Shown: positions 1 through 61,901 of the stretch, one piece after another
Layout: every line of letters begins with the position of its first letter
How positions within the stretch are numbered: position 1 is the stretch's first letter
From: a virus
DNA: 61,901 nt
Strand: one strand, 5' to 3'
IMG/VR virus record: IMGVR_UViG_3300046171_000186
Span: 1-61,901 of that record
Position numbers and translations under genes: made by a program
The notes under the pieces: model-generated
Seen by the model: only the letters and a program-made list of their open reading frames with translations
Database searches by the model: none
Told to the model about the DNA's origin: nothing

Positions 1-1060
1 CATGGTCTAACCATTTACCTGCTGAAAGATTTCTGAGTTGTCTGTGCAACTCCTCGATCTGGTCACTACTCAGGTTGGAACCCTGTGGGAGATTCTGTAG
101 CTGAACCAGTCGTCCGGTCCATCGTCCGGTATGGGCACCGTGATACTGGAACATCCCATGAATACGTCCATCTTCGGCAACGGCATTCTTAAAGGCTTTG
201 ACCTTGGCAGTCGAAGTCTTGGCGTTGTCTTGTCGGATCTGCAGGACTTCCCGTACCTTGCCCGTGCTGTGCGGAAGAGTTTGTTCAACAGTCTTCTTGG
301 ACAGGTCCTCAAGGAAAACATCCTGAGTCTCTAGCCATCGAAGGGTATCCTTGACGTTGGACACTTTCGTGACCATCTCATCAGTGATCTGACGGACCCG
401 TGTATTCGCCCGGTACTCCTGTTTCTTGATCACTTCGAGCAACAGGTCGACTGCTTCAACGTCGACCTTGACTCCCCTTTCATTGATTTTACGGTCTAAC
501 CAGAAGATCTCCTGTTCACTTTTTGGTAGGTCTCCTAGTTGTTTGTGGATCTCGCATTCTGCCAGCACGTCTTGCTTACAGTAGTCGATCAGTCGGTGGA
601 CGTTCTCAGGTTCGTTCCACCAGATCGGTACCTGTCCGGGTTCGTGCTTTCGAGGCTTTGCCATCTTGAGCATCAACTTCCGTCCCTCTTCATCCTTCTG
701 ACCGTCTTCCCCGGCAAGAGCCTGTGCCGCAAGTTTTAAAGAAGCCGGGTATCCCCGGTATCGGGCAACGGCACTTGGGTCTCGCCACTGTTCGATCTCT
801 GTACTTGGGAACCCGTAACGAGGTACAAGCACCCTCTCGTAGACATCCCTCTCAAAATTAGCATTCCACGCACAATGTGTCTGGAAGGGATTCTGGAAGG
901 GTTCAGGTACAGGATCACCCGGCTTCCATACACCCCCAGACCCGGTCTCATCATCGTAATAACAGACACACCACACCCCTAGATCCTTGTCAGCATAGGA
1001 CCAACTCCCTAAATCCTTCAGTTCCCTGAAGTGGTAGGTCTCATAGTCTTGATGAAGCAT
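1..1060 (-). CDS. polA: DNA polymerase I-type (family A), N-terminal part; continues at 61901
   Basis: Replicative DNA polymerase with 3'-5' proofreading. This piece holds codons 1-353 of 651 and runs off the window start; the rest is at 61006-61901. The exonuclease motifs are visible: Exo I DYETYHF near residue 5, Exo II NANFERDV near residue 70, and Exo III YCKQDVLAE. They are followed by the thumb/palm motif TGRWTGRLVQLQNLPQ near residue 320. The ATG at 1060 is preceded by a good ribosome-binding site (GGAGGC). The upstream SSB gene ends at 1105, with a short hairpin between. The length is normal for phage Pol I proteins lacking the 5'-3' exonuclease domain. Function is assigned from motifs and is secure. 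Confidence 0.95.
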   Translation of the reverse strand, partial: MLHQDYETYHFRELKDLGSWSYADKDLGVWCVCYYDDETGSGGVWKPGDPVPEPFQNPFQTHCAWNANFERDVYERVLVPRYGFPSTEIEQWRDPSAVARYRGYPASLKLAAQALAGEDGQKDEEGRKLMLKMAKPRKHEPGQVPIWWNEPENVHRLIDYCKQDVLAECEIHKQLGDLPKSEQEIFWLDRKINERGVKVDVEAVDLLLEVIKKQEYRANTRVRQITDEMVTKVSNVKDTLRWLETQDVFLEDLSKKTVEQTLPHSTGKVREVLQIRQDNAKTSTAKVKAFKNAVAEDGRIHGMFQYHGAHTGRWTGRLVQLQNLPQGSNLSSDQIEELHRQLRNLSAGKWLDH

Positions 1061-1080
1061 TTATAGCCTCCAAAGAAACA

Positions 1081-1096
1081 GGGGCCAGAAGGCCCC
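1081..1096 (-). promoter_or_regulatory. Intercistronic hairpin between SSB and polA
   Basis: Perfect 6-bp GC inverted repeat (GGGGCC/GGCCCC, 4-nt loop) lying between the SSB stop codon and the polA ribosome-binding site. No U-run follows, so it is not a standard terminator. It belongs to a set of similarly placed hairpins in this genome. A role in mRNA processing or stability is inferred. Confidence 0.5.
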
Positions 1097-1104
1097 TTGG
1101 TTAA

Positions 1105-1691
1105 TTAAGCAGCAAACATCCGGTCCAGAGCCGCATCGACACTATCATCGTCGTCTGCCGGGACGGTCACCTTTTGTGGCTCTGCCTTCGGCAGCAGACC
1201 AAGGGCAGATTGCTTACCACCACCAGACGCATCAGCAGTTTTCTGCAGCACGTTGATTCGTGCAGTGATGCCTCGGTTTTTCTCGGAGACCGTGTAGGCC
1301 ATGATGAAGACCACCACGTTGCCCATGATCCCGTTACGGATCTCAGAACTTCGAGTCTCAGGGATCTGATTCTGGTAGAGATCAACCACCGTGGGGGCAC
1401 CCTTCTCTTCAGCCTGTGCTGCTTGAAAAACAAGGTCACCATCTGGAAGGGACTTAGCGGAGACCGAAGATCCCCGGACTTGAGTTGCTTCTTCGCTTCG
1501 GTCTTGTTCAGTCCAAAAGCCTTGGAGGCTACCTCCACCAGCACGTCATCGATCTTTGCCCAATCTTCTTTCTGATCGGGATCGACAACGGCACTAACTT
1601 CGTAGCGCCCATACTTTGACGGTTTAAAAACAGCAGGGAAAAGAATTCTGCTTTCAGGAAGAACAACTTGCTGACCAATATACTTTGCCAT
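1105..1691 (-). CDS. Single-stranded DNA-binding protein (DUF2815-like), apparent frameshift
   Basis: Coats single-stranded DNA at the fork; it lies directly upstream of polA in the same operon. The N-terminal half (from 1691; VVLPESRILFPAVF, then YEVSAVVDP) looks like the OB-fold of DUF2815-type phage SSBs. The C-terminal half (APTVVDLYQNQIPE, then GNVVVFIMAYTV) continues in the -1 frame to a stop at 1105. It ends in an acidic tail DDDDSVDAALDRMF, the classic SSB C-terminal tip. The two frames must join near 1455-1475, around a GGGG run; one missing base would restore a protein of about 195 aa. Without it, the first frame reads on to 1167 with unrelated residues. Sequencing error, true mutation and programmed shift cannot be told apart here; I see no canonical slippery heptamer in phase at the join. 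Confidence 0.75.
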
Positions 1692-1699
1692 TTGAACCT

Positions 1700-2920
1700 T
1701 TATAAAAGGAGTTGAAGACCCTCTTCAGCAGATGGGCCATTAAAAGATAACTTCATTCCGGAAGACCGGGACTCGACAAGGTGGGAGATCTTATCCCAGT
1801 CTTCGGAGGGAAGGATGGACTCCAACTGGGAAGGGGACAATGCCGCTAGGTTTGCTTTCTGTTGAACGTCAAACTCTAGGGTCTGTAGATGTTGACGAAG
1901 CTGATCTTCGCTTGACCATCTACGGGTTGGACGGGTGGGACTGAGTTTCCAGCCGGGGATTCGGTTCCCTGACTCGAGAAGCTTTTCAGCGTAGCGACGA
2001 TGTCGTTTGATTGCTGCGTCTAGCAGATCACAACACTCAAGCACCTCGGCAAACTCGTCAGGAGACATATCCTTGGGGTTGCCTGAGATCTTCAGATAGT
2101 CAACCTCGGTTAACTCCTCCTGCATCGGCTGGTTGTACGTTGGGCAAATCTCTTTGCCCGGACAGAAGCGACAGTGGGAACCTACTACGAAGTCGTCCGG
2201 GTTGTCCAAAGTGTCCTGTATCGCAGAACGCAATTGACTCTCGAAGTCGAGAATGTCCTGCCAATGTAGGACCTCTGTGCGGATCGGACCTGACTCGTGT
2301 TTTGCTCTGGGCTGAACAATCGTCAGGCGGACCACGATGAACTTGTCCGAAAGAAAATGTCTAAGAATTTTCTTGCGGCCCATCAGCTTGTGGAGGAACC
2401 CCAAGGCGTAGTAGCGAAGCTGCAGGTTTCCCTCGATTTCGACAGGCACCCCCTTACCGTACTTGAAGTCGACAATCTCGATAATCAGGTTGGTCTGGGT
2501 GCCTTTCGATGAATGAGGTACGATCTCTTCTTGGTAGAAGATTGCATCGGCAGTCCCGAAAAGCTGAAGGCTACGTTCCAGCTTGAGCTTGACGGGATCG
2601 ATCTTCAGAGTCTGCTCGTAATGGGTCTCGCAACCTTCTGTGCAGTTATGCAGACGGGGAAGAGAATCGACATAGTTGATGTAGGTGTTGACTGCATCCA
2701 CCATCTCCTGATCGATCTTGACTCCGTCGACCACGGCATCAAGTGCATCAGAGGGTCTAAACAGATCACCCGTAAAACACCGTTCGCTCAGGTTGTGGGC
2801 AACGGTGCCTTCACGAGAATACTTGGACTCTGACCGGGGTAGATCTTCGCACAACCCAATCGACCCGGGACAGGCAGACCATCGGGTCATCGCTGATGCG
2901 GACCACTTAGAGTGATTCAT
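1700..2920 (-). CDS. DUF2800-family PD-(D/E)XK nuclease (RecB/Cas4-like)
   Basis: Predicted exonuclease of 406 aa, probably acting in phage recombination or replication. It has the nuclease core seen in DUF2800 and RecB proteins: FGTADAI near residue 121-127 (acidic metal ligand), VDFKYGKG near 150-157 (D-x-K catalytic pair), and QLRYYALG near 167 (the Q-x3-Y motif). A Cys-rich CRFCPGKEICP near residue 255 resembles the C-terminal Fe-S binding part of Cas4/AddB nucleases, though only some of the four cysteines are obvious. Its ATG overlaps the stop of the upstream 183-aa gene (ATGA), indicating coupling. It sits between a helicase and SSB, which fits a replication-recombination module. Confidence 0.85.
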   Translation of the reverse strand: MNHSKWSASAMTRWSACPGSIGLCEDLPRSESKYSREGTVAHNLSERCFTGDLFRPSDALDAVVDGVKIDQEMVDAVNTYINYVDSLPRLHNCTEGCETHYEQTLKIDPVKLKLERSLQLFGTADAIFYQEEIVPHSSKGTQTNLIIEIVDFKYGKGVPVEIEGNLQLRYYALGFLHKLMGRKKILRHFLSDKFIVVRLTIVQPRAKHESGPIRTEVLHWQDILDFESQLRSAIQDTLDNPDDFVVGSHCRFCPGKEICPTYNQPMQEELTEVDYLKISGNPKDMSPDEFAEVLECCDLLDAAIKRHRRYAEKLLESGNRIPGWKLSPTRPTRRWSSEDQLRQHLQTLEFDVQQKANLAALSPSQLESILPSEDWDKISHLVESRSSGMKLSFNGPSAEEGLQLLL

Positions 2921-3468
2921 GCTGCCTCTTTGATTTGTTCGGTCAGTAGTCCCTGATCTGCCTCTGCCAGATAGGGAAGACTTCGATCATGGCGGAACCC
3001 ACATAAGCTGGTCAGCAGACTGGTCATCAACTCATCATCGGGGTTCTGCAGATCTCTACCACCCTTAATTTCGTTAAGTTCCTTGGTCAGCACCATCCCC
3101 ATCTGTTTTCCACCGTCTGGGTATTGCTCGGTCAGTTCAACAATCGTCTCCTGAATAAACTGTCTAAGAAACCTAGAGAAAGCCGTGCGGTGCTTTTCGA
3201 TCAAGGCTTTCACCAGAAGGACAAGCACTTCATCGGTAGGGGTTGGGGAATCGATCTCATCCAAAGTCTCCTTGATCTCTTTAAGATCTTGTGTTGTCTC
3301 GGAAGTATCAAGATCTTCTGACCCGGTAGCGTACTCTTCTTTCAAAGAGTAGCAGGTTTCTTTCCCGGGCTGGTGGTCTTCAAACATGGCAAGCCATTCC
3401 AGAAACTCACAGACTTTTTCATTTGACCACTCTGATACATCGATGGTCAGGTTCTTTATGCTGGACAT
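2917..3468 (-). CDS. Hypothetical protein, 183 aa, acidic
   Basis: Not recognised. The protein is acidic and mostly helical in composition, with no transmembrane segment or cysteine pattern. Its 3' end overlaps the DUF2800 nuclease start by 4 nt, and its 5' end overlaps the helicase gene by 13 nt. Tight coupling between a helicase and a nuclease suggests a partner or loader of one of them, but nothing in the sequence shows this. Confidence 0.75.
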   Translation of the reverse strand: MSSIKNLTIDVSEWSNEKVCEFLEWLAMFEDHQPGKETCYSLKEEYATGSEDLDTSETTQDLKEIKETLDEIDSPTPTDEVLVLLVKALIEKHRTAFSRFLRQFIQETIVELTEQYPDGGKQMGMVLTKELNEIKGGRDLQNPDDELMTSLLTSLCGFRHDRSLPYLAEADQGLLTEQIKEAA

Positions 3469-4769
3469 AGTCCAATCTCCAGTAGGTGTTGGGTTTTTGC
3501 GCTTAGTGCAGCGGAGATACGTTCGTCAATACTGTTGTGCAGCATCAGGTTTGTGCAGAATACCGGGCGTTCCTGCCCGATACGGTGGCACCTCTTTGAT
3601 GCTTGTAGGTTGGTGGCTGGTGTCCAGTCCTGTTCCAAGAAAACCACTTGGTTGGATTGGGTTAGGGTAATGGCAGTACCGCAAGCGGTTAGCTGCCCGA
3701 TAAAGACCCGGCACTCTGGGTCATTCTGAAAACGGTGAATACTCTCGTTGCGTTCTTTCTGCGAACAGGAACCGTCTATCATGACGGATTTAACCTTGGC
3801 GAGAATTAAACGCTGCAGATGTCGGAGCACCGATTTATGGTACGCAAAAACGACAACCTTGTCTTTTGAACCCTCGAGCATATCGAGAATATACGATGCT
3901 GCGGCTGGTGTCTTTGCGGCACCAATCAACCGTCGAAGGGTTGCAACATGTTCGGAGGGAGGAGGGGGAGAGGTCTCTGCTGCATTCTCCAAATGCTGCA
4001 CCAAAGCTTCGATCTCTGGTAACTGCTCGTACTCCTTCAGCTTGAGCAGAGCCTCTTTAGCATCCACCGGATCAACAACGGTGTCGTTGAAAGAAATCGA
4101 TGGAAGGTCAGGTAGAACATCTCGAGACCGTAGAGGAATGTAAACATCCCTCATCATGTCTTTCAACTCTTCCGTATTTCTTGCCCCCGTGATCACACTA
4201 CCCCACCGGGTGTCTCGAATCGAACAGTAGCGATTGCGGAAGGCAAAGTAGCTACCCTTGACCCGAGATGGCACCATGAACCGTAGGTGGGGGTAGAGTT
4301 CTGAAACGTTGTTTGGGGCAATCGTACCTGAGAGAGCATAGACTCGCTTACATCCGGTAACGAGACCGTCGACTCCATCACAGGCATGTCCGTAGACTGC
4401 CCGGGTCCTTTTTGCCCCAGAGGATTTCAGGAAGTGTGCTTCGTCCAGAATGACTCCTTGGTGCCCCCACTGCTTTAATTCTCTTAAAGTCTTGGGCTGT
4501 CGAGCTTTGTCATATGACATCACCCGTAAGTCTGCTGAGAATCCCACACGTTGTGCTTCTCGTTTCCAGTTTGCCACGGCAATTGCAGGACAGAGAACAA
4601 GGACCTTATCGAAAGAGTTGGCTTCCATTGCCAAGAGGGACATCAAAGTCTTTCCAGTCCCCATCTCTGCACCCAAGATGGCTTTTGGCATGTGGGCAAG
4701 TTGCCTCACAATTTTCTTCTGATATGGATAGGGTTTAAGAACTTTTACCAGTCCTTTGATAATTGTCAT
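3456..4769 (-). CDS. SNF2-family DNA helicase/translocase (superfamily 2)
   Basis: ATP-driven DNA translocase of 437 aa. Walker A is GAEMGTGKT near residue 33, motif II is LDEAHFLK near 107, and motif VI is QASKRCHRIGQERPV near residue 388. The CHRIGQ signature is typical of SNF2 proteins such as SMARCAL1 and of phage relatives. The length is that of a minimal two-RecA-lobe motor without accessory domains. The ATG at 4769 follows a GGAGGC ribosome-binding site. It is the first gene of the leftward replication operon that continues through polA across the window ends to 58066. Its upstream region carries a 28-bp near-palindrome, so it may be repressed in the lysogen. Confidence 0.9.
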   Translation of the reverse strand: MTIIKGLVKVLKPYPYQKKIVRQLAHMPKAILGAEMGTGKTLMSLLAMEANSFDKVLVLCPAIAVANWKREAQRVGFSADLRVMSYDKARQPKTLRELKQWGHQGVILDEAHFLKSSGAKRTRAVYGHACDGVDGLVTGCKRVYALSGTIAPNNVSELYPHLRFMVPSRVKGSYFAFRNRYCSIRDTRWGSVITGARNTEELKDMMRDVYIPLRSRDVLPDLPSISFNDTVVDPVDAKEALLKLKEYEQLPEIEALVQHLENAAETSPPPPSEHVATLRRLIGAAKTPAAASYILDMLEGSKDKVVVFAYHKSVLRHLQRLILAKVKSVMIDGSCSQKERNESIHRFQNDPECRVFIGQLTACGTAITLTQSNQVVFLEQDWTPATNLQASKRCHRIGQERPVFCTNLMLHNSIDERISAALSAKTQHLLEIGLCPA

Positions 4770-4797
4770 AAGCCTCCGAAAATTAGTAACAATTTTA

Positions 4798-4825
4798 AGA
4801 TTCTTATTGATATCAATGAGAATCT
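4798..4825. promoter_or_regulatory. 28-bp near-perfect palindrome, candidate operator
   Basis: AGATTCTTATTGAT and its mirror, centred on GATATC, with a single mismatched pair in 28 bp. It lies between the divergent helicase (leftward, ATG 4769) and regulator (rightward, ATG 4933) genes. That is where a lysogeny repressor would be expected to bind. The palindrome is visible; the operator role is inferred. Confidence 0.6.
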
Positions 4826-4841
4826 AGGATAGGGTAAGTGA

Positions 4842-4861
4842 TAGGGTCAATGTCGACCCTA
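4842..4861. promoter_or_regulatory. 7-bp inverted repeat, second candidate operator
   Basis: TAGGGTC and GACCCTA flank a 6-nt centre in the regulator/helicase intergenic region. It differs in sequence from the neighbouring 28-bp palindrome, so it may bind another protein or form an RNA hairpin. Confidence 0.35.
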
Positions 4862-4887
4862 CAATGTCATTAGAGCCTACAAGATTC

Positions 4888-4915
4888 TTATGACATGTCA
4901 ATACTCTTTTAAAAT
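4888..4915 (+). promoter_or_regulatory. Putative promoter of the regulator-integrase operon
   Basis: TTATGA (-35-like), a 16-bp spacer and TAAAAT (-10-like), 18 bp upstream of the ATG at 4933. The palindrome TGACATGTCA (4891-4900) straddles the -35 box and spacer, so a dimeric protein bound there would block the polymerase. Autoregulation is inferred. Confidence 0.45.
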
Positions 4916-4932
4916 CTCACTGAGCTTTTGTG

Positions 4933-5345
4933 ATGGACAACATTGAGCTAGGTGCAGCAATCAAGAATTTAAGAAGACGAACTTGGGGTTAACCCAAAGA
5001 GAATTCTCAGACAAAACTGAAACCGAACTCAAGAAGGTAAGCCGATTGGAGTGTGGCTACCAGCTACCTGATGAAGACTACTTTGCGTCTCTAGAGACCC
5101 TGAAAGTAGATCAGGAAACCATTAAGAAGTTTCGTCAGTGGACTGACGATGCTCGAAGAGAAACTGTAATCAAGCGAACTAGTCGAAGTACGGACACCTC
5201 GGCATTGGCCCATGATGTCAAGACCATCAAGGAAATCGTAGCCCGGAATAACCTGCTGCTCAGAGAGTTGATCAGCCTGAATAAGAGGGATACGAACGAC
5301 AACTTAGTTCGTCGTGCTCTTTCTCCGCTAGGAGAAGAACAATGA
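4933..5345 (+). CDS. Helix-turn-helix regulator (repressor-like), apparent frameshift
   Basis: The first frame from ATG 4933 reads MDNIELGAAIKNLRRRTWG and stops at once. The next frame (from TTG 4983) continues LGLTQREFSDKTE. Joined, they give a normal XRE-type helix-turn-helix (LGAAIKNLRRRT then LTQREFSDKT). One base appears to be missing near 4981-4988, next to a GGGG run; restored, the protein is 137 aa. The C-terminal part is charged and helical, with no protease or dimerisation domain I recognise. Its stop overlaps the integrase ATG (ATGA at 5342). Position and coupling suggest a lysogeny repressor or integration regulator. If the shift is real, the phage may be repressor-defective, or a shorter protein may start at TTG 4983. 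Confidence 0.65.
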
Positions 5346-6451
5346 AAAAAGTGATTGTTAAAAAGCATCACGCCAACATGCCAGCACAGTACTACGCTCG
5401 AATCTCTTTAGACGGTAAAGAGAAGATGACCGTGCTGTGCTCGGTGGCAGAGGCTGATGCTAGCAGAGACCCAGAGACGTTCCTCCATCACAGGCTTATC
5501 GAAGCCATACAAAAGCTGATGACTCAAGAGGTCTCGACAGTTTCGGAAAGTCGCAGGACCCCACTCGTCAAGCAAGTCTATGAAGAGTGGCTGGATTCCT
5601 TGACGGTAGGAGAAAGAACCAAATCCTTCTACGAACTAGCCTTGAGCTTGTTCCTGCAGTACCACGGGGAGACCGAAATCGGTAACCTCCGGGCTGTTTC
5701 CAGTCGACCGATGATTAAGGACCTGCAAGAGAAGGGACGTTCTGCCAACACGATTAGGACCTATTTGCGTAGTGTCCAGATCATGCTCGGCTATGCGGAG
5801 AAGGCTGGAATCGTTGAGAAGTGCCCTGTGCTGGAGCAACCCGGAGCAGAGAAGCGAAACATCCGGATCTACAGTGAAGAGGATCTGGATCGGGTTGAGG
5901 GTCACCTACGAGGATTGGCCCTGAAGGAAGAACCTGCGCTGAACCGCTACCGATTGCACATGATGCTACGGTACACAGGAATGAGGGCAGGAGAAGTCTG
6001 GTCATTGCCTCTGAAGAACATTGACCTGAAGGGTGGGTACATCATTCTTCGAGAAGTACCTGAGTTAGACTGGAAGCCCAAGAAGGGGAAAGAAGCGCAG
6101 ATTCCGATTGTAGGACGATTGAAAGAGTTTCTTTTAGAGGATCTAAAGAAACGAGGATCTGCGGAGAGGTATTACTTGGACAAAGGGGATGGACGAACCT
6201 ATGCCTCTGAAACGTCCAGCTTGACCAAGATGATGGGTCGAACCATGAAGAGCCTTGGACTGCAGGATGCAGCAAAGACCCTGCACGGGTACCGGGCCAG
6301 TGCAATCACCCATATGCTGGAAGCAGGGGTACCTCCGCACGAGGTGCAAGCCGTGGCACGGCACGAAGATTTGAAAACAACCTTGGGGTATCTACATCAA
6401 CGTGGGGTTAGCGAGAAGGCGTTGGCTACGCTACAGAGTCAATCCCTGTAG
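5342..6451 (+). CDS. int: Tyrosine recombinase / phage integrase
   Basis: Site-specific recombinase of 369 aa that would integrate and excise the phage at attP. The catalytic domain shows RYTGMRAGEVW (first Arg, near residue 214), HGYRASAITHML (H-x-x-R, near 319) and ARHEDLKTTLGYLH (His and the nucleophilic Tyr, near 341-351). The core-binding domain (YEEWLDSLTVGERTKSFY onward) precedes it. Translation is coupled to the upstream regulator. The likely attachment site, a tRNA-Asn 3' half, is at 57477-57525. That is about 9.8 kb away around the circle, an unusually long distance for int and attP. The gene ends convergent with the leftward gene at 6439, overlapping it by 13 nt. Confidence 0.95.
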   Translation: MKKVIVKKHHANMPAQYYARISLDGKEKMTVLCSVAEADASRDPETFLHHRLIEAIQKLMTQEVSTVSESRRTPLVKQVYEEWLDSLTVGERTKSFYELALSLFLQYHGETEIGNLRAVSSRPMIKDLQEKGRSANTIRTYLRSVQIMLGYAEKAGIVEKCPVLEQPGAEKRNIRIYSEEDLDRVEGHLRGLALKEEPALNRYRLHMMLRYTGMRAGEVWSLPLKNIDLKGGYIILREVPELDWKPKKGKEAQIPIVGRLKEFLLEDLKKRGSAERYYLDKGDGRTYASETSSLTKMMGRTMKSLGLQDAAKTLHGYRASAITHMLEAGVPPHEVQAVARHEDLKTTLGYLHQRGVSEKALATLQSQSL

Positions 6452-6759
6452 CGAACATCAAAGACTGTCCGGGTTTTGCCTTTTGTGCTATAACCCGGGA
6501 CAACTTCCGGGTAGGTCACCAAGTACCGAACATGACCAAGATGCTCTACAACTGGCGGATGGTTGATACACCAAACTGCCAGTTCTCGTAGACGTGGAAT
6601 GTCCACATTATCCCACCACTTTGTTCTCTTCTTTATACTCTCTAAATAACCTTGCAAGATCATGTAGGATGGTAGGCCCATGTAGACTTCCTGCGAGGTA
6701 TGAATTGGTAGTTCTCTGAGAATCCAGAGTTCTTCTGATTTCTGATTCCAATGTTTCAT
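6439..6759 (-). CDS. Hypothetical protein, about 106 aa
   Basis: Not recognised. The frame is open from 6879, but the segment before 6759 lies in a structured leader with improbable residues. I therefore place the start at the ATG at 6759 (MKHWNQKSEELW). No clear Shine-Dalgarno precedes it; a C/T-rich tract does. The protein is Trp- and Tyr-rich and soluble. It overlaps the integrase 3' end by 13 nt in convergent orientation. The promoter at 6933-6961 points at it. Confidence 0.5.
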   Translation of the reverse strand: MKHWNQKSEELWILRELPIHTSQEVYMGLPSYMILQGYLESIKKRTKWWDNVDIPRLRELAVWCINHPPVVEHLGHVRYLVTYPEVVPGYSTKGKTRTVFDVRYRD

Positions 6760-6785
6760 AAAGAAGACAAGAAAGGAGGGGGGGG

Positions 6786-6815
6786 AACCCTCCGCAAAGA
6801 TACAAACGGAGGGTT
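6786..6815 (-). promoter_or_regulatory. Leader hairpin
   Basis: Perfect 9-bp inverted repeat (AACCCTCCG/CGGAGGGTT, 12-nt loop). In the leftward transcript it is followed by a run of eight C and then a pyrimidine-rich tract. It is strong enough to pause or attenuate transcription before the gene at 6759, but it lacks the U-run of an ordinary terminator. Confidence 0.4.
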
Positions 6816-6874
6816 CGGGAGGCACCGACTTTCGGGCAGACTGGGTTGCGATTCTTGACCCTAGCCACGATCCC

Positions 6875-6901
6875 ATCACAGGGGACTCACCTGTCTGTGA
6901 T
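6875..6901 (-). promoter_or_regulatory. Leader inverted repeat
   Basis: ATCACAG and CTGTGAT separated by 13 nt, within the presumed leader between the promoter at 6933-6961 and the gene at 6759. It would form a second hairpin in the transcript. Confidence 0.3.
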
Positions 6902-6907
6902 TTGCCA

Positions 6908-6934
6908 GTGGGACAAACTTAGCGTAAGTCCCAC
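6908..6934. promoter_or_regulatory. Inverted repeat at a leftward promoter, candidate operator
   Basis: GTGGGAC and GTCCCAC (perfect 7 bp, 13-nt spacer), with one arm touching the -10 box at 6933-6938. A protein bound here would cover the transcription start. Alternatively it is a 5'-end RNA hairpin. Confidence 0.4.
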
Positions 6935-6961
6935 TATGACAAGGGGTGACGATACTGTCAA
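6933..6961 (-). promoter_or_regulatory. Sigma70-like promoter (TTGACA / 17 bp / CATAGT)
   Basis: Read leftward, a perfect -35 box TTGACA (6956-6961), a 17-bp spacer and CATAGT as -10 (4 of 6 consensus). It begins 5 bp past the nrdJ stop codon and would drive the structured leader and the 106-aa gene. Confidence 0.55.
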
Positions 6962-6965
6962 GATT

Positions 6966-7115
6966 TTACAAGATGTCACAAGAATTTCCGGAACAAGCCC
7001 ATTCCTGCTGAGTGCCATTGTTATGATCTTCATACTCATAACGAGAGAGCATGGAGAAGTCGATGTCTGGGAACTCAGCATCGGCCTTCTCGAACTCCCC
7101 TTTGTGATCGGACAT
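6966..7115 (-). CDS. nrdJ: C-terminal fragment of class II ribonucleotide reductase
   Basis: Forty-nine-residue open frame (from ATG 7115) ending WACSGNSCDIL. It holds the C-terminal cysteine pair (C-x4-C) that shuttles electrons to the RNR active site. It also has FPDIDFSMLSRYEYED, which matches the usual end of phage NrdJ proteins. It is out of frame with the 120-aa fragment upstream; the join lies near 7114-7122. The small size kept it below normal ORF cut-offs. It is the natural 3' end of the reductase and not a separate gene. Confidence 0.7.
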   Translation of the reverse strand: MSDHKGEFEKADAEFPDIDFSMLSRYEYEDHNNGTQQEWACSGNSCDIL

Positions 7116-7437
7116 AAGGTGCTAGCTGATAGACATGGTCTGTTCGAGGGAGGAAGCTCAGACCTGTGATATGGTCAAAGTTTTTCCAGACCCACGATCC
7201 CACATCTGCCCACTCGTCTTTACCCACAGAGATTGTAGCACTGACACTGTGCTCTGCATAGTTTGTATTGACCGTCTTCCAGTTTTCCAATTGGTCTAAG
7301 GCTGAGACTTGGTCCACGGTAGTAGAACCCTTTGGTGAGGCCACAGGGAACGCACAGACCCACGTCCGGACTTGATCGAAGGGAAGGTGATCCTGTCCCA
7401 CCTCTGGATAGAACTTCACCCCTTGGTCTTTCATCAT
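7075..7437 (-). CDS. nrdJ: Ribonucleotide reductase class II, C-terminal region fragment
   Basis: Open frame of 120 aa starting MMKDQGVKFYPEVGQD. It includes TWVCAFPVASPKG, EHSVSATISV and WVWKNFDHITGLSFLP, all typical of the C-terminal half of adenosylcobalamin-dependent reductases. It overlaps the middle fragment by 4 nt in another frame. Its last residues after YQLAPY leave the family pattern, which resumes in the frame ending at 6966. It is a piece of the single broken nrdJ gene. Confidence 0.75.
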   Translation of the reverse strand: MMKDQGVKFYPEVGQDHLPFDQVRTWVCAFPVASPKGSTTVDQVSALDQLENWKTVNTNYAEHSVSATISVGKDEWADVGSWVWKNFDHITGLSFLPRTDHVYQLAPYVRSQRGVREGRC

Positions 7438-7751
7438 CCTGTAGAGCGGATCGGTTGCGTTAAACCGAACGTGTCGTAGGTAGTACTTGGAATATCTTGC
7501 ATGATTCCGTGTGCGCTTCCGTTGACAAGTGCGGACGTGCCCTCTGGCTTCACAGTGGTTATCGCTGCAGACTGATTGACACCTAACTGCTGAGCGAAAG
7601 CCTTGTTGGTTTCAATGGCTGTTTTCTTTAGAGCCTGTAAAGTCTCAGGATCTTTCGCTAGTGTCGGGTGATCCATGATCCCGTCAGAGAAACTCCGGTC
7701 AGTTGCTCTCTCAGCGTTGAGCTTCCAATCTTGTTTACAGTCTCTAACCAA
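7434..7751 (-). CDS. nrdJ: Ribonucleotide reductase class II, central fragment
   Basis: Open frame of 105 aa containing DWKLNAER, GIMDHPTLAKD and AAITTVKPEGTSALVNGSAHGI, the region just after the catalytic core in NrdJ. Within it the family pattern is broken. EQLTGVSLTG, expected between DWKLNAER and IMDHP, is encoded in another frame (7680-7715). After GSAHGI the expected residues (HARYSKYYLR) are in a different frame again. At least four shifts fall in or beside this fragment. Confidence 0.7.
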   Translation of the reverse strand: MVRDCKQDWKLNAERATDRSFSDGIMDHPTLAKDPETLQALKKTAIETNKAFAQQLGVNQSAAITTVKPEGTSALVNGSAHGIMQDIPSTTYDTFGLTQPIRSTG

Positions 7752-7900
7752 CCGAAGTTCATTAGGTTGCTTGGATGGTCCCCATCTTCGTAGCGATCCG
7801 CACCTTCTCCTTGAGAGAATCGAGATCGTCGTTAGGCCGCACCACCACTGAGGTCAGACAACAGAACTGTCGAGGTCTCAGGCTGATCTCTGCACATGGG

Positions 7901-8905
7901 TTAGTTCCCTAACTGCTCTCTGTTTTTACCCTTTAAAGTTCTGCGTTTCGGTGCCTTCTTCAGAGCGGCCCCACGGTTGTAAATTCCTCTTTCCCCTGAC
8001 CCAGAAGCGACCAAGGTAGTCCACTCCCTCCAAAATTCTTCGGGTTCTGGTCTGCGGTAGTAGATCGCTGAGTTGTTCGCTAGTGCCCTTTGCGGAGCAT
8101 CAATCCAGAACTCACCCAGCTTTGCAGTCGAGAGTTGCTTATCGTCGAGGTCACTCAGACTAATCAGAGCGGATCGACGGACACCTCCAACTACGATGCA
8201 CTCCGCTATCGCACAAACCATATCGTGGGCTTCCAGAGGAGTGATCTTCCTGCCCCGTGCTGCCTCGACAGTGTCTAAACAGAACTTGGTAGCTTTCATT
8301 AACGGTTGGGGACCACTGGCTCTGCCTCCGAACGTATTTAACGGGGCACCTTCCGGACGAATCTTTGAAACGTCTAATTTCACTTCTCGCCCATACCACG
8401 AGTTATTGAGTGCTTCGAGTAACCCTTTAGCCCACCCTTCTTTGGAGTCTTCAAAGACTACGGTATGGGCCGAATCGACACTCGGAGGATCTGCCCACAT
8501 GGCTGTTGGTGACAGGGAAACAGGAGGCAATTGATTGACTACTGCTTTCGAGACATCGTATCCTACGCCAGCACCATGCATTAACAAATACATGGCTTCA
8601 GCGAATGCTCCGATACTGTCGATGGGGAGGTAACTACAATTGTACGTTCCAATCGAATTCAATCGTGCAGGTTCCCCTGCTGTCCATGCTAATCTCATGG
8701 AGGGCATCACGTCCAGACGCATCATGGCCTGTCGAATCTCATCGATCTCATCATCAGACACTAGAGCAGTCGGGGTGACCTCCCGATAGTAATCGGCAAC
8801 ACGGTTAACCATTTCTTCTCCGGTCTCCCGTCTACCCAACTCTTTAACGTAACGCAGGTAGGTTCGGTAGGTCACTACCTCTGCGAGTTTGTTTGGAAAT
8901 TTCAT
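7901..8905 (-). CDS. nrdJ: Adenosylcobalamin-dependent (class II) ribonucleotide reductase, N-terminal fragment
   Basis: Reduces ribonucleotides to deoxyribonucleotides using B12, feeding phage DNA synthesis. This 334-aa frame holds PSMRLAWTAG, NCSYLPIDSIGAFAEAMYLLMHGAGVGYDVS, NTFGGRASGP and VVGGVRRSALISLSD, the substrate- and effector-binding parts. It stops at LGN because of an extra G near 7907-7909. One frame over, TNPCAEISLRPRQFCCLTS (about 7840-7905) carries the conserved NPCxE active-site motif. The full gene would run from 8905 to 6966, about 646 codons, normal for phage NrdJ. Start ATG 8905 has AAAGG upstream. The key motifs survive, but across several frames. Confidence 0.85.
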   Translation of the reverse strand: MKFPNKLAEVVTYRTYLRYVKELGRRETGEEMVNRVADYYREVTPTALVSDDEIDEIRQAMMRLDVMPSMRLAWTAGEPARLNSIGTYNCSYLPIDSIGAFAEAMYLLMHGAGVGYDVSKAVVNQLPPVSLSPTAMWADPPSVDSAHTVVFEDSKEGWAKGLLEALNNSWYGREVKLDVSKIRPEGAPLNTFGGRASGPQPLMKATKFCLDTVEAARGRKITPLEAHDMVCAIAECIVVGGVRRSALISLSDLDDKQLSTAKLGEFWIDAPQRALANNSAIYYRRPEPEEFWREWTTLVASGSGERGIYNRGAALKKAPKRRTLKGKNREQLGN

Positions 8906-8931
8906 TCAAAAAACCTTTCTTTATAGGATAC

Positions 8932-8972
8932 AAAAAAGCCTCGCCTTCATCTAAAGCGACAAAAGCGAGGCT
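8932..8972 (-). terminator. Rho-independent terminator of the early leftward operon
   Basis: Read leftward: GCGAGGCT pairs with AGCCTCGC (perfect 8-bp stem, 20-nt loop), followed by six U residues. It lies between the gene at 9001 and nrdJ, closing the 15465-to-9001 operon. Orientation is clear from the U-run. Confidence 0.8.
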
Positions 8973-9000
8973 AGTAGGATATCAGGAGATATCGAAAGTC

Positions 9001-9279
9001 TCAAGATGTTGTGACCTCTTCCTCATCATCTACTATGATCACACACGGGTAGTGTTTGACCTTCCCACCGTTAGCAAGAAACTGGTCTACTTGCTGCTGG
9101 AAGACAGACTCTCCACGAATCCGGTCTACCTCCTGATGGGGTAGGGTCTTGGTGAGTTGTTGGTCAATCACCCGGTTGCAGTTCCTGATGAGATCACATA
9201 CATCGACGAAGGTCAGGTCACAGGGTTCACCGTGCGGATTATCAAAATCAACTATTCTTTTAATACCTAAAGATTTCAT
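9001..9279 (-). CDS. Hypothetical protein, 92 aa
   Basis: Not recognised. A soluble protein with an acidic C-terminus (VDDEEEVTTS). Its ATG overlaps the stop of the 58-aa gene upstream (ATGA). It is the last gene before the terminator at 8932-8972. Confidence 0.65.
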   Translation of the reverse strand: MKSLGIKRIVDFDNPHGEPCDLTFVDVCDLIRNCNRVIDQQLTKTLPHQEVDRIRGESVFQQQVDQFLANGGKVKHYPCVIIVDDEEEVTTS

Positions 9280-9452
9280 TGAAATAATGCGTCCGGATAA
9301 TGGGGTGAAGAATTATCGAGGTCTTTGATATCAGCGTCGATAGTCTCGATCCATGTGTCAGGGGTGAAGGTGTGCGTGGTCAGAGCAGTTTGAAAGTTTT
9401 CCGTTGTCTCGATGATGGTCGAGTCCTTTGTACGTCTTACTTGATAAACCAT
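9276..9452 (-). CDS. Small hypothetical protein, 58 aa
   Basis: Short frame beginning MVYQVRRTKDSTIIETTE. It is supported by an AAAGG ribosome-binding site before ATG 9452 and a 4-nt ATGA overlap with the next gene at 9279. It overlaps the 3' end of the zinc-ribbon gene by 95 nt in another frame, so one of the two 3'/5' boundaries may be wrong. Function unknown. Confidence 0.6.
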   Translation of the reverse strand: MVYQVRRTKDSTIIETTENFQTALTTHTFTPDTWIETIDADIKDLDNSSPHYPDALFQ

Positions 9453-9840
9453 TTTGGGCCTTTAAAGATCTAAAGTAGTTGGTTGTCTGTTCTACCTTGT
9501 AGCATCCACAAGATTTGGAAGCACCCCGGAGAACGGACGTAAGTCGAAGCAGGGAAGTGTAGCCGCACGAGCATCTACACTTAGCGTAGCGATGGGTATT
9601 GATCACAGGGCCAAGGTCAAGGATCGTCCAGCGATTGTAGGTGGTACCGATCAACTTCAACAGTTCTCGGGATTTACCACACCCACAGGACTTGGACTTA
9701 CCTGCTTTAAGGTCATCGACCCTGACGTAGTTTTTTCTCATGCACACACAACGGGCGAGGACATACTGATGTTGTAGGTCACCGACCTCATGCGGTGCTT
9801 TTGACAAGACTTGCCAGTAGCCAAAGTATTTGTTAATCAT
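9358..9840 (-). CDS. Cys-rich zinc-ribbon DNA-binding protein
   Basis: Two tandem copies of the CGCG zinc-ribbon repeat common at the front of phage homing nucleases and related DNA-binding proteins. Each copy runs FGYWQVL or YNRWTIL, then CxC, then L..G.SKSCGC (SKSCGCGKS and SKSCGCYK). No HNH catalytic core follows: the last 40 residues are unlike the repeats and overlap the 58-aa gene in another frame. It may be a nuclease remnant or a stand-alone DNA-binding protein. I choose ATG 9840 because the upstream GTG (9864) lies inside a hairpin; neither has a good Shine-Dalgarno. Confidence 0.65.
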   Translation of the reverse strand: MINKYFGYWQVLSKAPHEVGDLQHQYVLARCVCMRKNYVRVDDLKAGKSKSCGCGKSRELLKLIGTTYNRWTILDLGPVINTHRYAKCRCSCGYTSLLRLTSVLRGASKSCGCYKVEQTTNYFRSLKAQNGLSSKTYKGLDHHRDNGKLSNCSDHAHLHP

Positions 9841-9861
9841 ACGGTCAAAAGAAAGTAATGA

Positions 9862-9882
9862 CACCCCGGTGGTATCGGGGTG
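9862..9882 (-). promoter_or_regulatory. Intercistronic hairpin
   Basis: CACCCCG/CGGGGTG, perfect 7 bp with a 7-nt loop (AUACCAC in the transcript), 11 bp after the stop of the 136-aa gene. It is one of a family of hairpins placed between a stop codon and the next gene. Confidence 0.5.
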
Positions 9883-9892
9883 CCGTGGTTAA

Positions 9893-10303
9893 TTAAACGA
9901 CAGGGGGAGAAGAATTTTTCAGAAGGTTGAACGTGATGGTCAACCAACCACCCTCTGCCCAATCGACATCTGCGGTCCACTCGTTATGCAGTGGCCTGAT
10001 CTCTCCACCTACGAAGGTAAGATCCAGATCCTCCTCTCTACCCTCGAACAACTCGAAGGCTTGTTCGCTAGTGATCTTCGTGTAGTACTCAGATTCAAGG
10101 TTCAGCACACTTTCGTCCGGAGAACCGCTTGCAAGTGCCTGATCTTTCCTAAACAAACCTGTGGTTCCATTTAATGCATTAAATTGTGTCGATGCTAGGG
10201 ACTCCTTAGTACGATGAACGATCATTGCCAGTTCGATAACCTGACAGTATTCAATCAGATTACGAAGACTAGCTACTGGCTGTTGTTTGTTTTTCTTTTC
10301 CAT
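9893..10303 (-). CDS. Hypothetical protein, 136 aa
   Basis: Not recognised. Starts MEKKNKQQPVASLRNL after a GAGGC ribosome-binding site. The C-terminal half is rich in acidic residues and beta-strand-like stretches (GGWLTITFNLL). No catalytic motif is seen. It stands between the DUF932 gene and the zinc-ribbon gene in the early operon. A short reading frame with a strong ribosome-binding site overlaps its start (10269-10358). Confidence 0.65.
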   Translation of the reverse strand: MEKKNKQQPVASLRNLIEYCQVIELAMIVHRTKESLASTQFNALNGTTGLFRKDQALASGSPDESVLNLESEYYTKITSEQAFELFEGREEDLDLTFVGGEIRPLHNEWTADVDWAEGGWLTITFNLLKNSSPPVV

Positions 10304-10421
10304 AAAGCCTCAAAAGGATGGAGGGCACCAACGATGACCAACGGAATTGCTGGTCCATCTTGACCTCCTACAGTCAGGTGCCCTGAGATGCCAACCGATG
10401 CTGGTAGGTTGACATCTTCGG

Positions 10422-10444
10422 ACACCCCGACAGTCTCGGGGTGT
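10422..10444 (-). promoter_or_regulatory. Intercistronic hairpin
   Basis: ACACCCCGA/TCGGGGTGT, perfect 9-bp stem with a 5-nt loop, 8 bp past the DUF932 stop codon. No U-run follows in the leftward transcript. Confidence 0.5.
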
Positions 10445-10451
10445 GTTAAGG

Positions 10452-11447
10452 TTATGCGGCTAACTCAAGAGCCAGATCGTAGGCACGTTGGGACATCTGT
10501 GAACCAAGGCCACAGACAGACTTCTCGAACCTTGATTGGTCGGACTTGGTTGGGCTGTCGTGGGTGACGTGGTGGGTCACCGCATTGAATGCATGGTACA
10601 AAGAACCGTGTACCTTGGACGGAGACAGCTTCTCTTCATCAGCGTGAGCTTGGAACAACCATTCCAGCTTGCGCTTGCCCTCTGCCATTTGCTTCTCGTA
10701 GGCTTCTTCGTCTTCGACGATAGCCTTCGGATCTCTGAAGGGTAGCTTTAACACGTTGCGGAAGTAGTTCTCCAGACCCAGAGCACTGACAGGCTTCCGG
10801 GCAAGCTTCTTGAGGTGTGACTCGGAGTCAGTGAAACCTTTCAAAGCTTCGGCTGTCACGGCACCGATAGTGTCCAACACCTCGTGGGCACCCCGACGAT
10901 GCTTGATGCGGAGGGTGTGGTTCTTACTCTCCCGGTTGATCAGGGGGAACATGTTCGTACAGGCCAACCGTGTAGAGAATGCCTTGATCTCGATAGCCGT
11001 GTTGCCATCGTGCCCGTGGCGTAGCATGATGTACGGTCGATGCTCGTCACCCTTGACTACGTTGATCGGCTTGACATTGTCGACGTTGGCGACGATGAAC
11101 ATGTTGCGCCCACCCCGGAAGATCCCGGCACAGTCGATGGAAGCACCAGCATCGAAGATCGGGCGGAAGAACTCCAGAGCCTCCCGGTTCTGGACCACTT
11201 GGTAGCGTTTGGATACCAGCCCAAGGTGTTGCCCGGTATCGTCACGAGTGACGACCCGGGAGTCGAAGACAGGTTTGCCTGTGGGGTCGAAGACCTCTAG
11301 CTTGGAGACTTCCCAATTCAGATTGGGATCTTCCAGCAGGTCGTCGATCTGGCACCCCGGCTTGATTGCTGCGAGGGTGTCGTCCTGCAAGGGACTATGT
11401 TTTGCGGTAGCGATGGAGTAGTCTGTTCCCATGATTGCTTCTGGCAT
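10452..11447 (-). CDS. DUF932 protein (phage/plasmid-like)
   Basis: Clear DUF932 member of 331 aa: FDSRVVTRDDTGQHLGLVSKRYQVVQN (DSR...LGxVS..Y.xVQN, near residues 60-88), FRGGRNMFIVANVD, and RLACTNMFPLI. The family is widespread in phages and plasmids. It is often encoded near replication or conjugation genes and has no settled biochemical role. The length is typical. It is the largest gene of the early operon. A palindrome at 11516-11533 lies upstream of the small membrane protein and this gene's leader. Confidence 0.85.
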   Translation of the reverse strand: MPEAIMGTDYSIATAKHSPLQDDTLAAIKPGCQIDDLLEDPNLNWEVSKLEVFDPTGKPVFDSRVVTRDDTGQHLGLVSKRYQVVQNREALEFFRPIFDAGASIDCAGIFRGGRNMFIVANVDNVKPINVVKGDEHRPYIMLRHGHDGNTAIEIKAFSTRLACTNMFPLINRESKNHTLRIKHRRGAHEVLDTIGAVTAEALKGFTDSESHLKKLARKPVSALGLENYFRNVLKLPFRDPKAIVEDEEAYEKQMAEGKRKLEWLFQAHADEEKLSPSKVHGSLYHAFNAVTHHVTHDSPTKSDQSRFEKSVCGLGSQMSQRAYDLALELAA

Positions 11448-11515
11448 GATATATCTCGATAAGGTTGTGGTGAGGGAAGCCAGTCAGTGACCGGACTTAT
11501 ACCCTCAAAAGTATC

Positions 11516-11533
11516 GACATCTCGTGAGATGTC
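11516..11533. promoter_or_regulatory. Palindrome with TTGACA, candidate operator/promoter
   Basis: GACATCTC-GT-GAGATGTC, 8-bp arms. Leftward, the DNA reads TTGACA through one arm, then GATACT after a 14-bp gap. A -35 box is present, but no -10 at proper spacing is evident. It lies between DUF932 and the 42-aa membrane protein, overlapping no coding frame. Confidence 0.4.
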
Positions 11534-11551
11534 AATCTAAAAAGTAGAGGG

Positions 11552-11680
11552 TCAAAACATCTTGAACACTTTAGTCCAGAAGGCTATTGCGTCAAGGATC
11601 AACGGGCAGAGTAGCAGGAAGCTGATCGAGGTCAGCAGGATGAACAGGGAGAACCGAAGGATCGAGTCGAGTACTAGCAT
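11552..11680 (-). CDS. Small hydrophobic membrane protein, 42 aa
   Basis: Short frame MLVLDSILRFSLFILLTSIS... with one long transmembrane helix (about residues 7-30) and a short charged end (WTKVFKMF). AGGG precedes the ATG at suitable distance. It fills an otherwise empty gap in the operon. The hydrophobic run supports coding, and the role is unknown. Confidence 0.5.
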   Translation of the reverse strand: MLVLDSILRFSLFILLTSISFLLLCPLILDAIAFWTKVFKMF

Positions 11681-11686
11681 AGAACC

Positions 11687-11908
11687 CTAAAAGATGAGGG
11701 TGGAGATATTACAGTCTTTGAAGACATCCCAAAGACGTTTCGCCTGTTTGTAGTTGAGCTTGATCCCGTGATCTTTGTAAACCTGTTGAAGTTCGTCAAC
11801 CTGTGGGGGTTGTTTGTTATTATAATTGTGGAAGTAGCCCTTCATATTCATGACCGATCTTTTTCTGCCTGACGAAGGGGGTCGCTTCTTTTCAAATTTA
11901 TGTCGCAT
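11687..11908 (-). CDS. Hypothetical basic protein, 73 aa
   Basis: Not recognised. Basic N-terminus (MRHKFEKKRPPSSGRKR), then a helical segment (QAKRLWDVFKDCNIS). A downstream ATG (MNMKGYF) is an alternative start. GGAG lies before ATG 11908. It could bind nucleic acid by its charge only. Confidence 0.5.
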   Translation of the reverse strand: MRHKFEKKRPPSSGRKRSVMNMKGYFHNYNNKQPPQVDELQQVYKDHGIKLNYKQAKRLWDVFKDCNISTLIF

Positions 11909-11917
11909 TGGATCTCC

Positions 11918-12703
11918 TTAGTTGTAGGTGAGGCGAGGAGCATTCGACGTGCTCCCCACTTGGTTGTTGAGGCTGATCTTGTCACCAGCCTGTTTGCCAG
12001 CAGAGAACCCGTTCATGCTGGAGGGACCACTGGCACGGTTTGATGTTATCTTCATGTCTCGCATGAAGTCTTGGATGGCAGCTTCCTGTTGTTGCCGGGC
12101 TGTTTGGACCGTCAAAGCAGTGATGTGCTCCCCGGTCGATGACTCCATGCCTTGCTGGTCCCGGGTAGTAGCGATCTCTTCCATCCGATCACGAAGCCGA
12201 ACAGCCGCACCGTAGCGGAAAGAGTTGCGGTACTTCGTCCAGTAGCCTCGTTCCTCGAACCCGGTAGAGTTCCACTTCTTTTGGTAGCGGAGGTCATTCT
12301 TGGCCTGTCGTTCGATGGCTTCGATCAGGTACTCGAGCATCGAGTGGGACACTTCCACCTGTGATGGTTTGCCTACGAAGACCATCCCGGTTTGCCGGGA
12401 GAACTTGGTGCGATACGGGGAATCGCTGATGTTTTCGTATTGCGTTTCAAAGTAGGACTCACACATGTTCAGCTTACTGATGCCGTAGGCCAACGCACCA
12501 TGCCAGTGGTTCAGCTTGGCAGCGTAGACTTTACGGAGTTCTGTGACTTTCTGGGAGTCGTCATCAGTGACGATGTCTGCCTCCAGTAGCCCGTGCTCGA
12601 GCATCAGTCGGGAAGCTTTCTCCGCTGCAGCGGCAGCTTCGGCTTCGTTGGGGTTGTTGCCAGCGAGGTTTAAGAGTTTGCGTACACGGTCTTTGACATT
12701 CAT
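11918..12703 (-). CDS. DUF2786-domain protein
   Basis: The N-terminus, VRKLLNLAGNNPNEAEAAAAAEKASRLM with LEHGL after it, is the DUF2786 signature (residues 6-45), found in many phage and bacterial proteins of unknown biochemical role. The remaining 200 residues are charged and helical and contain a conserved-looking WxxxLAYGISKLN segment. The ATG overlaps the stop of the upstream 113-aa gene (12700-12703). Confidence 0.8.
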   Translation of the reverse strand: MNVKDRVRKLLNLAGNNPNEAEAAAAAEKASRLMLEHGLLEADIVTDDDSQKVTELRKVYAAKLNHWHGALAYGISKLNMCESYFETQYENISDSPYRTKFSRQTGMVFVGKPSQVEVSHSMLEYLIEAIERQAKNDLRYQKKWNSTGFEERGYWTKYRNSFRYGAAVRLRDRMEEIATTRDQQGMESSTGEHITALTVQTARQQQEAAIQDFMRDMKITSNRASGPSSMNGFSAGKQAGDKISLNNQVGSTSNAPRLTYN

Positions 12704-13041
12704 TGTGCCTCTTGAGATTGGTAGGTTGCTTTGCGTTGGTAACGTCTCAGGTCTTCCCGGCTGATCTGCTTGTAGCCGAACTTCGTGCTGAGACGTTCAA
12801 GGATTGGTTTGGCGTTGTCACGAGTAGCTGCCCCGGCCCAATTGCCTTCGACAACTATCGTCTTGCTGTACTCGTCAAAGAAGACGGTGCCAGCAGAGTC
12901 ACCGTTCCAGTTCTTTCCACCGTTTAATCGGGGTAGATCTATGTAGATCCTGCCCCGGCCTTTGCCTTGTTTAGTCCAGACGTGACACCGTTCGACTCCG
13001 TCTGTCTCTTCAAGTTCAAAGGCTAGCTTGTCTAGGTTCAT
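12700..13041 (-). CDS. Hypothetical protein, 113 aa
   Basis: Not recognised. Compact alpha/beta composition (GRIYIDLPRLNG, GTVFFDEYSKTIVVEGNW). Linked by ATGA overlaps to genes on both sides (13038-13041 and 12700-12703), so it is translated as part of a coupled trio with a small membrane protein and the DUF2786 protein. Confidence 0.65.
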   Translation of the reverse strand: MNLDKLAFELEETDGVERCHVWTKQGKGRGRIYIDLPRLNGGKNWNGDSAGTVFFDEYSKTIVVEGNWAGAATRDNAKPILERLSTKFGYKQISREDLRRYQRKATYQSQEAQ

Positions 13042-13190
13042 CGGTCCTCATCTGTTGGGGTTACGTCAGGATAATGATCGAAACTCGGGAAGTCGTAGCT
13101 TCGGCTTTCGAGGGTATCGGCAAGCCACCAGAGGAATACCCCGGCACCCATACCCGTCAGGAAAATCAGGATCATTGGTATCAATTCCAT
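13038..13190 (-). CDS. Small membrane protein, 50 aa
   Basis: Frame MELIPMILIFLTGMGAGVFL... has one N-terminal transmembrane helix (residues 4-23, with GxxxG spacing) and an acidic tail. AGAGGC precedes the ATG, and its stop overlaps the next ATG (ATGA), which strongly supports coding although it is below usual length cut-offs. Confidence 0.65.
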   Translation of the reverse strand: MELIPMILIFLTGMGAGVFLWWLADTLESRSYDFPSFDHYPDVTPTDEDR

Positions 13191-13222
13191 TTGAGCCTCT
13201 AAAAAAGATGATAATGGAGAGC

Positions 13223-13240
13223 ATCCCCCCGGAGGGGGAT
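13223..13240 (-). promoter_or_regulatory. Intercistronic hairpin
   Basis: ATCCCCC/GGGGGAT, perfect 7 bp, 4-nt loop, just after the stop of the 67-aa gene and before the 50-aa membrane protein. Confidence 0.45.
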
Positions 13241-13247
13241 CGAGTGT

Positions 13248-13451
13248 TTACCAAGTACCACTCAGTAAACGAAGGTTGCGGTGGGCAAACTCGAGGTTAC
13301 CCATCATTCGACGTGTGTAGTCCACGTCGAAATCCTGCCCTGCTTCCCACCTCGCCTTCCGTTCGGTCAGGTGGGCCACAAGGTCTTGGGCCTGACGAAT
13401 TGCTTCGTCGAAGTCCTCCCGGTCAACCCGGGAGTCACGTTGTACTGACAT
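13248..13451 (-). CDS. Hypothetical protein, 67 aa
   Basis: Starts MSVQRDSRVDREDFDEAI after an ideal GGAGG site. The longer frame upstream of 13451 reads low-complexity Ser/Thr and is the shadow of the previous gene. The protein is a charged helical hairpin by composition; function unknown. Confidence 0.65.
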   Translation of the reverse strand: MSVQRDSRVDREDFDEAIRQAQDLVAHLTERKARWEAGQDFDVDYTRRMMGNLEFAHRNLRLLSGTW

Positions 13452-13461
13452 AATCCTCCTG

Positions 13462-13854
13462 TCAGGTGTTGTTGGGGTAGAAGTCGATGTCCGTGTCGGG
13501 GTTCTGCTGATCAAGCTGATCAGGGAACTCTTCACGATCATCGTAGGGGGGTTGGTTATCATCATCAGCGTAGGCAGATTCGATCTGCTCCCCACAGTGA
13601 CAACAGTAAAGGTCAGTGTCCTCGTAGTTAATCTCTACACCTACGAGTCTCCAATCGTCACCCATGTCCGCCCCATCAACATGTTCAGCTTCGGACTCAG
13701 CACAGTGGTGACAAAGAGCCTCACCGTCTGCTAGCACGGCATACTTGGGGTAACCTCCGGGCCAAGCATAGGGATTCTTGACGAGGTCTTGACGCAATTC
13801 GATGGGGGTCTGTAGGGTCAGACCGTGGGTGGTGCGGTGTGGTAGTGTGTGCAT
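13462..13854 (-). CDS. Cys/His-rich zinc-binding protein, 130 aa
   Basis: Two putative zinc half-sites, LCHHC (near residue 48) and YCCHCGEQIESAY (near 83), follow a conserved PYAWPGGYPKYAV motif. This arrangement recurs in small phage and plasmid proteins I recall from memory; no function is established. The C-terminus is acidic and disordered. Confidence 0.7.
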   Translation of the reverse strand: MHTLPHRTTHGLTLQTPIELRQDLVKNPYAWPGGYPKYAVLADGEALCHHCAESEAEHVDGADMGDDWRLVGVEINYEDTDLYCCHCGEQIESAYADDDNQPPYDDREEFPDQLDQQNPDTDIDFYPNNT

Positions 13855-13863
13855 GGTTCCTCT

Positions 13864-14058
13864 TTAAGATTGTTGGTTAAGAATGGCGAGGTCTTCCTCA
13901 GACCCCTCTACCCATGCATCGTCACCATCGACGTGTAGGGTGTAGTCGCAGGAGATGCCACCGATCTGGAGGTGATAATAATCACACCCTGTGCTGACGG
14001 TGCGGTCGCAGTATCGGTCTAAGAACTTGATGATCTTTTGGGTGGCTTCGATAGTCAT
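13864..14058 (-). CDS. Hypothetical protein, 64 aa
   Basis: Not recognised. Small acidic protein (MTIEATQKIIKFLDRY...). Its start is preceded by AGAGGC and lies close to the stop of the 75-aa gene (14068). Supported by operon context only. Confidence 0.6.
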   Translation of the reverse strand: MTIEATQKIIKFLDRYCDRTVSTGCDYYHLQIGGISCDYTLHVDGDDAWVEGSEEDLAILNQQS

Positions 14059-14067
14059 TGGTGCCTC

Positions 14068-14295
14068 TTAGTCTTGGTTACGTTGATCGTAAGAACGAAG
14101 AATGGTTTGCACTCTACGCTCTTCAATGGGGATAGTGGTGAACATGGAAGGACTGTAGTTGGTCTTGGGGTGGTAGCGTTCCAGTTCCCAAGAGCCATTG
14201 CCTGTATGGTATAATTTGATCTGCACCAAGGATTGGGCAGATGGTAACTCGATAGATGAGAAACTAGCTTTTCGCATGATGTCGAAGGTAGACAT
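14068..14295 (-). CDS. Hypothetical protein, 75 aa
   Basis: Chosen over the overlapping 83-aa frame because its ATG (14295) has GGAGGC at ideal distance and the residue composition is normal (MSTFDIMRKASFSSIELP). Function unknown. Confidence 0.6.
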   Translation of the reverse strand: MSTFDIMRKASFSSIELPSAQSLVQIKLYHTGNGSWELERYHPKTNYSPSMFTTIPIEERRVQTILRSYDQRNQD

Positions 14296-14320
14296 AGAGC
14301 CTCCAAAGAAGTAAGAGTGT

Positions 14321-14351
14321 TGCAGGGTCTGGGAAGTATTGAGACCCTGCA
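14321..14351 (-). promoter_or_regulatory. Intercistronic hairpin
   Basis: TGCAGGGTCT/AGACCCTGCA, perfect 10-bp stem. Its loop, CAAUACUUCCC in the transcript, shares AUACUUC with the hairpin at 14735-14755. It lies between the stop of the 116-aa gene and the next ribosome-binding site. Confidence 0.55.
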
Positions 14352-14357
14352 GGGTTG

Positions 14358-14708
14358 TCAGATCAAGTAAAGCTCACCATTGACGATGATGGCAATCGAC
14401 TCCTGACGCATTCGGTCACGCATGTTTTCAGCGTACTGAATCACGTCTTGGATGTGCCCCTCCAACCCATCACTGGTGCAGTAGGAGATGACTTGGGTCA
14501 CAGCTTCCTTAACCAGACCAGCCTCTTGGGATACCCAAGTGCCCACGCAATTGCTTGCTGTGGCACCGTTGAAGAGTCGGCCCATGAATTCGAGGCAATC
14601 GTCGACGATTGCAGAGTTGTCGACGTGCTGGTTTACTTCGGTGGTCGAAGGGACCAACACGGCAACGTGGCAGGATAAACGAATCAGGTTTTTCAGTGAC
14701 TTTGGCAT
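14358..14708 (-). CDS. Hypothetical protein, 116 aa
   Basis: Not recognised. Helical protein (MPKSLKNLIRLSCHVAVL...). ATG 14708 follows CTGGAGGC. No motif identified. Confidence 0.65.
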   Translation of the reverse strand: MPKSLKNLIRLSCHVAVLVPSTTEVNQHVDNSAIVDDCLEFMGRLFNGATASNCVGTWVSQEAGLVKEAVTQVISYCTSDGLEGHIQDVIQYAENMRDRMRQESIAIIVNGELYLI

Positions 14709-14734
14709 ATGCCTCCAGAAATAAGAGATTGAAA

Positions 14735-14755
14735 GACCCCGGAAGTATCGGGGTC
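14735..14755 (-). promoter_or_regulatory. Intercistronic hairpin
   Basis: GACCCCG/CGGGGTC, perfect 7 bp, 7-nt loop (AUACUUC in the transcript), just after the stop of the 131-aa gene. Confidence 0.5.
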
Positions 14756-14761
14756 AGTAAT

Positions 14762-15157
14762 TTAAAAGATAAAGCCTACATAGACTTCAGTGGTCCCGTC
14801 TTGGGAGATAGCGTTGCGTTGCCCGTCAGTGTAGCTGATGAGGGTGTACGCATGACCACCCCGATCATACTCGCCACGAACCCAGACGGGTCCGTTGGGC
14901 TTGAGCCTGACGGGTGTACCTTTTTTAACCTTGGACAGTGGCTTGAGCTTACCGAAGTCAGGTGTCAACAGTGATGCCTTCGGTTCAGGGACCAGATTGC
15001 CCTTCACCAGCACGGGGAGGTTGCGGCCTCCCTTATCGATAACCACGGGTGCCTCGTGGTCCCGGGTCAATATGCTGTAGGATTCACCTTTGCAGAATTC
15101 AAATGAATATCCTGCAACTTTTGCGATGCTGATTAGGCGTTGTACTGCTGAATGCAT
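14762..15157 (-). CDS. Hypothetical protein, 131 aa
   Basis: Not recognised. The C-terminal half (KKGTPVRLKPNGPVWVRGEYD) resembles small SH3-like beta-barrels by composition. The ATG overlaps the end of the 102-aa gene (shared base at 15157). Function unknown. Confidence 0.65.
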   Translation of the reverse strand: MHSAVQRLISIAKVAGYSFEFCKGESYSILTRDHEAPVVIDKGGRNLPVLVKGNLVPEPKASLLTPDFGKLKPLSKVKKGTPVRLKPNGPVWVRGEYDRGGHAYTLISYTDGQRNAISQDGTTEVYVGFIF

Positions 15158-15465
15158 TATGCCTCCAGATCGATGATGGTTGACGTGACGGTGTTCAGTG
15201 CAGCATCGTGCTCCAGAACCTCGTGATAGATCTCAGTATTAACAGTATACTGAGTTGCACCCTCGTAACGGAAGGTGCTGACGGTGATCTTATATCGAAC
15301 GGGGGAACTAAAGTGTTCCACCCAGATGCCCCAAGTGCGTTCACGGTTGTGAAAGTGGAGCATGCCCTTACCGAATAGCCGAATTTGGATATTCTGGATG
15401 GAAGAGACGATGCTGTCGTTATTTTTAACAGCATCGACAAAGCTTTTGACTATGTTCTCGTTCAT
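15157..15465 (-). CDS. Hypothetical protein, 102 aa; first gene of early leftward operon
   Basis: Not recognised (MNENIVKSFVDAVKNNDSI...). AGAGGC precedes the ATG. It is the first convincing gene of the operon, so the operon's control elements should lie in 15466-15900. Confidence 0.65.
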   Translation of the reverse strand: MNENIVKSFVDAVKNNDSIVSSIQNIQIRLFGKGMLHFHNRERTWGIWVEHFSSPVRYKITVSTFRYEGATQYTVNTEIYHEVLEHDAALNTVTSTIIDLEA

Positions 15466-15482
15466 TGGTGCCTCTTATGATT

Positions 15483-15540
15483 GGTGATCTAGGATGTTGA
15501 CTTAATAGACTATCTAAAGAAATCAACATCGACGATCACC
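15483..15540. promoter_or_regulatory. 58-bp two-part dyad upstream of early operon
   Basis: Outer arms GGTGATC/GATCACC and inner arms GATGTTGA/TCAACATC are separated by 3-nt internal loops and a 22-nt centre. All 15 arm pairs are perfect. In the leftward RNA it would fold into a long hairpin in the 5' leader of the first gene; as DNA it could bind a dimeric regulator. Confidence 0.5.
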
Positions 15541-16589
15541 CACTGGCAACCGGATTGACCGGGACGATCAGTATTACGCCAGTGCCTTGAATCGTGCGCT
15601 TATAGGGTAGGGTCTGGCATCTTCTCCTGACCGTACCTTGGGGACCCGTGATCTGGTGATCATCGGGAAGCGTTTTCCGGAATCCTGTCTTCGTCTCTGA
15701 TCGACTAGTTACCAGTGATGTGGCGCAGGTCCGTTTGATTGTCGTGCCGGGCCAACCGGGTTGGTCGGGCTTACCGGGGGGAAGATCGAAGTGGCTGGTC
15801 ACCCTGATCGGTGCCAGTGGCAACAAACCTATCAGCAATCTGTTTTGACTGTCAATACTTTTTTTAAGAATAATTGACATTATTTTGTTGATGCCGCTTG
15901 TTTACTGGTTTGCAGAGGATAATTTTTTTTTGACTCAGGTCTTAATTGTAGGGGTGAGATGATAATTCTGGGGAGGATCTGAAGGAGGTAGATTTGATCT
16001 TTCCAGCTACATCAAACTGATCTTGAGGTAGGCTAATCTGACTAGTAGGTAGCTGATGCTGCGGCTCTTTCTCCCTTTATAGTAGGGGTATGGGAATCCA
16101 CGGTACCAGTAAGATATCTCTAAGTAATTGATTTACTTTATTAAATTAGATCAAGAAAGCTACTGGTACTCTCTGGTACCATAATTGGACCATGAAGATT
16201 TTCTATAAGTATCTAATATTATTATATATTCTTCTGGTACCATTGGTCTCGCAGTAAAAAAAGTATTCTGAAAATATATAAGAGAGACATATATGTTACT
16301 ACTCTATAGCTATATATAGAAAATAGTTTATAACAGCAGTCCAATGGTACCAACCATTATAGTCAACAATAATAGTGCTTTAATCCTTTTTCGTCATGGT
16401 CCAATCATGGTCCACGATGGTACCAGAGCGTCCACAACTACAAATGAAAAGGAAGGAAAGACAATAAAGTCTACTTTAAACGCAATCTTGTAACGTCATA
16501 AGTCTCACTTAAAGTTAAGGGACATTGCCTTGAGAGTTATCCCTAATCTGGTAAGCTTAGAGATCAATTCAACCCTACTCTGAAGGCAT
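15541..16589. other. Intergenic region: control region / candidate replication origin
   Basis: About 1.05 kb without a convincing gene. The left third (15541-15880) is GC-richer. It carries one weak leftward frame of 114 aa that I do not accept, and a TTGACA (minus strand, near 15855) just before the early operon. From 15890 the DNA is AT-rich with poly-T and TATATA tracts. Between 16101 and 16425 it holds five GGTACC palindromes. It lies between the leftward early and rightward late halves, a common site for an origin or a divergent control region. Confidence 0.5.
16101..16425. repeat. Cluster of TGGTACCA palindromes with TGGWCCA variants
   Basis: TGGTACCA occurs exactly at 16174, 16235, 16345 and 16418. 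There is a CGGTACCA at 16101 and a half-match TGGTACTC at 16164. The related palindromes TGGACCA (16186) and TGGTCCA (16397, 16408) are interspersed. AT-rich DNA (16200-16330) lies between copies. Copy number and spacing look like binding sites for an initiator or regulator; no protein is identified. Confidence 0.65.
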
Positions 16590-17285
16590 ATGACAGAATC
16601 ACTTCCAGACCTAGCTGAATTACGAATCGACCTACCCTTCCCGGTATCCCTAAACACCTACTACAAAAAGTTTCGTAATCGGCTAACGATCAGTGAAGAC
16701 GGACGACAGTTCAGGGATCGAGTGATCAAGATCATTCAGAATAGGACTAAGGGTCATCGGTTTAACGATAGTGCCCGGCTGTCGTTGAGCGTTCGACTAG
16801 TTACTCCAGATAGACGAAAGAGGGACCTAGATAATTTTTGTGGCAAGGCTCTTCAAGATGCACTGCAGCACTCTGGGCTGTTTAAAGATGATTCCCAGAT
16901 CGACCACTGCAATTACATCAGGGGTGAAGTAGATAAAGACGACCCAAGGGTCGAGGTTTATCTTGTCGATCTTGGCACGACAACGGTCGAAGTTAAACAA
17001 GATGATGATGAACGTATAGAGATACCCTCTGACGCTATTTATGTGGCTATGGGGAAGCTTGCGGAAGTACTACTCGAGAAGGCACCTAGAGACCTGATGG
17101 CGTATGATGAAGCAACACATGATCCAGAGTTCCCTAGAAATGAATTCTTGGCCTTCATGCAGCTAAACGAGCAGTTCGAGAACAGCATCTACGATGAAGA
17201 GGAGAACCCCCTTGGTCTGGGTTTAGAGCCTGTAAAGAAATTACATGAACAGTGGAGAGAGATGCACGAGCAGAGTCTGAACTAA
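16590..17285 (+). CDS. RusA-like Holliday junction resolvase with C-terminal extension
   Basis: Resolves branched DNA before packaging. The RusA fold is seen in residues 10-125: PVSLNTYYKK, then TPDRRKRDLDNFCGKALQDAL with the catalytic Asp residues, then FKDDSQIDH and the basic strand after it. Family members are about 120-140 aa. Here a 100-residue acidic, helical extension of unknown role follows (from TTTVEVKQDDDE). AAGG precedes the ATG. The stop overlaps the next ATG (TAATG). It is the first gene of the rightward operon. Confidence 0.88.
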   Translation: MTESLPDLAELRIDLPFPVSLNTYYKKFRNRLTISEDGRQFRDRVIKIIQNRTKGHRFNDSARLSLSVRLVTPDRRKRDLDNFCGKALQDALQHSGLFKDDSQIDHCNYIRGEVDKDDPRVEVYLVDLGTTTVEVKQDDDERIEIPSDAIYVAMGKLAEVLLEKAPRDLMAYDEATHDPEFPRNEFLAFMQLNEQFENSIYDEEENPLGLGLEPVKKLHEQWREMHEQSLN

Positions 17286-17494
17286 TGGATTCAGTAACGA
17301 AGTCTGTGCTGGATAAATATCTGGACAGAGCAGTAGCCGGGAAGAATAAGTACGGTACTGACATGGACAGAAACGATCTGAATGTAGTGCAGTGGCTACA
17401 GCATCTACAGGAAGAAATGATGGACGCAACCCTTTACGTTGAAAAACTATTACAAGAACAGGAGAAGCATGAGCGAGTTTACAAAGTCAATTAA
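17285..17494 (+). CDS. MazG-like nucleotide pyrophosphohydrolase-related protein
   Basis: Small 69-aa all-alpha protein. KYGTDMDRNDLNVVQWLQH followed by QEEMMDATLYVEKL matches small phage MazG-like proteins, with the EExxD metal-binding motif in the second helix. A role in removing non-canonical dNTPs is inferred from the family. Start ATG 17285 shares its A with the RusA stop codon. Confidence 0.65.
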   Translation: MDSVTKSVLDKYLDRAVAGKNKYGTDMDRNDLNVVQWLQHLQEEMMDATLYVEKLLQEQEKHERVYKVN

Positions 17495-17675
17495 CGATGA
17501 AGGAATGGAGATGATGAACCGCATGTGGCAATTGTTTCAGCCTTTAAATAACATGTGGCAACGGGTTCTAAAAGATCCATCGAAGAAGGAGAACTATTTC
17601 TGGACTGACGATGAAGTGCTGGTGATTAAGCACACCGCAGAAAGCTTTCTGTCCGGAGATAAGTCGGGAAACTAA
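17469..17675 (+). CDS. Hypothetical protein, 68 aa
   Basis: Not recognised. Starts MSEFTKSINDEGMEMM at 17469, after AGGAGA; the upstream part of the frame overlaps the MazG-like gene. Helical, with EENYFWTDDE-like acidic stretches. The overlap of 26 nt with the previous gene suggests coupled translation. Confidence 0.6.
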   Translation: MSEFTKSINDEGMEMMNRMWQLFQPLNNMWQRVLKDPSKKENYFWTDDEVLVIKHTAESFLSGDKSGN

Positions 17676-17710
17676 ACAAGGCTGGAATAGCTAGATCTTG
17701 GGAACGCTTA

Positions 17711-18019
17711 GTGGCTTTGTGTGAACATATCGCAGAGCCACACTTCACTACTCTGGAAACTGCCGAATTGCTTGGTATTGAGAGACGTACAGTAGACTAT
17801 TGGATTCACAACAAAAAGCTTCCAGTAAGGTGGATCGAAGGACGTAATTACGTTCGCCTTTGTGATTTAGAAAAGATTCTTTATGAAGGGTCAGCAAGTG
17901 TCGAAAGAGAAAAGAACAGACGGTTAAAAGATTCTGCTAGTTTAAAAAAACATCGTGCTCCCCCAACACACAAAAAGCTCAAGACAGCAAGTAATTCCAG
18001 CTACCACAAAAGTACCTGA
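17711..18019 (+). CDS. MerR/excisionase-type helix-turn-helix DNA-binding protein
   Basis: Residues 12-60 (FTTLETAELLGIERRTVDYWIHNKKLPVRWIEG) form a winged helix-turn-helix of the excisionase/MerR kind, followed by a basic, Lys-rich tail. It starts at GTG 17711; the frame is open upstream to 17663 without a better start. It could be a small terminase subunit or an excisionase. The position, just before packaging genes, favours the former and the fold favours the latter. Confidence 0.65.
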   Translation: MALCEHIAEPHFTTLETAELLGIERRTVDYWIHNKKLPVRWIEGRNYVRLCDLEKILYEGSASVEREKNRRLKDSASLKKHRAPPTHKKLKTASNSSYHKST

Positions 18020-18023
18020 GACC

Positions 18024-18437
18024 ATGTCAGAGTTTAACGAAGCAAAAAAACAATTATTGCAGGAAACAAAGGACAAACGCTTGGCCTTGCTCCAAAGTCT
18101 GGATTTTTTGTGGTTGTCGAGCGAATTGCATAAGCAATACACTAAAGCTGACGAGGCTGATGACGTGCGCTCTGCAACAAGTGTGCTAAGTGTCCTCGCA
18201 GACAAACTGAAATTATTTGAAAGAGCGGAAGCTTCAAGACTACAATTAAAGGCTGAAAAGTGGTCCGCTAATGATTTGCTTACTGTTCAATTTGACCTTT
18301 TAAAGAATGCAGTCGAAACAGGCAATTTGCCACTGGCTACGAGGATCTTGGAAACGATGAAAAAGACCCAATCAAAGGACACCGATTTGGTAAATTACGA
18401 AGCACAATTAGCCCAACTACTCGATGATCATAAATGA
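18024..18437 (+). CDS. Hypothetical helical protein, 137 aa (possible small terminase subunit)
   Basis: Mostly alpha-helical, charged protein (MSEFNEAKKQLLQETKDKRLAL...). The start at 18024 lies 5 nt after the previous stop; the frame further upstream overlaps that gene. No family recognised. Location before the terminase and oligomer-like helices would suit a small terminase subunit; this is inference only. Confidence 0.55.
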   Translation: MSEFNEAKKQLLQETKDKRLALLQSLDFLWLSSELHKQYTKADEADDVRSATSVLSVLADKLKLFERAEASRLQLKAEKWSANDLLTVQFDLLKNAVETGNLPLATRILETMKKTQSKDTDLVNYEAQLAQLLDDHK

Positions 18438-18467
18438 AGTCATATGATATCAATAACTTACACTTAG

Positions 18468-18541
18468 TGTCCTTTTGACAACAGATCAGCAGGACAGGTG
18501 TTCACTGGGCTGGACGGTTGTTGATTGGTGTCAAAAGGACA
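18468..18541. repeat. 13-bp perfect inverted repeat with 48-bp centre
   Basis: TGTCCTTTTGACA (18468-18480) and its exact reverse complement (18529-18541). Each arm is itself bounded by TGTC/GACA. It lies in the only sizeable gap between packaging genes, 30 bp after a stop codon and 77 bp before a terminator. Candidate operator or packaging (pac/cos) recognition site. Confidence 0.5.
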
Positions 18542-18618
18542 GCCTCTGAAGATAGGAAGAGACCTTCCAAACATCATCAGACCATCAAAAAAACTGACCA
18601 AAAACATTCCAAATTCTG

Positions 18619-18664
18619 AGAGGGGGGGGAGAGGGGCCACGACCCCTCCCCCTCTTTATTTTTT
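18619..18664 (+). terminator. Rho-independent terminator, very GC-rich stem
   Basis: A G-run arm (GAGAGGGGGGGAGAGGGG) pairs, with one mismatch and G-U pairs, to CCCCTCCCCCTCTTT across a CCACGA loop. TTTATTTTTT follows. It ends the transcript of the RusA-to-18437 genes. Confidence 0.8.
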
Positions 18665-18712
18665 GGGACTCCAGCCATTTCCACACCGACCTAAAAAACT
18701 TTTCGGAGGTTT

Positions 18713-18970
18713 ATGAAATCTGTACCCCAAAGACGAAATAAGTTAGCAGGGAAAGGTAAGCAGTCTGCTTCAGAGCACAAGAAACAGTACGATTCAGAGT
18801 ACCATTCAACGCCTGAACGAAAGAAATATCGAGCAGAACTGAATAAAGCGAATCGAACAAACCCCCGTCCAAAAGGGTACGATAAGTCCCATACAAAAAG
18901 CGGCAAGCTGGTTAACGAAAAAGCCAGTAAAAACCGTGCTCGAAACCAACCCGGTCGATCCAAGAAATGA
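18713..18970 (+). CDS. Small basic HNH-like or DNA-binding protein, 85 aa
   Basis: Lys/Arg-rich protein. GYDKSHTKSGKLVNEKASKNRARN resembles the C-terminal half of small HNH-like phage proteins (D-x-S-H, then N-R-A-x-N), but the Cys ligands of many HNH proteins are absent. CGGAGG precedes the ATG. The stop overlaps the thyX ATG (18967-18970). Function uncertain. Confidence 0.6.
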   Translation: MKSVPQRRNKLAGKGKQSASEHKKQYDSEYHSTPERKKYRAELNKANRTNPRPKGYDKSHTKSGKLVNEKASKNRARNQPGRSKK

Positions 18971-19587
18971 GAGAACTCAACACGGTAGAACTTATTGATT
19001 TTGTAGGGGGTGACCATGCTCACGCCCGTGCAGCTTGGGCTAGTACGAATCAAGAGATAAGCGAGGAGACTTCGCACCGTATACCCGGATTACTTCGTTA
19101 TCTCGCATTGAACCACCACGGTACCCCCTTTGAACACTCTATGTTTTCCTTCCGGGTGCAGTCTGACCTTGCTACTCACATCCACCTACTAAAACACCGC
19201 ACTCTTTCTATCAATTCTGAATCTGCTCGATATAAGGAATTAAAAAGGGATTCGTATTACATCCCCGATGACTGGCCCGAAAGCCTTCAAGAATCTGCTT
19301 CTAATCTTGTTCAGGCAGCACAACGATCCTACCACTTATTTATAAAAGACCTAGAAGCTGCCGGGCTTTCTCGTGCCCGGGCCAAAGAGTCTGCTAGGTT
19401 TCTCCTCCCCTACGCCAACCAACTACGCTATGTAGTTACCTTCAACTTTCGCAACTTTGTTCATTTCTACCAACTTCGTGCAAGCGACCATGCACAAATC
19501 GAAGTGCGACAGGTTGCCCACCAAATGCGCCAACTGATTAAAAACACCGGACAATTTAACGAATCATTACTGGCATTTAGCCTCTAA
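18967..19587 (+). CDS. thyX: Flavin-dependent thymidylate synthase
   Basis: Makes dTMP from dUMP using FAD and methylenetetrahydrofolate. KHRTLSINSESARY (near residue 77) is the ThyX motif RHRxxSxNxxSxRY with Lys for the first Arg. FEHSMFSFRV and LPYANQLRYVVTFNFRNFVHFYQLR match the flavin- and substrate-binding parts. The 206-aa length is normal. With dUTPase (60474) it forms a dUMP-to-dTMP route. Confidence 0.93.
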   Translation: MRELNTVELIDFVGGDHAHARAAWASTNQEISEETSHRIPGLLRYLALNHHGTPFEHSMFSFRVQSDLATHIHLLKHRTLSINSESARYKELKRDSYYIPDDWPESLQESASNLVQAAQRSYHLFIKDLEAAGLSRARAKESARFLLPYANQLRYVVTFNFRNFVHFYQLRASDHAQIEVRQVAHQMRQLIKNTGQFNESLLAFSL

Positions 19588-19592
19588 TCGGT

Positions 19593-19620
19593 TTGCTACT
19601 TAATTGTTTTATGGTATAAT
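19593..19620 (+). promoter_or_regulatory. Putative promoter of the packaging/head operon
   Basis: TTGCTA, a 16-bp spacer and a perfect TATAAT (19615-19620), 18 bp before the nuclease ATG at 19639. The -10 box is consensus; the -35 box matches 4 of 6. Confidence 0.6.
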
Positions 19621-19638
19621 CAGGCTCATAATAAAAAG

Positions 19639-20040
19639 ATGACAAAGCCGATTCAGCCAGAAATTCTTGAATTTGAGGTTCTAGACTACGTTCAGAATTA
19701 CCTTGGTGGACGAAGAGAAGTCTACTTAAAATCAGGAATTGCAGATCTGGTCGTCGGCAACAGCATAATCGAAGCTAAGAAGTATGAGAATTGGAAGGCA
19801 CTACTAGGACAGCTACTGTCGCATAAGTTTTGCTACCCCAACCAGAACTTAATTGCTATTGCTTATTGCCATCATCGCTTCTTTCCACCCTACAATCTTG
19901 AATACGTCCGTAGCATGTTTATGCATCACGGGATCAAGTTCTGGGTAGCTGCAGACCGTGCCATCAAAAGACGCATTTCAAGAAGTACTAAGAAAGCTTA
20001 CCGACGACCCTCTTTGGCATTTCGAGAAATTCCGAATTGA
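19639..20040 (+). CDS. Small PD-(D/E)XK nuclease-like protein
   Basis: 133-aa protein. GIADLVVGNSIIEAKKYENW (near residue 35) has the D...E-x-K spacing of PD-(D/E)XK nucleases, followed by a conserved-looking LLGQLLSH helix. It is encoded immediately before the terminase, and its last 83 nt overlap the terminase in another frame. A DNA-processing role at packaging or as a homing-like nuclease is possible but not shown. Confidence 0.65.
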   Translation: MTKPIQPEILEFEVLDYVQNYLGGRREVYLKSGIADLVVGNSIIEAKKYENWKALLGQLLSHKFCYPNQNLIAIAYCHHRFFPPYNLEYVRSMFMHHGIKFWVAADRAIKRRISRSTKKAYRRPSLAFREIPN

Positions 20041-21712
20041 ACGTTTCGGAACCGGAGACCTGATTCCTTTTACGTTGAATACCGTTCAACGAATTCTGCA
20101 CTACCGATGTGAAAAGCAGAAGAAAGAGACCGGGTTTGTTCGGCAAGTAATCCTCAAGCCAAGACGTAGCGGACTCTCAACGTACTGCCTAGCAAGATTC
20201 TTCCGGGCAGCATTGATTGGACAGAACATGAGGGTAGCCATCGTAGCCCATGATGAGCCTACGACGATTACCCTGTTTAACATGGTTCGTTTGATGCTGA
20301 AGCACTACCCGGCACCACTCAGGCCGAAGGAAGGCTACTCCGGAAAACGAGAACTTTCTTTCAGTGACTTGAACGTCAGGTTTCGTCTAGGTACTGCTGG
20401 GGGCACCGACATCGTTGGGGACCAGATCAAGCTTTTGCACTGCTCCGAGGTATCCCGTTGGGGGGAGAACGCTTTCGATTATTCCGGAGCACTACTCCGC
20501 AACGTAGCCATTGCCGAGGGTACGGAAGTTCTCATTGAGTCCACCGCACGAGGCATGGGTGGCTACTTCTACGAGTCTTACTGGTCCGCACAAACTGGGG
20601 AAAATAAAGGTGGATGGGAAGCCACATTTTTCCCTTGGTATGTTTTTGATGACTACAAGCTGCCCTTTGAGTCAGATGCAGAGAAGGAAGCCTTTAAAGA
20701 GACCGTAGGCACAGAGCCACGGTACGGAGGAGAAGAGGAAGAACGCTTACTGACAGAAACCGTTCAGTACGATCTTGGGGATGCTGGTCTTGAGACTTTC
20801 GGGGTGTCATTAGAACACCTGAAGTGGAGACGACTTTCCATCGACGTAAACTGTCAAGGATCTCTTGATCAGTTCCATCAGGACTATCCCAGTTCAGATC
20901 GAGAAGCCTTCCTAGCTTCTGGGCGGATGGTTTTTGACCGGGAGATCCTTGAAAGAATTCGGCAACGTTTAAACACTCAAAAGTCTGCAGTGAAGATGAC
21001 GTTGCCTACGAATCGCTACTCTCCGGGTACCAACATTCCGAAGTATACGTTGGACCCCCACCCTACCGGGGAACTGGAGATTTACATCGATCCGATTGAA
21101 GGACGAGAATACCGGATTGGATGTGACGTAGCAGAAGGCATTGAGGTTAACGACCGTGACACCGATTGGTCTGTTGCCTGTGTGTTTGACGGTCTAACTT
21201 TCGAGCAAGTAGCACAACTTAGGACAAAGACAGATCCTGATCAGTTGGCATGGAAACTAGTCACACTGGCCCAGTATTACAACGAAGCCATGTTGGTCGT
21301 TGAACGGAACAACCACGGATTGGTTACTTTGCGCTCTCTGTTGGACAAGCATCACTACACGAACTTGTACAACGAGATGAGGCTGGATGAAAGAGGGCAG
21401 AAGCGCACAAAGAGGGTTGGGTTTTTAACTACAATAAAGACACGACCCCAGTTAGTTGACACGATCCGAGAATTACTTCGAGAAGAAGAAATTACGCTGA
21501 AAAGCCGAGTACTCGTAGATGAACTTATGACGTTTGTGACCCTTCCAAACGGCAAAGAAGCGGCAAACACAGGTGCTCATGACGATTGTGTATTTGCGCT
21601 AGGGTTAGCTTGTTGGGGAATGACACGACATCCAGCTACCGGACGAAGAGGTCCACTACTACCAGAGTACTCTTCAAGAAAGAACGAATATCGGCACTAT
21701 GTCCATGTCTAA
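19958..21712 (+). CDS. terL: Terminase large subunit
   Basis: Packaging motor of 584 aa. The ATPase shows ILKPRRSGLST (Walker A variant, near residue 65) and LLHCSEVSRWGE (Walker B region). ESTARGMGGYFYESYW follows as the coupling segment. The nuclease domain has IGCDVAEGIEVNDRDTDW (first Asp, near 390) and GAHDDCVFALGLA (last Asp pair, near 541). It starts at GTG 19958, inside the upstream nuclease gene. Belongs broadly to the Terminase_6-type group. Confidence 0.9.
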   Translation: MPSKDAFQEVLRKLTDDPLWHFEKFRIERFGTGDLIPFTLNTVQRILHYRCEKQKKETGFVRQVILKPRRSGLSTYCLARFFRAALIGQNMRVAIVAHDEPTTITLFNMVRLMLKHYPAPLRPKEGYSGKRELSFSDLNVRFRLGTAGGTDIVGDQIKLLHCSEVSRWGENAFDYSGALLRNVAIAEGTEVLIESTARGMGGYFYESYWSAQTGENKGGWEATFFPWYVFDDYKLPFESDAEKEAFKETVGTEPRYGGEEEERLLTETVQYDLGDAGLETFGVSLEHLKWRRLSIDVNCQGSLDQFHQDYPSSDREAFLASGRMVFDREILERIRQRLNTQKSAVKMTLPTNRYSPGTNIPKYTLDPHPTGELEIYIDPIEGREYRIGCDVAEGIEVNDRDTDWSVACVFDGLTFEQVAQLRTKTDPDQLAWKLVTLAQYYNEAMLVVERNNHGLVTLRSLLDKHHYTNLYNEMRLDERGQKRTKRVGFLTTIKTRPQLVDTIRELLREEEITLKSRVLVDELMTFVTLPNGKEAANTGAHDDCVFALGLACWGMTRHPATGRRGPLLPEYSSRKNEYRHYVHV

Positions 21713-21860
21713 CGTACAACTCTTACTAGCCGAGTGGCGAGAACTGATTCAGGAGAAGCAAGAAGAGACCTTTTCTTCTTTTGAGTTAATCGAAATAAAT
21801 GAAAGAGTCGCAGAAGTTTTATTAGATACTCTAAACGAACTGGAGACAGATCTTGATTGA
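21705..21860 (+). CDS. Small acidic protein, 51 aa, between terminase and portal
   Basis: Frame MSNVQLLLAEWRELIQEKQEE... fills the gap between terL and portal. It overlaps the terminase stop by 8 nt and the portal start by 8 nt. Helical, acidic, below normal length cut-offs. The tight overlaps support coding; function unknown. Confidence 0.6.
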   Translation: MSNVQLLLAEWRELIQEKQEETFSSFELIEINERVAEVLLDTLNELETDLD

Positions 21861-24174
21861 CGTAACTCCAATTACGGATACGGAGGTTTCCCCTCCCCCA
21901 CCGGACGATCCGGATTATAGCGAAGATCAGCTAGCGACCCTGATTCGTAATAAGTTTGAAGAGTCTCGAGACTATCGACGCAATATAGAAGATGAACGAT
22001 GGCTACCCGGGGAAGATGCTTACAATGGCATCTATGTAGAAGAACTCCGTAAAGAGTCGGGCAGGAATGCACCCTACATGAACTTGACTAGAAGGGAGGT
22101 GACCTCGGCTCATATCAAGATCAACGGGATGTTATTCCAGAATAACAAGATCCCGTTTTCGGTGGTTCCTGCCCGTACTCCTAAGTTTATTCCTGCAGAC
22201 ATCCACCAGATGGCTGAAGGGATGCCAATGATGTCGGATAAGGAGAAGACTGAATATATCAAGGAACTCAGCAACCATCTTCCTATTCACCAAATCCTTC
22301 GGGATCGTGCCCAGAACATGGAAGACAGGATTCGAGATATTCTTGATCAAACTGATTTTACGACAGAAATCGGCAGAGCCATCCACGAGATGATCCTGCA
22401 TGGCACTGGGGTTTTGAAGTCCCCGGTGCTGATTCGCAGGAACTACCCTGTGTATTCAGGCAAGTTCTCTGGAAGACTTGAGAGTATCGAGAGTGCCGTA
22501 GAGGCAGAACTCTTACCGACAGCTAAGTTTGTTTCTATTTTTAACCTCTATCCGTCTCCTGAAGCAGATAACGAGCAGGATCTCAGTTACATCGTAGAAC
22601 GTACACAACTATCATCCGTTCAAGCCAGACAAAAACTGACAGAAGAATATGGCTATGACCCGGAAGCTGTAGCCGATGTACTGGAGAACAAGTACACGAT
22701 AGGTGGCTACGAACTTTCTCGACCAATCAACCCCCATCAAGAGTCTTATCAGGAAGCTGAAAAAGAGTACGAACTCTTGGAGTTTTGGGGAACCCTTGAC
22801 CGGGATGACTTAGAAGGTTACATCGATGAAGATGCTCTCGGTATTCTCGAGGTGGCACCAGTTTGTGTGACTGTTCTTGGGAATCGTGTAATTAAAGCCT
22901 CTATCAATCCGTATGACGGGCAGATTCCTTACCATTTCTGTTACTGGCACGATAACACCCATTCTATTTGGGGTGACGGTATCTATTGGTCGATTCGAGA
23001 TATCCAGAGCCTAATCAATTTTGCGATGAGCATGTACGTCGAAGGCAAGGAGATGTCTTCGGTCCCAATGGTTGGTATGGATTCTAGCCAGTTGGCAGCA
23101 AACGAAGATCCGACAGATCTCTACCCCGGTAAAGTCTGGCAATTCGCACCGGGTGCCGATGTCTCTGGCGCATTTCGCCCGGTATTGATTCCAGACGTGA
23201 CCAACGGACTGATGGAGTTGATGCAATTCTTACAACGGGAAGCCAACTTGTCTTCTGGTCAGTCTCCGATTGGCATGGGACAGACAGCACCCTACCAGAC
23301 CCGTACTGCCACCGGGATGTCCATATTGGATCGGAATCAGGCCCGTAGCACTGCTTCCGTAGTACAATCGATTTCGCAGATGATGCGAAACACGTTGAAC
23401 GGAATCTATCGATGGATCTTGGTAGACACTGACGATCCGGAACTCCACTGTGATGCAGACGCACTCTGCACAGGCTACGAACGCTACATCGCTGAAGAAG
23501 TTCACAATCAACAACTCCTTCAGTTCATGCAGGTTCTCCAGCAGTTACCGGGCCTAGCGGAAGAGATTAGGATTGAACGTCTAGCAAAGCCGATCTTAAA
23601 CGCATTTAATCTGGAACCAGACGAACTACTGAAGACTCCAGAAGAGAAGCAGCAAGCCCAACAGCAAAAACAACAGGCGCTGCAGATGCAGATGCAGATG
23701 GAGGCTCAAAAGAAATTGCAAGAAGGACAGATAGACGAACAGTTAAAGCGTTTGGATTCTGCTCTCGAAGAGCGACATAGCATTGGGAAACAAAGACGGG
23801 ACCTAGAGATACAACGAATTCTCAAGATGATGGACATGGGCCAGATGATCCAACCGTCTGACTTCTCCGACCTTTCAATTATGTTGAAGGAAGAACAGCA
23901 GAGAATGGCCCAACAAAGATACCAGCAGGAAGTTCAAGCCCAACAACAGCAAGCTGCACAGGAGCAACAACTCCAGCAGGTACTAGGAGAGATGCAACGT
24001 GAACAGATGGCAGCAAACCAAGGGGCAAACGTACCCCCTAACCAACGACGAACTGCAGGTCCTCCGGGGGCAGAAGCTATGGCTACACCTCGAGGAGATG
24101 TTGCAGACCCGAATAACGGAGGAAGTGGAACGACTCAAGTTACTGGTGACCCCGGAGGGTCTAGCCCAGCATAA
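21853..24174 (+). CDS. Portal protein
   Basis: Dodecameric head-tail connector through which DNA enters; 773 aa. Features match large podovirus portals: an acidic N-terminus, conserved segments such as QIPYHFCYWHDN and SIWGDGIYWSIRDIQ, TGMSILDRNQARS in the clip/stem region, and a long Gln/Met-rich helical C-terminus (residues 590-720). It starts at TTG 21853 with GGAG upstream; no nearer ATG fits. The last 176 nt are also read in another frame by the gene at 23999. Confidence 0.85.
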   Translation: MIDVTPITDTEVSPPPPDDPDYSEDQLATLIRNKFEESRDYRRNIEDERWLPGEDAYNGIYVEELRKESGRNAPYMNLTRREVTSAHIKINGMLFQNNKIPFSVVPARTPKFIPADIHQMAEGMPMMSDKEKTEYIKELSNHLPIHQILRDRAQNMEDRIRDILDQTDFTTEIGRAIHEMILHGTGVLKSPVLIRRNYPVYSGKFSGRLESIESAVEAELLPTAKFVSIFNLYPSPEADNEQDLSYIVERTQLSSVQARQKLTEEYGYDPEAVADVLENKYTIGGYELSRPINPHQESYQEAEKEYELLEFWGTLDRDDLEGYIDEDALGILEVAPVCVTVLGNRVIKASINPYDGQIPYHFCYWHDNTHSIWGDGIYWSIRDIQSLINFAMSMYVEGKEMSSVPMVGMDSSQLAANEDPTDLYPGKVWQFAPGADVSGAFRPVLIPDVTNGLMELMQFLQREANLSSGQSPIGMGQTAPYQTRTATGMSILDRNQARSTASVVQSISQMMRNTLNGIYRWILVDTDDPELHCDADALCTGYERYIAEEVHNQQLLQFMQVLQQLPGLAEEIRIERLAKPILNAFNLEPDELLKTPEEKQQAQQQKQQALQMQMQMEAQKKLQEGQIDEQLKRLDSALEERHSIGKQRRDLEIQRILKMMDMGQMIQPSDFSDLSIMLKEEQQRMAQQRYQQEVQAQQQQAAQEQQLQQVLGEMQREQMAANQGANVPPNQRRTAGPPGAEAMATPRGDVADPNNGGSGTTQVTGDPGGSSPA

Positions 24175-24298
24175 CTCAAGGGTTGGGAAGATACAGGCAT
24201 TTCAAGAGATTTTAAACTATCCCGACTACGTCCAAAACCTTTCTCGAGATACGAATGACCAATCCAGAAAAATTGGAAGAAGTTCCATCGACCGATGA
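23999..24298 (+). CDS. Small coiled-coil protein overlapping portal 3' end
   Basis: 99-aa protein (GQKLWLHLEEMLQTRITEEV, then GLAQHNSRVGKIQAFQEIL). It resembles the short helical proteins often found just after portal genes in podoviruses. It starts at GTG 23999 with AGGAGA 8 nt upstream, inside the portal gene (176 nt overlap, other frame), and ends inside the scaffold gene (44 nt overlap). Confidence 0.65.
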   Translation: MNRWQQTKGQTYPLTNDELQVLRGQKLWLHLEEMLQTRITEEVERLKLLVTPEGLAQHNSRVGKIQAFQEILNYPDYVQNLSRDTNDQSRKIGRSSIDR

Positions 24299-25223
24299 AG
24301 AAGTAGAACAACCTTCTGCCGAACTCTCTAAGGAAGATATCTGGACTCAGATTTCTGTAGGAAAGAACACAACACAACCCGAACCGGAACCAGAGCCTGT
24401 GGCAGTCGACCCTGAACCAGAGCCGGAACCGGAACCGGAACTCAAACCAGAGCCGAAACCAGAGCCGAAACCAGAACCTAGCTTGGAGAACGACCCCAAG
24501 TTAGCCAAACGGTTTCGAGACTCACAAGAATTCATCTCCAAGTTAAAGGCTGAAAACAAGGAGATGAGCGAATCATTATCTCGGTTACAGCAAGAGATCG
24601 AAGACCTCAAGAAAAACCGGGAGACCCAACCGAAGCAGAACGTACCAACTGACCCGGTGCCCAATCTGCAGGAGTTGTTAGAAGATTTGCCGCAAGACGT
24701 TCGAGACGAACTCGAGGCATTTCCTGAACTATTTCGAGGAATGACCACCCTGTTGGACAAGCGTATCAAGCAGATGCAACAGCAGGTAGACCCGGAGATT
24801 CAGGAGTTCAGAAAAGAGAGGGAACGACGACAGGTGCAGGACTCTTTGTCCAAAAGGCACCAACTGGCGAACCAACAACTTGGGATTTTAAACGCTCGAG
24901 ATATCGATTTTGATTCTCCGACTTTTGCCCAATGGGTGTTGGGGAGTGACTATCGTAAATCGGTGGTTACGAACTTTGCCAGTCCAGATGCTTTTGTAGA
25001 CCTGATGCGATCCTTTCTTTTTGAATATCCAGACGAAGCAAAACGTCAAGAACCTACGCAACCCGTAGCCTCTTCTCCAGAACCAGATCCTCAGAAAATA
25101 GAAAGACGGAAAGCTGCCAGTAGTGTTGTCTCACGAAAATCGGCACCCGAACGACCAAAGGCTGGAATTACTTCTTTAGACGATAAAAGTAAGTTCTGGT
25201 CACAACTAATGAATACAGGATAA
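24255..25223 (+). CDS. Capsid scaffolding/assembly protein
   Basis: 322 aa. The N-terminus is a Pro-Glu-Lys repeat (residues 38-76, alternating P/E with K), then a coiled coil (about 90-130), and a charged C-terminus. Acidic, helical proteins encoded between portal and capsid are usually scaffolds. The DNA under the repeat is also repetitive. Assignment rests on position and composition. Confidence 0.7.
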   Translation: MTNPEKLEEVPSTDEEVEQPSAELSKEDIWTQISVGKNTTQPEPEPEPVAVDPEPEPEPEPELKPEPKPEPKPEPSLENDPKLAKRFRDSQEFISKLKAENKEMSESLSRLQQEIEDLKKNRETQPKQNVPTDPVPNLQELLEDLPQDVRDELEAFPELFRGMTTLLDKRIKQMQQQVDPEIQEFRKERERRQVQDSLSKRHQLANQQLGILNARDIDFDSPTFAQWVLGSDYRKSVVTNFASPDAFVDLMRSFLFEYPDEAKRQEPTQPVASSPEPDPQKIERRKAASSVVSRKSAPERPKAGITSLDDKSKFWSQLMNTG

Positions 25224-25236
25224 CTAGGAGATTAAA

Positions 25237-26331
25237 ATGGCTATTACAACTACCGCATTCGCAACGACTAGCGGTAATCTTTACGGAGACCTGAGTACGG
25301 AAGACGCACTCACTATTCAGTCAAAGATGCTGCCCGTTGCGAAAAAGAACTTAACCTTTGCACGGTTTGCTCAAAAAGATACCAAAGGTCGTAATGATGG
25401 CAACGTCATGCGACATAGACGGTATAAGAAATTTCCTCTGAATGATACCCCGTTGGGTGAGGGTGTGACTCCCGATTTTGACCAGCTAGAAAGCGAAGTC
25501 ATCAGCACAACCATCCGCCAGTACGGTAGATATGTGCCTGTGACCGACCTGATGGAACTCCTTGGTCAAGACCCATATGTCTCCATTATTACGGAGAGAC
25601 AAGCGCAGCAAGCTGCAGAAGTAATCGACCTACTCTGCTACAAGACTTTCCGTAATCCTGCGAATACGATCTATGCTGGTGGAGCAGCAATTACCTCTCG
25701 TGCCGCAGTCAATAATGTAGTGTCTACTGCCGATCTGGATCGTGCAATCCGACACTTAGAGGGTCTGGACGCAGAGAAGCTGACAGAGATGCTAGCCGCA
25801 ACTCCTGATGTTTCAACGCAACCTTTGCGACCTAGCTATGTTGCGATCTGCCACCCGATTCTGCGCTACGACCTAGAGGCTCTAACTGGTTTTGTACCTG
25901 TCGAGCAGTATGCCAACAGTTCACAAGCAATGGACTTTGAGATTGGTTCCTACAAGGGAGTACGCTTCCTCGTAACCACTCAAGCAGTTGCTTTTGATCG
26001 TGATGGTGACAACTCTCTCGGTGCTGGTGCAGCAGGGACATCGCTAGTCGAAGATGCATCCGGGTCATTCGCTGAAGTATACCCGATTGTGATTTTCGCA
26101 AAAGATGCCGTAGGCACTGCAACTATCGGAGGGATGGACAGCATCGTTCCTAAAGTTGTACGCCCGACACCTAGCGGAACCGATCCCTTGGGTCAACGTG
26201 GTACAGTAGGATACACTTTCATGCATAGCCAGTTAATTCTTAACGAAGACTGGATTATTACAATTGAATCAGGTGTGTCCGCACTAGCTTCCACTGTGAC
26301 CACAGGTACACTCTACGGTGCGAATAGCTGA
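25237..26331 (+). CDS. Major capsid protein (N4-gp56 family)
   Basis: 364 aa. DALTIQSKMLPVAKKNLTF, RRYKKFPLNDTPLGEGVTPD and IRQYGRYVPVTDLMEL match the N4-gp56 capsid family (HK97 fold). SYVAICHPILRYDLEAL and the glycine-rich region near 270 are also typical. A very good ribosome-binding site (AGGAG) precedes the ATG, as expected for the most abundant virion protein. A hairpin follows the stop. Confidence 0.9.
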   Translation: MAITTTAFATTSGNLYGDLSTEDALTIQSKMLPVAKKNLTFARFAQKDTKGRNDGNVMRHRRYKKFPLNDTPLGEGVTPDFDQLESEVISTTIRQYGRYVPVTDLMELLGQDPYVSIITERQAQQAAEVIDLLCYKTFRNPANTIYAGGAAITSRAAVNNVVSTADLDRAIRHLEGLDAEKLTEMLAATPDVSTQPLRPSYVAICHPILRYDLEALTGFVPVEQYANSSQAMDFEIGSYKGVRFLVTTQAVAFDRDGDNSLGAGAAGTSLVEDASGSFAEVYPIVIFAKDAVGTATIGGMDSIVPKVVRPTPSGTDPLGQRGTVGYTFMHSQLILNEDWIITIESGVSALASTVTTGTLYGANS

Positions 26332-26341
26332 TAACTAATAG

Positions 26342-26368
26342 GTCTCGGGACTGTTAAGACCCCGAGAC
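26342..26368 (+). promoter_or_regulatory. Hairpin after the capsid gene
   Basis: GTCTCGGG/CCCGAGAC, perfect 8-bp stem with an 11-nt loop, 10 bp past the capsid stop. No U-run follows, so it is a stability element or weak terminator more than a full terminator. It is the rightward counterpart of the hairpins in the early operon. Confidence 0.5.
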
Positions 26369-26391
26369 ACTCTCATCTATAAGGAGATATT

Positions 26392-26799
26392 ATGAAAAGT
26401 GATAAAATGCAGATGAGCTATGTGCCTCAGACTTCTGAGCACATTAAGATCACATCTGTCAAAAACGGAACAGATGTCTATGACATCAAGCTTCCGATTG
26501 GGGCAATCATTGATGACATTGTTGTTGTCAAGAAAACCCTTTTCGGGGTGGTAAATGCAGATATCAATCTAGGGAACACTACCCTAGCAAATGACTACAC
26601 TGCCACAGCAATCGATGCTGGATCGGGTGGGTCTGCTGGAGTAGCTGGTGTAGATGCTGGGGATCGAATGACCCCTGTACCTGCTGACCAGATTGTACGA
26701 GTAAGCGTAACTGGAACCGCAGCAAATACTGCAGGAGTGGTATATGTCTGGGTGAACTATCGCTTCGACTCCAATCCTTACCCAACCCAGTTGGTGTAA
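26392..26799 (+). CDS. Hypothetical virion protein, 135 aa
   Basis: Beta-rich small protein (DVYDIKLPIGAIIDDIVVVKK) directly after the capsid gene with an ideal AAGGAG site, as for decoration or head-completion proteins. The middle is Gly/Ala/Asp-rich (SGGSAGVAGVDAGD). No family recognised. Confidence 0.65.
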   Translation: MKSDKMQMSYVPQTSEHIKITSVKNGTDVYDIKLPIGAIIDDIVVVKKTLFGVVNADINLGNTTLANDYTATAIDAGSGGSAGVAGVDAGDRMTPVPADQIVRVSVTGTAANTAGVVYVWVNYRFDSNPYPTQLV

Positions 26800-26805
26800 C
26801 CTTTC

Positions 26806-26841
26806 TCGCAAGGCAATTGACTCCGGTTGGTTGTCTTGCGA
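26806..26841 (+). terminator. Intrinsic terminator
   Basis: TCGCAAG-G-CAA pairs with TTG-T-CTTGCGA (11 pairs, one of them G-U, 14-nt loop), followed by CTTTCTTCTTTTT. Terminates the head-gene transcript after the 135-aa gene. Its right arm doubles as the -35 box of the next promoter. Confidence 0.7.
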
Positions 26842-26864
26842 CTTTCTTCTTTTTACCGTATAAT
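26836..26864 (+). promoter_or_regulatory. Promoter (TTGCGA / 17 bp / TATAAT)
   Basis: Consensus -10 TATAAT (26859-26864), 17-bp spacer, -35 TTGCGA inside the terminator stem. It is 11 bp before the ATG at 26876 and would restart transcription for the tail genes. Confidence 0.6.
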
Positions 26865-26875
26865 TAGAAGTTTAA

Positions 26876-27394
26876 ATGGCTCAACAATACTACGAACCAT
26901 CTCTTTCCCAATCTTACTACAATCCCGGTATTGGACGGTTTTCTCAAGTATCTGCTCACGCTAATCTAGCGAAAGAGTGGGACGGAGATCCTGCCAGTGT
27001 CCCTGATGGATACGGTGTTATCCGTATTGAAATGGGTCGAGATGTTCACGACACGAATGAAGTAGCTTCGTCAATTAACGGATTCCGAGTAGTGATTCCG
27101 AGAGGAAGCGCAAGAGTAGTCTCTGCCATCCACATAAACCGTCTAATGAATGAGTGCTACGAGACTGAATACACTCAGACTCAATACTCTCGACCTCCCG
27201 AAGGATATCGTAGACCACGATTTCCGGTTACCTTGATCGTACCTCCTAAGAATTCTCCTGTGTTGATCGACCCCGACTCTGGGAATGCTGCCAAATCAGA
27301 AGCAAAAACGGTAAAAGCACCTCCAAAACGGAAGCACAACTACACTGTAGGAGAAGATGAGTCTCAATCTGGGTCAACTACGAACGAGAGTTGA
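26876..27394 (+). CDS. Hypothetical virion protein, 172 aa
   Basis: Not recognised. Tyr-rich N-terminus (MAQQYYEPSLSQSYYNPGIG), a central beta region, then a Lys/Ser-rich tail. Position between capsid and adaptor suggests a head protein. Its end overlaps the next gene by 38 nt. Confidence 0.65.
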   Translation: MAQQYYEPSLSQSYYNPGIGRFSQVSAHANLAKEWDGDPASVPDGYGVIRIEMGRDVHDTNEVASSINGFRVVIPRGSARVVSAIHINRLMNECYETEYTQTQYSRPPEGYRRPRFPVTLIVPPKNSPVLIDPDSGNAAKSEAKTVKAPPKRKHNYTVGEDESQSGSTTNES

Positions 27395-28397
27395 GCGACT
27401 ATTACAAGATACAGATAATCGAAGATGGTCTGACGCTGAAATCAATGACTACCTCTTTGATGCTCAACACGAATTCGTCCGCCTCACTGGCTATCCCCTC
27501 TTAACCACCAACGTAGATCTTCAGGGGTTGGTTGCTGAGTATGATGTACCAACCGACCTGATGGATATTCAACGAGCACGGGTACGCAACCGTGCTGTTG
27601 AAATTCCTATTATCTCGCCTACCGTTCTCGACGAATCCTCTACTTTCTTAAACGAATCGGTTGATGCCGATTGGAGATCTCAGACAGGGCCAATCCGGGC
27701 TGTTGTCTTGGATCATCAGTCCGCTTCTAAATTTAGGCTCTATCCAATTCCTGCTGGCAACATTGTCAGTACGGTCACCGCTTCTTTTGACGCTACAACT
27801 ACAACGATCACTGTTTCAGATGCATCCGATCTAGCAGTCGGGATGTATGTTGGTGGGAATACCAATATTCCTGAAAAGACAGCAATTGCTTCGATCAGCG
27901 GAACAACAATCACCCTGACAAAAACCACAACCAACACTGGTGCGGTATCGAATGCATCCATCACGTTTGTATCGTCTAACGTCTTCAGTAATTATCTTTT
28001 ACAGGTTCCAACTACCGATTTGGACGCAATTAGTGGAACCGACATCTTATATGATTCTAGTGGGTTTTTTCAGGGTACTATCGTAGTTTTACCGTCTATT
28101 GAACTGCAAGGAACAAGGAACCCACCGAGAGATGCCCTGCAAACATTAGCCAATGTAGCAGGAGGAACAGACGTTCCCATTATAGGCTCTAGATTCCACG
28201 AAGCATTGGTATTTGGTGCAGTTGAACGGGCGTACTTAAAAGAAAACGAACTTCGTAATGTTCAGAAAAGCAGTGCTTTCCGAGAGAGATTCCTGCAGTT
28301 CGTTGCCGAAGCACGACGAGAAGAGCATGAGAATAGAATCCGCAGAGTAGGAGGAGCAAACCGAGTACGGATGAAAGTCAGTAGGAGGTGGGTATGA
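27357..28397 (+). CDS. Head-tail adaptor protein with immunoglobulin-like insertion
   Basis: The first 110 residues (LRTRVERLLQDTDNRRWSD, then INDYLFDAQHEFVRLTGYPL) match the phage adaptor family (DUF6682/gp4-like) that joins portal and tail. The C-terminal 60 residues (FHEALVFGAVERAYLKENE) complete that helical fold. Between them, about residues 140-215 form a Thr-rich beta domain resembling Ig-like insertions. AGGAG precedes the ATG. Confidence 0.75.
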   Translation: MSLNLGQLRTRVERLLQDTDNRRWSDAEINDYLFDAQHEFVRLTGYPLLTTNVDLQGLVAEYDVPTDLMDIQRARVRNRAVEIPIISPTVLDESSTFLNESVDADWRSQTGPIRAVVLDHQSASKFRLYPIPAGNIVSTVTASFDATTTTITVSDASDLAVGMYVGGNTNIPEKTAIASISGTTITLTKTTTNTGAVSNASITFVSSNVFSNYLLQVPTTDLDAISGTDILYDSSGFFQGTIVVLPSIELQGTRNPPRDALQTLANVAGGTDVPIIGSRFHEALVFGAVERAYLKENELRNVQKSSAFRERFLQFVAEARREEHENRIRRVGGANRVRMKVSRRWV

Positions 28398-30391
28398 CGG
28401 TTTCGGTTGTAGGGTCTAACAATGAAACGGTAGTCTTCCAGACTCGTAAAGTTAAAGGGTCTGACCTAGAAACGGACGCAACGCTTCTAGACCTTGATGA
28501 TATCCCAATGCCCTCCGGTGTATTGGATTCAAACAACACTACCTACGCTAATTTCTCTGCACTTTATGCAGACCTACCCACGAATCAAAATATCCGTGGC
28601 CCACAAGGCCCACAAGGCCCAGCAATTGACAGTGTATCGCTAGCACAGTCAGTCGATCTCTCCACCGTCACAATGACCTTCGGCTATACCTTGAACAATC
28701 AAGGGTATACCGTAGGAACCACACCCTCCTTTACGATTCCTGCTGGCCCAACTGGCCCTACTGGAACAGGCATTCAGTTCGTTTCGCACGATACTCAGAA
28801 TCATACTCTGACTTTTCAGTTTACAGATACGTTATCTGATTTGACGGTTGATCTACCGCAAGGAGACACTGGCCCTGCTGGTCGTAGTATCTCCAGCATC
28901 TCCAAGTCAGGAGATGTGATGACGATCAACTACGATGATGGGTCTTCTCCTACCCAGATCTCAGGAATTCGTGGCCCAGCAGGAGATGCTGCCACCATCA
29001 CAGTTAGCGCAACGAATACGTTAGCAGCAGGAGCATCTGCTACCGTTACTGAAACTGGAACCAGCAATTCTCAGAATCGGGAGTTAATCTTTGGCATTCC
29101 AGCAGGAGTAGACGGAGTAGACGGAGATGATGGGGTTTCTGTTACTGGAGTCAATCAAGTCAACTCCAGCACGATCAATTTTAGCCTATCCAACAGTACA
29201 ACCACTTCCAACATCACGCTTCCTTCTGCTACTGCCTCTTCGATTTTACCAAGCTATACCAATAACGCAGGAAAAGTTTTAGCAGTAAATAGCACTGCAA
29301 ATGACATTGAATGGATTGCTGGATCAGGAACCGGAACGGTCACAAGTGTCGGACTGACAGGTGCAAATGGGATCACTTTTTCTGGTGGGCCGATCACAAC
29401 CAGTGGCACGATTACCACCACTGTGAATGCTACTACGCTAAAAAGTCATTTAGCAATTGATTGGACAGACGTTGCCAATAAACCAAGTATTCCTGTTTCT
29501 GGAACAGACTTCGACCCAGTAGGGACAGACAACAGTACGAACGTCACACTCAACACCGCAAGTTATGATTATCTTTCTTTAGCTGGTCAAACGATCACGC
29601 TAGGACAAGTTGATTGGTCAACCGACATTTCAAATAAACCGTCAATCCCTGTAAGCGGTACGGACTTCGATCCTGTCGGAACTGATAATAGCACAAATGT
29701 AAGTTTAGTAACAACCTCTTATGATTACCTTTCTTTAGCTGGTCAAACGATTACGTTAGGTGCAATCGATTGGTCAACGGACATTTCAAACAAACCAAGC
29801 ATCCCTGTTTCTGGGACAGACTTTGATCCGGTTGGCACAGACAACAGCACGAATGTTTCGTTAAACACTACAAACTACGACTACTTATCAATCACAGGTC
29901 AAGCAATCACACTTGGTCAAATTGATTGGACAACGGACATTTCAAACAAGCCAACAATCCCTGTAAGTGGAACAGATTTCGATCCAGTTGGTACAGACAA
30001 TAGCACGGACGTTACTCTTAATAATACGACTTATAATTACCTCACAATTTCTGGACAGGCAATCACGGTTGGACAGGTTGATTGGACAACAGACATTGCA
30101 AATAAGCCAACAATCCCTGTTTCTGGGACAGACTTTGATCCTGTCGGAACCGATAATAGCACAAATGTAAGCCTTGCTACCGTTAGCAACAACTATCTAA
30201 GTCTCAGTGGGCAAGAGATCACAGCAGGAACAATCCCCTACCAGCTTGGAGGAACCGGATTAACAGCACTAGGTTCAGCAGGACAAGTACTAAAAGTCAA
30301 TTCAGCAGGAACCGCATTAGAATACGCAACTGACAATACTGGCGCAGCATCAGGCGCAGATCCCGTGGTAATGGCAATCGCATTAGGTTGA
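28394..30391 (+). CDS. Tail fibre with collagen-like and 51-residue repeats
   Basis: 665 aa. Short collagen-like Gly-x-y blocks (RGPQGPQGPA, GPTGPTGTG, QGDTGPAG, RGPAGDAA, near residues 65-200) are spaced between beta segments. Five tandem copies of a 51-52-residue unit (IPVSGTDFDPVGTDNST core) follow. The end, PYQLGGTGLTALGSAGQVLKV, is common in tail fibres. ATG 28394 is chosen because GGAGG lies 5 nt upstream and it overlaps the previous stop (ATGA). Probably a trimeric receptor-binding fibre. Confidence 0.85.
   Translation: MTVSVVGSNNETVVFQTRKVKGSDLETDATLLDLDDIPMPSGVLDSNNTTYANFSALYADLPTNQNIRGPQGPQGPAIDSVSLAQSVDLSTVTMTFGYTLNNQGYTVGTTPSFTIPAGPTGPTGTGIQFVSHDTQNHTLTFQFTDTLSDLTVDLPQGDTGPAGRSISSISKSGDVMTINYDDGSSPTQISGIRGPAGDAATITVSATNTLAAGASATVTETGTSNSQNRELIFGIPAGVDGVDGDDGVSVTGVNQVNSSTINFSLSNSTTTSNITLPSATASSILPSYTNNAGKVLAVNSTANDIEWIAGSGTGTVTSVGLTGANGITFSGGPITTSGTITTTVNATTLKSHLAIDWTDVANKPSIPVSGTDFDPVGTDNSTNVTLNTASYDYLSLAGQTITLGQVDWSTDISNKPSIPVSGTDFDPVGTDNSTNVSLVTTSYDYLSLAGQTITLGAIDWSTDISNKPSIPVSGTDFDPVGTDNSTNVSLNTTNYDYLSITGQAITLGQIDWTTDISNKPTIPVSGTDFDPVGTDNSTDVTLNNTTYNYLTISGQAITVGQVDWTTDIANKPTIPVSGTDFDPVGTDNSTNVSLATVSNNYLSLSGQEITAGTIPYQLGGTGLTALGSAGQVLKVNSAGTALEYATDNTGAASGADPVVMAIALG
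29456..30235 (+). repeat. Five tandem ~156-bp repeats in tail fibre gene
   Basis: Units begin with ATTGATTGG-like sequence (encoding IDW or VDW) and each encodes NKPSIPVSGTDFDPVGTDNS. Protein identity between units is high while DNA differs mostly at third positions, so the repeats are old or selected for protein sequence. Confidence 0.75.
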
Positions 30392-30395
30392 ATAT

Positions 30396-30731
30396 ATGGC
30401 AAACGCATTCTTGAGAAAAACCGAAACAGCAGGGACTGCCCGAACCGATGTACTGGCAGCAAAAGTACCTCCAGCAACCGAAGTGGTTTGCATTGGACTT
30501 ATAGCCTCAAACAAATCTTCTGCCTCTCGTACTTTGACAGTTGAAATAAAATACGACACAGGAACTCCTACTTATACCAGCTACATCACGAATATTCCAA
30601 TTCCTGTAGGATCGTCCGTTAATTTGTTAGACGGTGGAAAGTTAGTCCTTGTACCGAATGAAAACCTAACGGTCACAGCAGACTCCGCATCAGCAGTAGA
30701 TGTACATCTCAGCTATCTGGAGATCACCTGA
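30396..30731 (+). CDS. Tail-associated protein, 111 aa
   Basis: Beta-rich small protein (MANAFLRKTETAGTARTDVL..., then LDGGKLVLVPNENLTVTADS). Similar single-domain proteins sit beside tail-fibre genes in aquatic phages, as I recall. The stop overlaps the next ATG (TGATG). Confidence 0.65.
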   Translation: MANAFLRKTETAGTARTDVLAAKVPPATEVVCIGLIASNKSSASRTLTVEIKYDTGTPTYTSYITNIPIPVGSSVNLLDGGKLVLVPNENLTVTADSASAVDVHLSYLEIT

Positions 30732-31264
30732 TGAGTTACATAGGCAGCAAACGATCCAGCAGTTTAGTAAGTCTGGATGAGGGTACGATTGGCGATAATG
30801 TGAAGTTTCCTGCTGGGCATGTAATTCAGGTTGTTACACCTCCAGTAACCGTCGAAACAAATTCTTTAACCACTAGTTATGTTAATTATTACGAAGCATC
30901 TCTTACTCTAAAATCCTCTAATTCAAAGGTGTTTATAGTTCATTCATTTAATTATTTTATTTCTAGTGGTGGTTTTGGGCAACAAATTTACAGATCTACC
31001 TCAACTCCTGTTACGACATCCGACACAGTTGTTTTTAACTCTGGGGCTGTTGATGGAACTGGCGGCCCATTACAGTATTTTATCGGTTCAACATTTTATT
31101 CGACTGCAACAACACAGGCAGTAGATGATATTTCAGGGCAGACTGCTGGCGATGAATTATATTATGGATTTTTTTATAAGGCATATAGTGGGACTGTCAA
31201 TTTGCCAGTGAATGAAAGTACAGACGGTTTTTTCGCTACTACAATATTCGAAATACAAAAATGA
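30731..31264 (+). CDS. Tail fibre-like protein, 177 aa (cassette copy 1)
   Basis: The N-terminus, SLDEGTIGDNVKFPAGHVIQV, matches that of the protein at 34371 (NNGTIGSGVVFPAGHPIQV). The rest is a beta-rich jelly-roll-like domain. First gene of a three-gene cassette that occurs twice. Overlaps the next gene by ATGA. Confidence 0.65.
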   Translation: MSYIGSKRSSSLVSLDEGTIGDNVKFPAGHVIQVVTPPVTVETNSLTTSYVNYYEASLTLKSSNSKVFIVHSFNYFISSGGFGQQIYRSTSTPVTTSDTVVFNSGAVDGTGGPLQYFIGSTFYSTATTQAVDDISGQTAGDELYYGFFYKAYSGTVNLPVNESTDGFFATTIFEIQK

Positions 31265-31593
31265 TCAATGAAGCATTATACGCATTAGGAATAAATGGTG
31301 GTTGGAAAATCAAGAATGGGAAAATTGCAAAGTGGTACGCAAATCAACCACAACCAACCGAAGCGGAAATCCAAGCAAAAATAGCAGAACTAGAAGCAGC
31401 CGAACCACTACGCTTACTACGCCAACAACGCAACCAACTCCTCCAGCAATCCGATTGGATGGCAGTAAGCGATAGAGTAATGACCCAAGCACAGATTGAT
31501 TACAGACAAGCACTACGAGATTTACCAGAAACAGCAGATCCACAACTAGACGAACAAGGCAATCTAACCAACGTAACGTGGCCTAGCTTATGA
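31261..31593 (+). CDS. Phage tail assembly chaperone-like protein (Phage_tail_APC), copy 1
   Basis: 110 aa. The C-terminal part, RQQRNQLLQQSDWMAVSD, then YRQALRDLPE and NVTWPS, is the Phage_tail_APC signature (R-N-x-L-L...DW...YRQALRDLP...WP). These proteins are thought to help fold tail fibres. Paralogue at 34964. Confidence 0.75.
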   Translation: MINEALYALGINGGWKIKNGKIAKWYANQPQPTEAEIQAKIAELEAAEPLRLLRQQRNQLLQQSDWMAVSDRVMTQAQIDYRQALRDLPETADPQLDEQGNLTNVTWPSL

Positions 31594-31961
31594 GTAATGC
31601 AAGAGATATTGCGGATGCAGGACATACGCTTAAGGCGTGGATAAACTTTGATGGATCAAGCACGTTTAGCCCTAATCCTAGCACCAGTGTTATTCGAGCA
31701 GATTTTAATTTTTCATCAATTACAGAACATACTGGGGGTGATTACACACTGACTTTTGAAAACTCAATGGATAATCGTAATTATGCAGTGGTTTTTGGAG
31801 CAGGCCGCACTCATGCTGGGTCAGTAAATTCAATGGCTGTTGGCTGTTTAAAAGAAGGTAATGCGCCAATTGCAGCATCGTTTAGAATGACAATCAATTA
31901 TCAGAATGGTGGATTAGGAACTACTACTGGAGATATCAGTGTTGCGGTTTTTGCTCCTTGA
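31590..31961 (+). CDS. Tail fibre tip-like protein, 123 aa (cassette copy 1)
   Basis: KAWINFDGSSTFSPN, then IRADFNFSSITEHTGGDYTLTF, is the domain found at the end of many aquatic phage tail fibres. It is matched by the C-terminal half of the protein at 35326 (RAWVNFDGVNQTIRAAYNIS). Overlaps the previous gene by ATGA. Confidence 0.65.
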   Translation: MSNARDIADAGHTLKAWINFDGSSTFSPNPSTSVIRADFNFSSITEHTGGDYTLTFENSMDNRNYAVVFGAGRTHAGSVNSMAVGCLKEGNAPIAASFRMTINYQNGGLGTTTGDISVAVFAP

Positions 31962-31985
31962 ACCAACAAACTACTCAGGAAACCA

Positions 31986-32198
31986 ATGAAACTAGCAATT
32001 TTTCCCAATGAAACAACCATTAGTGTGCTAGTCCCAGCACCAAACTGTGGCTTAACGTTGGAGCAGATCTGTGCGAAAGATGTCCCTACAGGTGTCAAGT
32101 ACAAGATCATTGACAGTTCAGAACTACCAGCAGACCGAGAATTCCGCAATGCTTGGGACTATGATTTCAGCAATTCTTACGATGGAGTAGGAGCGTGA
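31986..32198 (+). CDS. Hypothetical protein, 70 aa
   Basis: Not recognised by function. CAKDVPTGVKYKIIDSSELP followed by FRNAWDYD resembles short proteins coupled to tail-fibre genes. ATGA overlap with the next gene. Confidence 0.6.
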   Translation: MKLAIFPNETTISVLVPAPNCGLTLEQICAKDVPTGVKYKIIDSSELPADREFRNAWDYDFSNSYDGVGA

Positions 32199-32425
32199 TT
32201 ACGATCAATTTACCAAAAGCCAAAGAGATCAAAAAAGAATCTCTGCGAATGGAACGTAAACCGTTACTGGAAGCGCAGGACGTAGCCTATATGCGAGCAC
32301 AGGAAGCAGGAGAAGACACCACTACGATCATAGCCGAAAAGGTTCGCCTACGGAATATCACAATGCTCTGTGATATGGCTGAAAACGTAGATGATCTCAA
32401 AGCTATTGACATCAACAACTCATGA
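32195..32425 (+). CDS. Hypothetical protein, 76 aa
   Basis: Starts at GTG or TTG-like codon overlapping the previous stop. KAKEIKKESLRMERKPLLEAQDVAYM is a charged helix. Similar partners of the 70-aa protein occur in other phage tail operons (from memory). Function unknown. Confidence 0.6.
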   Translation: MITINLPKAKEIKKESLRMERKPLLEAQDVAYMRAQEAGEDTTTIIAEKVRLRNITMLCDMAENVDDLKAIDINNS

Positions 32426-33477
32426 CAACTGCAGCAGAATTAGCATCCTACGCCAGTAGCTTTCCGAATTTTAGAAATAAGATTATCAATGGTGGGATGC
32501 AAATAGCACAAAGAGGGACAACTGGAACAACTCCAAATACTAATAATTATTTATTAGACAGATTTTCGTTAAGTAGATTTGGAGGATACCCAGATAATGC
32601 TACTCAATCGCAAGACACAGATTCTCCTTCTGGACATTTAAAATCTTTAAAATTTATTCGTAATAGTGGTCATACTTTAACTGGAACTCATGGCTCTGCA
32701 CTTACTTATGCAGTTGAAGGTAATGATATTTATCATTTCAATTGGGGAAGTTCTTCTGCAAAAGCAGTAACATTGTCATTTTGGGTCAAATCAAATAAAA
32801 CTGGTAATTTTTCTTTAATTCTTACTGACACTAATAGTGCCTATGATATAGGCAAATTGTATACAATATCAAATTCTGATACATGGGAACATAAAAAAGT
32901 ATATATTGAAGCACCTACTTCTGGAGGGACATTTAATACAGACAATACTGCCGGATTTTATATTTCTTGGGGATTTGGCGCAACTGATTCTGCTAGAATT
33001 GCACAAGGCTCAACATGGGGTGTTTCAAATAGTAGTGGTTCGACAAAGTCTATGGTTACTGGTGCATCAACTTCATTGGCAACAGATAGCGGAGCAGCCT
33101 TCTACATCACCGGAGTTCAGCTTGAAGAAGGCACAGTCGCAACCCCATTCGAGCATCGGCCCTATGGAACAGAGTTAGCGTTGTGTCAGAGGTATTATGA
33201 AAACGGAACATTCAATGTGTTGAATCCATATTCTACAGGTTTAAATTCCTCTATTAGAGGTCTTGTTTTTTATAAAGTACCAAAAAGAGCATCTAGTAAC
33301 ACCATTACTGTTAATGATAATAATGGCACTTCAGGTAAAGTTTATCGTAATGGAGTTAACAAAAGTTATACTGTTTTTTTGAATCAAAATGATGTTTTTT
33401 CAATAGCAAATTCAGACACCCCCAGTACAAGTACAGATGATTATTACTTCAATTGGACAGTATCGAGTGAGTTATGA
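32422..33477 (+). CDS. Tail fibre protein with carbohydrate-binding-like domain
   Basis: 351 aa. [20 protein letters not shown], then [13 protein letters not shown], is the common N-terminal pattern of phage receptor-binding and tail-fibre proteins. A beta-sandwich (residues 60-230) ends in [20 protein letters not shown], the usual closing motif. The third base is AT-rich relative to neighbours, hinting at recent exchange. Confidence 0.75.
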
Positions 33478-33668
33478 TTTATAAATTAGCATCAAAAAGT
33501 CAAATCAGTCATAATTCTCCGCATTCTGAGAATGCGGTTATACGCTTGCTAGATGGTGCGTGGATACCATTTTCAGAAACAAACACAGACTACCAAGAAT
33601 ATCTTGCTTGGCTAGCCGAAGGTAACGAACCACTTCCAGCAGATGAACCAGAAGGACAAACAGCATGA
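33474..33668 (+). CDS. Small tail-fibre partner, 64 aa
   Basis: [18 protein letters not shown] is the C-terminal signature of short fibre-chaperone-like proteins. ATGA overlaps on both ends couple it to the two fibre genes. Confidence 0.6.
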
Positions 33669-34369
33669 GCTACATCGGCAATCAGCCCGTCCTAAATACC
33701 AGTGAATTCCGTGAGGAGTTTGCGGTAACAACCAGTACTCAGACGGTTTTTAACACCTCTGGATTTACAGCGAGTGCAAATTCCACACATCTGGAACTTT
33801 ATCGAAATGGTGTGCTTCTTAGTAAAGATGACTACACACTTGATTCAGATGCTGCGACTGTCACTCTCAACAATGCTGCCGTCAACGGGGACATCGTAGT
33901 CGTTACCGGACGTAGAGACATAACGAAAAGACAAACCGAACTAGGTGAGTACATTGAAGAGTTTCCCATCTCCGGTACACCAACAACTGTTACCTTCTCT
34001 TATCCGTTAAACCCCACAAACACTCACGTTTTTCTGAATGGAGTCAAGCTAACCACAACCGGAGGATCTCCTGACATCTCCAGCATTAATGCTGCTACCG
34101 GAGTGATTACTTTTGCAAGTGCTCTAGCAAATGGAGATGTAGTAATCGTTGTCAGTCGGAGTCCAGTTTTGGTGTCACATGATCGGGTATCGCATTATAG
34201 CACAGTGTCTGACGATGTGACGGTTCCAACAGGACAGAATGTAGCTTTCTTCGGAGATACGGAGTTGGCAGGAACCAATAACATTTACGGTAGTCTAGTA
34301 GTGGCAGGAGGTGCTGCTAATTTTAGCGGCACAACGAACATTAAGGGAACCTTTAATTCAGTAGGGTAA
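33665..34369 (+). CDS. Tail fibre/structural protein, 234 aa
   Basis: Two homologous beta domains ([35 protein letters not shown], then [25 protein letters not shown]), with VFNT/VTFS openings and 'NGVxL' turns. The N-terminus, [15 protein letters not shown], is typical of aquatic phage tail proteins. Confidence 0.7.
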
Positions 34370-34370
34370 G

Positions 34371-34967
34371 ATGGCAGGAGAGATCAAATTAAACAGTGTA
34401 GACTTTGCTAGTGAATCGGGTGGTATGATTACTGTGAATAATGGAACGATTGGCAGTGGGGTGGTGTTTCCTGCCGGGCATCCAATTCAAGTTAGGCATT
34501 TTTTAGATGATACAATGTGGACATGGGGGGCCACAACTTCATTTACCAGTATACATGGGTCAGGCCAATATCTATACATGGATATTACTCCTAAAAGGAG
34601 CGATTCTTATCTTTTAATAAGCTGGTATATAAATTTTAATAATGCGGATATTCCAACTTACATTAGGCATTTTAAGCTTCACGATGTAACTAATAATACT
34701 CATCCATTAATTGGTCAATCTAATGGGACAAGAAATCAAGTTACTTTATCCAGAAGATTTAATGACGCTGATGGTAATAGTGCAGATGTTTTAGATTTAA
34801 CTGCTATAGTCCAATCATCAAACAGAAATTCAAGAACTTATAGGATTGAGGGAAGGATTGAAGCAAATTCTGGGAATTACAATATTAACCATAGTGTTAA
34901 CAACACATCCAACTATGGTTGGACTGGTTATTCATTTGGATACATAATGGAGTTTATGCCATCATGA
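34371..34967 (+). CDS. Tail fibre-like protein, 198 aa (cassette copy 2)
   Basis: The N-terminus (ESGGMITVNNGTIGSGVV, then FPAGHPIQV) matches the 177-aa protein at 30731; the C-terminal beta domain has diverged. Second copy of the duplicated cassette. AT-rich codon use in the domain. The stop overlaps the next ATG. Confidence 0.65.
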   Translation: MAGEIKLNSVDFASESGGMITVNNGTIGSGVVFPAGHPIQVRHFLDDTMWTWGATTSFTSIHGSGQYLYMDITPKRSDSYLLISWYINFNNADIPTYIRHFKLHDVTNNTHPLIGQSNGTRNQVTLSRRFNDADGNSADVLDLTAIVQSSNRNSRTYRIEGRIEANSGNYNINHSVNNTSNYGWTGYSFGYIMEFMPS

Positions 34968-35326
34968 TTAATAATGCGAATCTATATTGTAAAGCAATAC
35001 GATTATGCGGAGATTATGCATACTCTTACACTGCTCCATTATCTTCATTTGAAGATATTGATTGGGTTTTTGATAGTCCTTCCAAATCAGATGTAGAGTT
35101 AAAATACGCAGAACTTACTGCAGCAGAACCATTACGCCAACTCCGACTCCAACGCAATCAACTTCTAGCCCAAACCGATTGGCGTTTTCGCAGTGACCTA
35201 ACCCCATCCCAAGAATGGATTGACTACTGTCAAGCACTACGAGATCTACCAGCAAACTCGACACCATCACTAGATGAAAACGGACAACTAACAGGGGTCA
35301 ACTGGCCCACACCACCGGAAAACTAA
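34964..35326 (+). CDS. Phage tail assembly chaperone-like protein (Phage_tail_APC), copy 2
   Basis: 120 aa, start ATG 34964 overlapping the previous stop (the upstream frame is shadow). RLQRNQLLAQTDWRFRSD, then YCQALRDLPANS and GVNWPTPP, is clearly paralogous to the protein at 31261. Confidence 0.72.
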   Translation: MINNANLYCKAIRLCGDYAYSYTAPLSSFEDIDWVFDSPSKSDVELKYAELTAAEPLRQLRLQRNQLLAQTDWRFRSDLTPSQEWIDYCQALRDLPANSTPSLDENGQLTGVNWPTPPEN

Positions 35327-36012
35327 TGAGCGGAACACTACAAGTCGGTGGCAAAACACTCGCCACGCATGATACATCAGCAAATGAAATCAGTTTACAC
35401 TCAGACATACTGGCAACGACTGCTCAAGTCCAAGGAATCCATACCACCGCAAACACTGCAAAGGCAACCAACGCCAATCAATTAACATCCGTCACAGCAG
35501 TATCTGGATACAATTTAGCAGACGTTAGCGTGGGTGACTATGTAACCGGAGAAGGCATTGTCGTTGGTACAACCGTTTCTGCAATTAGTGGAACTACGAT
35601 CACACTGTATCATCCAGATGGAGATGCCCTAAGTAGTTCGATGGCAGATCTGAGCAGTGATCCAGTATCATTCTACAATTCAACCAAAGCACTGAGTGCT
35701 GGAACAGTAGCAGGTGGATTGTGCCGAGCTTGGGTGAATTTTGATGGAGTGAACCAGACAATCCGTGCTGCTTACAATATCTCTAGTATTTCATACGGAA
35801 CCGGAGACTATACCGTCAATTTTGCGACAGCAATGCCAGATGCTAATTATGTGTCTGTTGCTCATGGTGGTAAATTAACAACAAATTCTATTTCAGATAT
35901 TGATGTGTCGAGAGTGAATGAATCTGTTTCAAATATAAGAATTGAGACAGTGAGAGGTAGCGATAATATTAAAAATGATTTTGAATGCGTTAATGTCGCA
36001 ATCTTCCGCTAG
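35326..36012 (+). CDS. Tail fibre protein, 228 aa (cassette copy 2)
   Basis: The N-terminal part (LATHDTSANEISLHSDIL) is common in phage fibres, followed by an Ig-like stretch. The C-terminal 90 residues (CRAWVNFDGVNQTIRAAYN) are homologous to the protein at 31590, so copy 2 carries an extra N-terminal domain or copy 1 lost it. Confidence 0.68.
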   Translation: MSGTLQVGGKTLATHDTSANEISLHSDILATTAQVQGIHTTANTAKATNANQLTSVTAVSGYNLADVSVGDYVTGEGIVVGTTVSAISGTTITLYHPDGDALSSSMADLSSDPVSFYNSTKALSAGTVAGGLCRAWVNFDGVNQTIRAAYNISSISYGTGDYTVNFATAMPDANYVSVAHGGKLTTNSISDIDVSRVNESVSNIRIETVRGSDNIKNDFECVNVAIFR

Positions 36013-36039
36013 AAAATCACCAATTAACCAAGGCCGAGC

Positions 36040-36306
36040 ATGAAATATCTACTACTACTTCCACTCACACTACTAGCTTGTAGTGACTATCCTGCAAGCG
36101 AAGGCAACGATAGCGAAGCGAATCCAATTGAAATCCATATCAACATAGACAACCAAAACAACCAAGCACCAGATAATAACACGCAGGACGTAGACGTTGA
36201 CTCTAATAGCGATTCCGACAGCAATAGCAATAGCGATAGTAGTTCTGGATTTACGCTAGATAATAGTACTGGAATCCAAGTCTACGAATTTAATTCAATC
36301 CTATAA
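36040..36306 (+). CDS. Lipoprotein with low-complexity Ser/Asp repeat (possible spanin)
   Basis: MKYLLLLPLTLLACSDYP is a signal peptide with a lipobox (LLAC, Cys14). The mature part is Asn/Asp/Ser-rich (residues 50-72, S-D/S-N repeats). Next to a holin-like gene and a peptidase, an outer-membrane spanin subunit is a fair guess; Pro-rich spanin features are absent. Confidence 0.6.
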   Translation: MKYLLLLPLTLLACSDYPASEGNDSEANPIEIHINIDNQNNQAPDNNTQDVDVDSNSDSDSNSNSDSSSGFTLDNSTGIQVYEFNSIL

Positions 36307-36318
36307 CCGAGTACAACT

Positions 36319-36600
36319 ATGCCAATAGAAGCTTCCTTCGTCGAAATGCTTTCCTCTTTAGGAGGCACAATGGCAGCACTCTTGTGTTCTTTTTGGTATA
36401 TAAAATATCTTACGGACACCCACAGGCAACGTGAAGAACTTTGGATCAACAAGGACACGGAAGCAGACAAGGCACTTCGAGAATTGCAAGCTACGAGCAA
36501 CGCTCAGTTACTGTCTGTTTTACAGTCTGTTAATGAAACTCTAAAGAATATGACCGTGGCAATAAGCGAACTCAAAAGCAGTTTAGAATCCAAGAGATAA
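36319..36600 (+). CDS. Holin-like or i-spanin-like membrane protein, 93 aa
   Basis: One N-terminal transmembrane helix (LGGTMAALLCSFWYIKYL, residues 12-30), then a long coiled coil to the end (RQREELWINKDTEADKAL onward). This topology suits BhlA-type holins or inner-membrane spanins. It follows the lipoprotein gene within the lysis cluster. Confidence 0.6.
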   Translation: MPIEASFVEMLSSLGGTMAALLCSFWYIKYLTDTHRQREELWINKDTEADKALRELQATSNAQLLSVLQSVNETLKNMTVAISELKSSLESKR

Positions 36601-36602
36601 CT

Positions 36603-36878
36603 ATGGCAGCAAGAGTGAATAAATCGGCAATGAAGTGTAACAGTCCGAAGCGCACTCCCTCTCATCCCAAGAAATCGCACGTTGTCAAAGCCTGTTCTGG
36701 TGGAAAGGAAAAGGTTATTCGTTACGGAGAGCAGGGTGCTAAAACCGCAGGGAAACCGAAGGCAGGTGAGTCTGCTAGAATGAAAGCTAAACGAAAATCC
36801 TTTAAAGCAAGACACGGAAAGAACATTGCGAAGGGCAAAATGAGTGCGGCTTACTGGGCCAATAAGTCAAAATGGTGA
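36603..36878 (+). CDS. Small basic protein, 91 aa (aquatic-phage family)
   Basis: PKKSHVVKACSGGKEKVIRY, then GKMSAAYWANKSKW, is a pattern I recall from many cyanophage and other aquatic phage genomes, with no assigned function. Strongly basic, one Cys pair; possibly a DNA-condensing virion protein. Confidence 0.68.
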   Translation: MAARVNKSAMKCNSPKRTPSHPKKSHVVKACSGGKEKVIRYGEQGAKTAGKPKAGESARMKAKRKSFKARHGKNIAKGKMSAAYWANKSKW

Positions 36879-36880
36879 TT

Positions 36881-37213
36881 ATGAAAAAACTAATACTTAG
36901 TGTGATACTATCATTATCCGTCTGTGCAATGCCACCAATGGCACCAGCACACGAAAAGTCTAACGAATATCAGACGATCTTTCTTCTTCAATGGGTCTAT
37001 CAGTGTTCTGAAAAGCTCAAACTGCAATACATGGGAAACGGTACACCGCATCAATTCGCATTGCAGATGAGTATTCAAAACTGTAGCTGCATGATCGACA
37101 ACTACCGTGCTAATTTTACACAACCAGAAGTGATTAACATGACATATGATGATCGAACTGCTTTTGGTGAAGAGTACGCTAAAATCTGTTTAAACATTAT
37201 AAAGCAGAGTTAA
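36881..37213 (+). CDS. Secreted protein with signal peptide, 110 aa
   Basis: MKKLILSVILSLSVCAMPPM ends in a likely signal-peptidase I site after APA. The mature part has four Cys residues (near 45, 64, 66 and 98 of the frame), likely disulphide-bonded in the periplasm. I prefer the ATG at 36881 because it gives a standard signal peptide; an in-frame ATG at 36872 overlaps the previous gene. It lies in the lysis cluster. Confidence 0.6.
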   Translation: MKKLILSVILSLSVCAMPPMAPAHEKSNEYQTIFLLQWVYQCSEKLKLQYMGNGTPHQFALQMSIQNCSCMIDNYRANFTQPEVINMTYDDRTAFGEEYAKICLNIIKQS

Positions 37214-37217
37214 GCAC

Positions 37218-37481
37218 ATGGAAGATCTATTAAAAAACGTGGTCGAGGAAGTGGTTGATTCTGTATCGACTCAAACAGAAAGTGTTTTGATTGAAACAGT
37301 CGAAGAAACCGTGGCTGAAACAGGTATGGCTGATAATCTTGCTCTCGATACTCTTGATCTCCTGCTGGATACAGGGGCCGCAGAGGGAATCGCAGCATTG
37401 TTTGGAGCACCCGTTGCCATCGTCATCGGACTTCGTTTTCTTAAAAAGTATCGTGCAAAGGGAAACAATGCAACCAGTTGA
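37218..37481 (+). CDS. Membrane protein, 87 aa (possible holin)
   Basis: Acidic N-terminal half (EDLLKNVVEEVVDSVSTQ...), then a hydrophobic helix near the C-terminus (GIAALFGAPVAIVIGLRFL) with a basic end KKYRAKG. It overlaps the endolysin-like peptidase by 14 nt, as holins often do. Confidence 0.6.
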   Translation: MEDLLKNVVEEVVDSVSTQTESVLIETVEETVAETGMADNLALDTLDLLLDTGAAEGIAALFGAPVAIVIGLRFLKKYRAKGNNATS

Positions 37482-37851
37482 TTCCTCAGAGCATTTCAGT
37501 CGCAAGGAACTTCAGTGCAAGTATTCCGGTGAATGCCAGTTTAATCCTGAGTTTTTAGCACGGATTGAAGAACTGCGAATTGCTTACGGTAAACCACTCA
37601 AAGTCTCGTCTGGTTTTCGTAGTGCCGATCACCCCGTTGAGAGGGTCAAAACAGAAAGAGGCAGATCCACAGGTTACCATGCTAAAGGTGAGGCGCTGGA
37701 TTTTCTAGTATACGGAGAAGATGCCCAAACGCTAATTAAATTAGCGTTAGATTTAGGGTTTAAAGGGATTGGAGTTTCGCAGAAGGGAGACTTCAATAAA
37801 CGGTTTATTCATATAGACCATCGTTCTGAACCTGCACTCTGGAGTTACTGA
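37468..37851 (+). CDS. Peptidase M15-type endolysin (D-Ala-D-Ala carboxypeptidase-like)
   Basis: 127 aa. STGYHAKGEALDF gives the first zinc His and Asp (H-x6-D), and RFIHIDHR supplies the last His. SRKELQCKYSGECQFNPEF and VSSGFRSADHP complete the M15_3 pattern. Cleaves peptidoglycan peptide bonds at lysis. No signal peptide from ATG 37468, so it would need a holin. The frame extends upstream to a TTG at 37291, with a hydrophobic stretch. Confidence 0.85.
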   Translation: MQPVDSSEHFSRKELQCKYSGECQFNPEFLARIEELRIAYGKPLKVSSGFRSADHPVERVKTERGRSTGYHAKGEALDFLVYGEDAQTLIKLALDLGFKGIGVSQKGDFNKRFIHIDHRSEPALWSY

Positions 37852-37913
37852 TGCACGGTAAAGGTAAATGTAAGAAGTGTGGCAAAATGAAATGTTCCCA
37901 TAAACGTAAATAA
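37851..37913 (+). CDS. Cys-rich micro-protein, 20 aa
   Basis: MHGKGKCKKCGKMKCSHKRK: a lone CxxC-CxH zinc-knuckle-like unit. Its ATG overlaps the endolysin stop by one base (TGATG), and the next gene has an AGGAG site right after its stop. Too short to judge alone; the overlap and the fit into a run of small basic genes support it. Confidence 0.5.
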   Translation: MHGKGKCKKCGKMKCSHKRK

Positions 37914-37924
37914 AGGAGACTACT

Positions 37925-38086
37925 ATGCCAATGGTCAATGGAAAAAAATATCCATACACAAAAGCCGGGAAAGCCGCAGCAATGAAGGCTAAAAAGAAAA
38001 AGATGACGGGAAGCAAAGCTGGAATGATGCCGACCCCCAATCGTATGAAACCAAAGATGAAACCTAAAATGAAGAAAGGCTATTGA
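37925..38086 (+). CDS. Small basic protein, 53 aa
   Basis: MPMVNGKKYPYTKAGKAAAM followed by Lys/Met-rich repeats (KPKMKPKMKKGY). AAGGAG precedes the ATG. Similar KKYPYTxxGKAAA proteins recur in aquatic phages (from memory). Perhaps a virion DNA-binding peptide. Confidence 0.62.
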   Translation: MPMVNGKKYPYTKAGKAAAMKAKKKKMTGSKAGMMPTPNRMKPKMKPKMKKGY

Positions 38087-38113
38087 AAGTAATGCTAATT
38101 ACAGGGTGTAATT

Positions 38114-38275
38114 ATGGCTGCTAAAAAGAAGGCCAAACCGAAAGACGCTTGTTACACGAAAGTCAAAAGTCGCTACAAGGTCTGGCCTAGTGCCTATGCT
38201 AGCGGTGCTTTGAGTAAGTGTCGTAAGGTTGGTTCTAAAAACTGGGGGAACAAAAGTGGCTCAAAGAAAAAGTAA
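38114..38275 (+). CDS. Small basic protein, 53 aa (KDACYxKVKxRYKVWPSAYASG family)
   Basis: DACYTKVKSRYKVWPSAYAS, then CRKVGSKNWGNKSG, is a well-conserved short protein in cyanophages and related phages (recalled, function unknown). It overlaps the next gene's start by 20 nt. Confidence 0.68.
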   Translation: MAAKKKAKPKDACYTKVKSRYKVWPSAYASGALSKCRKVGSKNWGNKSGSKKK

Positions 38276-38471
38276 TTCTTTACGCACTTGGTTCGCTCAA
38301 AACGGTGGCAAAGGCTGGATAGACTGCAAGACAGGAAAACCGTGCGGACGTAAGTCTGCAAAAGGTGGATCTAAACGCCCGTATCCAGCCTGTCGGCCCA
38401 CCAAAGCACAGTGCAATTCCAAAGCTAAAACAAAAACTAGCTCTAAAAGAATAAGTTGGAGAAAGAAATGA
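38256..38471 (+). CDS. Small basic DUF5872-like protein, 71 aa
   Basis: SLRTWFAQNGGKGWIDCKTG, then CGRKSAKGG and YPACRPTKAQC: four Cys with the DUF5872-type W-x-D-CKTGKPCGR pattern. I start it at GTG 38256 (GGGGGA upstream), since the conserved part begins there. Function unknown; often beside the 53-aa family above. Confidence 0.65.
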   Translation: MAQRKSNSLRTWFAQNGGKGWIDCKTGKPCGRKSAKGGSKRPYPACRPTKAQCNSKAKTKTSSKRISWRKK

Positions 38472-38572
38472 TGCTAGCTCATCTAACTGCTGAAGTACAT
38501 TTTCACCCCGAAGTCTGGATTCCTCTGATTGTCGGAGGAATTGCGTACATTGCTTATTTAGTTAGAGGGTGA
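38468..38572 (+). CDS. Small membrane protein, 34 aa
   Basis: MMLAHLTAEVHFHPEVW, then a single transmembrane helix (IPLIVGGIAYIAYLV) and RG. ATGA overlap with the previous stop, and the next ATG follows after 1 nt. Short, but tightly packed between genes. Confidence 0.55.
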   Translation: MMLAHLTAEVHFHPEVWIPLIVGGIAYIAYLVRG

Positions 38573-38573
38573 A

Positions 38574-38819
38574 ATGAATTTTACTTATCGAACCGTTACT
38601 CAAGATGATCAAGGAAACCCACTTCCTACCGACCCCTGTCACATTCGATGGGAAACTGATGATCAAAGCTTTTCTGGAATCATTGCAATACCAGCCGAAG
38701 CTTTTGCTGGCGCAACACAAGAAGGAAAGATTGCTTTTGTCGAGAATGAAATACGAAATATTATTCAGGCTAAAATTGAAGCTCAGTCTTTTACTTTTAA
38801 TGGTACTGCTACGGTATAG
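38574..38819 (+). CDS. Hypothetical protein, 81 aa
   Basis: Not recognised. Beta-rich start (MNFTYRTVTQDDQGNPLP), then a helix (KIAFVENEIRNIIQAKIEAQ). Sits between the small-gene run and the large tail protein. Confidence 0.6.
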   Translation: MNFTYRTVTQDDQGNPLPTDPCHIRWETDDQSFSGIIAIPAEAFAGATQEGKIAFVENEIRNIIQAKIEAQSFTFNGTATV

Positions 38820-38824
38820 AACTA

Positions 38825-41352
38825 ATGGCAAAAGCCCGACTAGTTGATTTCCGAGGTGGAATCAATCAAAAAATATCGCCCCACATGATCGGTGACACGC
38901 AAGCTCAAGAAGCGAAGAATGTCGATCTGTCTGCCGTGCGGCTGGAAGGTATGTCAAATCCAGTGCCGAATGATCTAGGAGTACTTGCTAATGAACTGCG
39001 AAAAACCTACGGAGAATTCTTTTATGACACGGGAGACTCACGCACACAACGGTGGATCACGACTGATCCGAACCATACCGGACAATTAAACGGTTCCTTC
39101 GCATATCCGGGTTGGGACTGTCAGTATGTCACCAACAGTACAGATTTTGTAGTCTGGAATAAAGATCTCTACGTTGCCCGAATGAATGCTTCGGGCAACG
39201 ATACCTTGATTCGCATTGTAGATGTTGACCTACCGTCAGGTCAGACTACTGCCGATCCAATCATGTATGAATATGCGCTAGCTTTTGATCCTCCAGCCGC
39301 AGTTGATCTGAATGTTAATTACTATGATGACATCGGAGTTTATACGACAGATGGTGGACGGAAGCTTTACTATGACGAGTTTCGTGAGACAGCATACCGA
39401 TCCGGTACGGTTGAAGAAGCACGGTCACCAGCAAGAGGGGTAAACTGGGCAGTAAATCGAAATTTTGACAGTCTATCTGATTCTGGCTATTACCTCCGAG
39501 CAGTACGGAATTATCAAGGAATCCCTGTTGAAAGTAACACGGCAACCAAAGCCGAAGTAGTTGGTGGCTCTTTTGTAAACGGTCTAAACAATACTCCTAA
39601 TCTTTTGACGTTTGACATCACTGCACCCTCGGATTCGTCTGTAGCAGAGGTGGGTACTATGTCGTTGATCGGTTATCGGTTGTATCGGAATGATAACCTC
39701 TCACGCAATGTTTCTTTGGGCTTGATTTACCCTGAGAACGTTTCGGCTCATTTAGTATCAATAGCATATACTACAAATGTTTTTCTATATTTAAGTGGTT
39801 TGGAAAATGGCGCAAACTATCGGGTCAAGTTCTGGGGATGGTCAGGTGTATCTTTAGCTGCAGGAAGCCATCGTACAAAGCCAACATCAATCTTTCAGGA
39901 TCATACGAATATACAAATATAACCAATAACCAGATACAAGTTCAACTGTACGCTCAAGATAACTTTGACTTTAGCAGTGGTTCTCATTTTCCGTTACTTG
40001 GTGGTTTTGACCTGTGGTTGGAAAAAGAAGTGATGACAGACCTTTGGGCTGTTGCTGGATGTGTTTCCTTTTGGAAAGGGGATACTGCTTCTAATGGCTC
40101 AACTCTATCTTCTTCTTTGTCTGGGACAAATTGGACAGCAGGAGGTCCGGGTCAAGAGCATCCGGTTTACTCCTTTATTGACTGTTTTGCGTCAGGATTA
40201 TCATCAGGTTACATCACCAGCAACCAAGATAAGACAGCACCTCCAAACAGTTTAAAGTTTTTAGCAGAGTGGAATAACTTCTTCTTTGGGGTAGGTTCTG
40301 AATACACCAGTGCAGATCGTTACGGTGATAATATAAACAAGAAAGATAGTTTTCTTTTTGTCTCTGACTACAACAACCCACGGCACTGGCCTTTAGATGG
40401 TTATGTAGAATTCCCAGACTCCATCACAGGTATCTACCCGTATCGTGATGCCATGATCGTTTTTACTCGCAGAGCAGTTTACCGAGTGTTTGGTAGTCGT
40501 GCGAATCAAATGCGAAAAGTTCAAGTCAACACGATTGAAGGATTACCACCGAATTATCATAAAACAATTCAGATGCTAGGTAGTTATTTAATCTGGGTGT
40601 CTACGAAAGGAATCTGTTTGTATGATGGAAACTCTGTAACCAATTTAACCAGAGGACGTTTTGGTGACGATCCGTTAAGTGGAGTCGCACCAGCCGACTC
40701 AGCAGTGTACGAAGGAAAGTATTATTTATTGCTGATGAATTTAGGTGGGTTCATCATTGATTTTAATTTAGAAGGTTTTCCGATTATAGAGGTAACGAAT
40801 TTTACTTATGGAACTAATGATCCTGTAGATCTTTCCCAATATACAGGTTCGTTACAAAATCCAGTTTTAGAATATATACCGTCTAAACATCAATTATATT
40901 TAGGGTATTATTTTTCAACTTCTGTAACAGCAAGCACTGCTATTTTAGAAGGTTACGACATTGAAAATAACCCGTACCAAACAACTTCGATAGCATCTAC
41001 TACGAATACGAAAAGACCGTGGGTTTACCGTACCCGTTCTTTTGATGGCGGAAGCTTTGGTGCAATCAAGCTTGTGCGAAACGTAACGATCAATGGCTAT
41101 GGTTATGGGAAAGTCACGATCCGAATAGACGGTACAACCGTAGTTAATCAACAAACAGTCGGTTCTTACACAAGTTGGGGTCAGAAACCGGAAGATGCTA
41201 CCCCGATTACTGAGCCAACCAGAGTTTATTTACCGGAAACTGTCGCAGGAAACCCGTTTGGATTACCTGCTGGGGATGTCTGGGATGTGGAATTAGAATG
41301 GGTGGGAACTGTGGATTGGATTGAAACTGAATACGAAATATTGAGTACCTGA
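38825..41352 (+). CDS. Large tail/stopper-like structural protein, apparent frameshift near 39879
   Basis: The first frame (38825-39922) begins KARLVDFRGGINQKISPHMI, typical of phage tail-tube or collar proteins that line the connector. A second frame (to 41352) continues with NFDFSSGSHFPLLGG, then AVYRVFGSRANQM and WVSTKGICLYDGNSVTNL, normal for the C-terminal half of this family. The frames join at TACAAAGCC near 39875-39882: one extra A would give RTKANINLSGS. Restored length is 842 aa. If the shift is real, two shorter proteins result. Confidence 0.75.
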
Positions 41353-42210
41353 TGACTGAACAACGTGCTACCGAACTGGATCTATATGATTCGGTTGCAG
41401 ATGAAAAAACGAGAACCTGCTTGCAGCAACTCTTTGACAATACAAAGAATCTACAGGCACAGGTGGATCGACTAGTTGATTTGATCACCAACGCTTCCAA
41501 TCTGACCACTCTACAGACACAGGTATCACAAGATTTTTCTGGTGAATCCATAGCAAGTTCTACCGAATCCGCAACAGATGTCTCTGCTTTTAGCGCCCAG
41601 TTTTCTGCAATCAATCATAATCATGATTCCTCTTATAATAATTTTGTACTAGACCAAGCAACAACGACCGTACTTGGGGGAATCAAGCTTGGTGCTAATC
41701 TAACGTATAACTCAAGCACGGATCAGGTAGATGCCTACCGATACAAATACAGTTTATTCGTTACCAGCCGCAAGCGGATCGACAAGAGGAGGAATTCGGG
41801 TTGGTTCGTACCTTTCGGTCAGTGGGGATATTCTTTCAGTGAGTAGCGTACCGAGTCATTCACATAGTTATGCTCCTACGAACCACAGTCATAGTGGATA
41901 CGCTTCTAGTTCACACGGTCATACGATAGGATACTCAAATTTAGACTCATACTTATCCAACAGAATACAAAAAATTGCAGCATTAGTATTTACAAGCTCA
42001 AGTGCAACTCCTTTTACTCCTTCGGATAGACCAGAAGAAATATGGCTAAGAAACAGGAATAATACTAGTTATGTAGGAAAGATTGTATGTGCAAACTATG
42101 GTAGTTCAGGGAACATCGGCATCTGGTTTCAGAGATATATACTGAACAGCACAACCAGCACCAGCCCTTCTTTTACCTATTTAACTCAATCCCTCATAAC
42201 TTCCGCATAA
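41352..42210 (+). CDS. Tail fibre/spike protein, apparent frameshift near 41735
   Basis: The first frame (41352-41846) runs to GANLTYNSSTDQVDA, a common fibre segment. The second frame (41731-42210) continues TDTNTVYSLPAASGSTRGG, then a His-rich S-H-S-H stretch (SHSHSYAPTNHSHSGYASSS). Deleting one base near 41735 restores a 285-aa fibre. His-rich trimeric fibres bind metal along their axis, as in the T4 long tail fibre tip (known family feature, inferred here). Confidence 0.7.
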
Positions 42211-42971
42211 TGCAACTCCAAGTATTTCAGGCAGTACGATTAGAGTACGCCCAGCAACCGACAATACAGGTGAACGTAGACGGTTCACAAGTGGACTCTC
42301 GACAGCTACCGTCACAGTCCACCTTCAAAGGCAGAAGAGTCACCCTTCCGGTCAACACGGTGGGTTACCTCTCGCACTTGGAAGCATCGACTACTCGACT
42401 GCAGAATCATAGTTTTGAAGCACTACCGATTGAATCGTTTAATCAACAACAACTGTTTCACTACTTTGAAGTTGGTTTCCGAGGAACAGGTACACTGACA
42501 CCACGGATCTACTTAGACGGTACGATTCAAGCTCAGAACTACAACATTAGCACGACAGAAGCTACTGAAACGATTCGGGTTTATTTTGATGCTCTCGCTT
42601 ACGGATACATTCCCCATATACATAATACGGGTACGTCAACTGCTGATACTGAAATTCTTTGGGCCAGACCTGTGGCGCTACCACCACGATTTTATAGAGG
42701 GATAAGAACTCATGCTGAGTTTCAGATTACTTATCAAGGTTCAGTCAGTCTACAGTGGTATTTAGATGGTACAAGCATAGGAACCTACACTTTTAGCAGT
42801 AGTAACACCGTGACAGAAAAAGCTTACTTTCCGTCAGGTACAATCGGTCATGTGCTTCAATACACTCACACCAATCCTGAAAGCGGTGGCAAAGTCTATA
42901 TCGTAGAGACAGATGTAACTTTAGCTGATTTAGAACAAAGAACCATGCTACCCCAGCAAGAAGAGAACTAA
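42210..42971 (+). CDS. Virion structural protein, 253 aa
   Basis: Two beta-sandwich repeats: ...FHYFEVGFRGTGTLTPRIYLDG (about residue 88) and ...HAEFQITYQGSVSLQWYLDG (about 168). Each has an aromatic strand, then a 'YLDGT' turn. Probably a tail or spike component. Its start shares one base with the previous stop codon (TAATG). Confidence 0.65.
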   Translation: MQLQVFQAVRLEYAQQPTIQVNVDGSQVDSRQLPSQSTFKGRRVTLPVNTVGYLSHLEASTTRLQNHSFEALPIESFNQQQLFHYFEVGFRGTGTLTPRIYLDGTIQAQNYNISTTEATETIRVYFDALAYGYIPHIHNTGTSTADTEILWARPVALPPRFYRGIRTHAEFQITYQGSVSLQWYLDGTSIGTYTFSSSNTVTEKAYFPSGTIGHVLQYTHTNPESGGKVYIVETDVTLADLEQRTMLPQQEEN

Positions 42972-42972
42972 T

Positions 42973-45078
42973 ATGGTTACATACACTACCCCTACTCCTG
43001 CACTTCCTACTGATTGGGATTATAGTTCTGATCGATACTATCATGAATATTGGAGTCACTTTAAAGAAAAAGCTTTGCAAGGAGAATGGGCTAGAGCACT
43101 CAATAGCAAATTTAATTCTAATTTCGGAGAAGCTACAAAAGATTGGACAGTTGAAGACTACAGGAATTGGGCCGAAGCAAGTGGTTTGACAGAGTCTATT
43201 AAAAAAGGTCTTCCATCGGATTATCAACAATGGACAAATCTATTAGCCAGTGATGACGTTGGTGGTATTCAGCGAGTAATAGGCGCTTTAGTGATGGATA
43301 AGAAGGGTCATTTTACCGATGAAAAATACGAGACTTCTTCATCTGATATAGCTTCTGTTGTTGAGGGGATGAGGTCATATGGTACTCAAAAAGATTTAGT
43401 AGCAAATTTAAGAGAAAAAGGAGGAACTGACGAGGAGATTCAAGGTATCCTTGATTCTCGTGATGGTTCTGCTGAAGGGTTTGAGTCTTTGCTAAATGAT
43501 ATAGAAAATTTATCAGGAGATGAGTGGAATAACTACATCAACGAAAACTTTGCCGATGAAGATATTCTGCCGAACGGGACGTTTGGTGAATATGAGATTC
43601 CAGCCAAAGTGACCTCTGTTGAAAATGCAACTACCCCTACTGAAACCGTAAATCAACAAGTCACGGAAGCAGTTGTTGGAGATAGTTCCTTAGATGCTCT
43701 AAGAAAAGAAGAAGGCTTTCGGGAAGAAAATGGCAGATACTTTGTTGGAGATCAGGAATACGCCTACGATGAAGAAAATGATCAGGTTGTTTTTGTAGGA
43801 GGTGAAAAAGCTGGAGATCGGTGGACACCGGAAGGCTCTGGCATGGCGAGTCAGTACGATCAACTGACAGAGCAAGAACAGCAAACGATTGCCCAACAGC
43901 AAGGAATTGTAGACGAAATTGTTGGTACAGACGAAATTGATCCGGTCACAGGTGAAAGGGTCACCCCCGGACTTGTCAATGAGTATGGTGATTTTGTCGA
44001 TAAGACCCTAACCGATATTGATGCGGACGATAATGATTTTGCAGGGCAGATTAACGCTGAACTGGATCGATTTCTTACCGGAAAAGATGCAGACGGAAAC
44101 AATATTCTTGATGATGAAGGCAACCCGATCAAAGGATTTTTAGACTATCAGACTGATCTAGAAACGGCAGGAACTAATCTAGAAACAGACCTGACAACGT
44201 TACAAGGTCTATATAACCAAGCATACGAAGGTTATGAAGGTGATCTAGATCCCCTACGACAAGAGATTGGTCGAATCCGAGGTAGACTTGGAGAAGTAGC
44301 CGATCAGCAGATGGGCGTAGCACGGGACGCAGGAGACGAAAGTTACTACAGCAGACTCAGTGATCTCTACTATCAAGACGCAAAAGACCAACTGGATGCA
44401 AGTGCTGCTGGCGCAAGAGAAACCTTGAACGAAGCTTATGCCAATGCAGGTCTTGATCCGAGTAGTCCAGCGTTTACTGCAGCTATGAAAGATCTAGCGA
44501 TGTCAAGGGCAGGAGCAGAACGACAAGCGCAAAGACAGTCGATTCTTGACTCCTACGGACTAGGTTCCCAGATGCTTTCCAACCGCACCACTGCTTTGTC
44601 CGGTGCAGGGAATGCGCTGGGGAACGAGATGGCTGGAGTACAAACGGAAATGGGTGCACTAGATTCTTTATATGGTGTAAAGCTGCAGGGATTGAATCAA
44701 CGACAAGACATGATCGGGCAGATCTACAATACGAAAGCCAATAACGCAAATGTAGGAATGCAGGGTCTGAACACGATACTGAACACAAACCTGAAGGGGA
44801 TCGATGCAAACCAGAACCAATTCAATACGAAAATCAATTTAAGCAATGACTTGTACAAGAACAAAGCTGGAATGTACGGAACAGCCTATGATGCCTTGGG
44901 CGGAATGCGTGGCATCTACGATAAAGAAGGTGGGGATCGGCTCAACACGTTGACTGAATTTGGACAAGACGCAAAAAGCGATGCTTTCATTTTAGAGTCG
45001 CTACAACAACAAGCTTCTCAAAATCCAAACTATGAAGTACCACAGTGGATTATTGACATTTATGGAGGGAATAAATAA
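42973..45078 (+). CDS. Internal virion / ejection-like protein, 701 aa
   Basis: Long helical protein. The N-terminus has Trp/Tyr-rich motifs (WDYSSDRYYHEYWSHFKEK). The C-terminal half (residues 390-680) is Gln/Asn/Ala-rich with repeated helical blocks (AGARETLNEAYANAGLD...). Position between tail and giant gene suits one of the internal proteins that podoviruses eject with DNA. No enzyme motif found. Confidence 0.65.
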   Translation: MVTYTTPTPALPTDWDYSSDRYYHEYWSHFKEKALQGEWARALNSKFNSNFGEATKDWTVEDYRNWAEASGLTESIKKGLPSDYQQWTNLLASDDVGGIQRVIGALVMDKKGHFTDEKYETSSSDIASVVEGMRSYGTQKDLVANLREKGGTDEEIQGILDSRDGSAEGFESLLNDIENLSGDEWNNYINENFADEDILPNGTFGEYEIPAKVTSVENATTPTETVNQQVTEAVVGDSSLDALRKEEGFREENGRYFVGDQEYAYDEENDQVVFVGGEKAGDRWTPEGSGMASQYDQLTEQEQQTIAQQQGIVDEIVGTDEIDPVTGERVTPGLVNEYGDFVDKTLTDIDADDNDFAGQINAELDRFLTGKDADGNNILDDEGNPIKGFLDYQTDLETAGTNLETDLTTLQGLYNQAYEGYEGDLDPLRQEIGRIRGRLGEVADQQMGVARDAGDESYYSRLSDLYYQDAKDQLDASAAGARETLNEAYANAGLDPSSPAFTAAMKDLAMSRAGAERQAQRQSILDSYGLGSQMLSNRTTALSGAGNALGNEMAGVQTEMGALDSLYGVKLQGLNQRQDMIGQIYNTKANNANVGMQGLNTILNTNLKGIDANQNQFNTKINLSNDLYKNKAGMYGTAYDALGGMRGIYDKEGGDRLNTLTEFGQDAKSDAFILESLQQQASQNPNYEVPQWIIDIYGGNK

Positions 45079-46730
45079 TGGCTAATCGATTTAGTGTAGG
45101 GGATACGCTAGGCGCACAGTTGTATAGCCGAGTAATTTCCAATCAGACACAACGCTATCTACAAGAAAAAGCATTAGAAGAAGAGCGTCAACGAAGAGAA
45201 GCGGAAAGGCGTAGACAAGAAAAGCAACGCAAGAAAGCTAGCGATCACGGTGCGTTTGGACAGACCCTACAAACAATCGGACAGATCGGTGGTGCAATTG
45301 CAGGAGGTCTCTCGACAGGGACACCGCAAGGTGCAATCGCAGGATCACAACTAGGATCTGCTGGGGCATCTACAATCATGAACCTGTTCCCAAATGTCGG
45401 AGGGACTGAACCAGATGGTAGTAATCCGTACTACGACAAACCCTCCGATATGGCTAAGTTGGGCAGTACCATTAATACAGGTCTGCAAGCATATGGGATG
45501 TATACCGATTCAGCAAAACCCAAGGCCAGAGAAGAAGTAATCAATCGATTGACATCAGAAATGAACAGTGGGGTAACGTGGGATGATAATGGGCAAACCC
45601 TTTCCTACTACAGTGCGTCCCCAGAGCAACTTGCTGCCCGGATTGAAGGTTTCGACGAGTATAAGAATGCTACTGGAATATTTGGGGAAGAGTTTTTAAA
45701 GGGTTCATCTTTGTCAATTGCCAATACTATTAACAGTGGCATCAGGCAAAGTATCCTGCCTCAAGTAGAGTTCACCAATAGCCTTCCGGACAGTGAGCAG
45801 AAACGGCAAGTACTGACAAATCTTCAAAATAAATATGGTCAAAACCTCACCAACCTACTACCAGAAGGTAGTTTACAAGCTATGGATGCTGGGGTTCAGC
45901 AGAATATTCAGAAAGCAAACCGGGCAACCGTACAGGAACAAACTGCTGAATTTGATAGGTTAGCGAAGGTAGCACTCGAATCGGCAAAAATGGGAAGTTA
46001 CGATGCATCGGTATTTACGACAGAAGTAGCAGATGCCAACCCTGAACTCGCACAACAATACAAGGCTTTAGCTGATAGCTATGTCCGAGAGGCAACTCTC
46101 AAGAAGCAAAACACCCAAACCAAGGCTACGCTTGAACTTCAAAAAGACCGATACGAACTATCTTTAAAGGCTCTAGAGAATACGCCAAAAGATTCAGAGA
46201 TGCACCCTTATCTAGTTGGTGTCACGTCAAAGTTGGCAGAGGATGCTATTGGCATTTCTGACGGACAAGCACTGTTCTCTCAACTTGGAAAAGACGTAAA
46301 AGCTGCCGACGATCCTACCGCAAAAAGCATTCAAGCCAATGCAGAACGGTTCGTCAATGCCCTGATGAGTCCGAATCCATCAACAGGTCAGCAACTAACC
46401 AAGGAAGAAACAATTGCCGTGATCCTTGACTCTCAAGCCCAGAAAGACTCGCAAGGAAGAATCATCCCCAACTCCTTGAGTCCAATCGGGGAAGCCATGT
46501 TAAAACAAGTGGAAAAGTCAAGGGACATTGAAAGCATTATAAATCAAACCAATTTGACGACTGCCTTGGAAGAAGCAAAAAGGAAGCAACAAGAACGTCT
46601 GTCCTTGTGGAACCGAACCTTAAACTTTTTTGGATTTGGAGATGATTCCGGGCCACAGGGTGGCGTTCAAGGAAACGTCACTGGACCGAGTGGAAATCAA
46701 GACATGTACAATTTCTTTATGTCGGAGTAA
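45078..46730 (+). CDS. Internal virion protein, 550 aa
   Basis: Charged N-terminal helix (LEEERQRREAERRRQEKQRK), then a Gly/Ala-rich hydrophobic segment (IGQIGGAIAGGLSTG, near residue 75) that could insert in membrane, then a helical body. This resembles T7 gp15/gp16-like ejection proteins by layout only. Starts overlapping the stop of the previous gene; the giant gene follows after 3 nt. Confidence 0.62.
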   Translation: MANRFSVGDTLGAQLYSRVISNQTQRYLQEKALEEERQRREAERRRQEKQRKKASDHGAFGQTLQTIGQIGGAIAGGLSTGTPQGAIAGSQLGSAGASTIMNLFPNVGGTEPDGSNPYYDKPSDMAKLGSTINTGLQAYGMYTDSAKPKAREEVINRLTSEMNSGVTWDDNGQTLSYYSASPEQLAARIEGFDEYKNATGIFGEEFLKGSSLSIANTINSGIRQSILPQVEFTNSLPDSEQKRQVLTNLQNKYGQNLTNLLPEGSLQAMDAGVQQNIQKANRATVQEQTAEFDRLAKVALESAKMGSYDASVFTTEVADANPELAQQYKALADSYVREATLKKQNTQTKATLELQKDRYELSLKALENTPKDSEMHPYLVGVTSKLAEDAIGISDGQALFSQLGKDVKAADDPTAKSIQANAERFVNALMSPNPSTGQQLTKEETIAVILDSQAQKDSQGRIIPNSLSPIGEAMLKQVEKSRDIESIINQTNLTTALEEAKRKQQERLSLWNRTLNFFGFGDDSGPQGGVQGNVTGPSGNQDMYNFFMSE

Positions 46731-46733
46731 CTA

Positions 46734-49700
46734 ATGGACGAAGCTTTACGAGGTGGACTGCCTGACCGTGAGTACGCAAAACAGTTACTGAAGAGAATCC
46801 GTGAACAGTACCGCAAAGGAGACTCGACGTACCGGGATTCAGATTTTCAACTCCGTACCCTGCTGAAACCTTTTGGCCTGAACGAAGCCCAGACCAATTC
46901 AATCGTATCCAATACCCTTGGGACATCCTACAATGTAGATACGGTAACTACAGGACGAGAAGGGGGTCTACTCAATACGTTAGGGGCCTATGTCCCGGTG
47001 GCCCCAGTAGACTACCTTTCCCAAGTAGCCAAAGGTGTACCCGAACAGTTTGGAAATTTTGGTCCACAAGTAGAAAAATCTCTGGCAAGTATCGGTCTGT
47101 CGATGACTGAAGCCGACCCAGATCCTGCTTACATGGCCCAGAGACAACCGGGGTTAGATCGGACCTCTGACAGCCGATTGCTCCAGAACACATTGAGTCT
47201 CCTTCCGGGTACTCCGAACGATGCTGATGCCTTTCGAGAATCCGCTCGAAACATCGAGAATTACATCAGCACAAACTTTGACACTCTAAAGAACAAACTT
47301 CGGTCTTTTGGAGGTATGGTCCAGAGTTGGGCTGAAGAGAACATCCCAACCTTTGAACTTCCCGGATACGACCCGGAATCCGCCCAGTTAGCCCAAGAGA
47401 GGCAGGAACGCAAAAACAACTTAGCCGACCCCCAGTTTAGACGACAAGAACTCCAACAAGTATTTGATAGAGCCTCTAAGGAAATAGAGGCAAACCCCTT
47501 ACCGTTCCCTCAGACAGCTTTTGAACGTGGTGCAGCAAGTCTAGGGGGTTCAATGCCTTCTTATGCGACAATGGCTCTTGCTCCGTTTGACCCTATAAAG
47601 TTACCGACAATCCTGTTGTCCAATGCTGTAGCAGGGCGAATGGTAGCCGGGGAAGCAGTTGAAGGAGTTGCCCAAGACGATGTCTGGCTGGAGATGTCGC
47701 AGAACATGACCGATGCTCAGAAACAAGAAGCACTATCATACATCAACCCTATTGTTAACTTTGAGGCGTACAATACCCGGACCGCAACCGAACTTGCTGC
47801 CGCAGGATCAGATGCCTTGTCTATGTTGCCTATCGGAGGTTTACCCACTCGACTAGGTCTAGACTTGATGGGGGGTGGTGCCAGTGAATTGATTGACTTT
47901 GACTTGGCAGGACGGGCCAGACGTAGGGGACTCCGGGCCTACGCCCAGAAGATGAACTTACCGATTAAGGACGATCCAAGGTTGCAATTGGTCAACCGTG
48001 GGGACTATGCCAAGGCATATCCTGCCCAAGCACAGGAAGCCTTCCAGACAGGAATCGTGATGTCTGGGGCAGCTTCGACTCCTACCACCTTAGTTGATTC
48101 GTTGTTTACGAATTACCGAAACCGACAGCCTCGAGATAATCAAAATCCTAATCAGAACCCCGATCAGATCCAAGCACTGACCAACACGGTGCTCAATAAG
48201 TTAAAGACTCTAAACAAAAAAGATCCGGAGCAAGTCCGAAGCTACCTTGAAAACCCGATCACCGAAGACGTAGTCCGGAACATTCAAGCGAAGAGTGATG
48301 CTGGACAGGCCCTATCTAAGGATGAAATCGAGGTAGCCAAACGGCACAATGAAATCGACACTCCGATCTTAGCGGCACCCGAAGCTACTCCGACAGATAC
48401 GGCACCCGATGCTCTTGCCGAAGGAGTGGCCCGAGAAGGAGAATACTACCAACGATTGCAGGAGAATGCTGCCCGAGTAGAGACTGTACCCACGGACTCA
48501 CTCCAAGATATTACCCGTCAAACTTATCCCGTCCAAGAAAACATATCACAGACGGATGCTGTTGCTTCCCAATGGGATCGGGCTAATAAGGCTCAAAGAT
48601 CTGACAAGTGGTTTGAGGGAGCAAATGCAAATGAAGATGTTGTTAAAGCATGGGATTCTATACGAAGTGAGGCAAGCACAATAGGTGGTCATGGAATGGA
48701 TAAAGCACTTACGCTAAGTCAAGGGCTTAAAAATCTCCGTACACTTTTAAAAGATGGAATTGACTATAGTGTCAATCCTGACACCGGACTCCGTAGGCAG
48801 TTTTTTACTGCGCCTTTGACGGTAACTGCCCAAGGGACAGGTGCTGGGGCAGGAACTGCAAGTGGTACGGCTTATACCGATGGGCCGTTTATTATTGTTT
48901 TTAGAGAAGGCTCATCCGGTAACCCTTCTATCAATGATGTTGCAGGAATCCTAGTTAATGAGGCTCACGCTGAGATTGCTCCTCTACTCCAAGCAGAATA
49001 CCCAAATTTAGTTATTCGTAGTTATGGTCAAATACAAGATGTAGTTGCCGCAGCAAAAACTATGCGGAAAACACCTGATGATTCCAACTCAAGGATCTTA
49101 CAGTCTGCTGGTCGACAGCCTAGTCTACCGGGTCTGGAAGAAGCACCACCTACTCCACAAGATCCTCGTTTTGAGCCTCTAACCTTTACGACAGACCGAG
49201 CACGATCCAAAGTAGAACAACAAGCGTTGCAGGACCGGGAAGCCCGGATGAAGCAGGAGGAAGAACAAAGAACGCTGAATCAGTTCTATGAAGACATTTC
49301 TGAAGACAGTCTGTTTTCAACCTTTGATCAAACTGAAGAAACCGATCTGGGTACAGTCCAGACTCCTCGAGATGAGTACGAATCTGCCGTAGCCTACGAA
49401 GATGCAATTCAACGACAGACCCAACAACTTGAAGACATCCGTAAGCTACAGCAGGACACTAAGACAATCCAAAAAGCCCGAGAAGCTGCCGAGAAAAGAC
49501 AAGAGGCTCTGATCAAGGCAGACCAACGGATTGCTGCACGAGACCTTGCCGCTGAAGACAAACAGAGAATTCAGGAGAAACTTGCGGCAGACAAACTGGC
49601 AAACCAGCAAAGACTAGCAGAAATCGCTGATATTCAACGTGGCTTGGACCAACGAGTCAAGGAAGCCAAGGCTACTCAGGTCACTGCAAAAGAGGAACTA

Positions 49701-52700
49701 CGAATTCAACAGCAAGATGCTCTGGAAGGCATGAACGAAGGTGCCCGGCTAGCACAACAACGAAGACTTCAAGAACAGGCAAACCAACAAGCCTTGATCG
49801 ATCAAGAGTTACGTTTACTAGATGAAAACGTAGCTAAAGCTGCATCTACACAAATTACTGCACGACAAGCGGAACGTGCCCGGCAGGAAGAACTGCTAAC
49901 ATCGAAGCAGGAAGAAGTAGATACTCAGATTGCCGAGGGTGCCCTGACACCTCGAGAGGCAACGATTGCCCAAGAAGAACAAGCCCGTGCTGAAGAGGAC
50001 CGGATTCTTCAAGAGATCGACCAGATGGAAGCAGACGAACGATCTCAATCACAAGCAGAAGAGGACCTTGCCGTAGAACAGGTTGCTGATCAGGAGAACC
50101 GAAAGCGTTTTGACCGTCTATTAGTAAACCTTTCGGATATGCAAACCCAACGGGACACGGAGCAACGTGTTCAAGCTATCTTTGGAGATCTCGAGACTTC
50201 CGAGAGGTCAACGGTTGCCGGGGGTGCTACTGTCAATCCGAACACTCCTCGTGGTGCCCAGATCCTGAAGCAACGAGAATTGGAGGTTCTAAGGGACGCA
50301 ATGGTAGCCGAGTTCCCGGGGGTGTCTCAAGTCGATGTAGTGGAGACTGTCGAGCAAGCCCGGGAGATGTTACCGGAAGGGGCCGAATTGGCAGACGACA
50401 CCGAAGGGTTTGCCTTCCGAGATGCCGAAGGCAATCCGAGGATTGTGCTGGTGGGTACCAACATCGAGAACAAGCAGGTTATCGAAGGGCAGATCGGAAA
50501 TGCTCTGGAGAATGCTGTTCGGGATGGAGTCCGGATCTTCTTCCACGAATCCTTGGGCCATGACGGGTTACGTCAGGCATTCGGAGATAACGAAGCTGCC
50601 CTGAATGACTTTACTGCCAGACTGTACGAAGCCCGTGAAGATGAGATTAACGACTGGGGTAGTCGCAGGTATTCTGAAGGTGACTGGTCAAAAATGAATG
50701 ATTCGCTAAAAGCGGAAGAGTGGCTGGTCCAGAACTTCACAGAAGAAGGAATTGCTCCGTCTGGAATCTTGGATTCGATCCGGGTTCTGTTCGGAAGCGA
50801 GTTCAATGATGCGTCGATCCGCAAACAAATGAACGCAATCCAGAACGCACTACGAAAAGGACGAAAGCCGAAGTTTACCTTGCGAACTCCTCAAGGTGCC
50901 CGGGCGAATGTCGGAGAAGAGATTCCTGTCGAAGAGATGGAGATCGAGATTCCCGGTCAGGATGAGCAAGCTGCACCGGAAGCCGAAGCGCAAGAACAAT
51001 CTCAAGGCCCCACAACAACCCCCATTGAACCTGATCCTGCTTTAGACAGTTTAATCAGATCACTTTACGAGAAAGGAATTACTCCTCCGTCCAAGTCAAT
51101 GGTTAGTGCCCGGAAAAAGAAATTCTTTATGGAGTTTCCTTTCCTGAAAAATACTGATCTGAACAGTGTTGATGCAGACCTAATCCAAGCAAGAATCAAA
51201 GCAGCACAAGACGAGATCGATTCGATTGTAAACCCGGTCAACTTGGAGATGATCAACAACCCGGCTACTCGTCGTGCAAGGGAACTGACTGCCGCACAAA
51301 AGAATAGAGTTCGAGGGTATTTAGCAGAGATCCAAGCTTTGCAAGGTATTCTTGGTTCTGCTCAAGTTGCACCTGTAGCACAGACAGAATCTACACCAGA
51401 ACGTACTTCTGAAACAACAGTTGAAGTAAATGGGCAGCAAGTAGAGCCAGAAAGTGTTCTACCTCAAAAATCACCGACTACACCTGTCCAAGATACCACA
51501 GAAAGTACATCCACGGATGTACAACCGATAGCGGAAGAGACACCGGAAGAAGTTGCTGATGCTGGGCCAGCAATCAGGATGAGTGCAGGTAGACCTAGTC
51601 TGCAGGAAGTAAAACAATTAGAGGTTGAAAAGAAAGCTGCACCGGGCTACCAGACCCCCAGACAGCTACAAGACTCTAGTACGGCTAGAGAGGAACTTGC
51701 CAACGAAGCAAAGAAGTACATTGCAGGAGAAATTGAATACGAGGACTTCCAAGCTGCCGTTCAGCGTTTAAATCCGATTCAGGCTCTAGGAGAGAAATAC
51801 GATATCCCCGGAGGAGTACCTGCTCCTGCAACGAATGAAGAGATTCAAGATGCTGTTGGTGTCAAGAGTCAGGGTAAAGTCCTTGGTGTAGATACAGAGA
51901 TTGCAGATGGGACTGATGTTGGTTTGAGGCTAGATATAAACGCTTATCAAAACAAAGATGTCTGGGTACCCACGATCCATGATGGAAGTGTTAAAGGGAC
52001 TCAGGGTAAAGTTCTGGCCTATGCTCCGGTCGCTAGGGTATTGGGGCATTCTTCAGACGGTAAAGTTAGCTTCGAGTCAAACCCGGATGCTGCTTTGAAT
52101 ATTGCTTCTGGCAAGATCAACAAGACTACTATCGCACGAGTCTTTGGGTCTTTCCAGAATGCCAACCCGGAGGAACTCTTTAATCAGGCTCAAGAATACA
52201 TTGCCAATCCGAAGCAAGGAAATGATGTCTGGGTTGAAATTGGGATGGACCCCACCAGAGGATCGTTCTTCTACGATAAAGCCAATGGTGACCCTGTTCT
52301 GACTGCTGACGAAGTAATTCAAGTTGGTGCTCTCGTTGTTGCGAAAAATCCTGAGTACGGCAACGTCAACAACATCAGAACGGTAGGTAGGACTAAGGGC
52401 ATTCCTGCAGGATTACGTTTTAGTAGCGGACGACGAAAGAAGCTAATCTCTGAACTGCCGATTTCCGGTATTCTAAGTGGAACAGAAGATCTAGGTACAC
52501 AACCCGGAGACTTCTTCCGTAACTTAGGGTTACCTGTACGAACTAAAAAAGATGGGACGGTCAAACCATCGGTCAGTGATGTCGGTAGTAGCCTTGAGAA
52601 AAGATATCGAAAGATTACCGGAAATGTTCCGTTTGAAGATACCCCAGAGCAGAGAGACATAATTGCAGAAGCTTTAAATGCTGAAATTGAATACCAACTG

Positions 52701-55700
52701 CAACAGGATAACTCTGGTGTGGGGTGGTATGATGCTACGGTAGCTAAAGCCCTTAACCGTTATGCAATTATGCATCCGGAACTTGCAGATAATGCAGATG
52801 CCCAAACAGTATTTAAAGCTATTCTTGCAATTACTTCCCAAGGTGAAACTGTTCCTAAAAACGGAGACTACGCACACAAACTTTATAGCGAATACAAGAA
52901 GACAGGAAGAATCCCAACAACTTTTGAAGGAGGAAAAGAAGGTCCGATTGTCTTAAATAACCTTCAGTTTCTGCAGAAGTTGATCGATAAATACGGGGTA
53001 AAAGACGCAAATGAATTACTGCTTGCTAAAATGCCAGTACGAGATGTCAATAAACTTTCTGCACAATTTGGAAAAGCTGGAGTTGGTGGCGAACGGATGG
53101 ATACGGAACTGCTTGGTGCTGCAGCGTTCGGTCCAAAGATCGGTATCTTCTTCTCTAACCTTTCAGGCCAATATGACTTCCCTACCATTGATTTGTGGTT
53201 CCAAAGAACAATGGGCCGAATGCAAGGTCAACTGTTTGATTTCAAACCCGGTACAGATGAAAAGTATCGAAAGTTATTAAGAGACCATTGGGCCAAAAAT
53301 CCTAAGAACTTTACACCCTCTAAAACCGTTAAACAAATCCCTGAGGATGATTTATCACTTAACCTATGGGCAAAAGAAACTCTTAACGAATATGCAAAAC
53401 CAGTCCCAACAGGAAAATTCAAACCGGATGGAACGCCAATAAAACGGAGTTACCCCGTAGAGAAGAAAACGCTTGAGACAAATGCCGCAAAGAATATAAT
53501 TGAAAACCTAACAAAGTTAAAAGGTGCTCCTACGGGTGCAGATCGTATTTTAACTCGAGATGTGCTCCAACGCATTCAAGATAAGAGGAAGAAGAATAAT
53601 CAGGAGACCCTGACGGTTCCTGATATGCAAGCTGTCTTATGGTACTTAGAAAAAGATCTGTATACTGGTCAGGGTGCTGGAAACGTAACCGCAGAGAAAG
53701 CTGATTATGCTGATGCTGCAGAACAAGTCGTGGAGACCTATGGAAACAAAGAACAAAAAAGACAACTACAACGGGCCAGAATTTCCGGAAATGACCCCCG
53801 AGGAGATACAGGAGCAAGTAGCCAGAACACAGGCACTGACCCGGTCTCTGGACGAGAATCCGGAAATGTGGGACGAACTGCTGAAACGAGTCCAGTCCGG
53901 AAATCAGACAGTAGGGCTTCCAGCCTCTCAGGATATGGAGACGGAGGAAGACGGAGTGCTGGAAGAGTCACGAAGGCGTTGGAAGGTACGCCATCCACAA
54001 AGGGGCCGAACGGAACAAGGGTCCAAGGTCCGATCCAAGAATTAGTCGATGTAGCAGAAAAATATGCTGCAGCTAATGGCATCAACTATAAACGACAAGC
54101 TCAGTATGTAGAAGTAGATGAAGAACTTGCAGGACGGATTGCTGATGCCTACGCAGAAATGGAACATACTCCGAATGATCCTACCGTAAAAGCTGCATAC
54201 CGTGACCTGATTGATCAGACTCGTGCCCAATACGAAGCCTTAGTGGCAGATGGATTTGAGTTTACCTTTTTTGATGGGGAAACAGATCCATACGAGGGCA
54301 GACCTTTCCGGGCTATGAATGATTTAAGATTCAATAAACGGATGGCTGTTTATGGAACCTATGATGGCTACGGAACAGAAGGAATAACTAGAGGAGATTT
54401 AGAAGACAACCCAATGCTAGAAGATACTGGCCTTCAATGGGAAGACCAGAATGGTGAAATGCGCCCGGTGATGGCAAACGATTTATTCCGGGCAGTTCAC
54501 GATGCATTTGGGCATGGACTTGAAGGGGCCGGGTTTAGAGCAAGAGGGGAAGAAAATGCGTGGCAAGCTCACGCCCGTTTATTCACAGGTCCAGCTTTAG
54601 GCGCAATCACGAGTGAAACACGAGGGCAAAACTCGTGGCTAAACTACGGGCCTTACGGAGAGACCAACCGGACTGCTGGTCTAGAAGATACGGTCTTTGC
54701 TGATCAGAAGACAGGCTTGATGCCTGAGTGGACTTGGCAAGAAGGCAAGGCCCCAGATATGCCTGAAGACACTCAAGAAGAAAACGTTAACGATGGTGCG
54801 AACTTGACAGGCACCCGGTTCTCTGCCGGTCGACGACGACCTCTCCAGAACAACCCCGGAGGACGTGCCAAGAAAGAGTTCGGAGCACTCAAGGCTCTAC
54901 GCAAACTCGATCATTTCTTTGACCATAAAAGCAACCTGCCAGAACGGGAAGCGTATGAACTGCTGACCCAGAAGGCCCGTGGAGAGATGACCAACTACAT
55001 TGAAATTGGTCACGAACTCGGAGACATTTTCTTAAAGGCGAAAGAGAATGAACAAGCTGCCATCTACAACTACCTAACCGAACGCAATGCGAACGCTAAT
55101 CTAGTCCCTGACAGAAAAGTTAGAGGTTCTAACAAAACCCTTCGACAAGCTGCCGTACAGGCCAAGCAGGACATTATTCAGATCGGAGAAGATCTGGTTC
55201 GTCTAGGAATGCTCGATCCGGATGCATACGCCAACCGAAAGGGTAAGTATCTACCTCGTGTCTATTTAAAGTATCTATTCAGTGAAGACCACCAGAAGAT
55301 CTTGTCTACAGGCGGATCGCTGAAGATGTCGGACTTAGGGTATCTAAAGAAACGTAAAGACGTAGATGCTCTAGTACGCAATCTGGTCCTTGGGGAGATC
55401 AAGTCCCCGGGGTACTTGGTCAGCAAGACCCTAATGCAGTCTGGGCAGGACATTGCCCGGATGCAGTTCCTGAAGGACCTCTCCGGAAATCAAGAATGGG
55501 TTCTGCCTGAAAGCTATATCAATGTTAGCTATGCCAATGAAATCGAAGGTATCCTACAGGCCAACCCGGCACTTCGGCAGCAACTGCTGAACGAAGGACT
55601 CCCTCCAGCCGCACGACAGACTGCCACAAGACGGGTGACCCCAGAGTATCTTGCGGCAGAAGCTAGACGACTTCGAGAACAAGTTTTACCGTCTAAGAAA

Positions 55701-57374
55701 GAAGGATCTGCCCAGAAGGAGTTGGTCCGGAGAATGATCGAAGTGTTGGATCAGAAGGTCTCTCAGGCCCGAACCAATCAGGAATACGATCCTGAAAACT
55801 ACACGCAACTTCCGGATACCTCCCGGTACGGAGACCTTCGAGGTGCGATTGTCCGTAACGAAATCTACGATGACCTAGTCGGATCTCAGGAGTTATTTAC
55901 CCAGTCGGGTATGGAACGAGGGCTGAACTACCTGACCTCCCTAATGAAGTGGGGCCTGACTGCAGCGAACCCGGCAGTCTGGGCGAATAACCTACGATCC
56001 AACACGGCAATGATGCATTTTGCTGGGTTGCCTTTCCATCGTAGTTTCGACTATCGCTTTAGAGCCTTAAAACAGATGCTGACCAACGGTAGTCGCTATC
56101 AGGCGTTCAAGGAGCAAGGACTAACCCTGTCCACCTTTGCGGCAGACGAACTTGGTCGGATGGAGACGAGACTGGCCCAATCGTTATCCCCGGAAGACAA
56201 AAAGATCATCGGGCAACCTCTACGCTATTCGTTGCCTGTTTTGACTGCAGAAAGATTAGGCTCTTTGATCTACAACGCCTTTGGGGATTTCTATCAGGGC
56301 ATGGAGGTCATGGACAAGCTAGCCTTGGGCATGTACCTAGAAGATCACGGCCCTAGCCTTGGGGCACCTTTTGCGAACAATCGGAAGATGACGACCGAAG
56401 CAGCAATGCGAGAGGCAAACAAGGCGTTGTTTGATTACACAGATGTTCCTGACTGGTTGCGTCGAAGTCGCAGAAGCTTACTAGGTGCCCCGTTTTTAAC
56501 GTGGACCTACAAGGCAGCACCGTACTTGACAAAGATGGCTGGTGACCCGAAGAAGCTTCTCAGGGCCGCAACATGGTACGGTGGCCTGTACACCTTGATG
56601 GCAATGCGAGAGGCAGAACTAGATGATGAAGAACATGATGCGTATTATAATGGTCTGCAAGACTGGCTAGCGAAACGTCAGTTGTTCTCGATCCCCCTAC
56701 CACAAAAGGACGAGAACGGAATGGTTCAGACAGAGGACTACACGATGTTTGCGCCTCATGCCTTCCTGATGAATGCTGCCGCAGATGTTCTACCGGGTGG
56801 ACGTTTCAGTGCGTTGGATGTTGCCAAAGACCTTGGCTTTGCATCCCATCCGTTGCTAGAGTCTACAATGGAATTGATCTTCAATAAGGACTCTTTCACC
56901 GGACAGCCGATCTATCGCAAGACGGATACATCGACCCAGATGGCAGACAAGATACGGGAGCACTACATGGACAACTTGCTCCCACAGTTTATCGCACCAA
57001 ACGGGTGGACTACCCGGATGATCGAGTTGTCTTCAGAGAATCCAAATGTGTTTGGACCCTCTAGTGTTTTGGACCGACAGGGGAACCCTACCCGGACGTT
57101 AGGCCAACAGACACAACGGGTAGTACCGTTCATGCCGAATGTTTACCCGTCAGATTTACGCAAGGGATTAAAATACGGAAGGCAGGATATTCTTCGTTCT
57201 ATTCAGGCTCTAGCAAAAGAGTATTCGACGAACCGAAGAAAGTATCGAGGAGATAAAGAAGCGTTAGCGGAGTTGAAAGCGGAGTACGATGCAGAAAGGG
57301 CAAGACTACAAGGGTTGCTGCGAGAATTTCCTACGGTAGGACAACTACCCAGATTTGAAGAGTATGCAGAGTAA
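46734..57374 (+). CDS. Giant polyvalent internal virion protein (3,546 aa)
   Basis: One uninterrupted 10.6-kb frame, 17% of the genome. Domains seen: a 'GMDKALTLSQGL ... FFTAPLTVTA' module (about 640-780); a Gln/Glu/Arg coiled coil (820-1125); a zincin-like peptidase with HESLGH at 1271-1276 (1170-1370); a GLRLDINAY / WVEIGMDPTRGSFFYD module (1700-1900); a helical module with TIDLWFQRTMGRMQG (1930-2330); a module with HDAFGH at 2589-2594 and GEENAWQAH after it (2490-2690); and an LPD38-like C-terminal part (2700-3546; WANNLRSN near 3080). This layout matches phage 'polyvalent proteins' thought to be injected with DNA and to counter host defences. It may also help in DNA ejection. Confidence 0.85.
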   Translation: MDEALRGGLPDREYAKQLLKRIREQYRKGDSTYRDSDFQLRTLLKPFGLNEAQTNSIVSNTLGTSYNVDTVTTGREGGLLNTLGAYVPVAPVDYLSQVAKGVPEQFGNFGPQVEKSLASIGLSMTEADPDPAYMAQRQPGLDRTSDSRLLQNTLSLLPGTPNDADAFRESARNIENYISTNFDTLKNKLRSFGGMVQSWAEENIPTFELPGYDPESAQLAQERQERKNNLADPQFRRQELQQVFDRASKEIEANPLPFPQTAFERGAASLGGSMPSYATMALAPFDPIKLPTILLSNAVAGRMVAGEAVEGVAQDDVWLEMSQNMTDAQKQEALSYINPIVNFEAYNTRTATELAAAGSDALSMLPIGGLPTRLGLDLMGGGASELIDFDLAGRARRRGLRAYAQKMNLPIKDDPRLQLVNRGDYAKAYPAQAQEAFQTGIVMSGAASTPTTLVDSLFTNYRNRQPRDNQNPNQNPDQIQALTNTVLNKLKTLNKKDPEQVRSYLENPITEDVVRNIQAKSDAGQALSKDEIEVAKRHNEIDTPILAAPEATPTDTAPDALAEGVAREGEYYQRLQENAARVETVPTDSLQDITRQTYPVQENISQTDAVASQWDRANKAQRSDKWFEGANANEDVVKAWDSIRSEASTIGGHGMDKALTLSQGLKNLRTLLKDGIDYSVNPDTGLRRQFFTAPLTVTAQGTGAGAGTASGTAYTDGPFIIVFREGSSGNPSINDVAGILVNEAHAEIAPLLQAEYPNLVIRSYGQIQDVVAAAKTMRKTPDDSNSRILQSAGRQPSLPGLEEAPPTPQDPRFEPLTFTTDRARSKVEQQALQDREARMKQEEEQRTLNQFYEDISEDSLFSTFDQTEETDLGTVQTPRDEYESAVAYEDAIQRQTQQLEDIRKLQQDTKTIQKAREAAEKRQEALIKADQRIAARDLAAEDKQRIQEKLAADKLANQQRLAEIADIQRGLDQRVKEAKATQVTAKEELRIQQQDALEGMNEGARLAQQRRLQEQANQQALIDQELRLLDENVAKAASTQITARQAERARQEELLTSKQEEVDTQIAEGALTPREATIAQEEQARAEEDRILQEIDQMEADERSQSQAEEDLAVEQVADQENRKRFDRLLVNLSDMQTQRDTEQRVQAIFGDLETSERSTVAGGATVNPNTPRGAQILKQRELEVLRDAMVAEFPGVSQVDVVETVEQAREMLPEGAELADDTEGFAFRDAEGNPRIVLVGTNIENKQVIEGQIGNALENAVRDGVRIFFHESLGHDGLRQAFGDNEAALNDFTARLYEAREDEINDWGSRRYSEGDWSKMNDSLKAEEWLVQNFTEEGIAPSGILDSIRVLFGSEFNDASIRKQMNAIQNALRKGRKPKFTLRTPQGARANVGEEIPVEEMEIEIPGQDEQAAPEAEAQEQSQGPTTTPIEPDPALDSLIRSLYEKGITPPSKSMVSARKKKFFMEFPFLKNTDLNSVDADLIQARIKAAQDEIDSIVNPVNLEMINNPATRRARELTAAQKNRVRGYLAEIQALQGILGSAQVAPVAQTESTPERTSETTVEVNGQQVEPESVLPQKSPTTPVQDTTESTSTDVQPIAEETPEEVADAGPAIRMSAGRPSLQEVKQLEVEKKAAPGYQTPRQLQDSSTAREELANEAKKYIAGEIEYEDFQAAVQRLNPIQALGEKYDIPGGVPAPATNEEIQDAVGVKSQGKVLGVDTEIADGTDVGLRLDINAYQNKDVWVPTIHDGSVKGTQGKVLAYAPVARVLGHSSDGKVSFESNPDAALNIASGKINKTTIARVFGSFQNANPEELFNQAQEYIANPKQGNDVWVEIGMDPTRGSFFYDKANGDPVLTADEVIQVGALVVAKNPEYGNVNNIRTVGRTKGIPAGLRFSSGRRKKLISELPISGILSGTEDLGTQPGDFFRNLGLPVRTKKDGTVKPSVSDVGSSLEKRYRKITGNVPFEDTPEQRDIIAEALNAEIEYQLQQDNSGVGWYDATVAKALNRYAIMHPELADNADAQTVFKAILAITSQGETVPKNGDYAHKLYSEYKKTGRIPTTFEGGKEGPIVLNNLQFLQKLIDKYGVKDANELLLAKMPVRDVNKLSAQFGKAGVGGERMDTELLGAAAFGPKIGIFFSNLSGQYDFPTIDLWFQRTMGRMQGQLFDFKPGTDEKYRKLLRDHWAKNPKNFTPSKTVKQIPEDDLSLNLWAKETLNEYAKPVPTGKFKPDGTPIKRSYPVEKKTLETNAAKNIIENLTKLKGAPTGADRILTRDVLQRIQDKRKKNNQETLTVPDMQAVLWYLEKDLYTGQGAGNVTAEKADYADAAEQVVETYGNKEQKRQLQRARISGNDPRGDTGASSQNTGTDPVSGRESGNVGRTAETSPVRKSDSRASSLSGYGDGGRRSAGRVTKALEGTPSTKGPNGTRVQGPIQELVDVAEKYAAANGINYKRQAQYVEVDEELAGRIADAYAEMEHTPNDPTVKAAYRDLIDQTRAQYEALVADGFEFTFFDGETDPYEGRPFRAMNDLRFNKRMAVYGTYDGYGTEGITRGDLEDNPMLEDTGLQWEDQNGEMRPVMANDLFRAVHDAFGHGLEGAGFRARGEENAWQAHARLFTGPALGAITSETRGQNSWLNYGPYGETNRTAGLEDTVFADQKTGLMPEWTWQEGKAPDMPEDTQEENVNDGANLTGTRFSAGRRRPLQNNPGGRAKKEFGALKALRKLDHFFDHKSNLPEREAYELLTQKARGEMTNYIEIGHELGDIFLKAKENEQAAIYNYLTERNANANLVPDRKVRGSNKTLRQAAVQAKQDIIQIGEDLVRLGMLDPDAYANRKGKYLPRVYLKYLFSEDHQKILSTGGSLKMSDLGYLKKRKDVDALVRNLVLGEIKSPGYLVSKTLMQSGQDIARMQFLKDLSGNQEWVLPESYINVSYANEIEGILQANPALRQQLLNEGLPPAARQTATRRVTPEYLAAEARRLREQVLPSKKEGSAQKELVRRMIEVLDQKVSQARTNQEYDPENYTQLPDTSRYGDLRGAIVRNEIYDDLVGSQELFTQSGMERGLNYLTSLMKWGLTAANPAVWANNLRSNTAMMHFAGLPFHRSFDYRFRALKQMLTNGSRYQAFKEQGLTLSTFAADELGRMETRLAQSLSPEDKKIIGQPLRYSLPVLTAERLGSLIYNAFGDFYQGMEVMDKLALGMYLEDHGPSLGAPFANNRKMTTEAAMREANKALFDYTDVPDWLRRSRRSLLGAPFLTWTYKAAPYLTKMAGDPKKLLRAATWYGGLYTLMAMREAELDDEEHDAYYNGLQDWLAKRQLFSIPLPQKDENGMVQTEDYTMFAPHAFLMNAAADVLPGGRFSALDVAKDLGFASHPLLESTMELIFNKDSFTGQPIYRKTDTSTQMADKIREHYMDNLLPQFIAPNGWTTRMIELSSENPNVFGPSSVLDRQGNPTRTLGQQTQRVVPFMPNVYPSDLRKGLKYGRQDILRSIQALAKEYSTNRRKYRGDKEALAELKAEYDAERARLQGLLREFPTVGQLPRFEEYAE
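53740..54045 (+). CDS. Nested out-of-frame gene inside the giant gene, 101 aa
   Basis: METKNKKDNYNGPEFPEMTP, then EEIQEQVARTQALTRSLDEN and EMWDELLKRVQ, reads like a real acidic helical protein. In the giant frame the same DNA encodes a Ser/Gly/Arg linker. GGAG lies 5 nt before the ATG. Either a true overlapping gene, or two compensating frameshifts displace the giant frame here. Confidence 0.45.
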   Translation: METKNKKDNYNGPEFPEMTPEEIQEQVARTQALTRSLDENPEMWDELLKRVQSGNQTVGLPASQDMETEEDGVLEESRRRWKVRHPQRGRTEQGSKVRSKN

Positions 57375-57385
57375 TGTGCTCAAGA

Positions 57386-57405
57386 TTGTGCAGCGTTTTG
57401 TGCAG
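57386..57405. repeat. Direct repeat TTGTGCAG x2, candidate integrase arm sites
   Basis: TTGTGCAG at 57386-57393 and 57398-57405, 12-bp period, about 75 bp from the tRNA-like attP core. Spaced short direct repeats beside attP are typical arm-type sites for tyrosine integrases. Confidence 0.4.
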
Positions 57406-57442
57406 TATTTGAGCTAAGAAGGACAGGCAAGCCAACTTGGGG

Positions 57443-57463
57443 TTCTTTAGAAACTCTAAAGAA
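57443..57463 (+). terminator. AT-rich hairpin after the giant gene
   Basis: TTCTTTAGA/TCTAAAGAA, perfect 9-bp stem, 3-nt loop, 69 bp past the giant gene's stop. It is enclosed by a larger inverted repeat (57432-57442 with 57482-57492, 10 of 11 pairs) that includes the tRNA-like acceptor end. A terminator or a structure at attP; no U-run follows. Confidence 0.4.
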
Positions 57464-57476
57464 ATCAATTGCTTGA

Positions 57477-57525
57477 TGGCTCCCCAAGCTGGACTCGAAC
57501 CAGCGACCCAATGATTAACAGTCAA
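57477..57525 (-). other. attP: Phage attachment site (attP core): 3' half of tRNA-Asn
   Basis: Read leftward, the DNA gives the anticodon loop CTGTTAA with GTT anticodon, a variable loop, a perfect T-arm with GGTTCGAGTCC, the acceptor 3' strand and an encoded CCA. The 5' half of a tRNA is absent: no acceptor 5' strand or D-arm is found upstream. This is the usual form of an attP core in phages that integrate at the 3' end of a tRNA gene and rebuild it. It predicts a host tRNA-Asn(GUU) ending identically. Confidence 0.8.
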
Positions 57526-57561
57526 CCTATCTAACTGAAAATCATGGGTCAAATCAATAGG

Positions 57562-57729
57562 TTAATCAACAAGATCTTCTTCTGCCGAGATTTGTGCCAA
57601 GATTTCTTGGTCAAAGTTACCTCCGAGTACGTCTAGCACTTGACTGACTACGCTTTTCAATGATTGGAGTTCTTCAATTGTCGTAGCAAGGTTCGTCTCT
57701 AGTTCTTCGACTCGATCTTCTGTCGTCAT
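57562..57729 (-). CDS. Small coiled-coil protein, 55 aa
   Basis: MTTEDRVEELETNLATTIEE, then LQSLKSVVSQVLDVLG: a heptad-patterned acidic helix. AGAGG precedes the ATG. Lies between attP and the primase-helicase operon, below usual length cut-offs. Could be a small regulator or excision helper; no evidence for either. Confidence 0.55.
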   Translation of the reverse strand: MTTEDRVEELETNLATTIEELQSLKSVVSQVLDVLGGNFDQEILAQISAEEDLVD

Positions 57730-58065
57730 TACACACCTCTTTCCGATATTTTGGGTTAGAAGTTAGTGTCGCCAAAACAAATAATGTATCTCTTTGCTTT
57801 TAAATTGCAAGCCTATTGACAGTCATTTTTTTTTGTTAAGACATTTCTTCTTTAAAATCAAACTTTTCGATAAGTAAAAAAGCCAAACCCAAGAACCTCT
57901 GCCTTAAAAGAAAACCCAGAATTACTACGATGATGGAGGTCTATCAGGAACCACTGACGATGTGTAACCGGGTACCAACCCCGGCTATAGAAGAGCCAGA
58001 GACGTGTACCCGTTTTGAAAGTCTTATGACGGAACCTAAATAGATTCCGTAAGACTTTCTGGGAC
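57730..58065. other. Intergenic region between primase-helicase and attP
   Basis: 336 bp without a gene I accept. It holds TTGACAGTCA with a poly-T run (57819-57838), a GGTACC at 57969, and a bulged hairpin at 58019-58053. An 83-aa leftward frame (58109-57858) overlaps the helicase end and looks non-coding. Confidence 0.4.
58019..58053 (-). terminator. Bulged hairpin after the primase-helicase gene
   Basis: GTCTTA/TAAGAC and CGGAA/TTCCG form an 11-bp stem with a 3-nt bulge and a 10-nt loop, 13 bp beyond the stop of the leftward operon. Probable terminator of that operon, though the trailing sequence is not U-rich. Confidence 0.45.
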
Positions 58066-60474
58066 TTACGCAAACTTACCATACAGCACATTAGACTTCT
58101 CTGGTTCATCTTCTGTGTCTAACAAAGTGATTCCTTCACATGTTAATCTTCGAGAACCATCTTTGTCCCGTGGACGACTTGAAGTCACACCGTACTTCTT
58201 CAAAAGGTCTAAGAATTGACCTTGGGTGCCGATAGGTTCATTAACCTGAGTACAATACAGTTTCCAAGATGCCCAAAGCTTGGAAGTTTCGGTCTGAGCT
58301 TTTGGGCTTAGTTTACAGTTATCCATAATCCAGAGGGAAACCACATCGTTCTCACCAAAGTACTCGTCGGTAGCGATCTTGACTGGATGAGGAATCGGAG
58401 GGAGAAGATGTTGGTGCCATTCCACTGCACCCTTTATGATCCAAGCAAGAATGCCCGGGCTTTCTGCATCAAGCTTGTCTTTCAGCTTTGGATCTTTCTG
58501 GTCTTCCTGCAATTCTAGGTTAAAAGGAATCAGACGGGTCCTACGCTTGATCGCCTCATCAAGATACTCGATCTTGGGTTTACTGTTACTTGCAATAAGC
58601 AAGGTATGAGTTGGGACAAATTCAAACGGGTCCTTATATAGATTCTTCGCATTGATGAGATCCCCTCCAGTCAACCCCTTCAACTCCCCTAAATCCCAGA
58701 CCGCTCGTTGTTTAAACTCGCTTGCAGCAACCAACCTTCTTCCATGTAGCTTGAAAAGAAAATGATCGGTATTCTTCCGGGTCTCACAAAACAAATCCCC
58801 CGGAACACTACAGGCATAGTCCCCTAGTACTTTTAAGAGTACGTTCACAAAGGTAGACTTTCCGTTTCCTCCCTTCCCATGTAGTAGAAAGAACACATGT
58901 TCTGACGTGTGCCCGGTCGCAGCATACCCGGCATAACGATGTAGGTATGTCAGCACTTCCGGATTTCCTTCCGTTATCTGGTTTAGAAATTTATCCCAAA
59001 CAGGGGTTTTCATTTCAAAATCGGGAGCAATTTCTGTCTTTTTCAGACAGATCTCTGTAGTGTCAAACTCGGTCTCTTCCAGTAAGGCTCCTGTCTTCAG
59101 GCAGTACTTTCCTTTGCTTGTGTTTAAAATATTTGGATCGTTATCCAAGGTATGAGCCTCTACCATAATACCTCCTTCTGCGGTTCTAAGATCTCGGTTT
59201 ATTTTAGCTAACCAATCTGGGTCGGAAAGCTTGTTGTGTTTTTGTGTCACCCATTCTTCTTCTTGATCACGACCCAACTCTGAAAGTTGTGGGACAATAT
59301 TCTTTTTAGCATAATCTTTAATAAGGGTTGCGGTCTTGTATCCCTTCTTATCTATTACCCACCCAGAGTCGTTCTTCCAGATAAACTGTTCCCACTCCGG
59401 AATGTATTTAAACCGTCCAAAGTAAAAACGTTTAAACTCTTCAGTAATCCAAGAAGGGGAGACTAAAGCCCAAGGGTTTTCGCTAATTTGGGCAACCGGA
59501 CCACTAGCCAAAAGGTGAGATATTGATTGGGCGTAGTTAAACCCGTGCTGTGCAGCTTGCCGAAAGAACCAGTCCGCCCCAACTCGATAAGGAGGTTTGT
59601 AGCCATTCCAGACAGTGTCCGTCTCGACAACATTATACGGCTTGTGTTCTGCCTTTGCGGAAAACGTATGAAACAGACCCCGTCCATACTCTAGGTCGTC
59701 CTGTGTTGCTGCGTGAAGGGATGCACCAATCCGAACCCATTCATCCCAACCAAAACAGGTTGATTCATTGTTCGGTAGAAATTCCAAAGCTTCGGACAAC
59801 AAGCTTGGCTCTTTAGCAATCAGCAGTTCATGTGGGCTACCCTCTCGGTCACCAGAGTATGATGAGGTCTCGGATATCTTAATACCATACAGGCTAAGAC
59901 GTTCGACAACAGCCTCGAGGAATCTCCAGATCTTTTCATTGTCGATTACGGTCAAGGACATTGGATCGGGAATTCCCTGATCGATCTGATAGGGTTGCTT
60001 TGTCACTGGGTGGATACCCTCCACGACATATTGCTGACCAGACCCAAGGATCTCAACCTGCATCAAATCATCATCCAGCTTGAACTTGAGTGCTTTCTTC
60101 GTGATTTCATCTTCCGTTGCATACATCAGCAACTGTTTTGGTGCTTTTCCTACCCGAATTGGTGCTTCCCCAAGGATGTGTAAAGCGATGTCTCGTATTT
60201 CGTTACTCAGAGCTTCGTCATGGACATCTATGTCTATTCCGGGGTAACGCCTTGCCAAGAGTCCTACAGAGGCATGGTGGCGGTCGTAGAGATCCACTTC
60301 TGCTGGACTTATCTTAAAAGTAGTCCACCCTTCCAAACCAGTCCAAATTCCACTACCATTTGGGGTACCCGGAACCTTCCCTAGTCGCTGAGAAGGAATC
60401 CCAATAGCTTCTGCATCTGGAGGAACGATGGGTAGAATCCCTTCATACCCTTTATTTAACCAGTCTACTAACAT
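58066..60474 (-). CDS. Primase-helicase (prim-pol plus SF3/D5-type helicase)
   Basis: 802-aa replication protein. Residues 1-210 look like an archaeo-eukaryotic primase: YPGIDIDVHDE (DxD metal site, near 93) and VEILGSGQQYVVEGIHP. The C-terminal third is a P4/D5-type superfamily 3 helicase: LLHGKGGNGKSTFVNVLL (Walker A, near 535), RRLVAASEFKQ, LKGLTGGDLINAKNLY and TLLIASNSKPKI (Walker B/sensor). It would unwind DNA and prime for PolA. The start at 60474 shares a base with the dUTPase stop. Confidence 0.9.
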   Translation of the reverse strand: MLVDWLNKGYEGILPIVPPDAEAIGIPSQRLGKVPGTPNGSGIWTGLEGWTTFKISPAEVDLYDRHHASVGLLARRYPGIDIDVHDEALSNEIRDIALHILGEAPIRVGKAPKQLLMYATEDEITKKALKFKLDDDLMQVEILGSGQQYVVEGIHPVTKQPYQIDQGIPDPMSLTVIDNEKIWRFLEAVVERLSLYGIKISETSSYSGDREGSPHELLIAKEPSLLSEALEFLPNNESTCFGWDEWVRIGASLHAATQDDLEYGRGLFHTFSAKAEHKPYNVVETDTVWNGYKPPYRVGADWFFRQAAQHGFNYAQSISHLLASGPVAQISENPWALVSPSWITEEFKRFYFGRFKYIPEWEQFIWKNDSGWVIDKKGYKTATLIKDYAKKNIVPQLSELGRDQEEEWVTQKHNKLSDPDWLAKINRDLRTAEGGIMVEAHTLDNDPNILNTSKGKYCLKTGALLEETEFDTTEICLKKTEIAPDFEMKTPVWDKFLNQITEGNPEVLTYLHRYAGYAATGHTSEHVFFLLHGKGGNGKSTFVNVLLKVLGDYACSVPGDLFCETRKNTDHFLFKLHGRRLVAASEFKQRAVWDLGELKGLTGGDLINAKNLYKDPFEFVPTHTLLIASNSKPKIEYLDEAIKRRTRLIPFNLELQEDQKDPKLKDKLDAESPGILAWIIKGAVEWHQHLLPPIPHPVKIATDEYFGENDVVSLWIMDNCKLSPKAQTETSKLWASWKLYCTQVNEPIGTQGQFLDLLKKYGVTSSRPRDKDGSRRLTCEGITLLDTEDEPEKSNVLYGKFA

Positions 60475-61004
60475 TATTCTACTCCTGTCGAACCGATCCC
60501 ACCAATTCTGGAATCTGATAGCAAAACATCGTTAACTTCTCGAAACAAAGGCTTGATCTTGCTACGGACAATCTCCCCCTGTGCGATTCGGTCTCCTTCA
60601 ACCAACAGGTACTTGGAGTCTGCTTTCACCAGTACAAAGAGTTCATCCCGGTAATCCGAATCAATAACCCCTACGGAGTTGACAAGAGTCATTCCGTGTC
60701 GGTACGCCAAGGAAGATCGTATGAAGACTTTCATGCCATACCCGTAGGGAATCTCGAACTTCAACCCGGTTGGTAGTTTATAGACGTGGTTCGGATAGAG
60801 AGTTAAACCAATGCCCCGACAAGCCAACTTTTCTGGGTAGATGTGCCCAATGGATCGTCCCCCGGCAGTCAAGGAGAAACATTCAACCTTGTCGTTCCAC
60901 TCAAAGCTGACCCGGAGATCAAAGCAGTGACTTCCCGGGGTAGCGTACTCAGGTAGCTTTGCGTTTTCTTTTAAGCGTTTAACGTTGATTGGGATTTGAG
61001 ACAT
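60474..61004 (-). CDS. dut: dUTP diphosphatase
   Basis: Hydrolyses dUTP to dUMP, keeping uracil out of DNA and feeding ThyX. Motifs 1-5 are all present in 176 aa: PEYATPGSHCFDLRV, IRSSLAYRHGMTL, NSVGVIDSDYRDEL, EGDRIAQGE and RIGGIGSTG (motif 5 has Ile where Phe usually stacks on uracil). An insertion after motif 1 (about residues 30-70) lengthens it beyond the usual 150 aa. It is 1 nt downstream of polA. Confidence 0.93.
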   Translation of the reverse strand: MSQIPINVKRLKENAKLPEYATPGSHCFDLRVSFEWNDKVECFSLTAGGRSIGHIYPEKLACRGIGLTLYPNHVYKLPTGLKFEIPYGYGMKVFIRSSLAYRHGMTLVNSVGVIDSDYRDELFVLVKADSKYLLVEGDRIAQGEIVRSKIKPLFREVNDVLLSDSRIGGIGSTGVE

Positions 61005-61005
61005 G

Positions 61006-61901
61006 TTACTTCCTGTATCGACGTGATTGATACCCTTCTACCTCGACTGGGATTCCTTCTGCCCAGTCTGGAGTAGTACACATAAGCTTTTCAAACTGCT
61101 CCGTATTATTGGAACTCTCCTCTGGCTCTTCGCAGACGATCTCATCGTGAACCGTCATCGTAATGCTGAACCCGGCACGATCCATCGCTAACATGGCATG
61201 GCACATCAGATCTCGAGCAATCGCTTGCACGATATTTTCGACAATCAGACCACCATACAAGGCTTTGCTGAAGGACTTGCCCATGCCATAGGACTTGTAG
61301 GCTAGTTGAGGTAGCCAACCTTCCCGGGAACCATCGATGTGTGGCTTTGGAAAAAACAAGACTCGACCGGAAGGCAACATCAGTTGTAGGTCTTGCACTC
61401 CTTTAGACCGTCTAAAAGCGATCAGAGAATTATTTCTTCCAAAGCGGATCATCTTGTCTGGGTTGTGGTAGGCTGTCTTCATAGCCTCTTCGGACTCTCG
61501 CCAGAAAGCTGGAATCTGTTCGTAGTAATTGCGGTAGATCTGAATTACTTCCATTGCCTCTGCTTCATCCACTTCGAGTCCTGCATTCAAGCAACTCTGA
61601 TAGAACTTCTGGAAACCCATGCCGTACCCGGCACCCAGAATTGCCATCTTACCAAACTGTCTTTCTTTCTTAGTCACCTCCTTCTCTGGCTTGTTATAGA
61701 TTTTGGCAGCAAGTTGCACATAGGCATCTTCCCCGTTGTGGTAGGCAGTCAGCAGTTTCTCCTCCCCGGCAATCCAACTCAGGACCCTTGGTTCAATCGA
61801 CTTATAATCGTAGACCCAAAGGTTGTAGCCTCCTTCTGCGACAATCAGAGATCGGATCATCGAAGAGATCACAGGCATTGGTGCGCCATGCTCTTTGTTT
61901 A
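61006..61901 (-). CDS. polA: DNA polymerase I-type (family A), C-terminal part; continues from position 1
   Basis: Codons 354-651 of polA. Motif A VYDYKSIEPRVLSWIAG (near residue 383), motif B RQFGKMAILGAGYGMG and motif C TMTVHDEIVCEEP (His605-Asp-Glu) are intact, so the polymerase should be active. At the position equivalent to E. coli Phe762 the residue is Leu (RQFGKMAIL: fourth after the Lys). The codon split by the window ends is G|TA (Val), so the reading frame closes exactly. Confidence 0.95.
   Translation of the reverse strand, partial: NKEHGAPMPVISSMIRSLIVAEGGYNLWVYDYKSIEPRVLSWIAGEEKLLTAYHNGEDAYVQLAAKIYNKPEKEVTKKERQFGKMAILGAGYGMGFQKFYQSCLNAGLEVDEAEAMEVIQIYRNYYEQIPAFWRESEEAMKTAYHNPDKMIRFGRNNSLIAFRRSKGVQDLQLMLPSGRVLFFPKPHIDGSREGWLPQLAYKSYGMGKSFSKALYGGLIVENIVQAIARDLMCHAMLAMDRAGFSITMTVHDEIVCEEPEESSNNTEQFEKLMCTTPDWAEGIPVEVEGYQSRRYRK

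Follow-up and report, generated by a model that had tools for sequence, protein, structure and literature searches.

A giant modular protein ending the late operon of a 62-kb podovirus, with candidate cut sites at its module junctions

Giant virion proteins and the setting of the gene

Very large proteins carried in virions have been described in several phages. In the 61-kb Burkholderia podovirus JC1 the virion module ends with gp69, a chain of 4,515 aa that was detected in virions by mass spectrometry with 51 peptides; the same paper mentions LPD38 once (PMC9144972). Phage P1 packages the large antirestriction proteins DarB and DdrB in its head, DdrB being cut before packaging, and DarB (250 kDa, about 40 copies) relies on an N-terminal signal for its packing (PMC9024508). 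The virion RNA polymerase of the podovirus N4 is an ejected protein of ~3,500 aa with a zincin-like domain, and it is packaged uncut although it bears an MPTase, which counts against cleavage (PMC5512222). The broader class of polyvalent proteins was set out by Iyer et al. in 2017, who recognized among their MPTases one clade with HExxxH plus a Glu, described a core of a helix, three strands, an HExxxH helix and a Glu helix, and proposed that MPTases process their own chains (PMC5512222).

The window analysed here is the whole of a virus record of 61,901 bases. Since a DNA polymerase A frame continues across the record ends (61006-61899 joined to 1-1060), the record is circular, complete and circularly permuted, and its source is a podovirus with a circular genome of ~62 kb. 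In a PHROG scan the late operon matched a terminase, a portal/head-tail adaptor, a major head protein and a P22/T7-type "internal virion protein". The final gene of this operon, beyond which lie replication genes in the opposite orientation, encodes the giant protein.

42973 to 45078, + strand: upstream late gene, 701 aa, abutting the next gene; 74-80% identity in the closest relative phage
45078 to 46730, + strand: late gene directly 5' of the giant gene, 550 aa; 57% identity in the closest relative phage
46734 to 57374, + strand: gene of the giant protein, in all probability polyvalent, 3,546 aa, 393.8 kDa

As the initial annotation had stated, this 10.6-kb gene carries no frameshift, running as a single unbroken frame from the ATG at 46734, with GGAG immediately 5' of it and the stop of the preceding late gene at 46730, to the stop at 57374. 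An open frame of 3,546 codons cannot arise by chance and the gene is real; homologous giants of 2,000-5,000 aa are known. The protein had also been presented as a megadalton-scale cargo and a notable investment for a 62-kb phage. However, a single chain amounts to 0.39 MDa, so that the cargo would reach a megadalton only if several copies were packed, and the gene takes up 17.2% of the record as against 22.1% of JC1 for gp69. Because JC1 spends the larger share of its genome, the size of the protein is not exceptional.

Other genes of the record drew our attention in passing. The frame at 5342-6451 has the look of a tyrosine recombinase/integrase, and for this reason the podovirus may be temperate. 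A ribonucleotide-reductase-like fragment of 334 aa lies at 7901-8905; given the versions of 540-1,040 aa in relatives, the gene may here have been split or interrupted. The frame at 18967-19587 resembles flavin-dependent thymidylate synthase (ThyX), with a 45% identical ORF in L068, and that at 28388-30391 encodes a tail-fibre-like protein with collagen-like GPQGPQGP and ~six copies of a ~40-aa repeat (SGTDFDPVGTDNST...).

Module layout of the giant protein

Scans of the whole protein and of slices against Pfam and NCBIfam returned nothing informative, the sole PHROG match was PHROG 3170 (function unassigned) at residues 2581-2639, phmmer against PDB sequences gave chance matches only, and a nucleotide search of phages found no match. 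With no Pfam match to go by, modules were located through relatives, using translated searches of phages and IMG/VR followed by local profile searches. Relatives of D and Z were recovered with alignments that included one relative; a single-sequence pattern scan of D had yielded three short weak matches only. Five modules are defined by homology, and together with a divergent N-terminal region and a coiled-coil-like stretch they bear out the earlier count of at least six.

46734 to 49103, + strand: N-terminal region, divergent, residues 1-790, of which 354-581 match the N-terminal part of the L100 giant (26%, E 6e-13)
49281 to 50123, + strand: E/K/R/Q-rich, coiled-coil-like stretch by composition, residues about 850-1130
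50181 to 50993, + strand: module Z, zincin-like metallopeptidase domain of HExxxH type by invariant residues and predicted secondary structure, residues 1150-1420
50544 to 50561, + strand: HESLGH, active-site-like motif of Z, residues 1271-1276, by invariance among Z relatives
50718 to 50720, + strand: E1329, third-ligand Glu of Z, by invariance among Z relatives
51693 to 52391, + strand: module A, residues 1654-1886, related to Pfam PF25735 Phage_L5_gp82 / PHROG 586
52557 to 53762, + strand: module B, residues 1942-2343, related to Pfam PF23802 DUF7178 / PHROG 3842
53976 to 54779, + strand: module C, residues about 2415-2682, conserved NDLFRAVHDAFGHG...GEENAWQAH...SETRGQNSW, PHROG 3170
54498 to 54515, + strand: HDAFGH motif of C, residues 2589-2594, by conservation in 74 sequences
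54867 to 57344, + strand: module D, LPD38-type C-terminal domain by hhalign to an LPD38 set, residues 2712-3537

Module Z offers the clearest enzymatic signature. Across 17 sequences sharing 17-38% identity with it, the sole invariant columns are H1271, E1272, H1276, G1278 and E1329, in other words the HExxxH motif with its downstream Glu, and the predicted secondary structure (H23-44, E50-54, E76-80, E86-91, H108-133 with HESLGH, H174-187 with the Glu) fits the MPTase core of an N-terminal helix, three strands, the motif helix and the Glu helix. The zincin-like peptidase proposed at the outset is thus upheld: judged from its residues, Z is a zincin-like peptidase domain of the HExxxH clade and a putative protease. 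Foldseek of the Z model against the PDB gave 2ejq_A as best match at E 0.39, below significance, with ACE2 and YbeY metalloenzyme chains among the other weak, non-significant matches. HExxH or HExxxH occurs in 84 of 97 non-redundant giants (4.2 expected), and one relative in the Z family matches PHROG 873, "head and packaging".

At the other end of the chain, D aligns with LPD38-type C-termini over 424 columns (hhalign probability 99.1, E 9.6e-19), the comparison set having been purged of all D members beforehand. The LPD38-like end suggested earlier is therefore recovered by profile-profile comparison only and not by direct HMMER; as the giant, its slices and the D homologue in L102 all score under the Pfam gathering threshold for LPD38 (PF18857), we call the module LPD38-type rather than LPD38. 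Wherever D/LPD38 occurs in giants it is last, at a median of 5 aa from the end (n=76).

The three modules between this pair match no family of known function. C is the most conserved of them, with 307 relatives in one scan, the best 80 of the 307 at 60-73% identity. Among 74 sequences H2589, D2590, H2594, E2606, H2613, Q2632, N2633 and S2634 are 100% conserved and E2607 99%, and its H/D/E/R/N/Q residues are kept at 95-100%. From these residues it is plausible that C is a metal-dependent enzyme. The second metal enzyme that had been suspected thus gains an invariant HDxxxH/EE/H pattern, but not a recognizable solved fold: the structure model of C has pLDDT mostly 80-97, and Foldseek of the B+C model against the PDB found no solved structure alike while matching many viral polyvalent proteins. 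For none of Z, A, B and C did Foldseek return a significant solved fold. Aromatic amino-acid hydroxylases carry HExxGH, and a likeness of HDAFGH to these enzymes was considered; the Foldseek search of the B+C model gave it no support. A relationship between C and Z was likewise dismissed on profile comparison. The labels given to C are inconsistent (crystallin, lysin, glycosylase); family searches lend no support to "crystallin beta/gamma", "lysin", "glycosylase" or "DNA repair protein", the names carried by relatives. Stand-alone relatives of C are seen in actinobacteriophages, namely mycobacteriophages and Gordonia phage Skog. The domain (HDAFGH...GEENAWQAH...SETRGQNSW) is common to hundreds of phage giants, e.g., L010-L089, and has no Pfam model.

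The five modules are true units because they are shuffled among giants, with orders C-A, C-B-LPD38, B-C-A, B-C-LPD38, A-C-LPD38, Z-A-D, Z-A-B-D and others in relatives. The most informative comparison is with the closest relative phage (L100/L138, IMGVR_UViG_3300044676_003044). The two phages share the neighbouring genes at 89%, 74-80% and 57% identity, and in this relative a giant of 3,048 aa keeps Z (37%), D (42-44%) and a weak N-terminal stretch, while ASCH and ADP-ribosyltransferase (ART-PolyVal) domains occupy the place of A-B-C. The two thus share the Z-...-D chassis and matching upstream genes and form a natural cargo-swap pair; L137 is a second relative with this chassis. In L040 and L055, C and D are on separate genes, therefore the modules can work as separate chains. 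A ferritin/rubrerythrin-looking ORF sits between those separate genes (L040:11017-11534, L055:11713-12229). Very probably, to judge by these sequence comparisons, the giant is a mosaic in which a fairly constant chassis of Z and D holds exchangeable cargo modules, here A-B-C.

How this chain relates to described systems can now be stated. With the polyvalent proteins of Iyer et al. it shares very large size, unrelated domains, a zincin-like MPTase, an LPD38-type end and a late-gene setting; the parts of that paper available to us do not name A, B or C as domains (PMC5512222). JC1 gp69, DarB-like and belonging to the Bcep22-like phages, resembles it as the giant ending the virion module of a podovirus of ~61 kb, but has a helicase-type (HepA) match that our protein, compared by description, does not. 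The methylase/helicase and ParB domains of P1 DarB/DdrB are unmatched in it, no DNA methylase-helicase dyad of the DarB-like kind emerging from Pfam and PHROG scans, and the same scans matched neither the RNA polymerase domain of N4 nor a transglycosylase of the T7 gp16 type. What was found is a chain of several unrelated domains, independently distributed and in shuffled order, with known polyvalent classes represented by the Z residues (MPTase) and the D profile-profile match (LPD38), and with ART-PolyVal matched in relatives sharing the chassis; its gene adjoins late virion genes, the portal, head and internal-virion-protein matches falling in the same operon. On these grounds the initial reading as a polyvalent protein ending the late operon stands, and we regard the giant with considerable confidence as a new family member of the phage-type polyvalent proteins and as virion cargo.

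Recurring peptides at the module borders

A short peptide that the initial annotation did not mention recurs between the modules: a near-identical RxS[AS]GR stands wherever Z meets A, A meets B, B meets C and C meets D.

49098 to 49115, + strand: copy 1, LQSAGR, residues 789-794 (S[AS]GR scan)
51576 to 51593, + strand: copy 2, RMSAGR, residues 1615-1620, Z|A border (S[AS]GR scan and module borders)
52416 to 52433, + strand: copy 3, RFSSGR, residues 1895-1900, A|B border (same basis)
53949 to 53966, + strand: copy 4, RRSAGR, residues 2406-2411, B|C border (same basis)
54816 to 54833, + strand: copy 5, RFSAGR, residues 2695-2700, C|D border (same basis)

The five copies of S[AS]GR compare with 0.15 expected, and none of 5,000 shuffles reached this number. 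The LQSAGR copy near 791 adjoins no homology-defined module, and there is no copy directly N-terminal of Z. Both modelled copies, at 1615 and 2406, fall in segments with pLDDT <50, consistent with exposed linkers. Over nine giants, which were picked for a clear motif and whose patterns were tidied by eye, none of 41 motif copies lies within a module and 25 lie at most 45 aa from a module edge; random placement was as extreme in 0 of 20,000 trials. A blind search of all gapped words in our protein alone was marginal, 2 of 60 local shuffles being equally extreme, so the case rests on position and on the relatives.

In those relatives the motif follows the chassis and not the module, since the same module bears different motifs and since SFSSNR is common to L137 and L100 despite their differing middle regions. 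The L100 giant differs from ours in having SFS[SA]NRQQT as its junction motif in place of RxS[AS]GR; S[FL]S[SA]NR brackets its ASCH (1651, 1789) and ART (1930, 2127) domains, and its final copy stands ahead of D. The L140 giant has copies of NISxSxR type on either side of A (1240, 1486) and of ART (1486, 1711), with another before D (2145). Module A is flanked by RMSAGR/RFSSGR in our giant, by NISSSLR/NISFSKR in L140 and by RYSPSR/RYSPGR in L030, and motifs around B, C or A elsewhere include RYSPxR (L030), RYSGR (L070), IRxSR (L042) and RSTAR (L018). Within one gene the Ser codons of the copies mix TCN and AGY and the Arg codons CGN and AGR; as codons vary so freely among copies, it is the peptide that is selected and not the DNA.

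A generic R[FY]S was considered as a universal junction signal. In held-out giants it is enriched in module flanks (9 vs 2.4 expected) and not inside modules (14 vs 13.2), but in an independent set of giants retrieved through module A none was seen around A (1.0 expected), and the idea was rejected. A giant of that set, L179, brackets A with a motif of its own, R[FM]QAP. A clear repeated motif is present in only about a dozen of >110 giants: the junction motifs are lineage-specific and not universal, and are real in those lineages. That they are functional as peptides seems probable. Separately, NPDIR[FY]S (or DPDIR[FY]S) recurs across lineages (L030, L043, L088, L011, L093, L142, L148, L010), with 10 unique matches in 0.38 million residues of ORFs of at least 1,400 aa and 3 loose matches in 1.9 million residues of other ORFs.

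Packaging, processing and the alternatives

By the precedents of JC1 gp69 (PMC9144972) and P1 DarB (PMC9024508), on which its packaging and ejection are argued, the giant would be a virion-borne cargo chain, entering the cell probably with or ahead of the DNA, and D and/or the N-terminus may position it in the head or ejection apparatus. The Z metallopeptidase may cleave the chain at these junction motifs, be it ahead of ejection, in the course of it or afterwards. Individual proteins of about 30 kDa for A, about 56 kDa for B and about 32 kDa for C would result, leaving predicted pieces of about 86 and 92 kDa from the N-terminal/Z part and of about 97 kDa for D. The initial annotation had guessed that the peptidase cuts the chain, a guess strengthened by the repeated motifs that mark the module borders; it had further assigned the cargo to action on host defences, which is unsupported, A, B and C matching no functionally described family. 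We favour as best overall explanation, with modest confidence, a polyvalent cargo chain with a Z + D chassis and candidate cut sites at its junctions. For the parts taken singly, the chances that the motifs are putative cleavage sites at all seem to us slightly better than even, judging from their sequence and placement, and that Z itself is the enzyme cutting them falls somewhat below even.

The strongest competitor would keep the chain intact and make the motif a docking tag that binds a virion or scaffold component, a chaperone or a translocon, by which modules are loaded, threaded or unfolded. Such a tag would be expected to track the chassis rather than the module, as the motif does, if the partner is phage-specific; a short N-terminal sequence does pack P1 DarB (PMC9024508), and the N4 polymerase is packed unprocessed despite its MPTase (PMC5512222). 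However, the copies sit at module edges and not in any one region, P1 manages with a single N-terminal signal, and the peptidase motif in 84 of 97 giants would be left unexplained, so we consider docking rather unlikely. Somewhat less likely still is that the motif is cut by another protease, either of the virion or prohead or of the host (e.g., arginine-specific), with Z an effector on host proteins. That motif-bearing giants span HExxxH and HExxH classes and yet have motifs alike (R/K, aromatic, S, R) speaks for this, but the PHROG scan found no prohead protease among the late genes and every motif-bearing giant listed has a peptidase motif.

Should the protein instead have a structural role alone, in ejection or as a conduit like T7 gp16 and with no active enzymes, its conserved motifs would be structural. 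Its place as last gene of the late operon after two late genes resembles an ejection-protein cassette, the "head and packaging" match in the Z family is in keeping with it, and fold searches yield no known enzyme. Against this, ART-PolyVal and ASCH domains are present in relatives built on this chassis, the residues conserved in Z are exactly HExxxH plus Glu, the near-invariant residues of C are of the H/D/E/R/N/Q kind, and no transglycosylase or RNA polymerase domain was matched in Pfam or PHROG; we hold this reading to be improbable. That the peptides are recombination scars, shared border DNA enabling module exchange, would suit modules that have clearly been swapped between giants. Yet the copies differ at nearly every synonymous position, leaving no shared DNA to recombine, and chassis carrying the same module have different motifs; the codon divergence largely refutes this idea, which we rate as very improbable.

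If the cargo-chain reading with cleavage is followed, some polyvalent proteins may be true polyproteins, in which chassis-specific cleavage peptides bracket each cargo module and are recognized by the in-chain metallopeptidase, a generalization we offer tentatively. Equally tentative is the list of candidate chassis-specific cut peptides: RxS[AS]GR, SFSSNR, NISxSxR, RYSPxR, RYSGR and R[FM]QAP. The main text of Iyer et al. mentions no junction motif, linker or cleavage site (PMC5512222), and within the open-access literature covered here the junction peptides may for this reason be new. For this protein and several lineages they predict, explicitly and in a form open to refutation, where the chain would be cut and how large its fragments would be. 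A candidate cultivable system for processing is Halomonas sp. NO4 (L093, NZ_WHMA01000002.1), where a 301-kb contig encodes a 3,606-aa giant with B, C and LPD38, probably of a prophage, with RFSLR at the edge of C.

The analysis also brings out C as a phage domain that is strongly conserved, has been shuffled widely and has neither a Pfam model nor a solved relative. Were the polyprotein reading true, any domain could be exchanged into a chassis given a local cut site, and such giants would be natural modular systems for delivering several proteins together.
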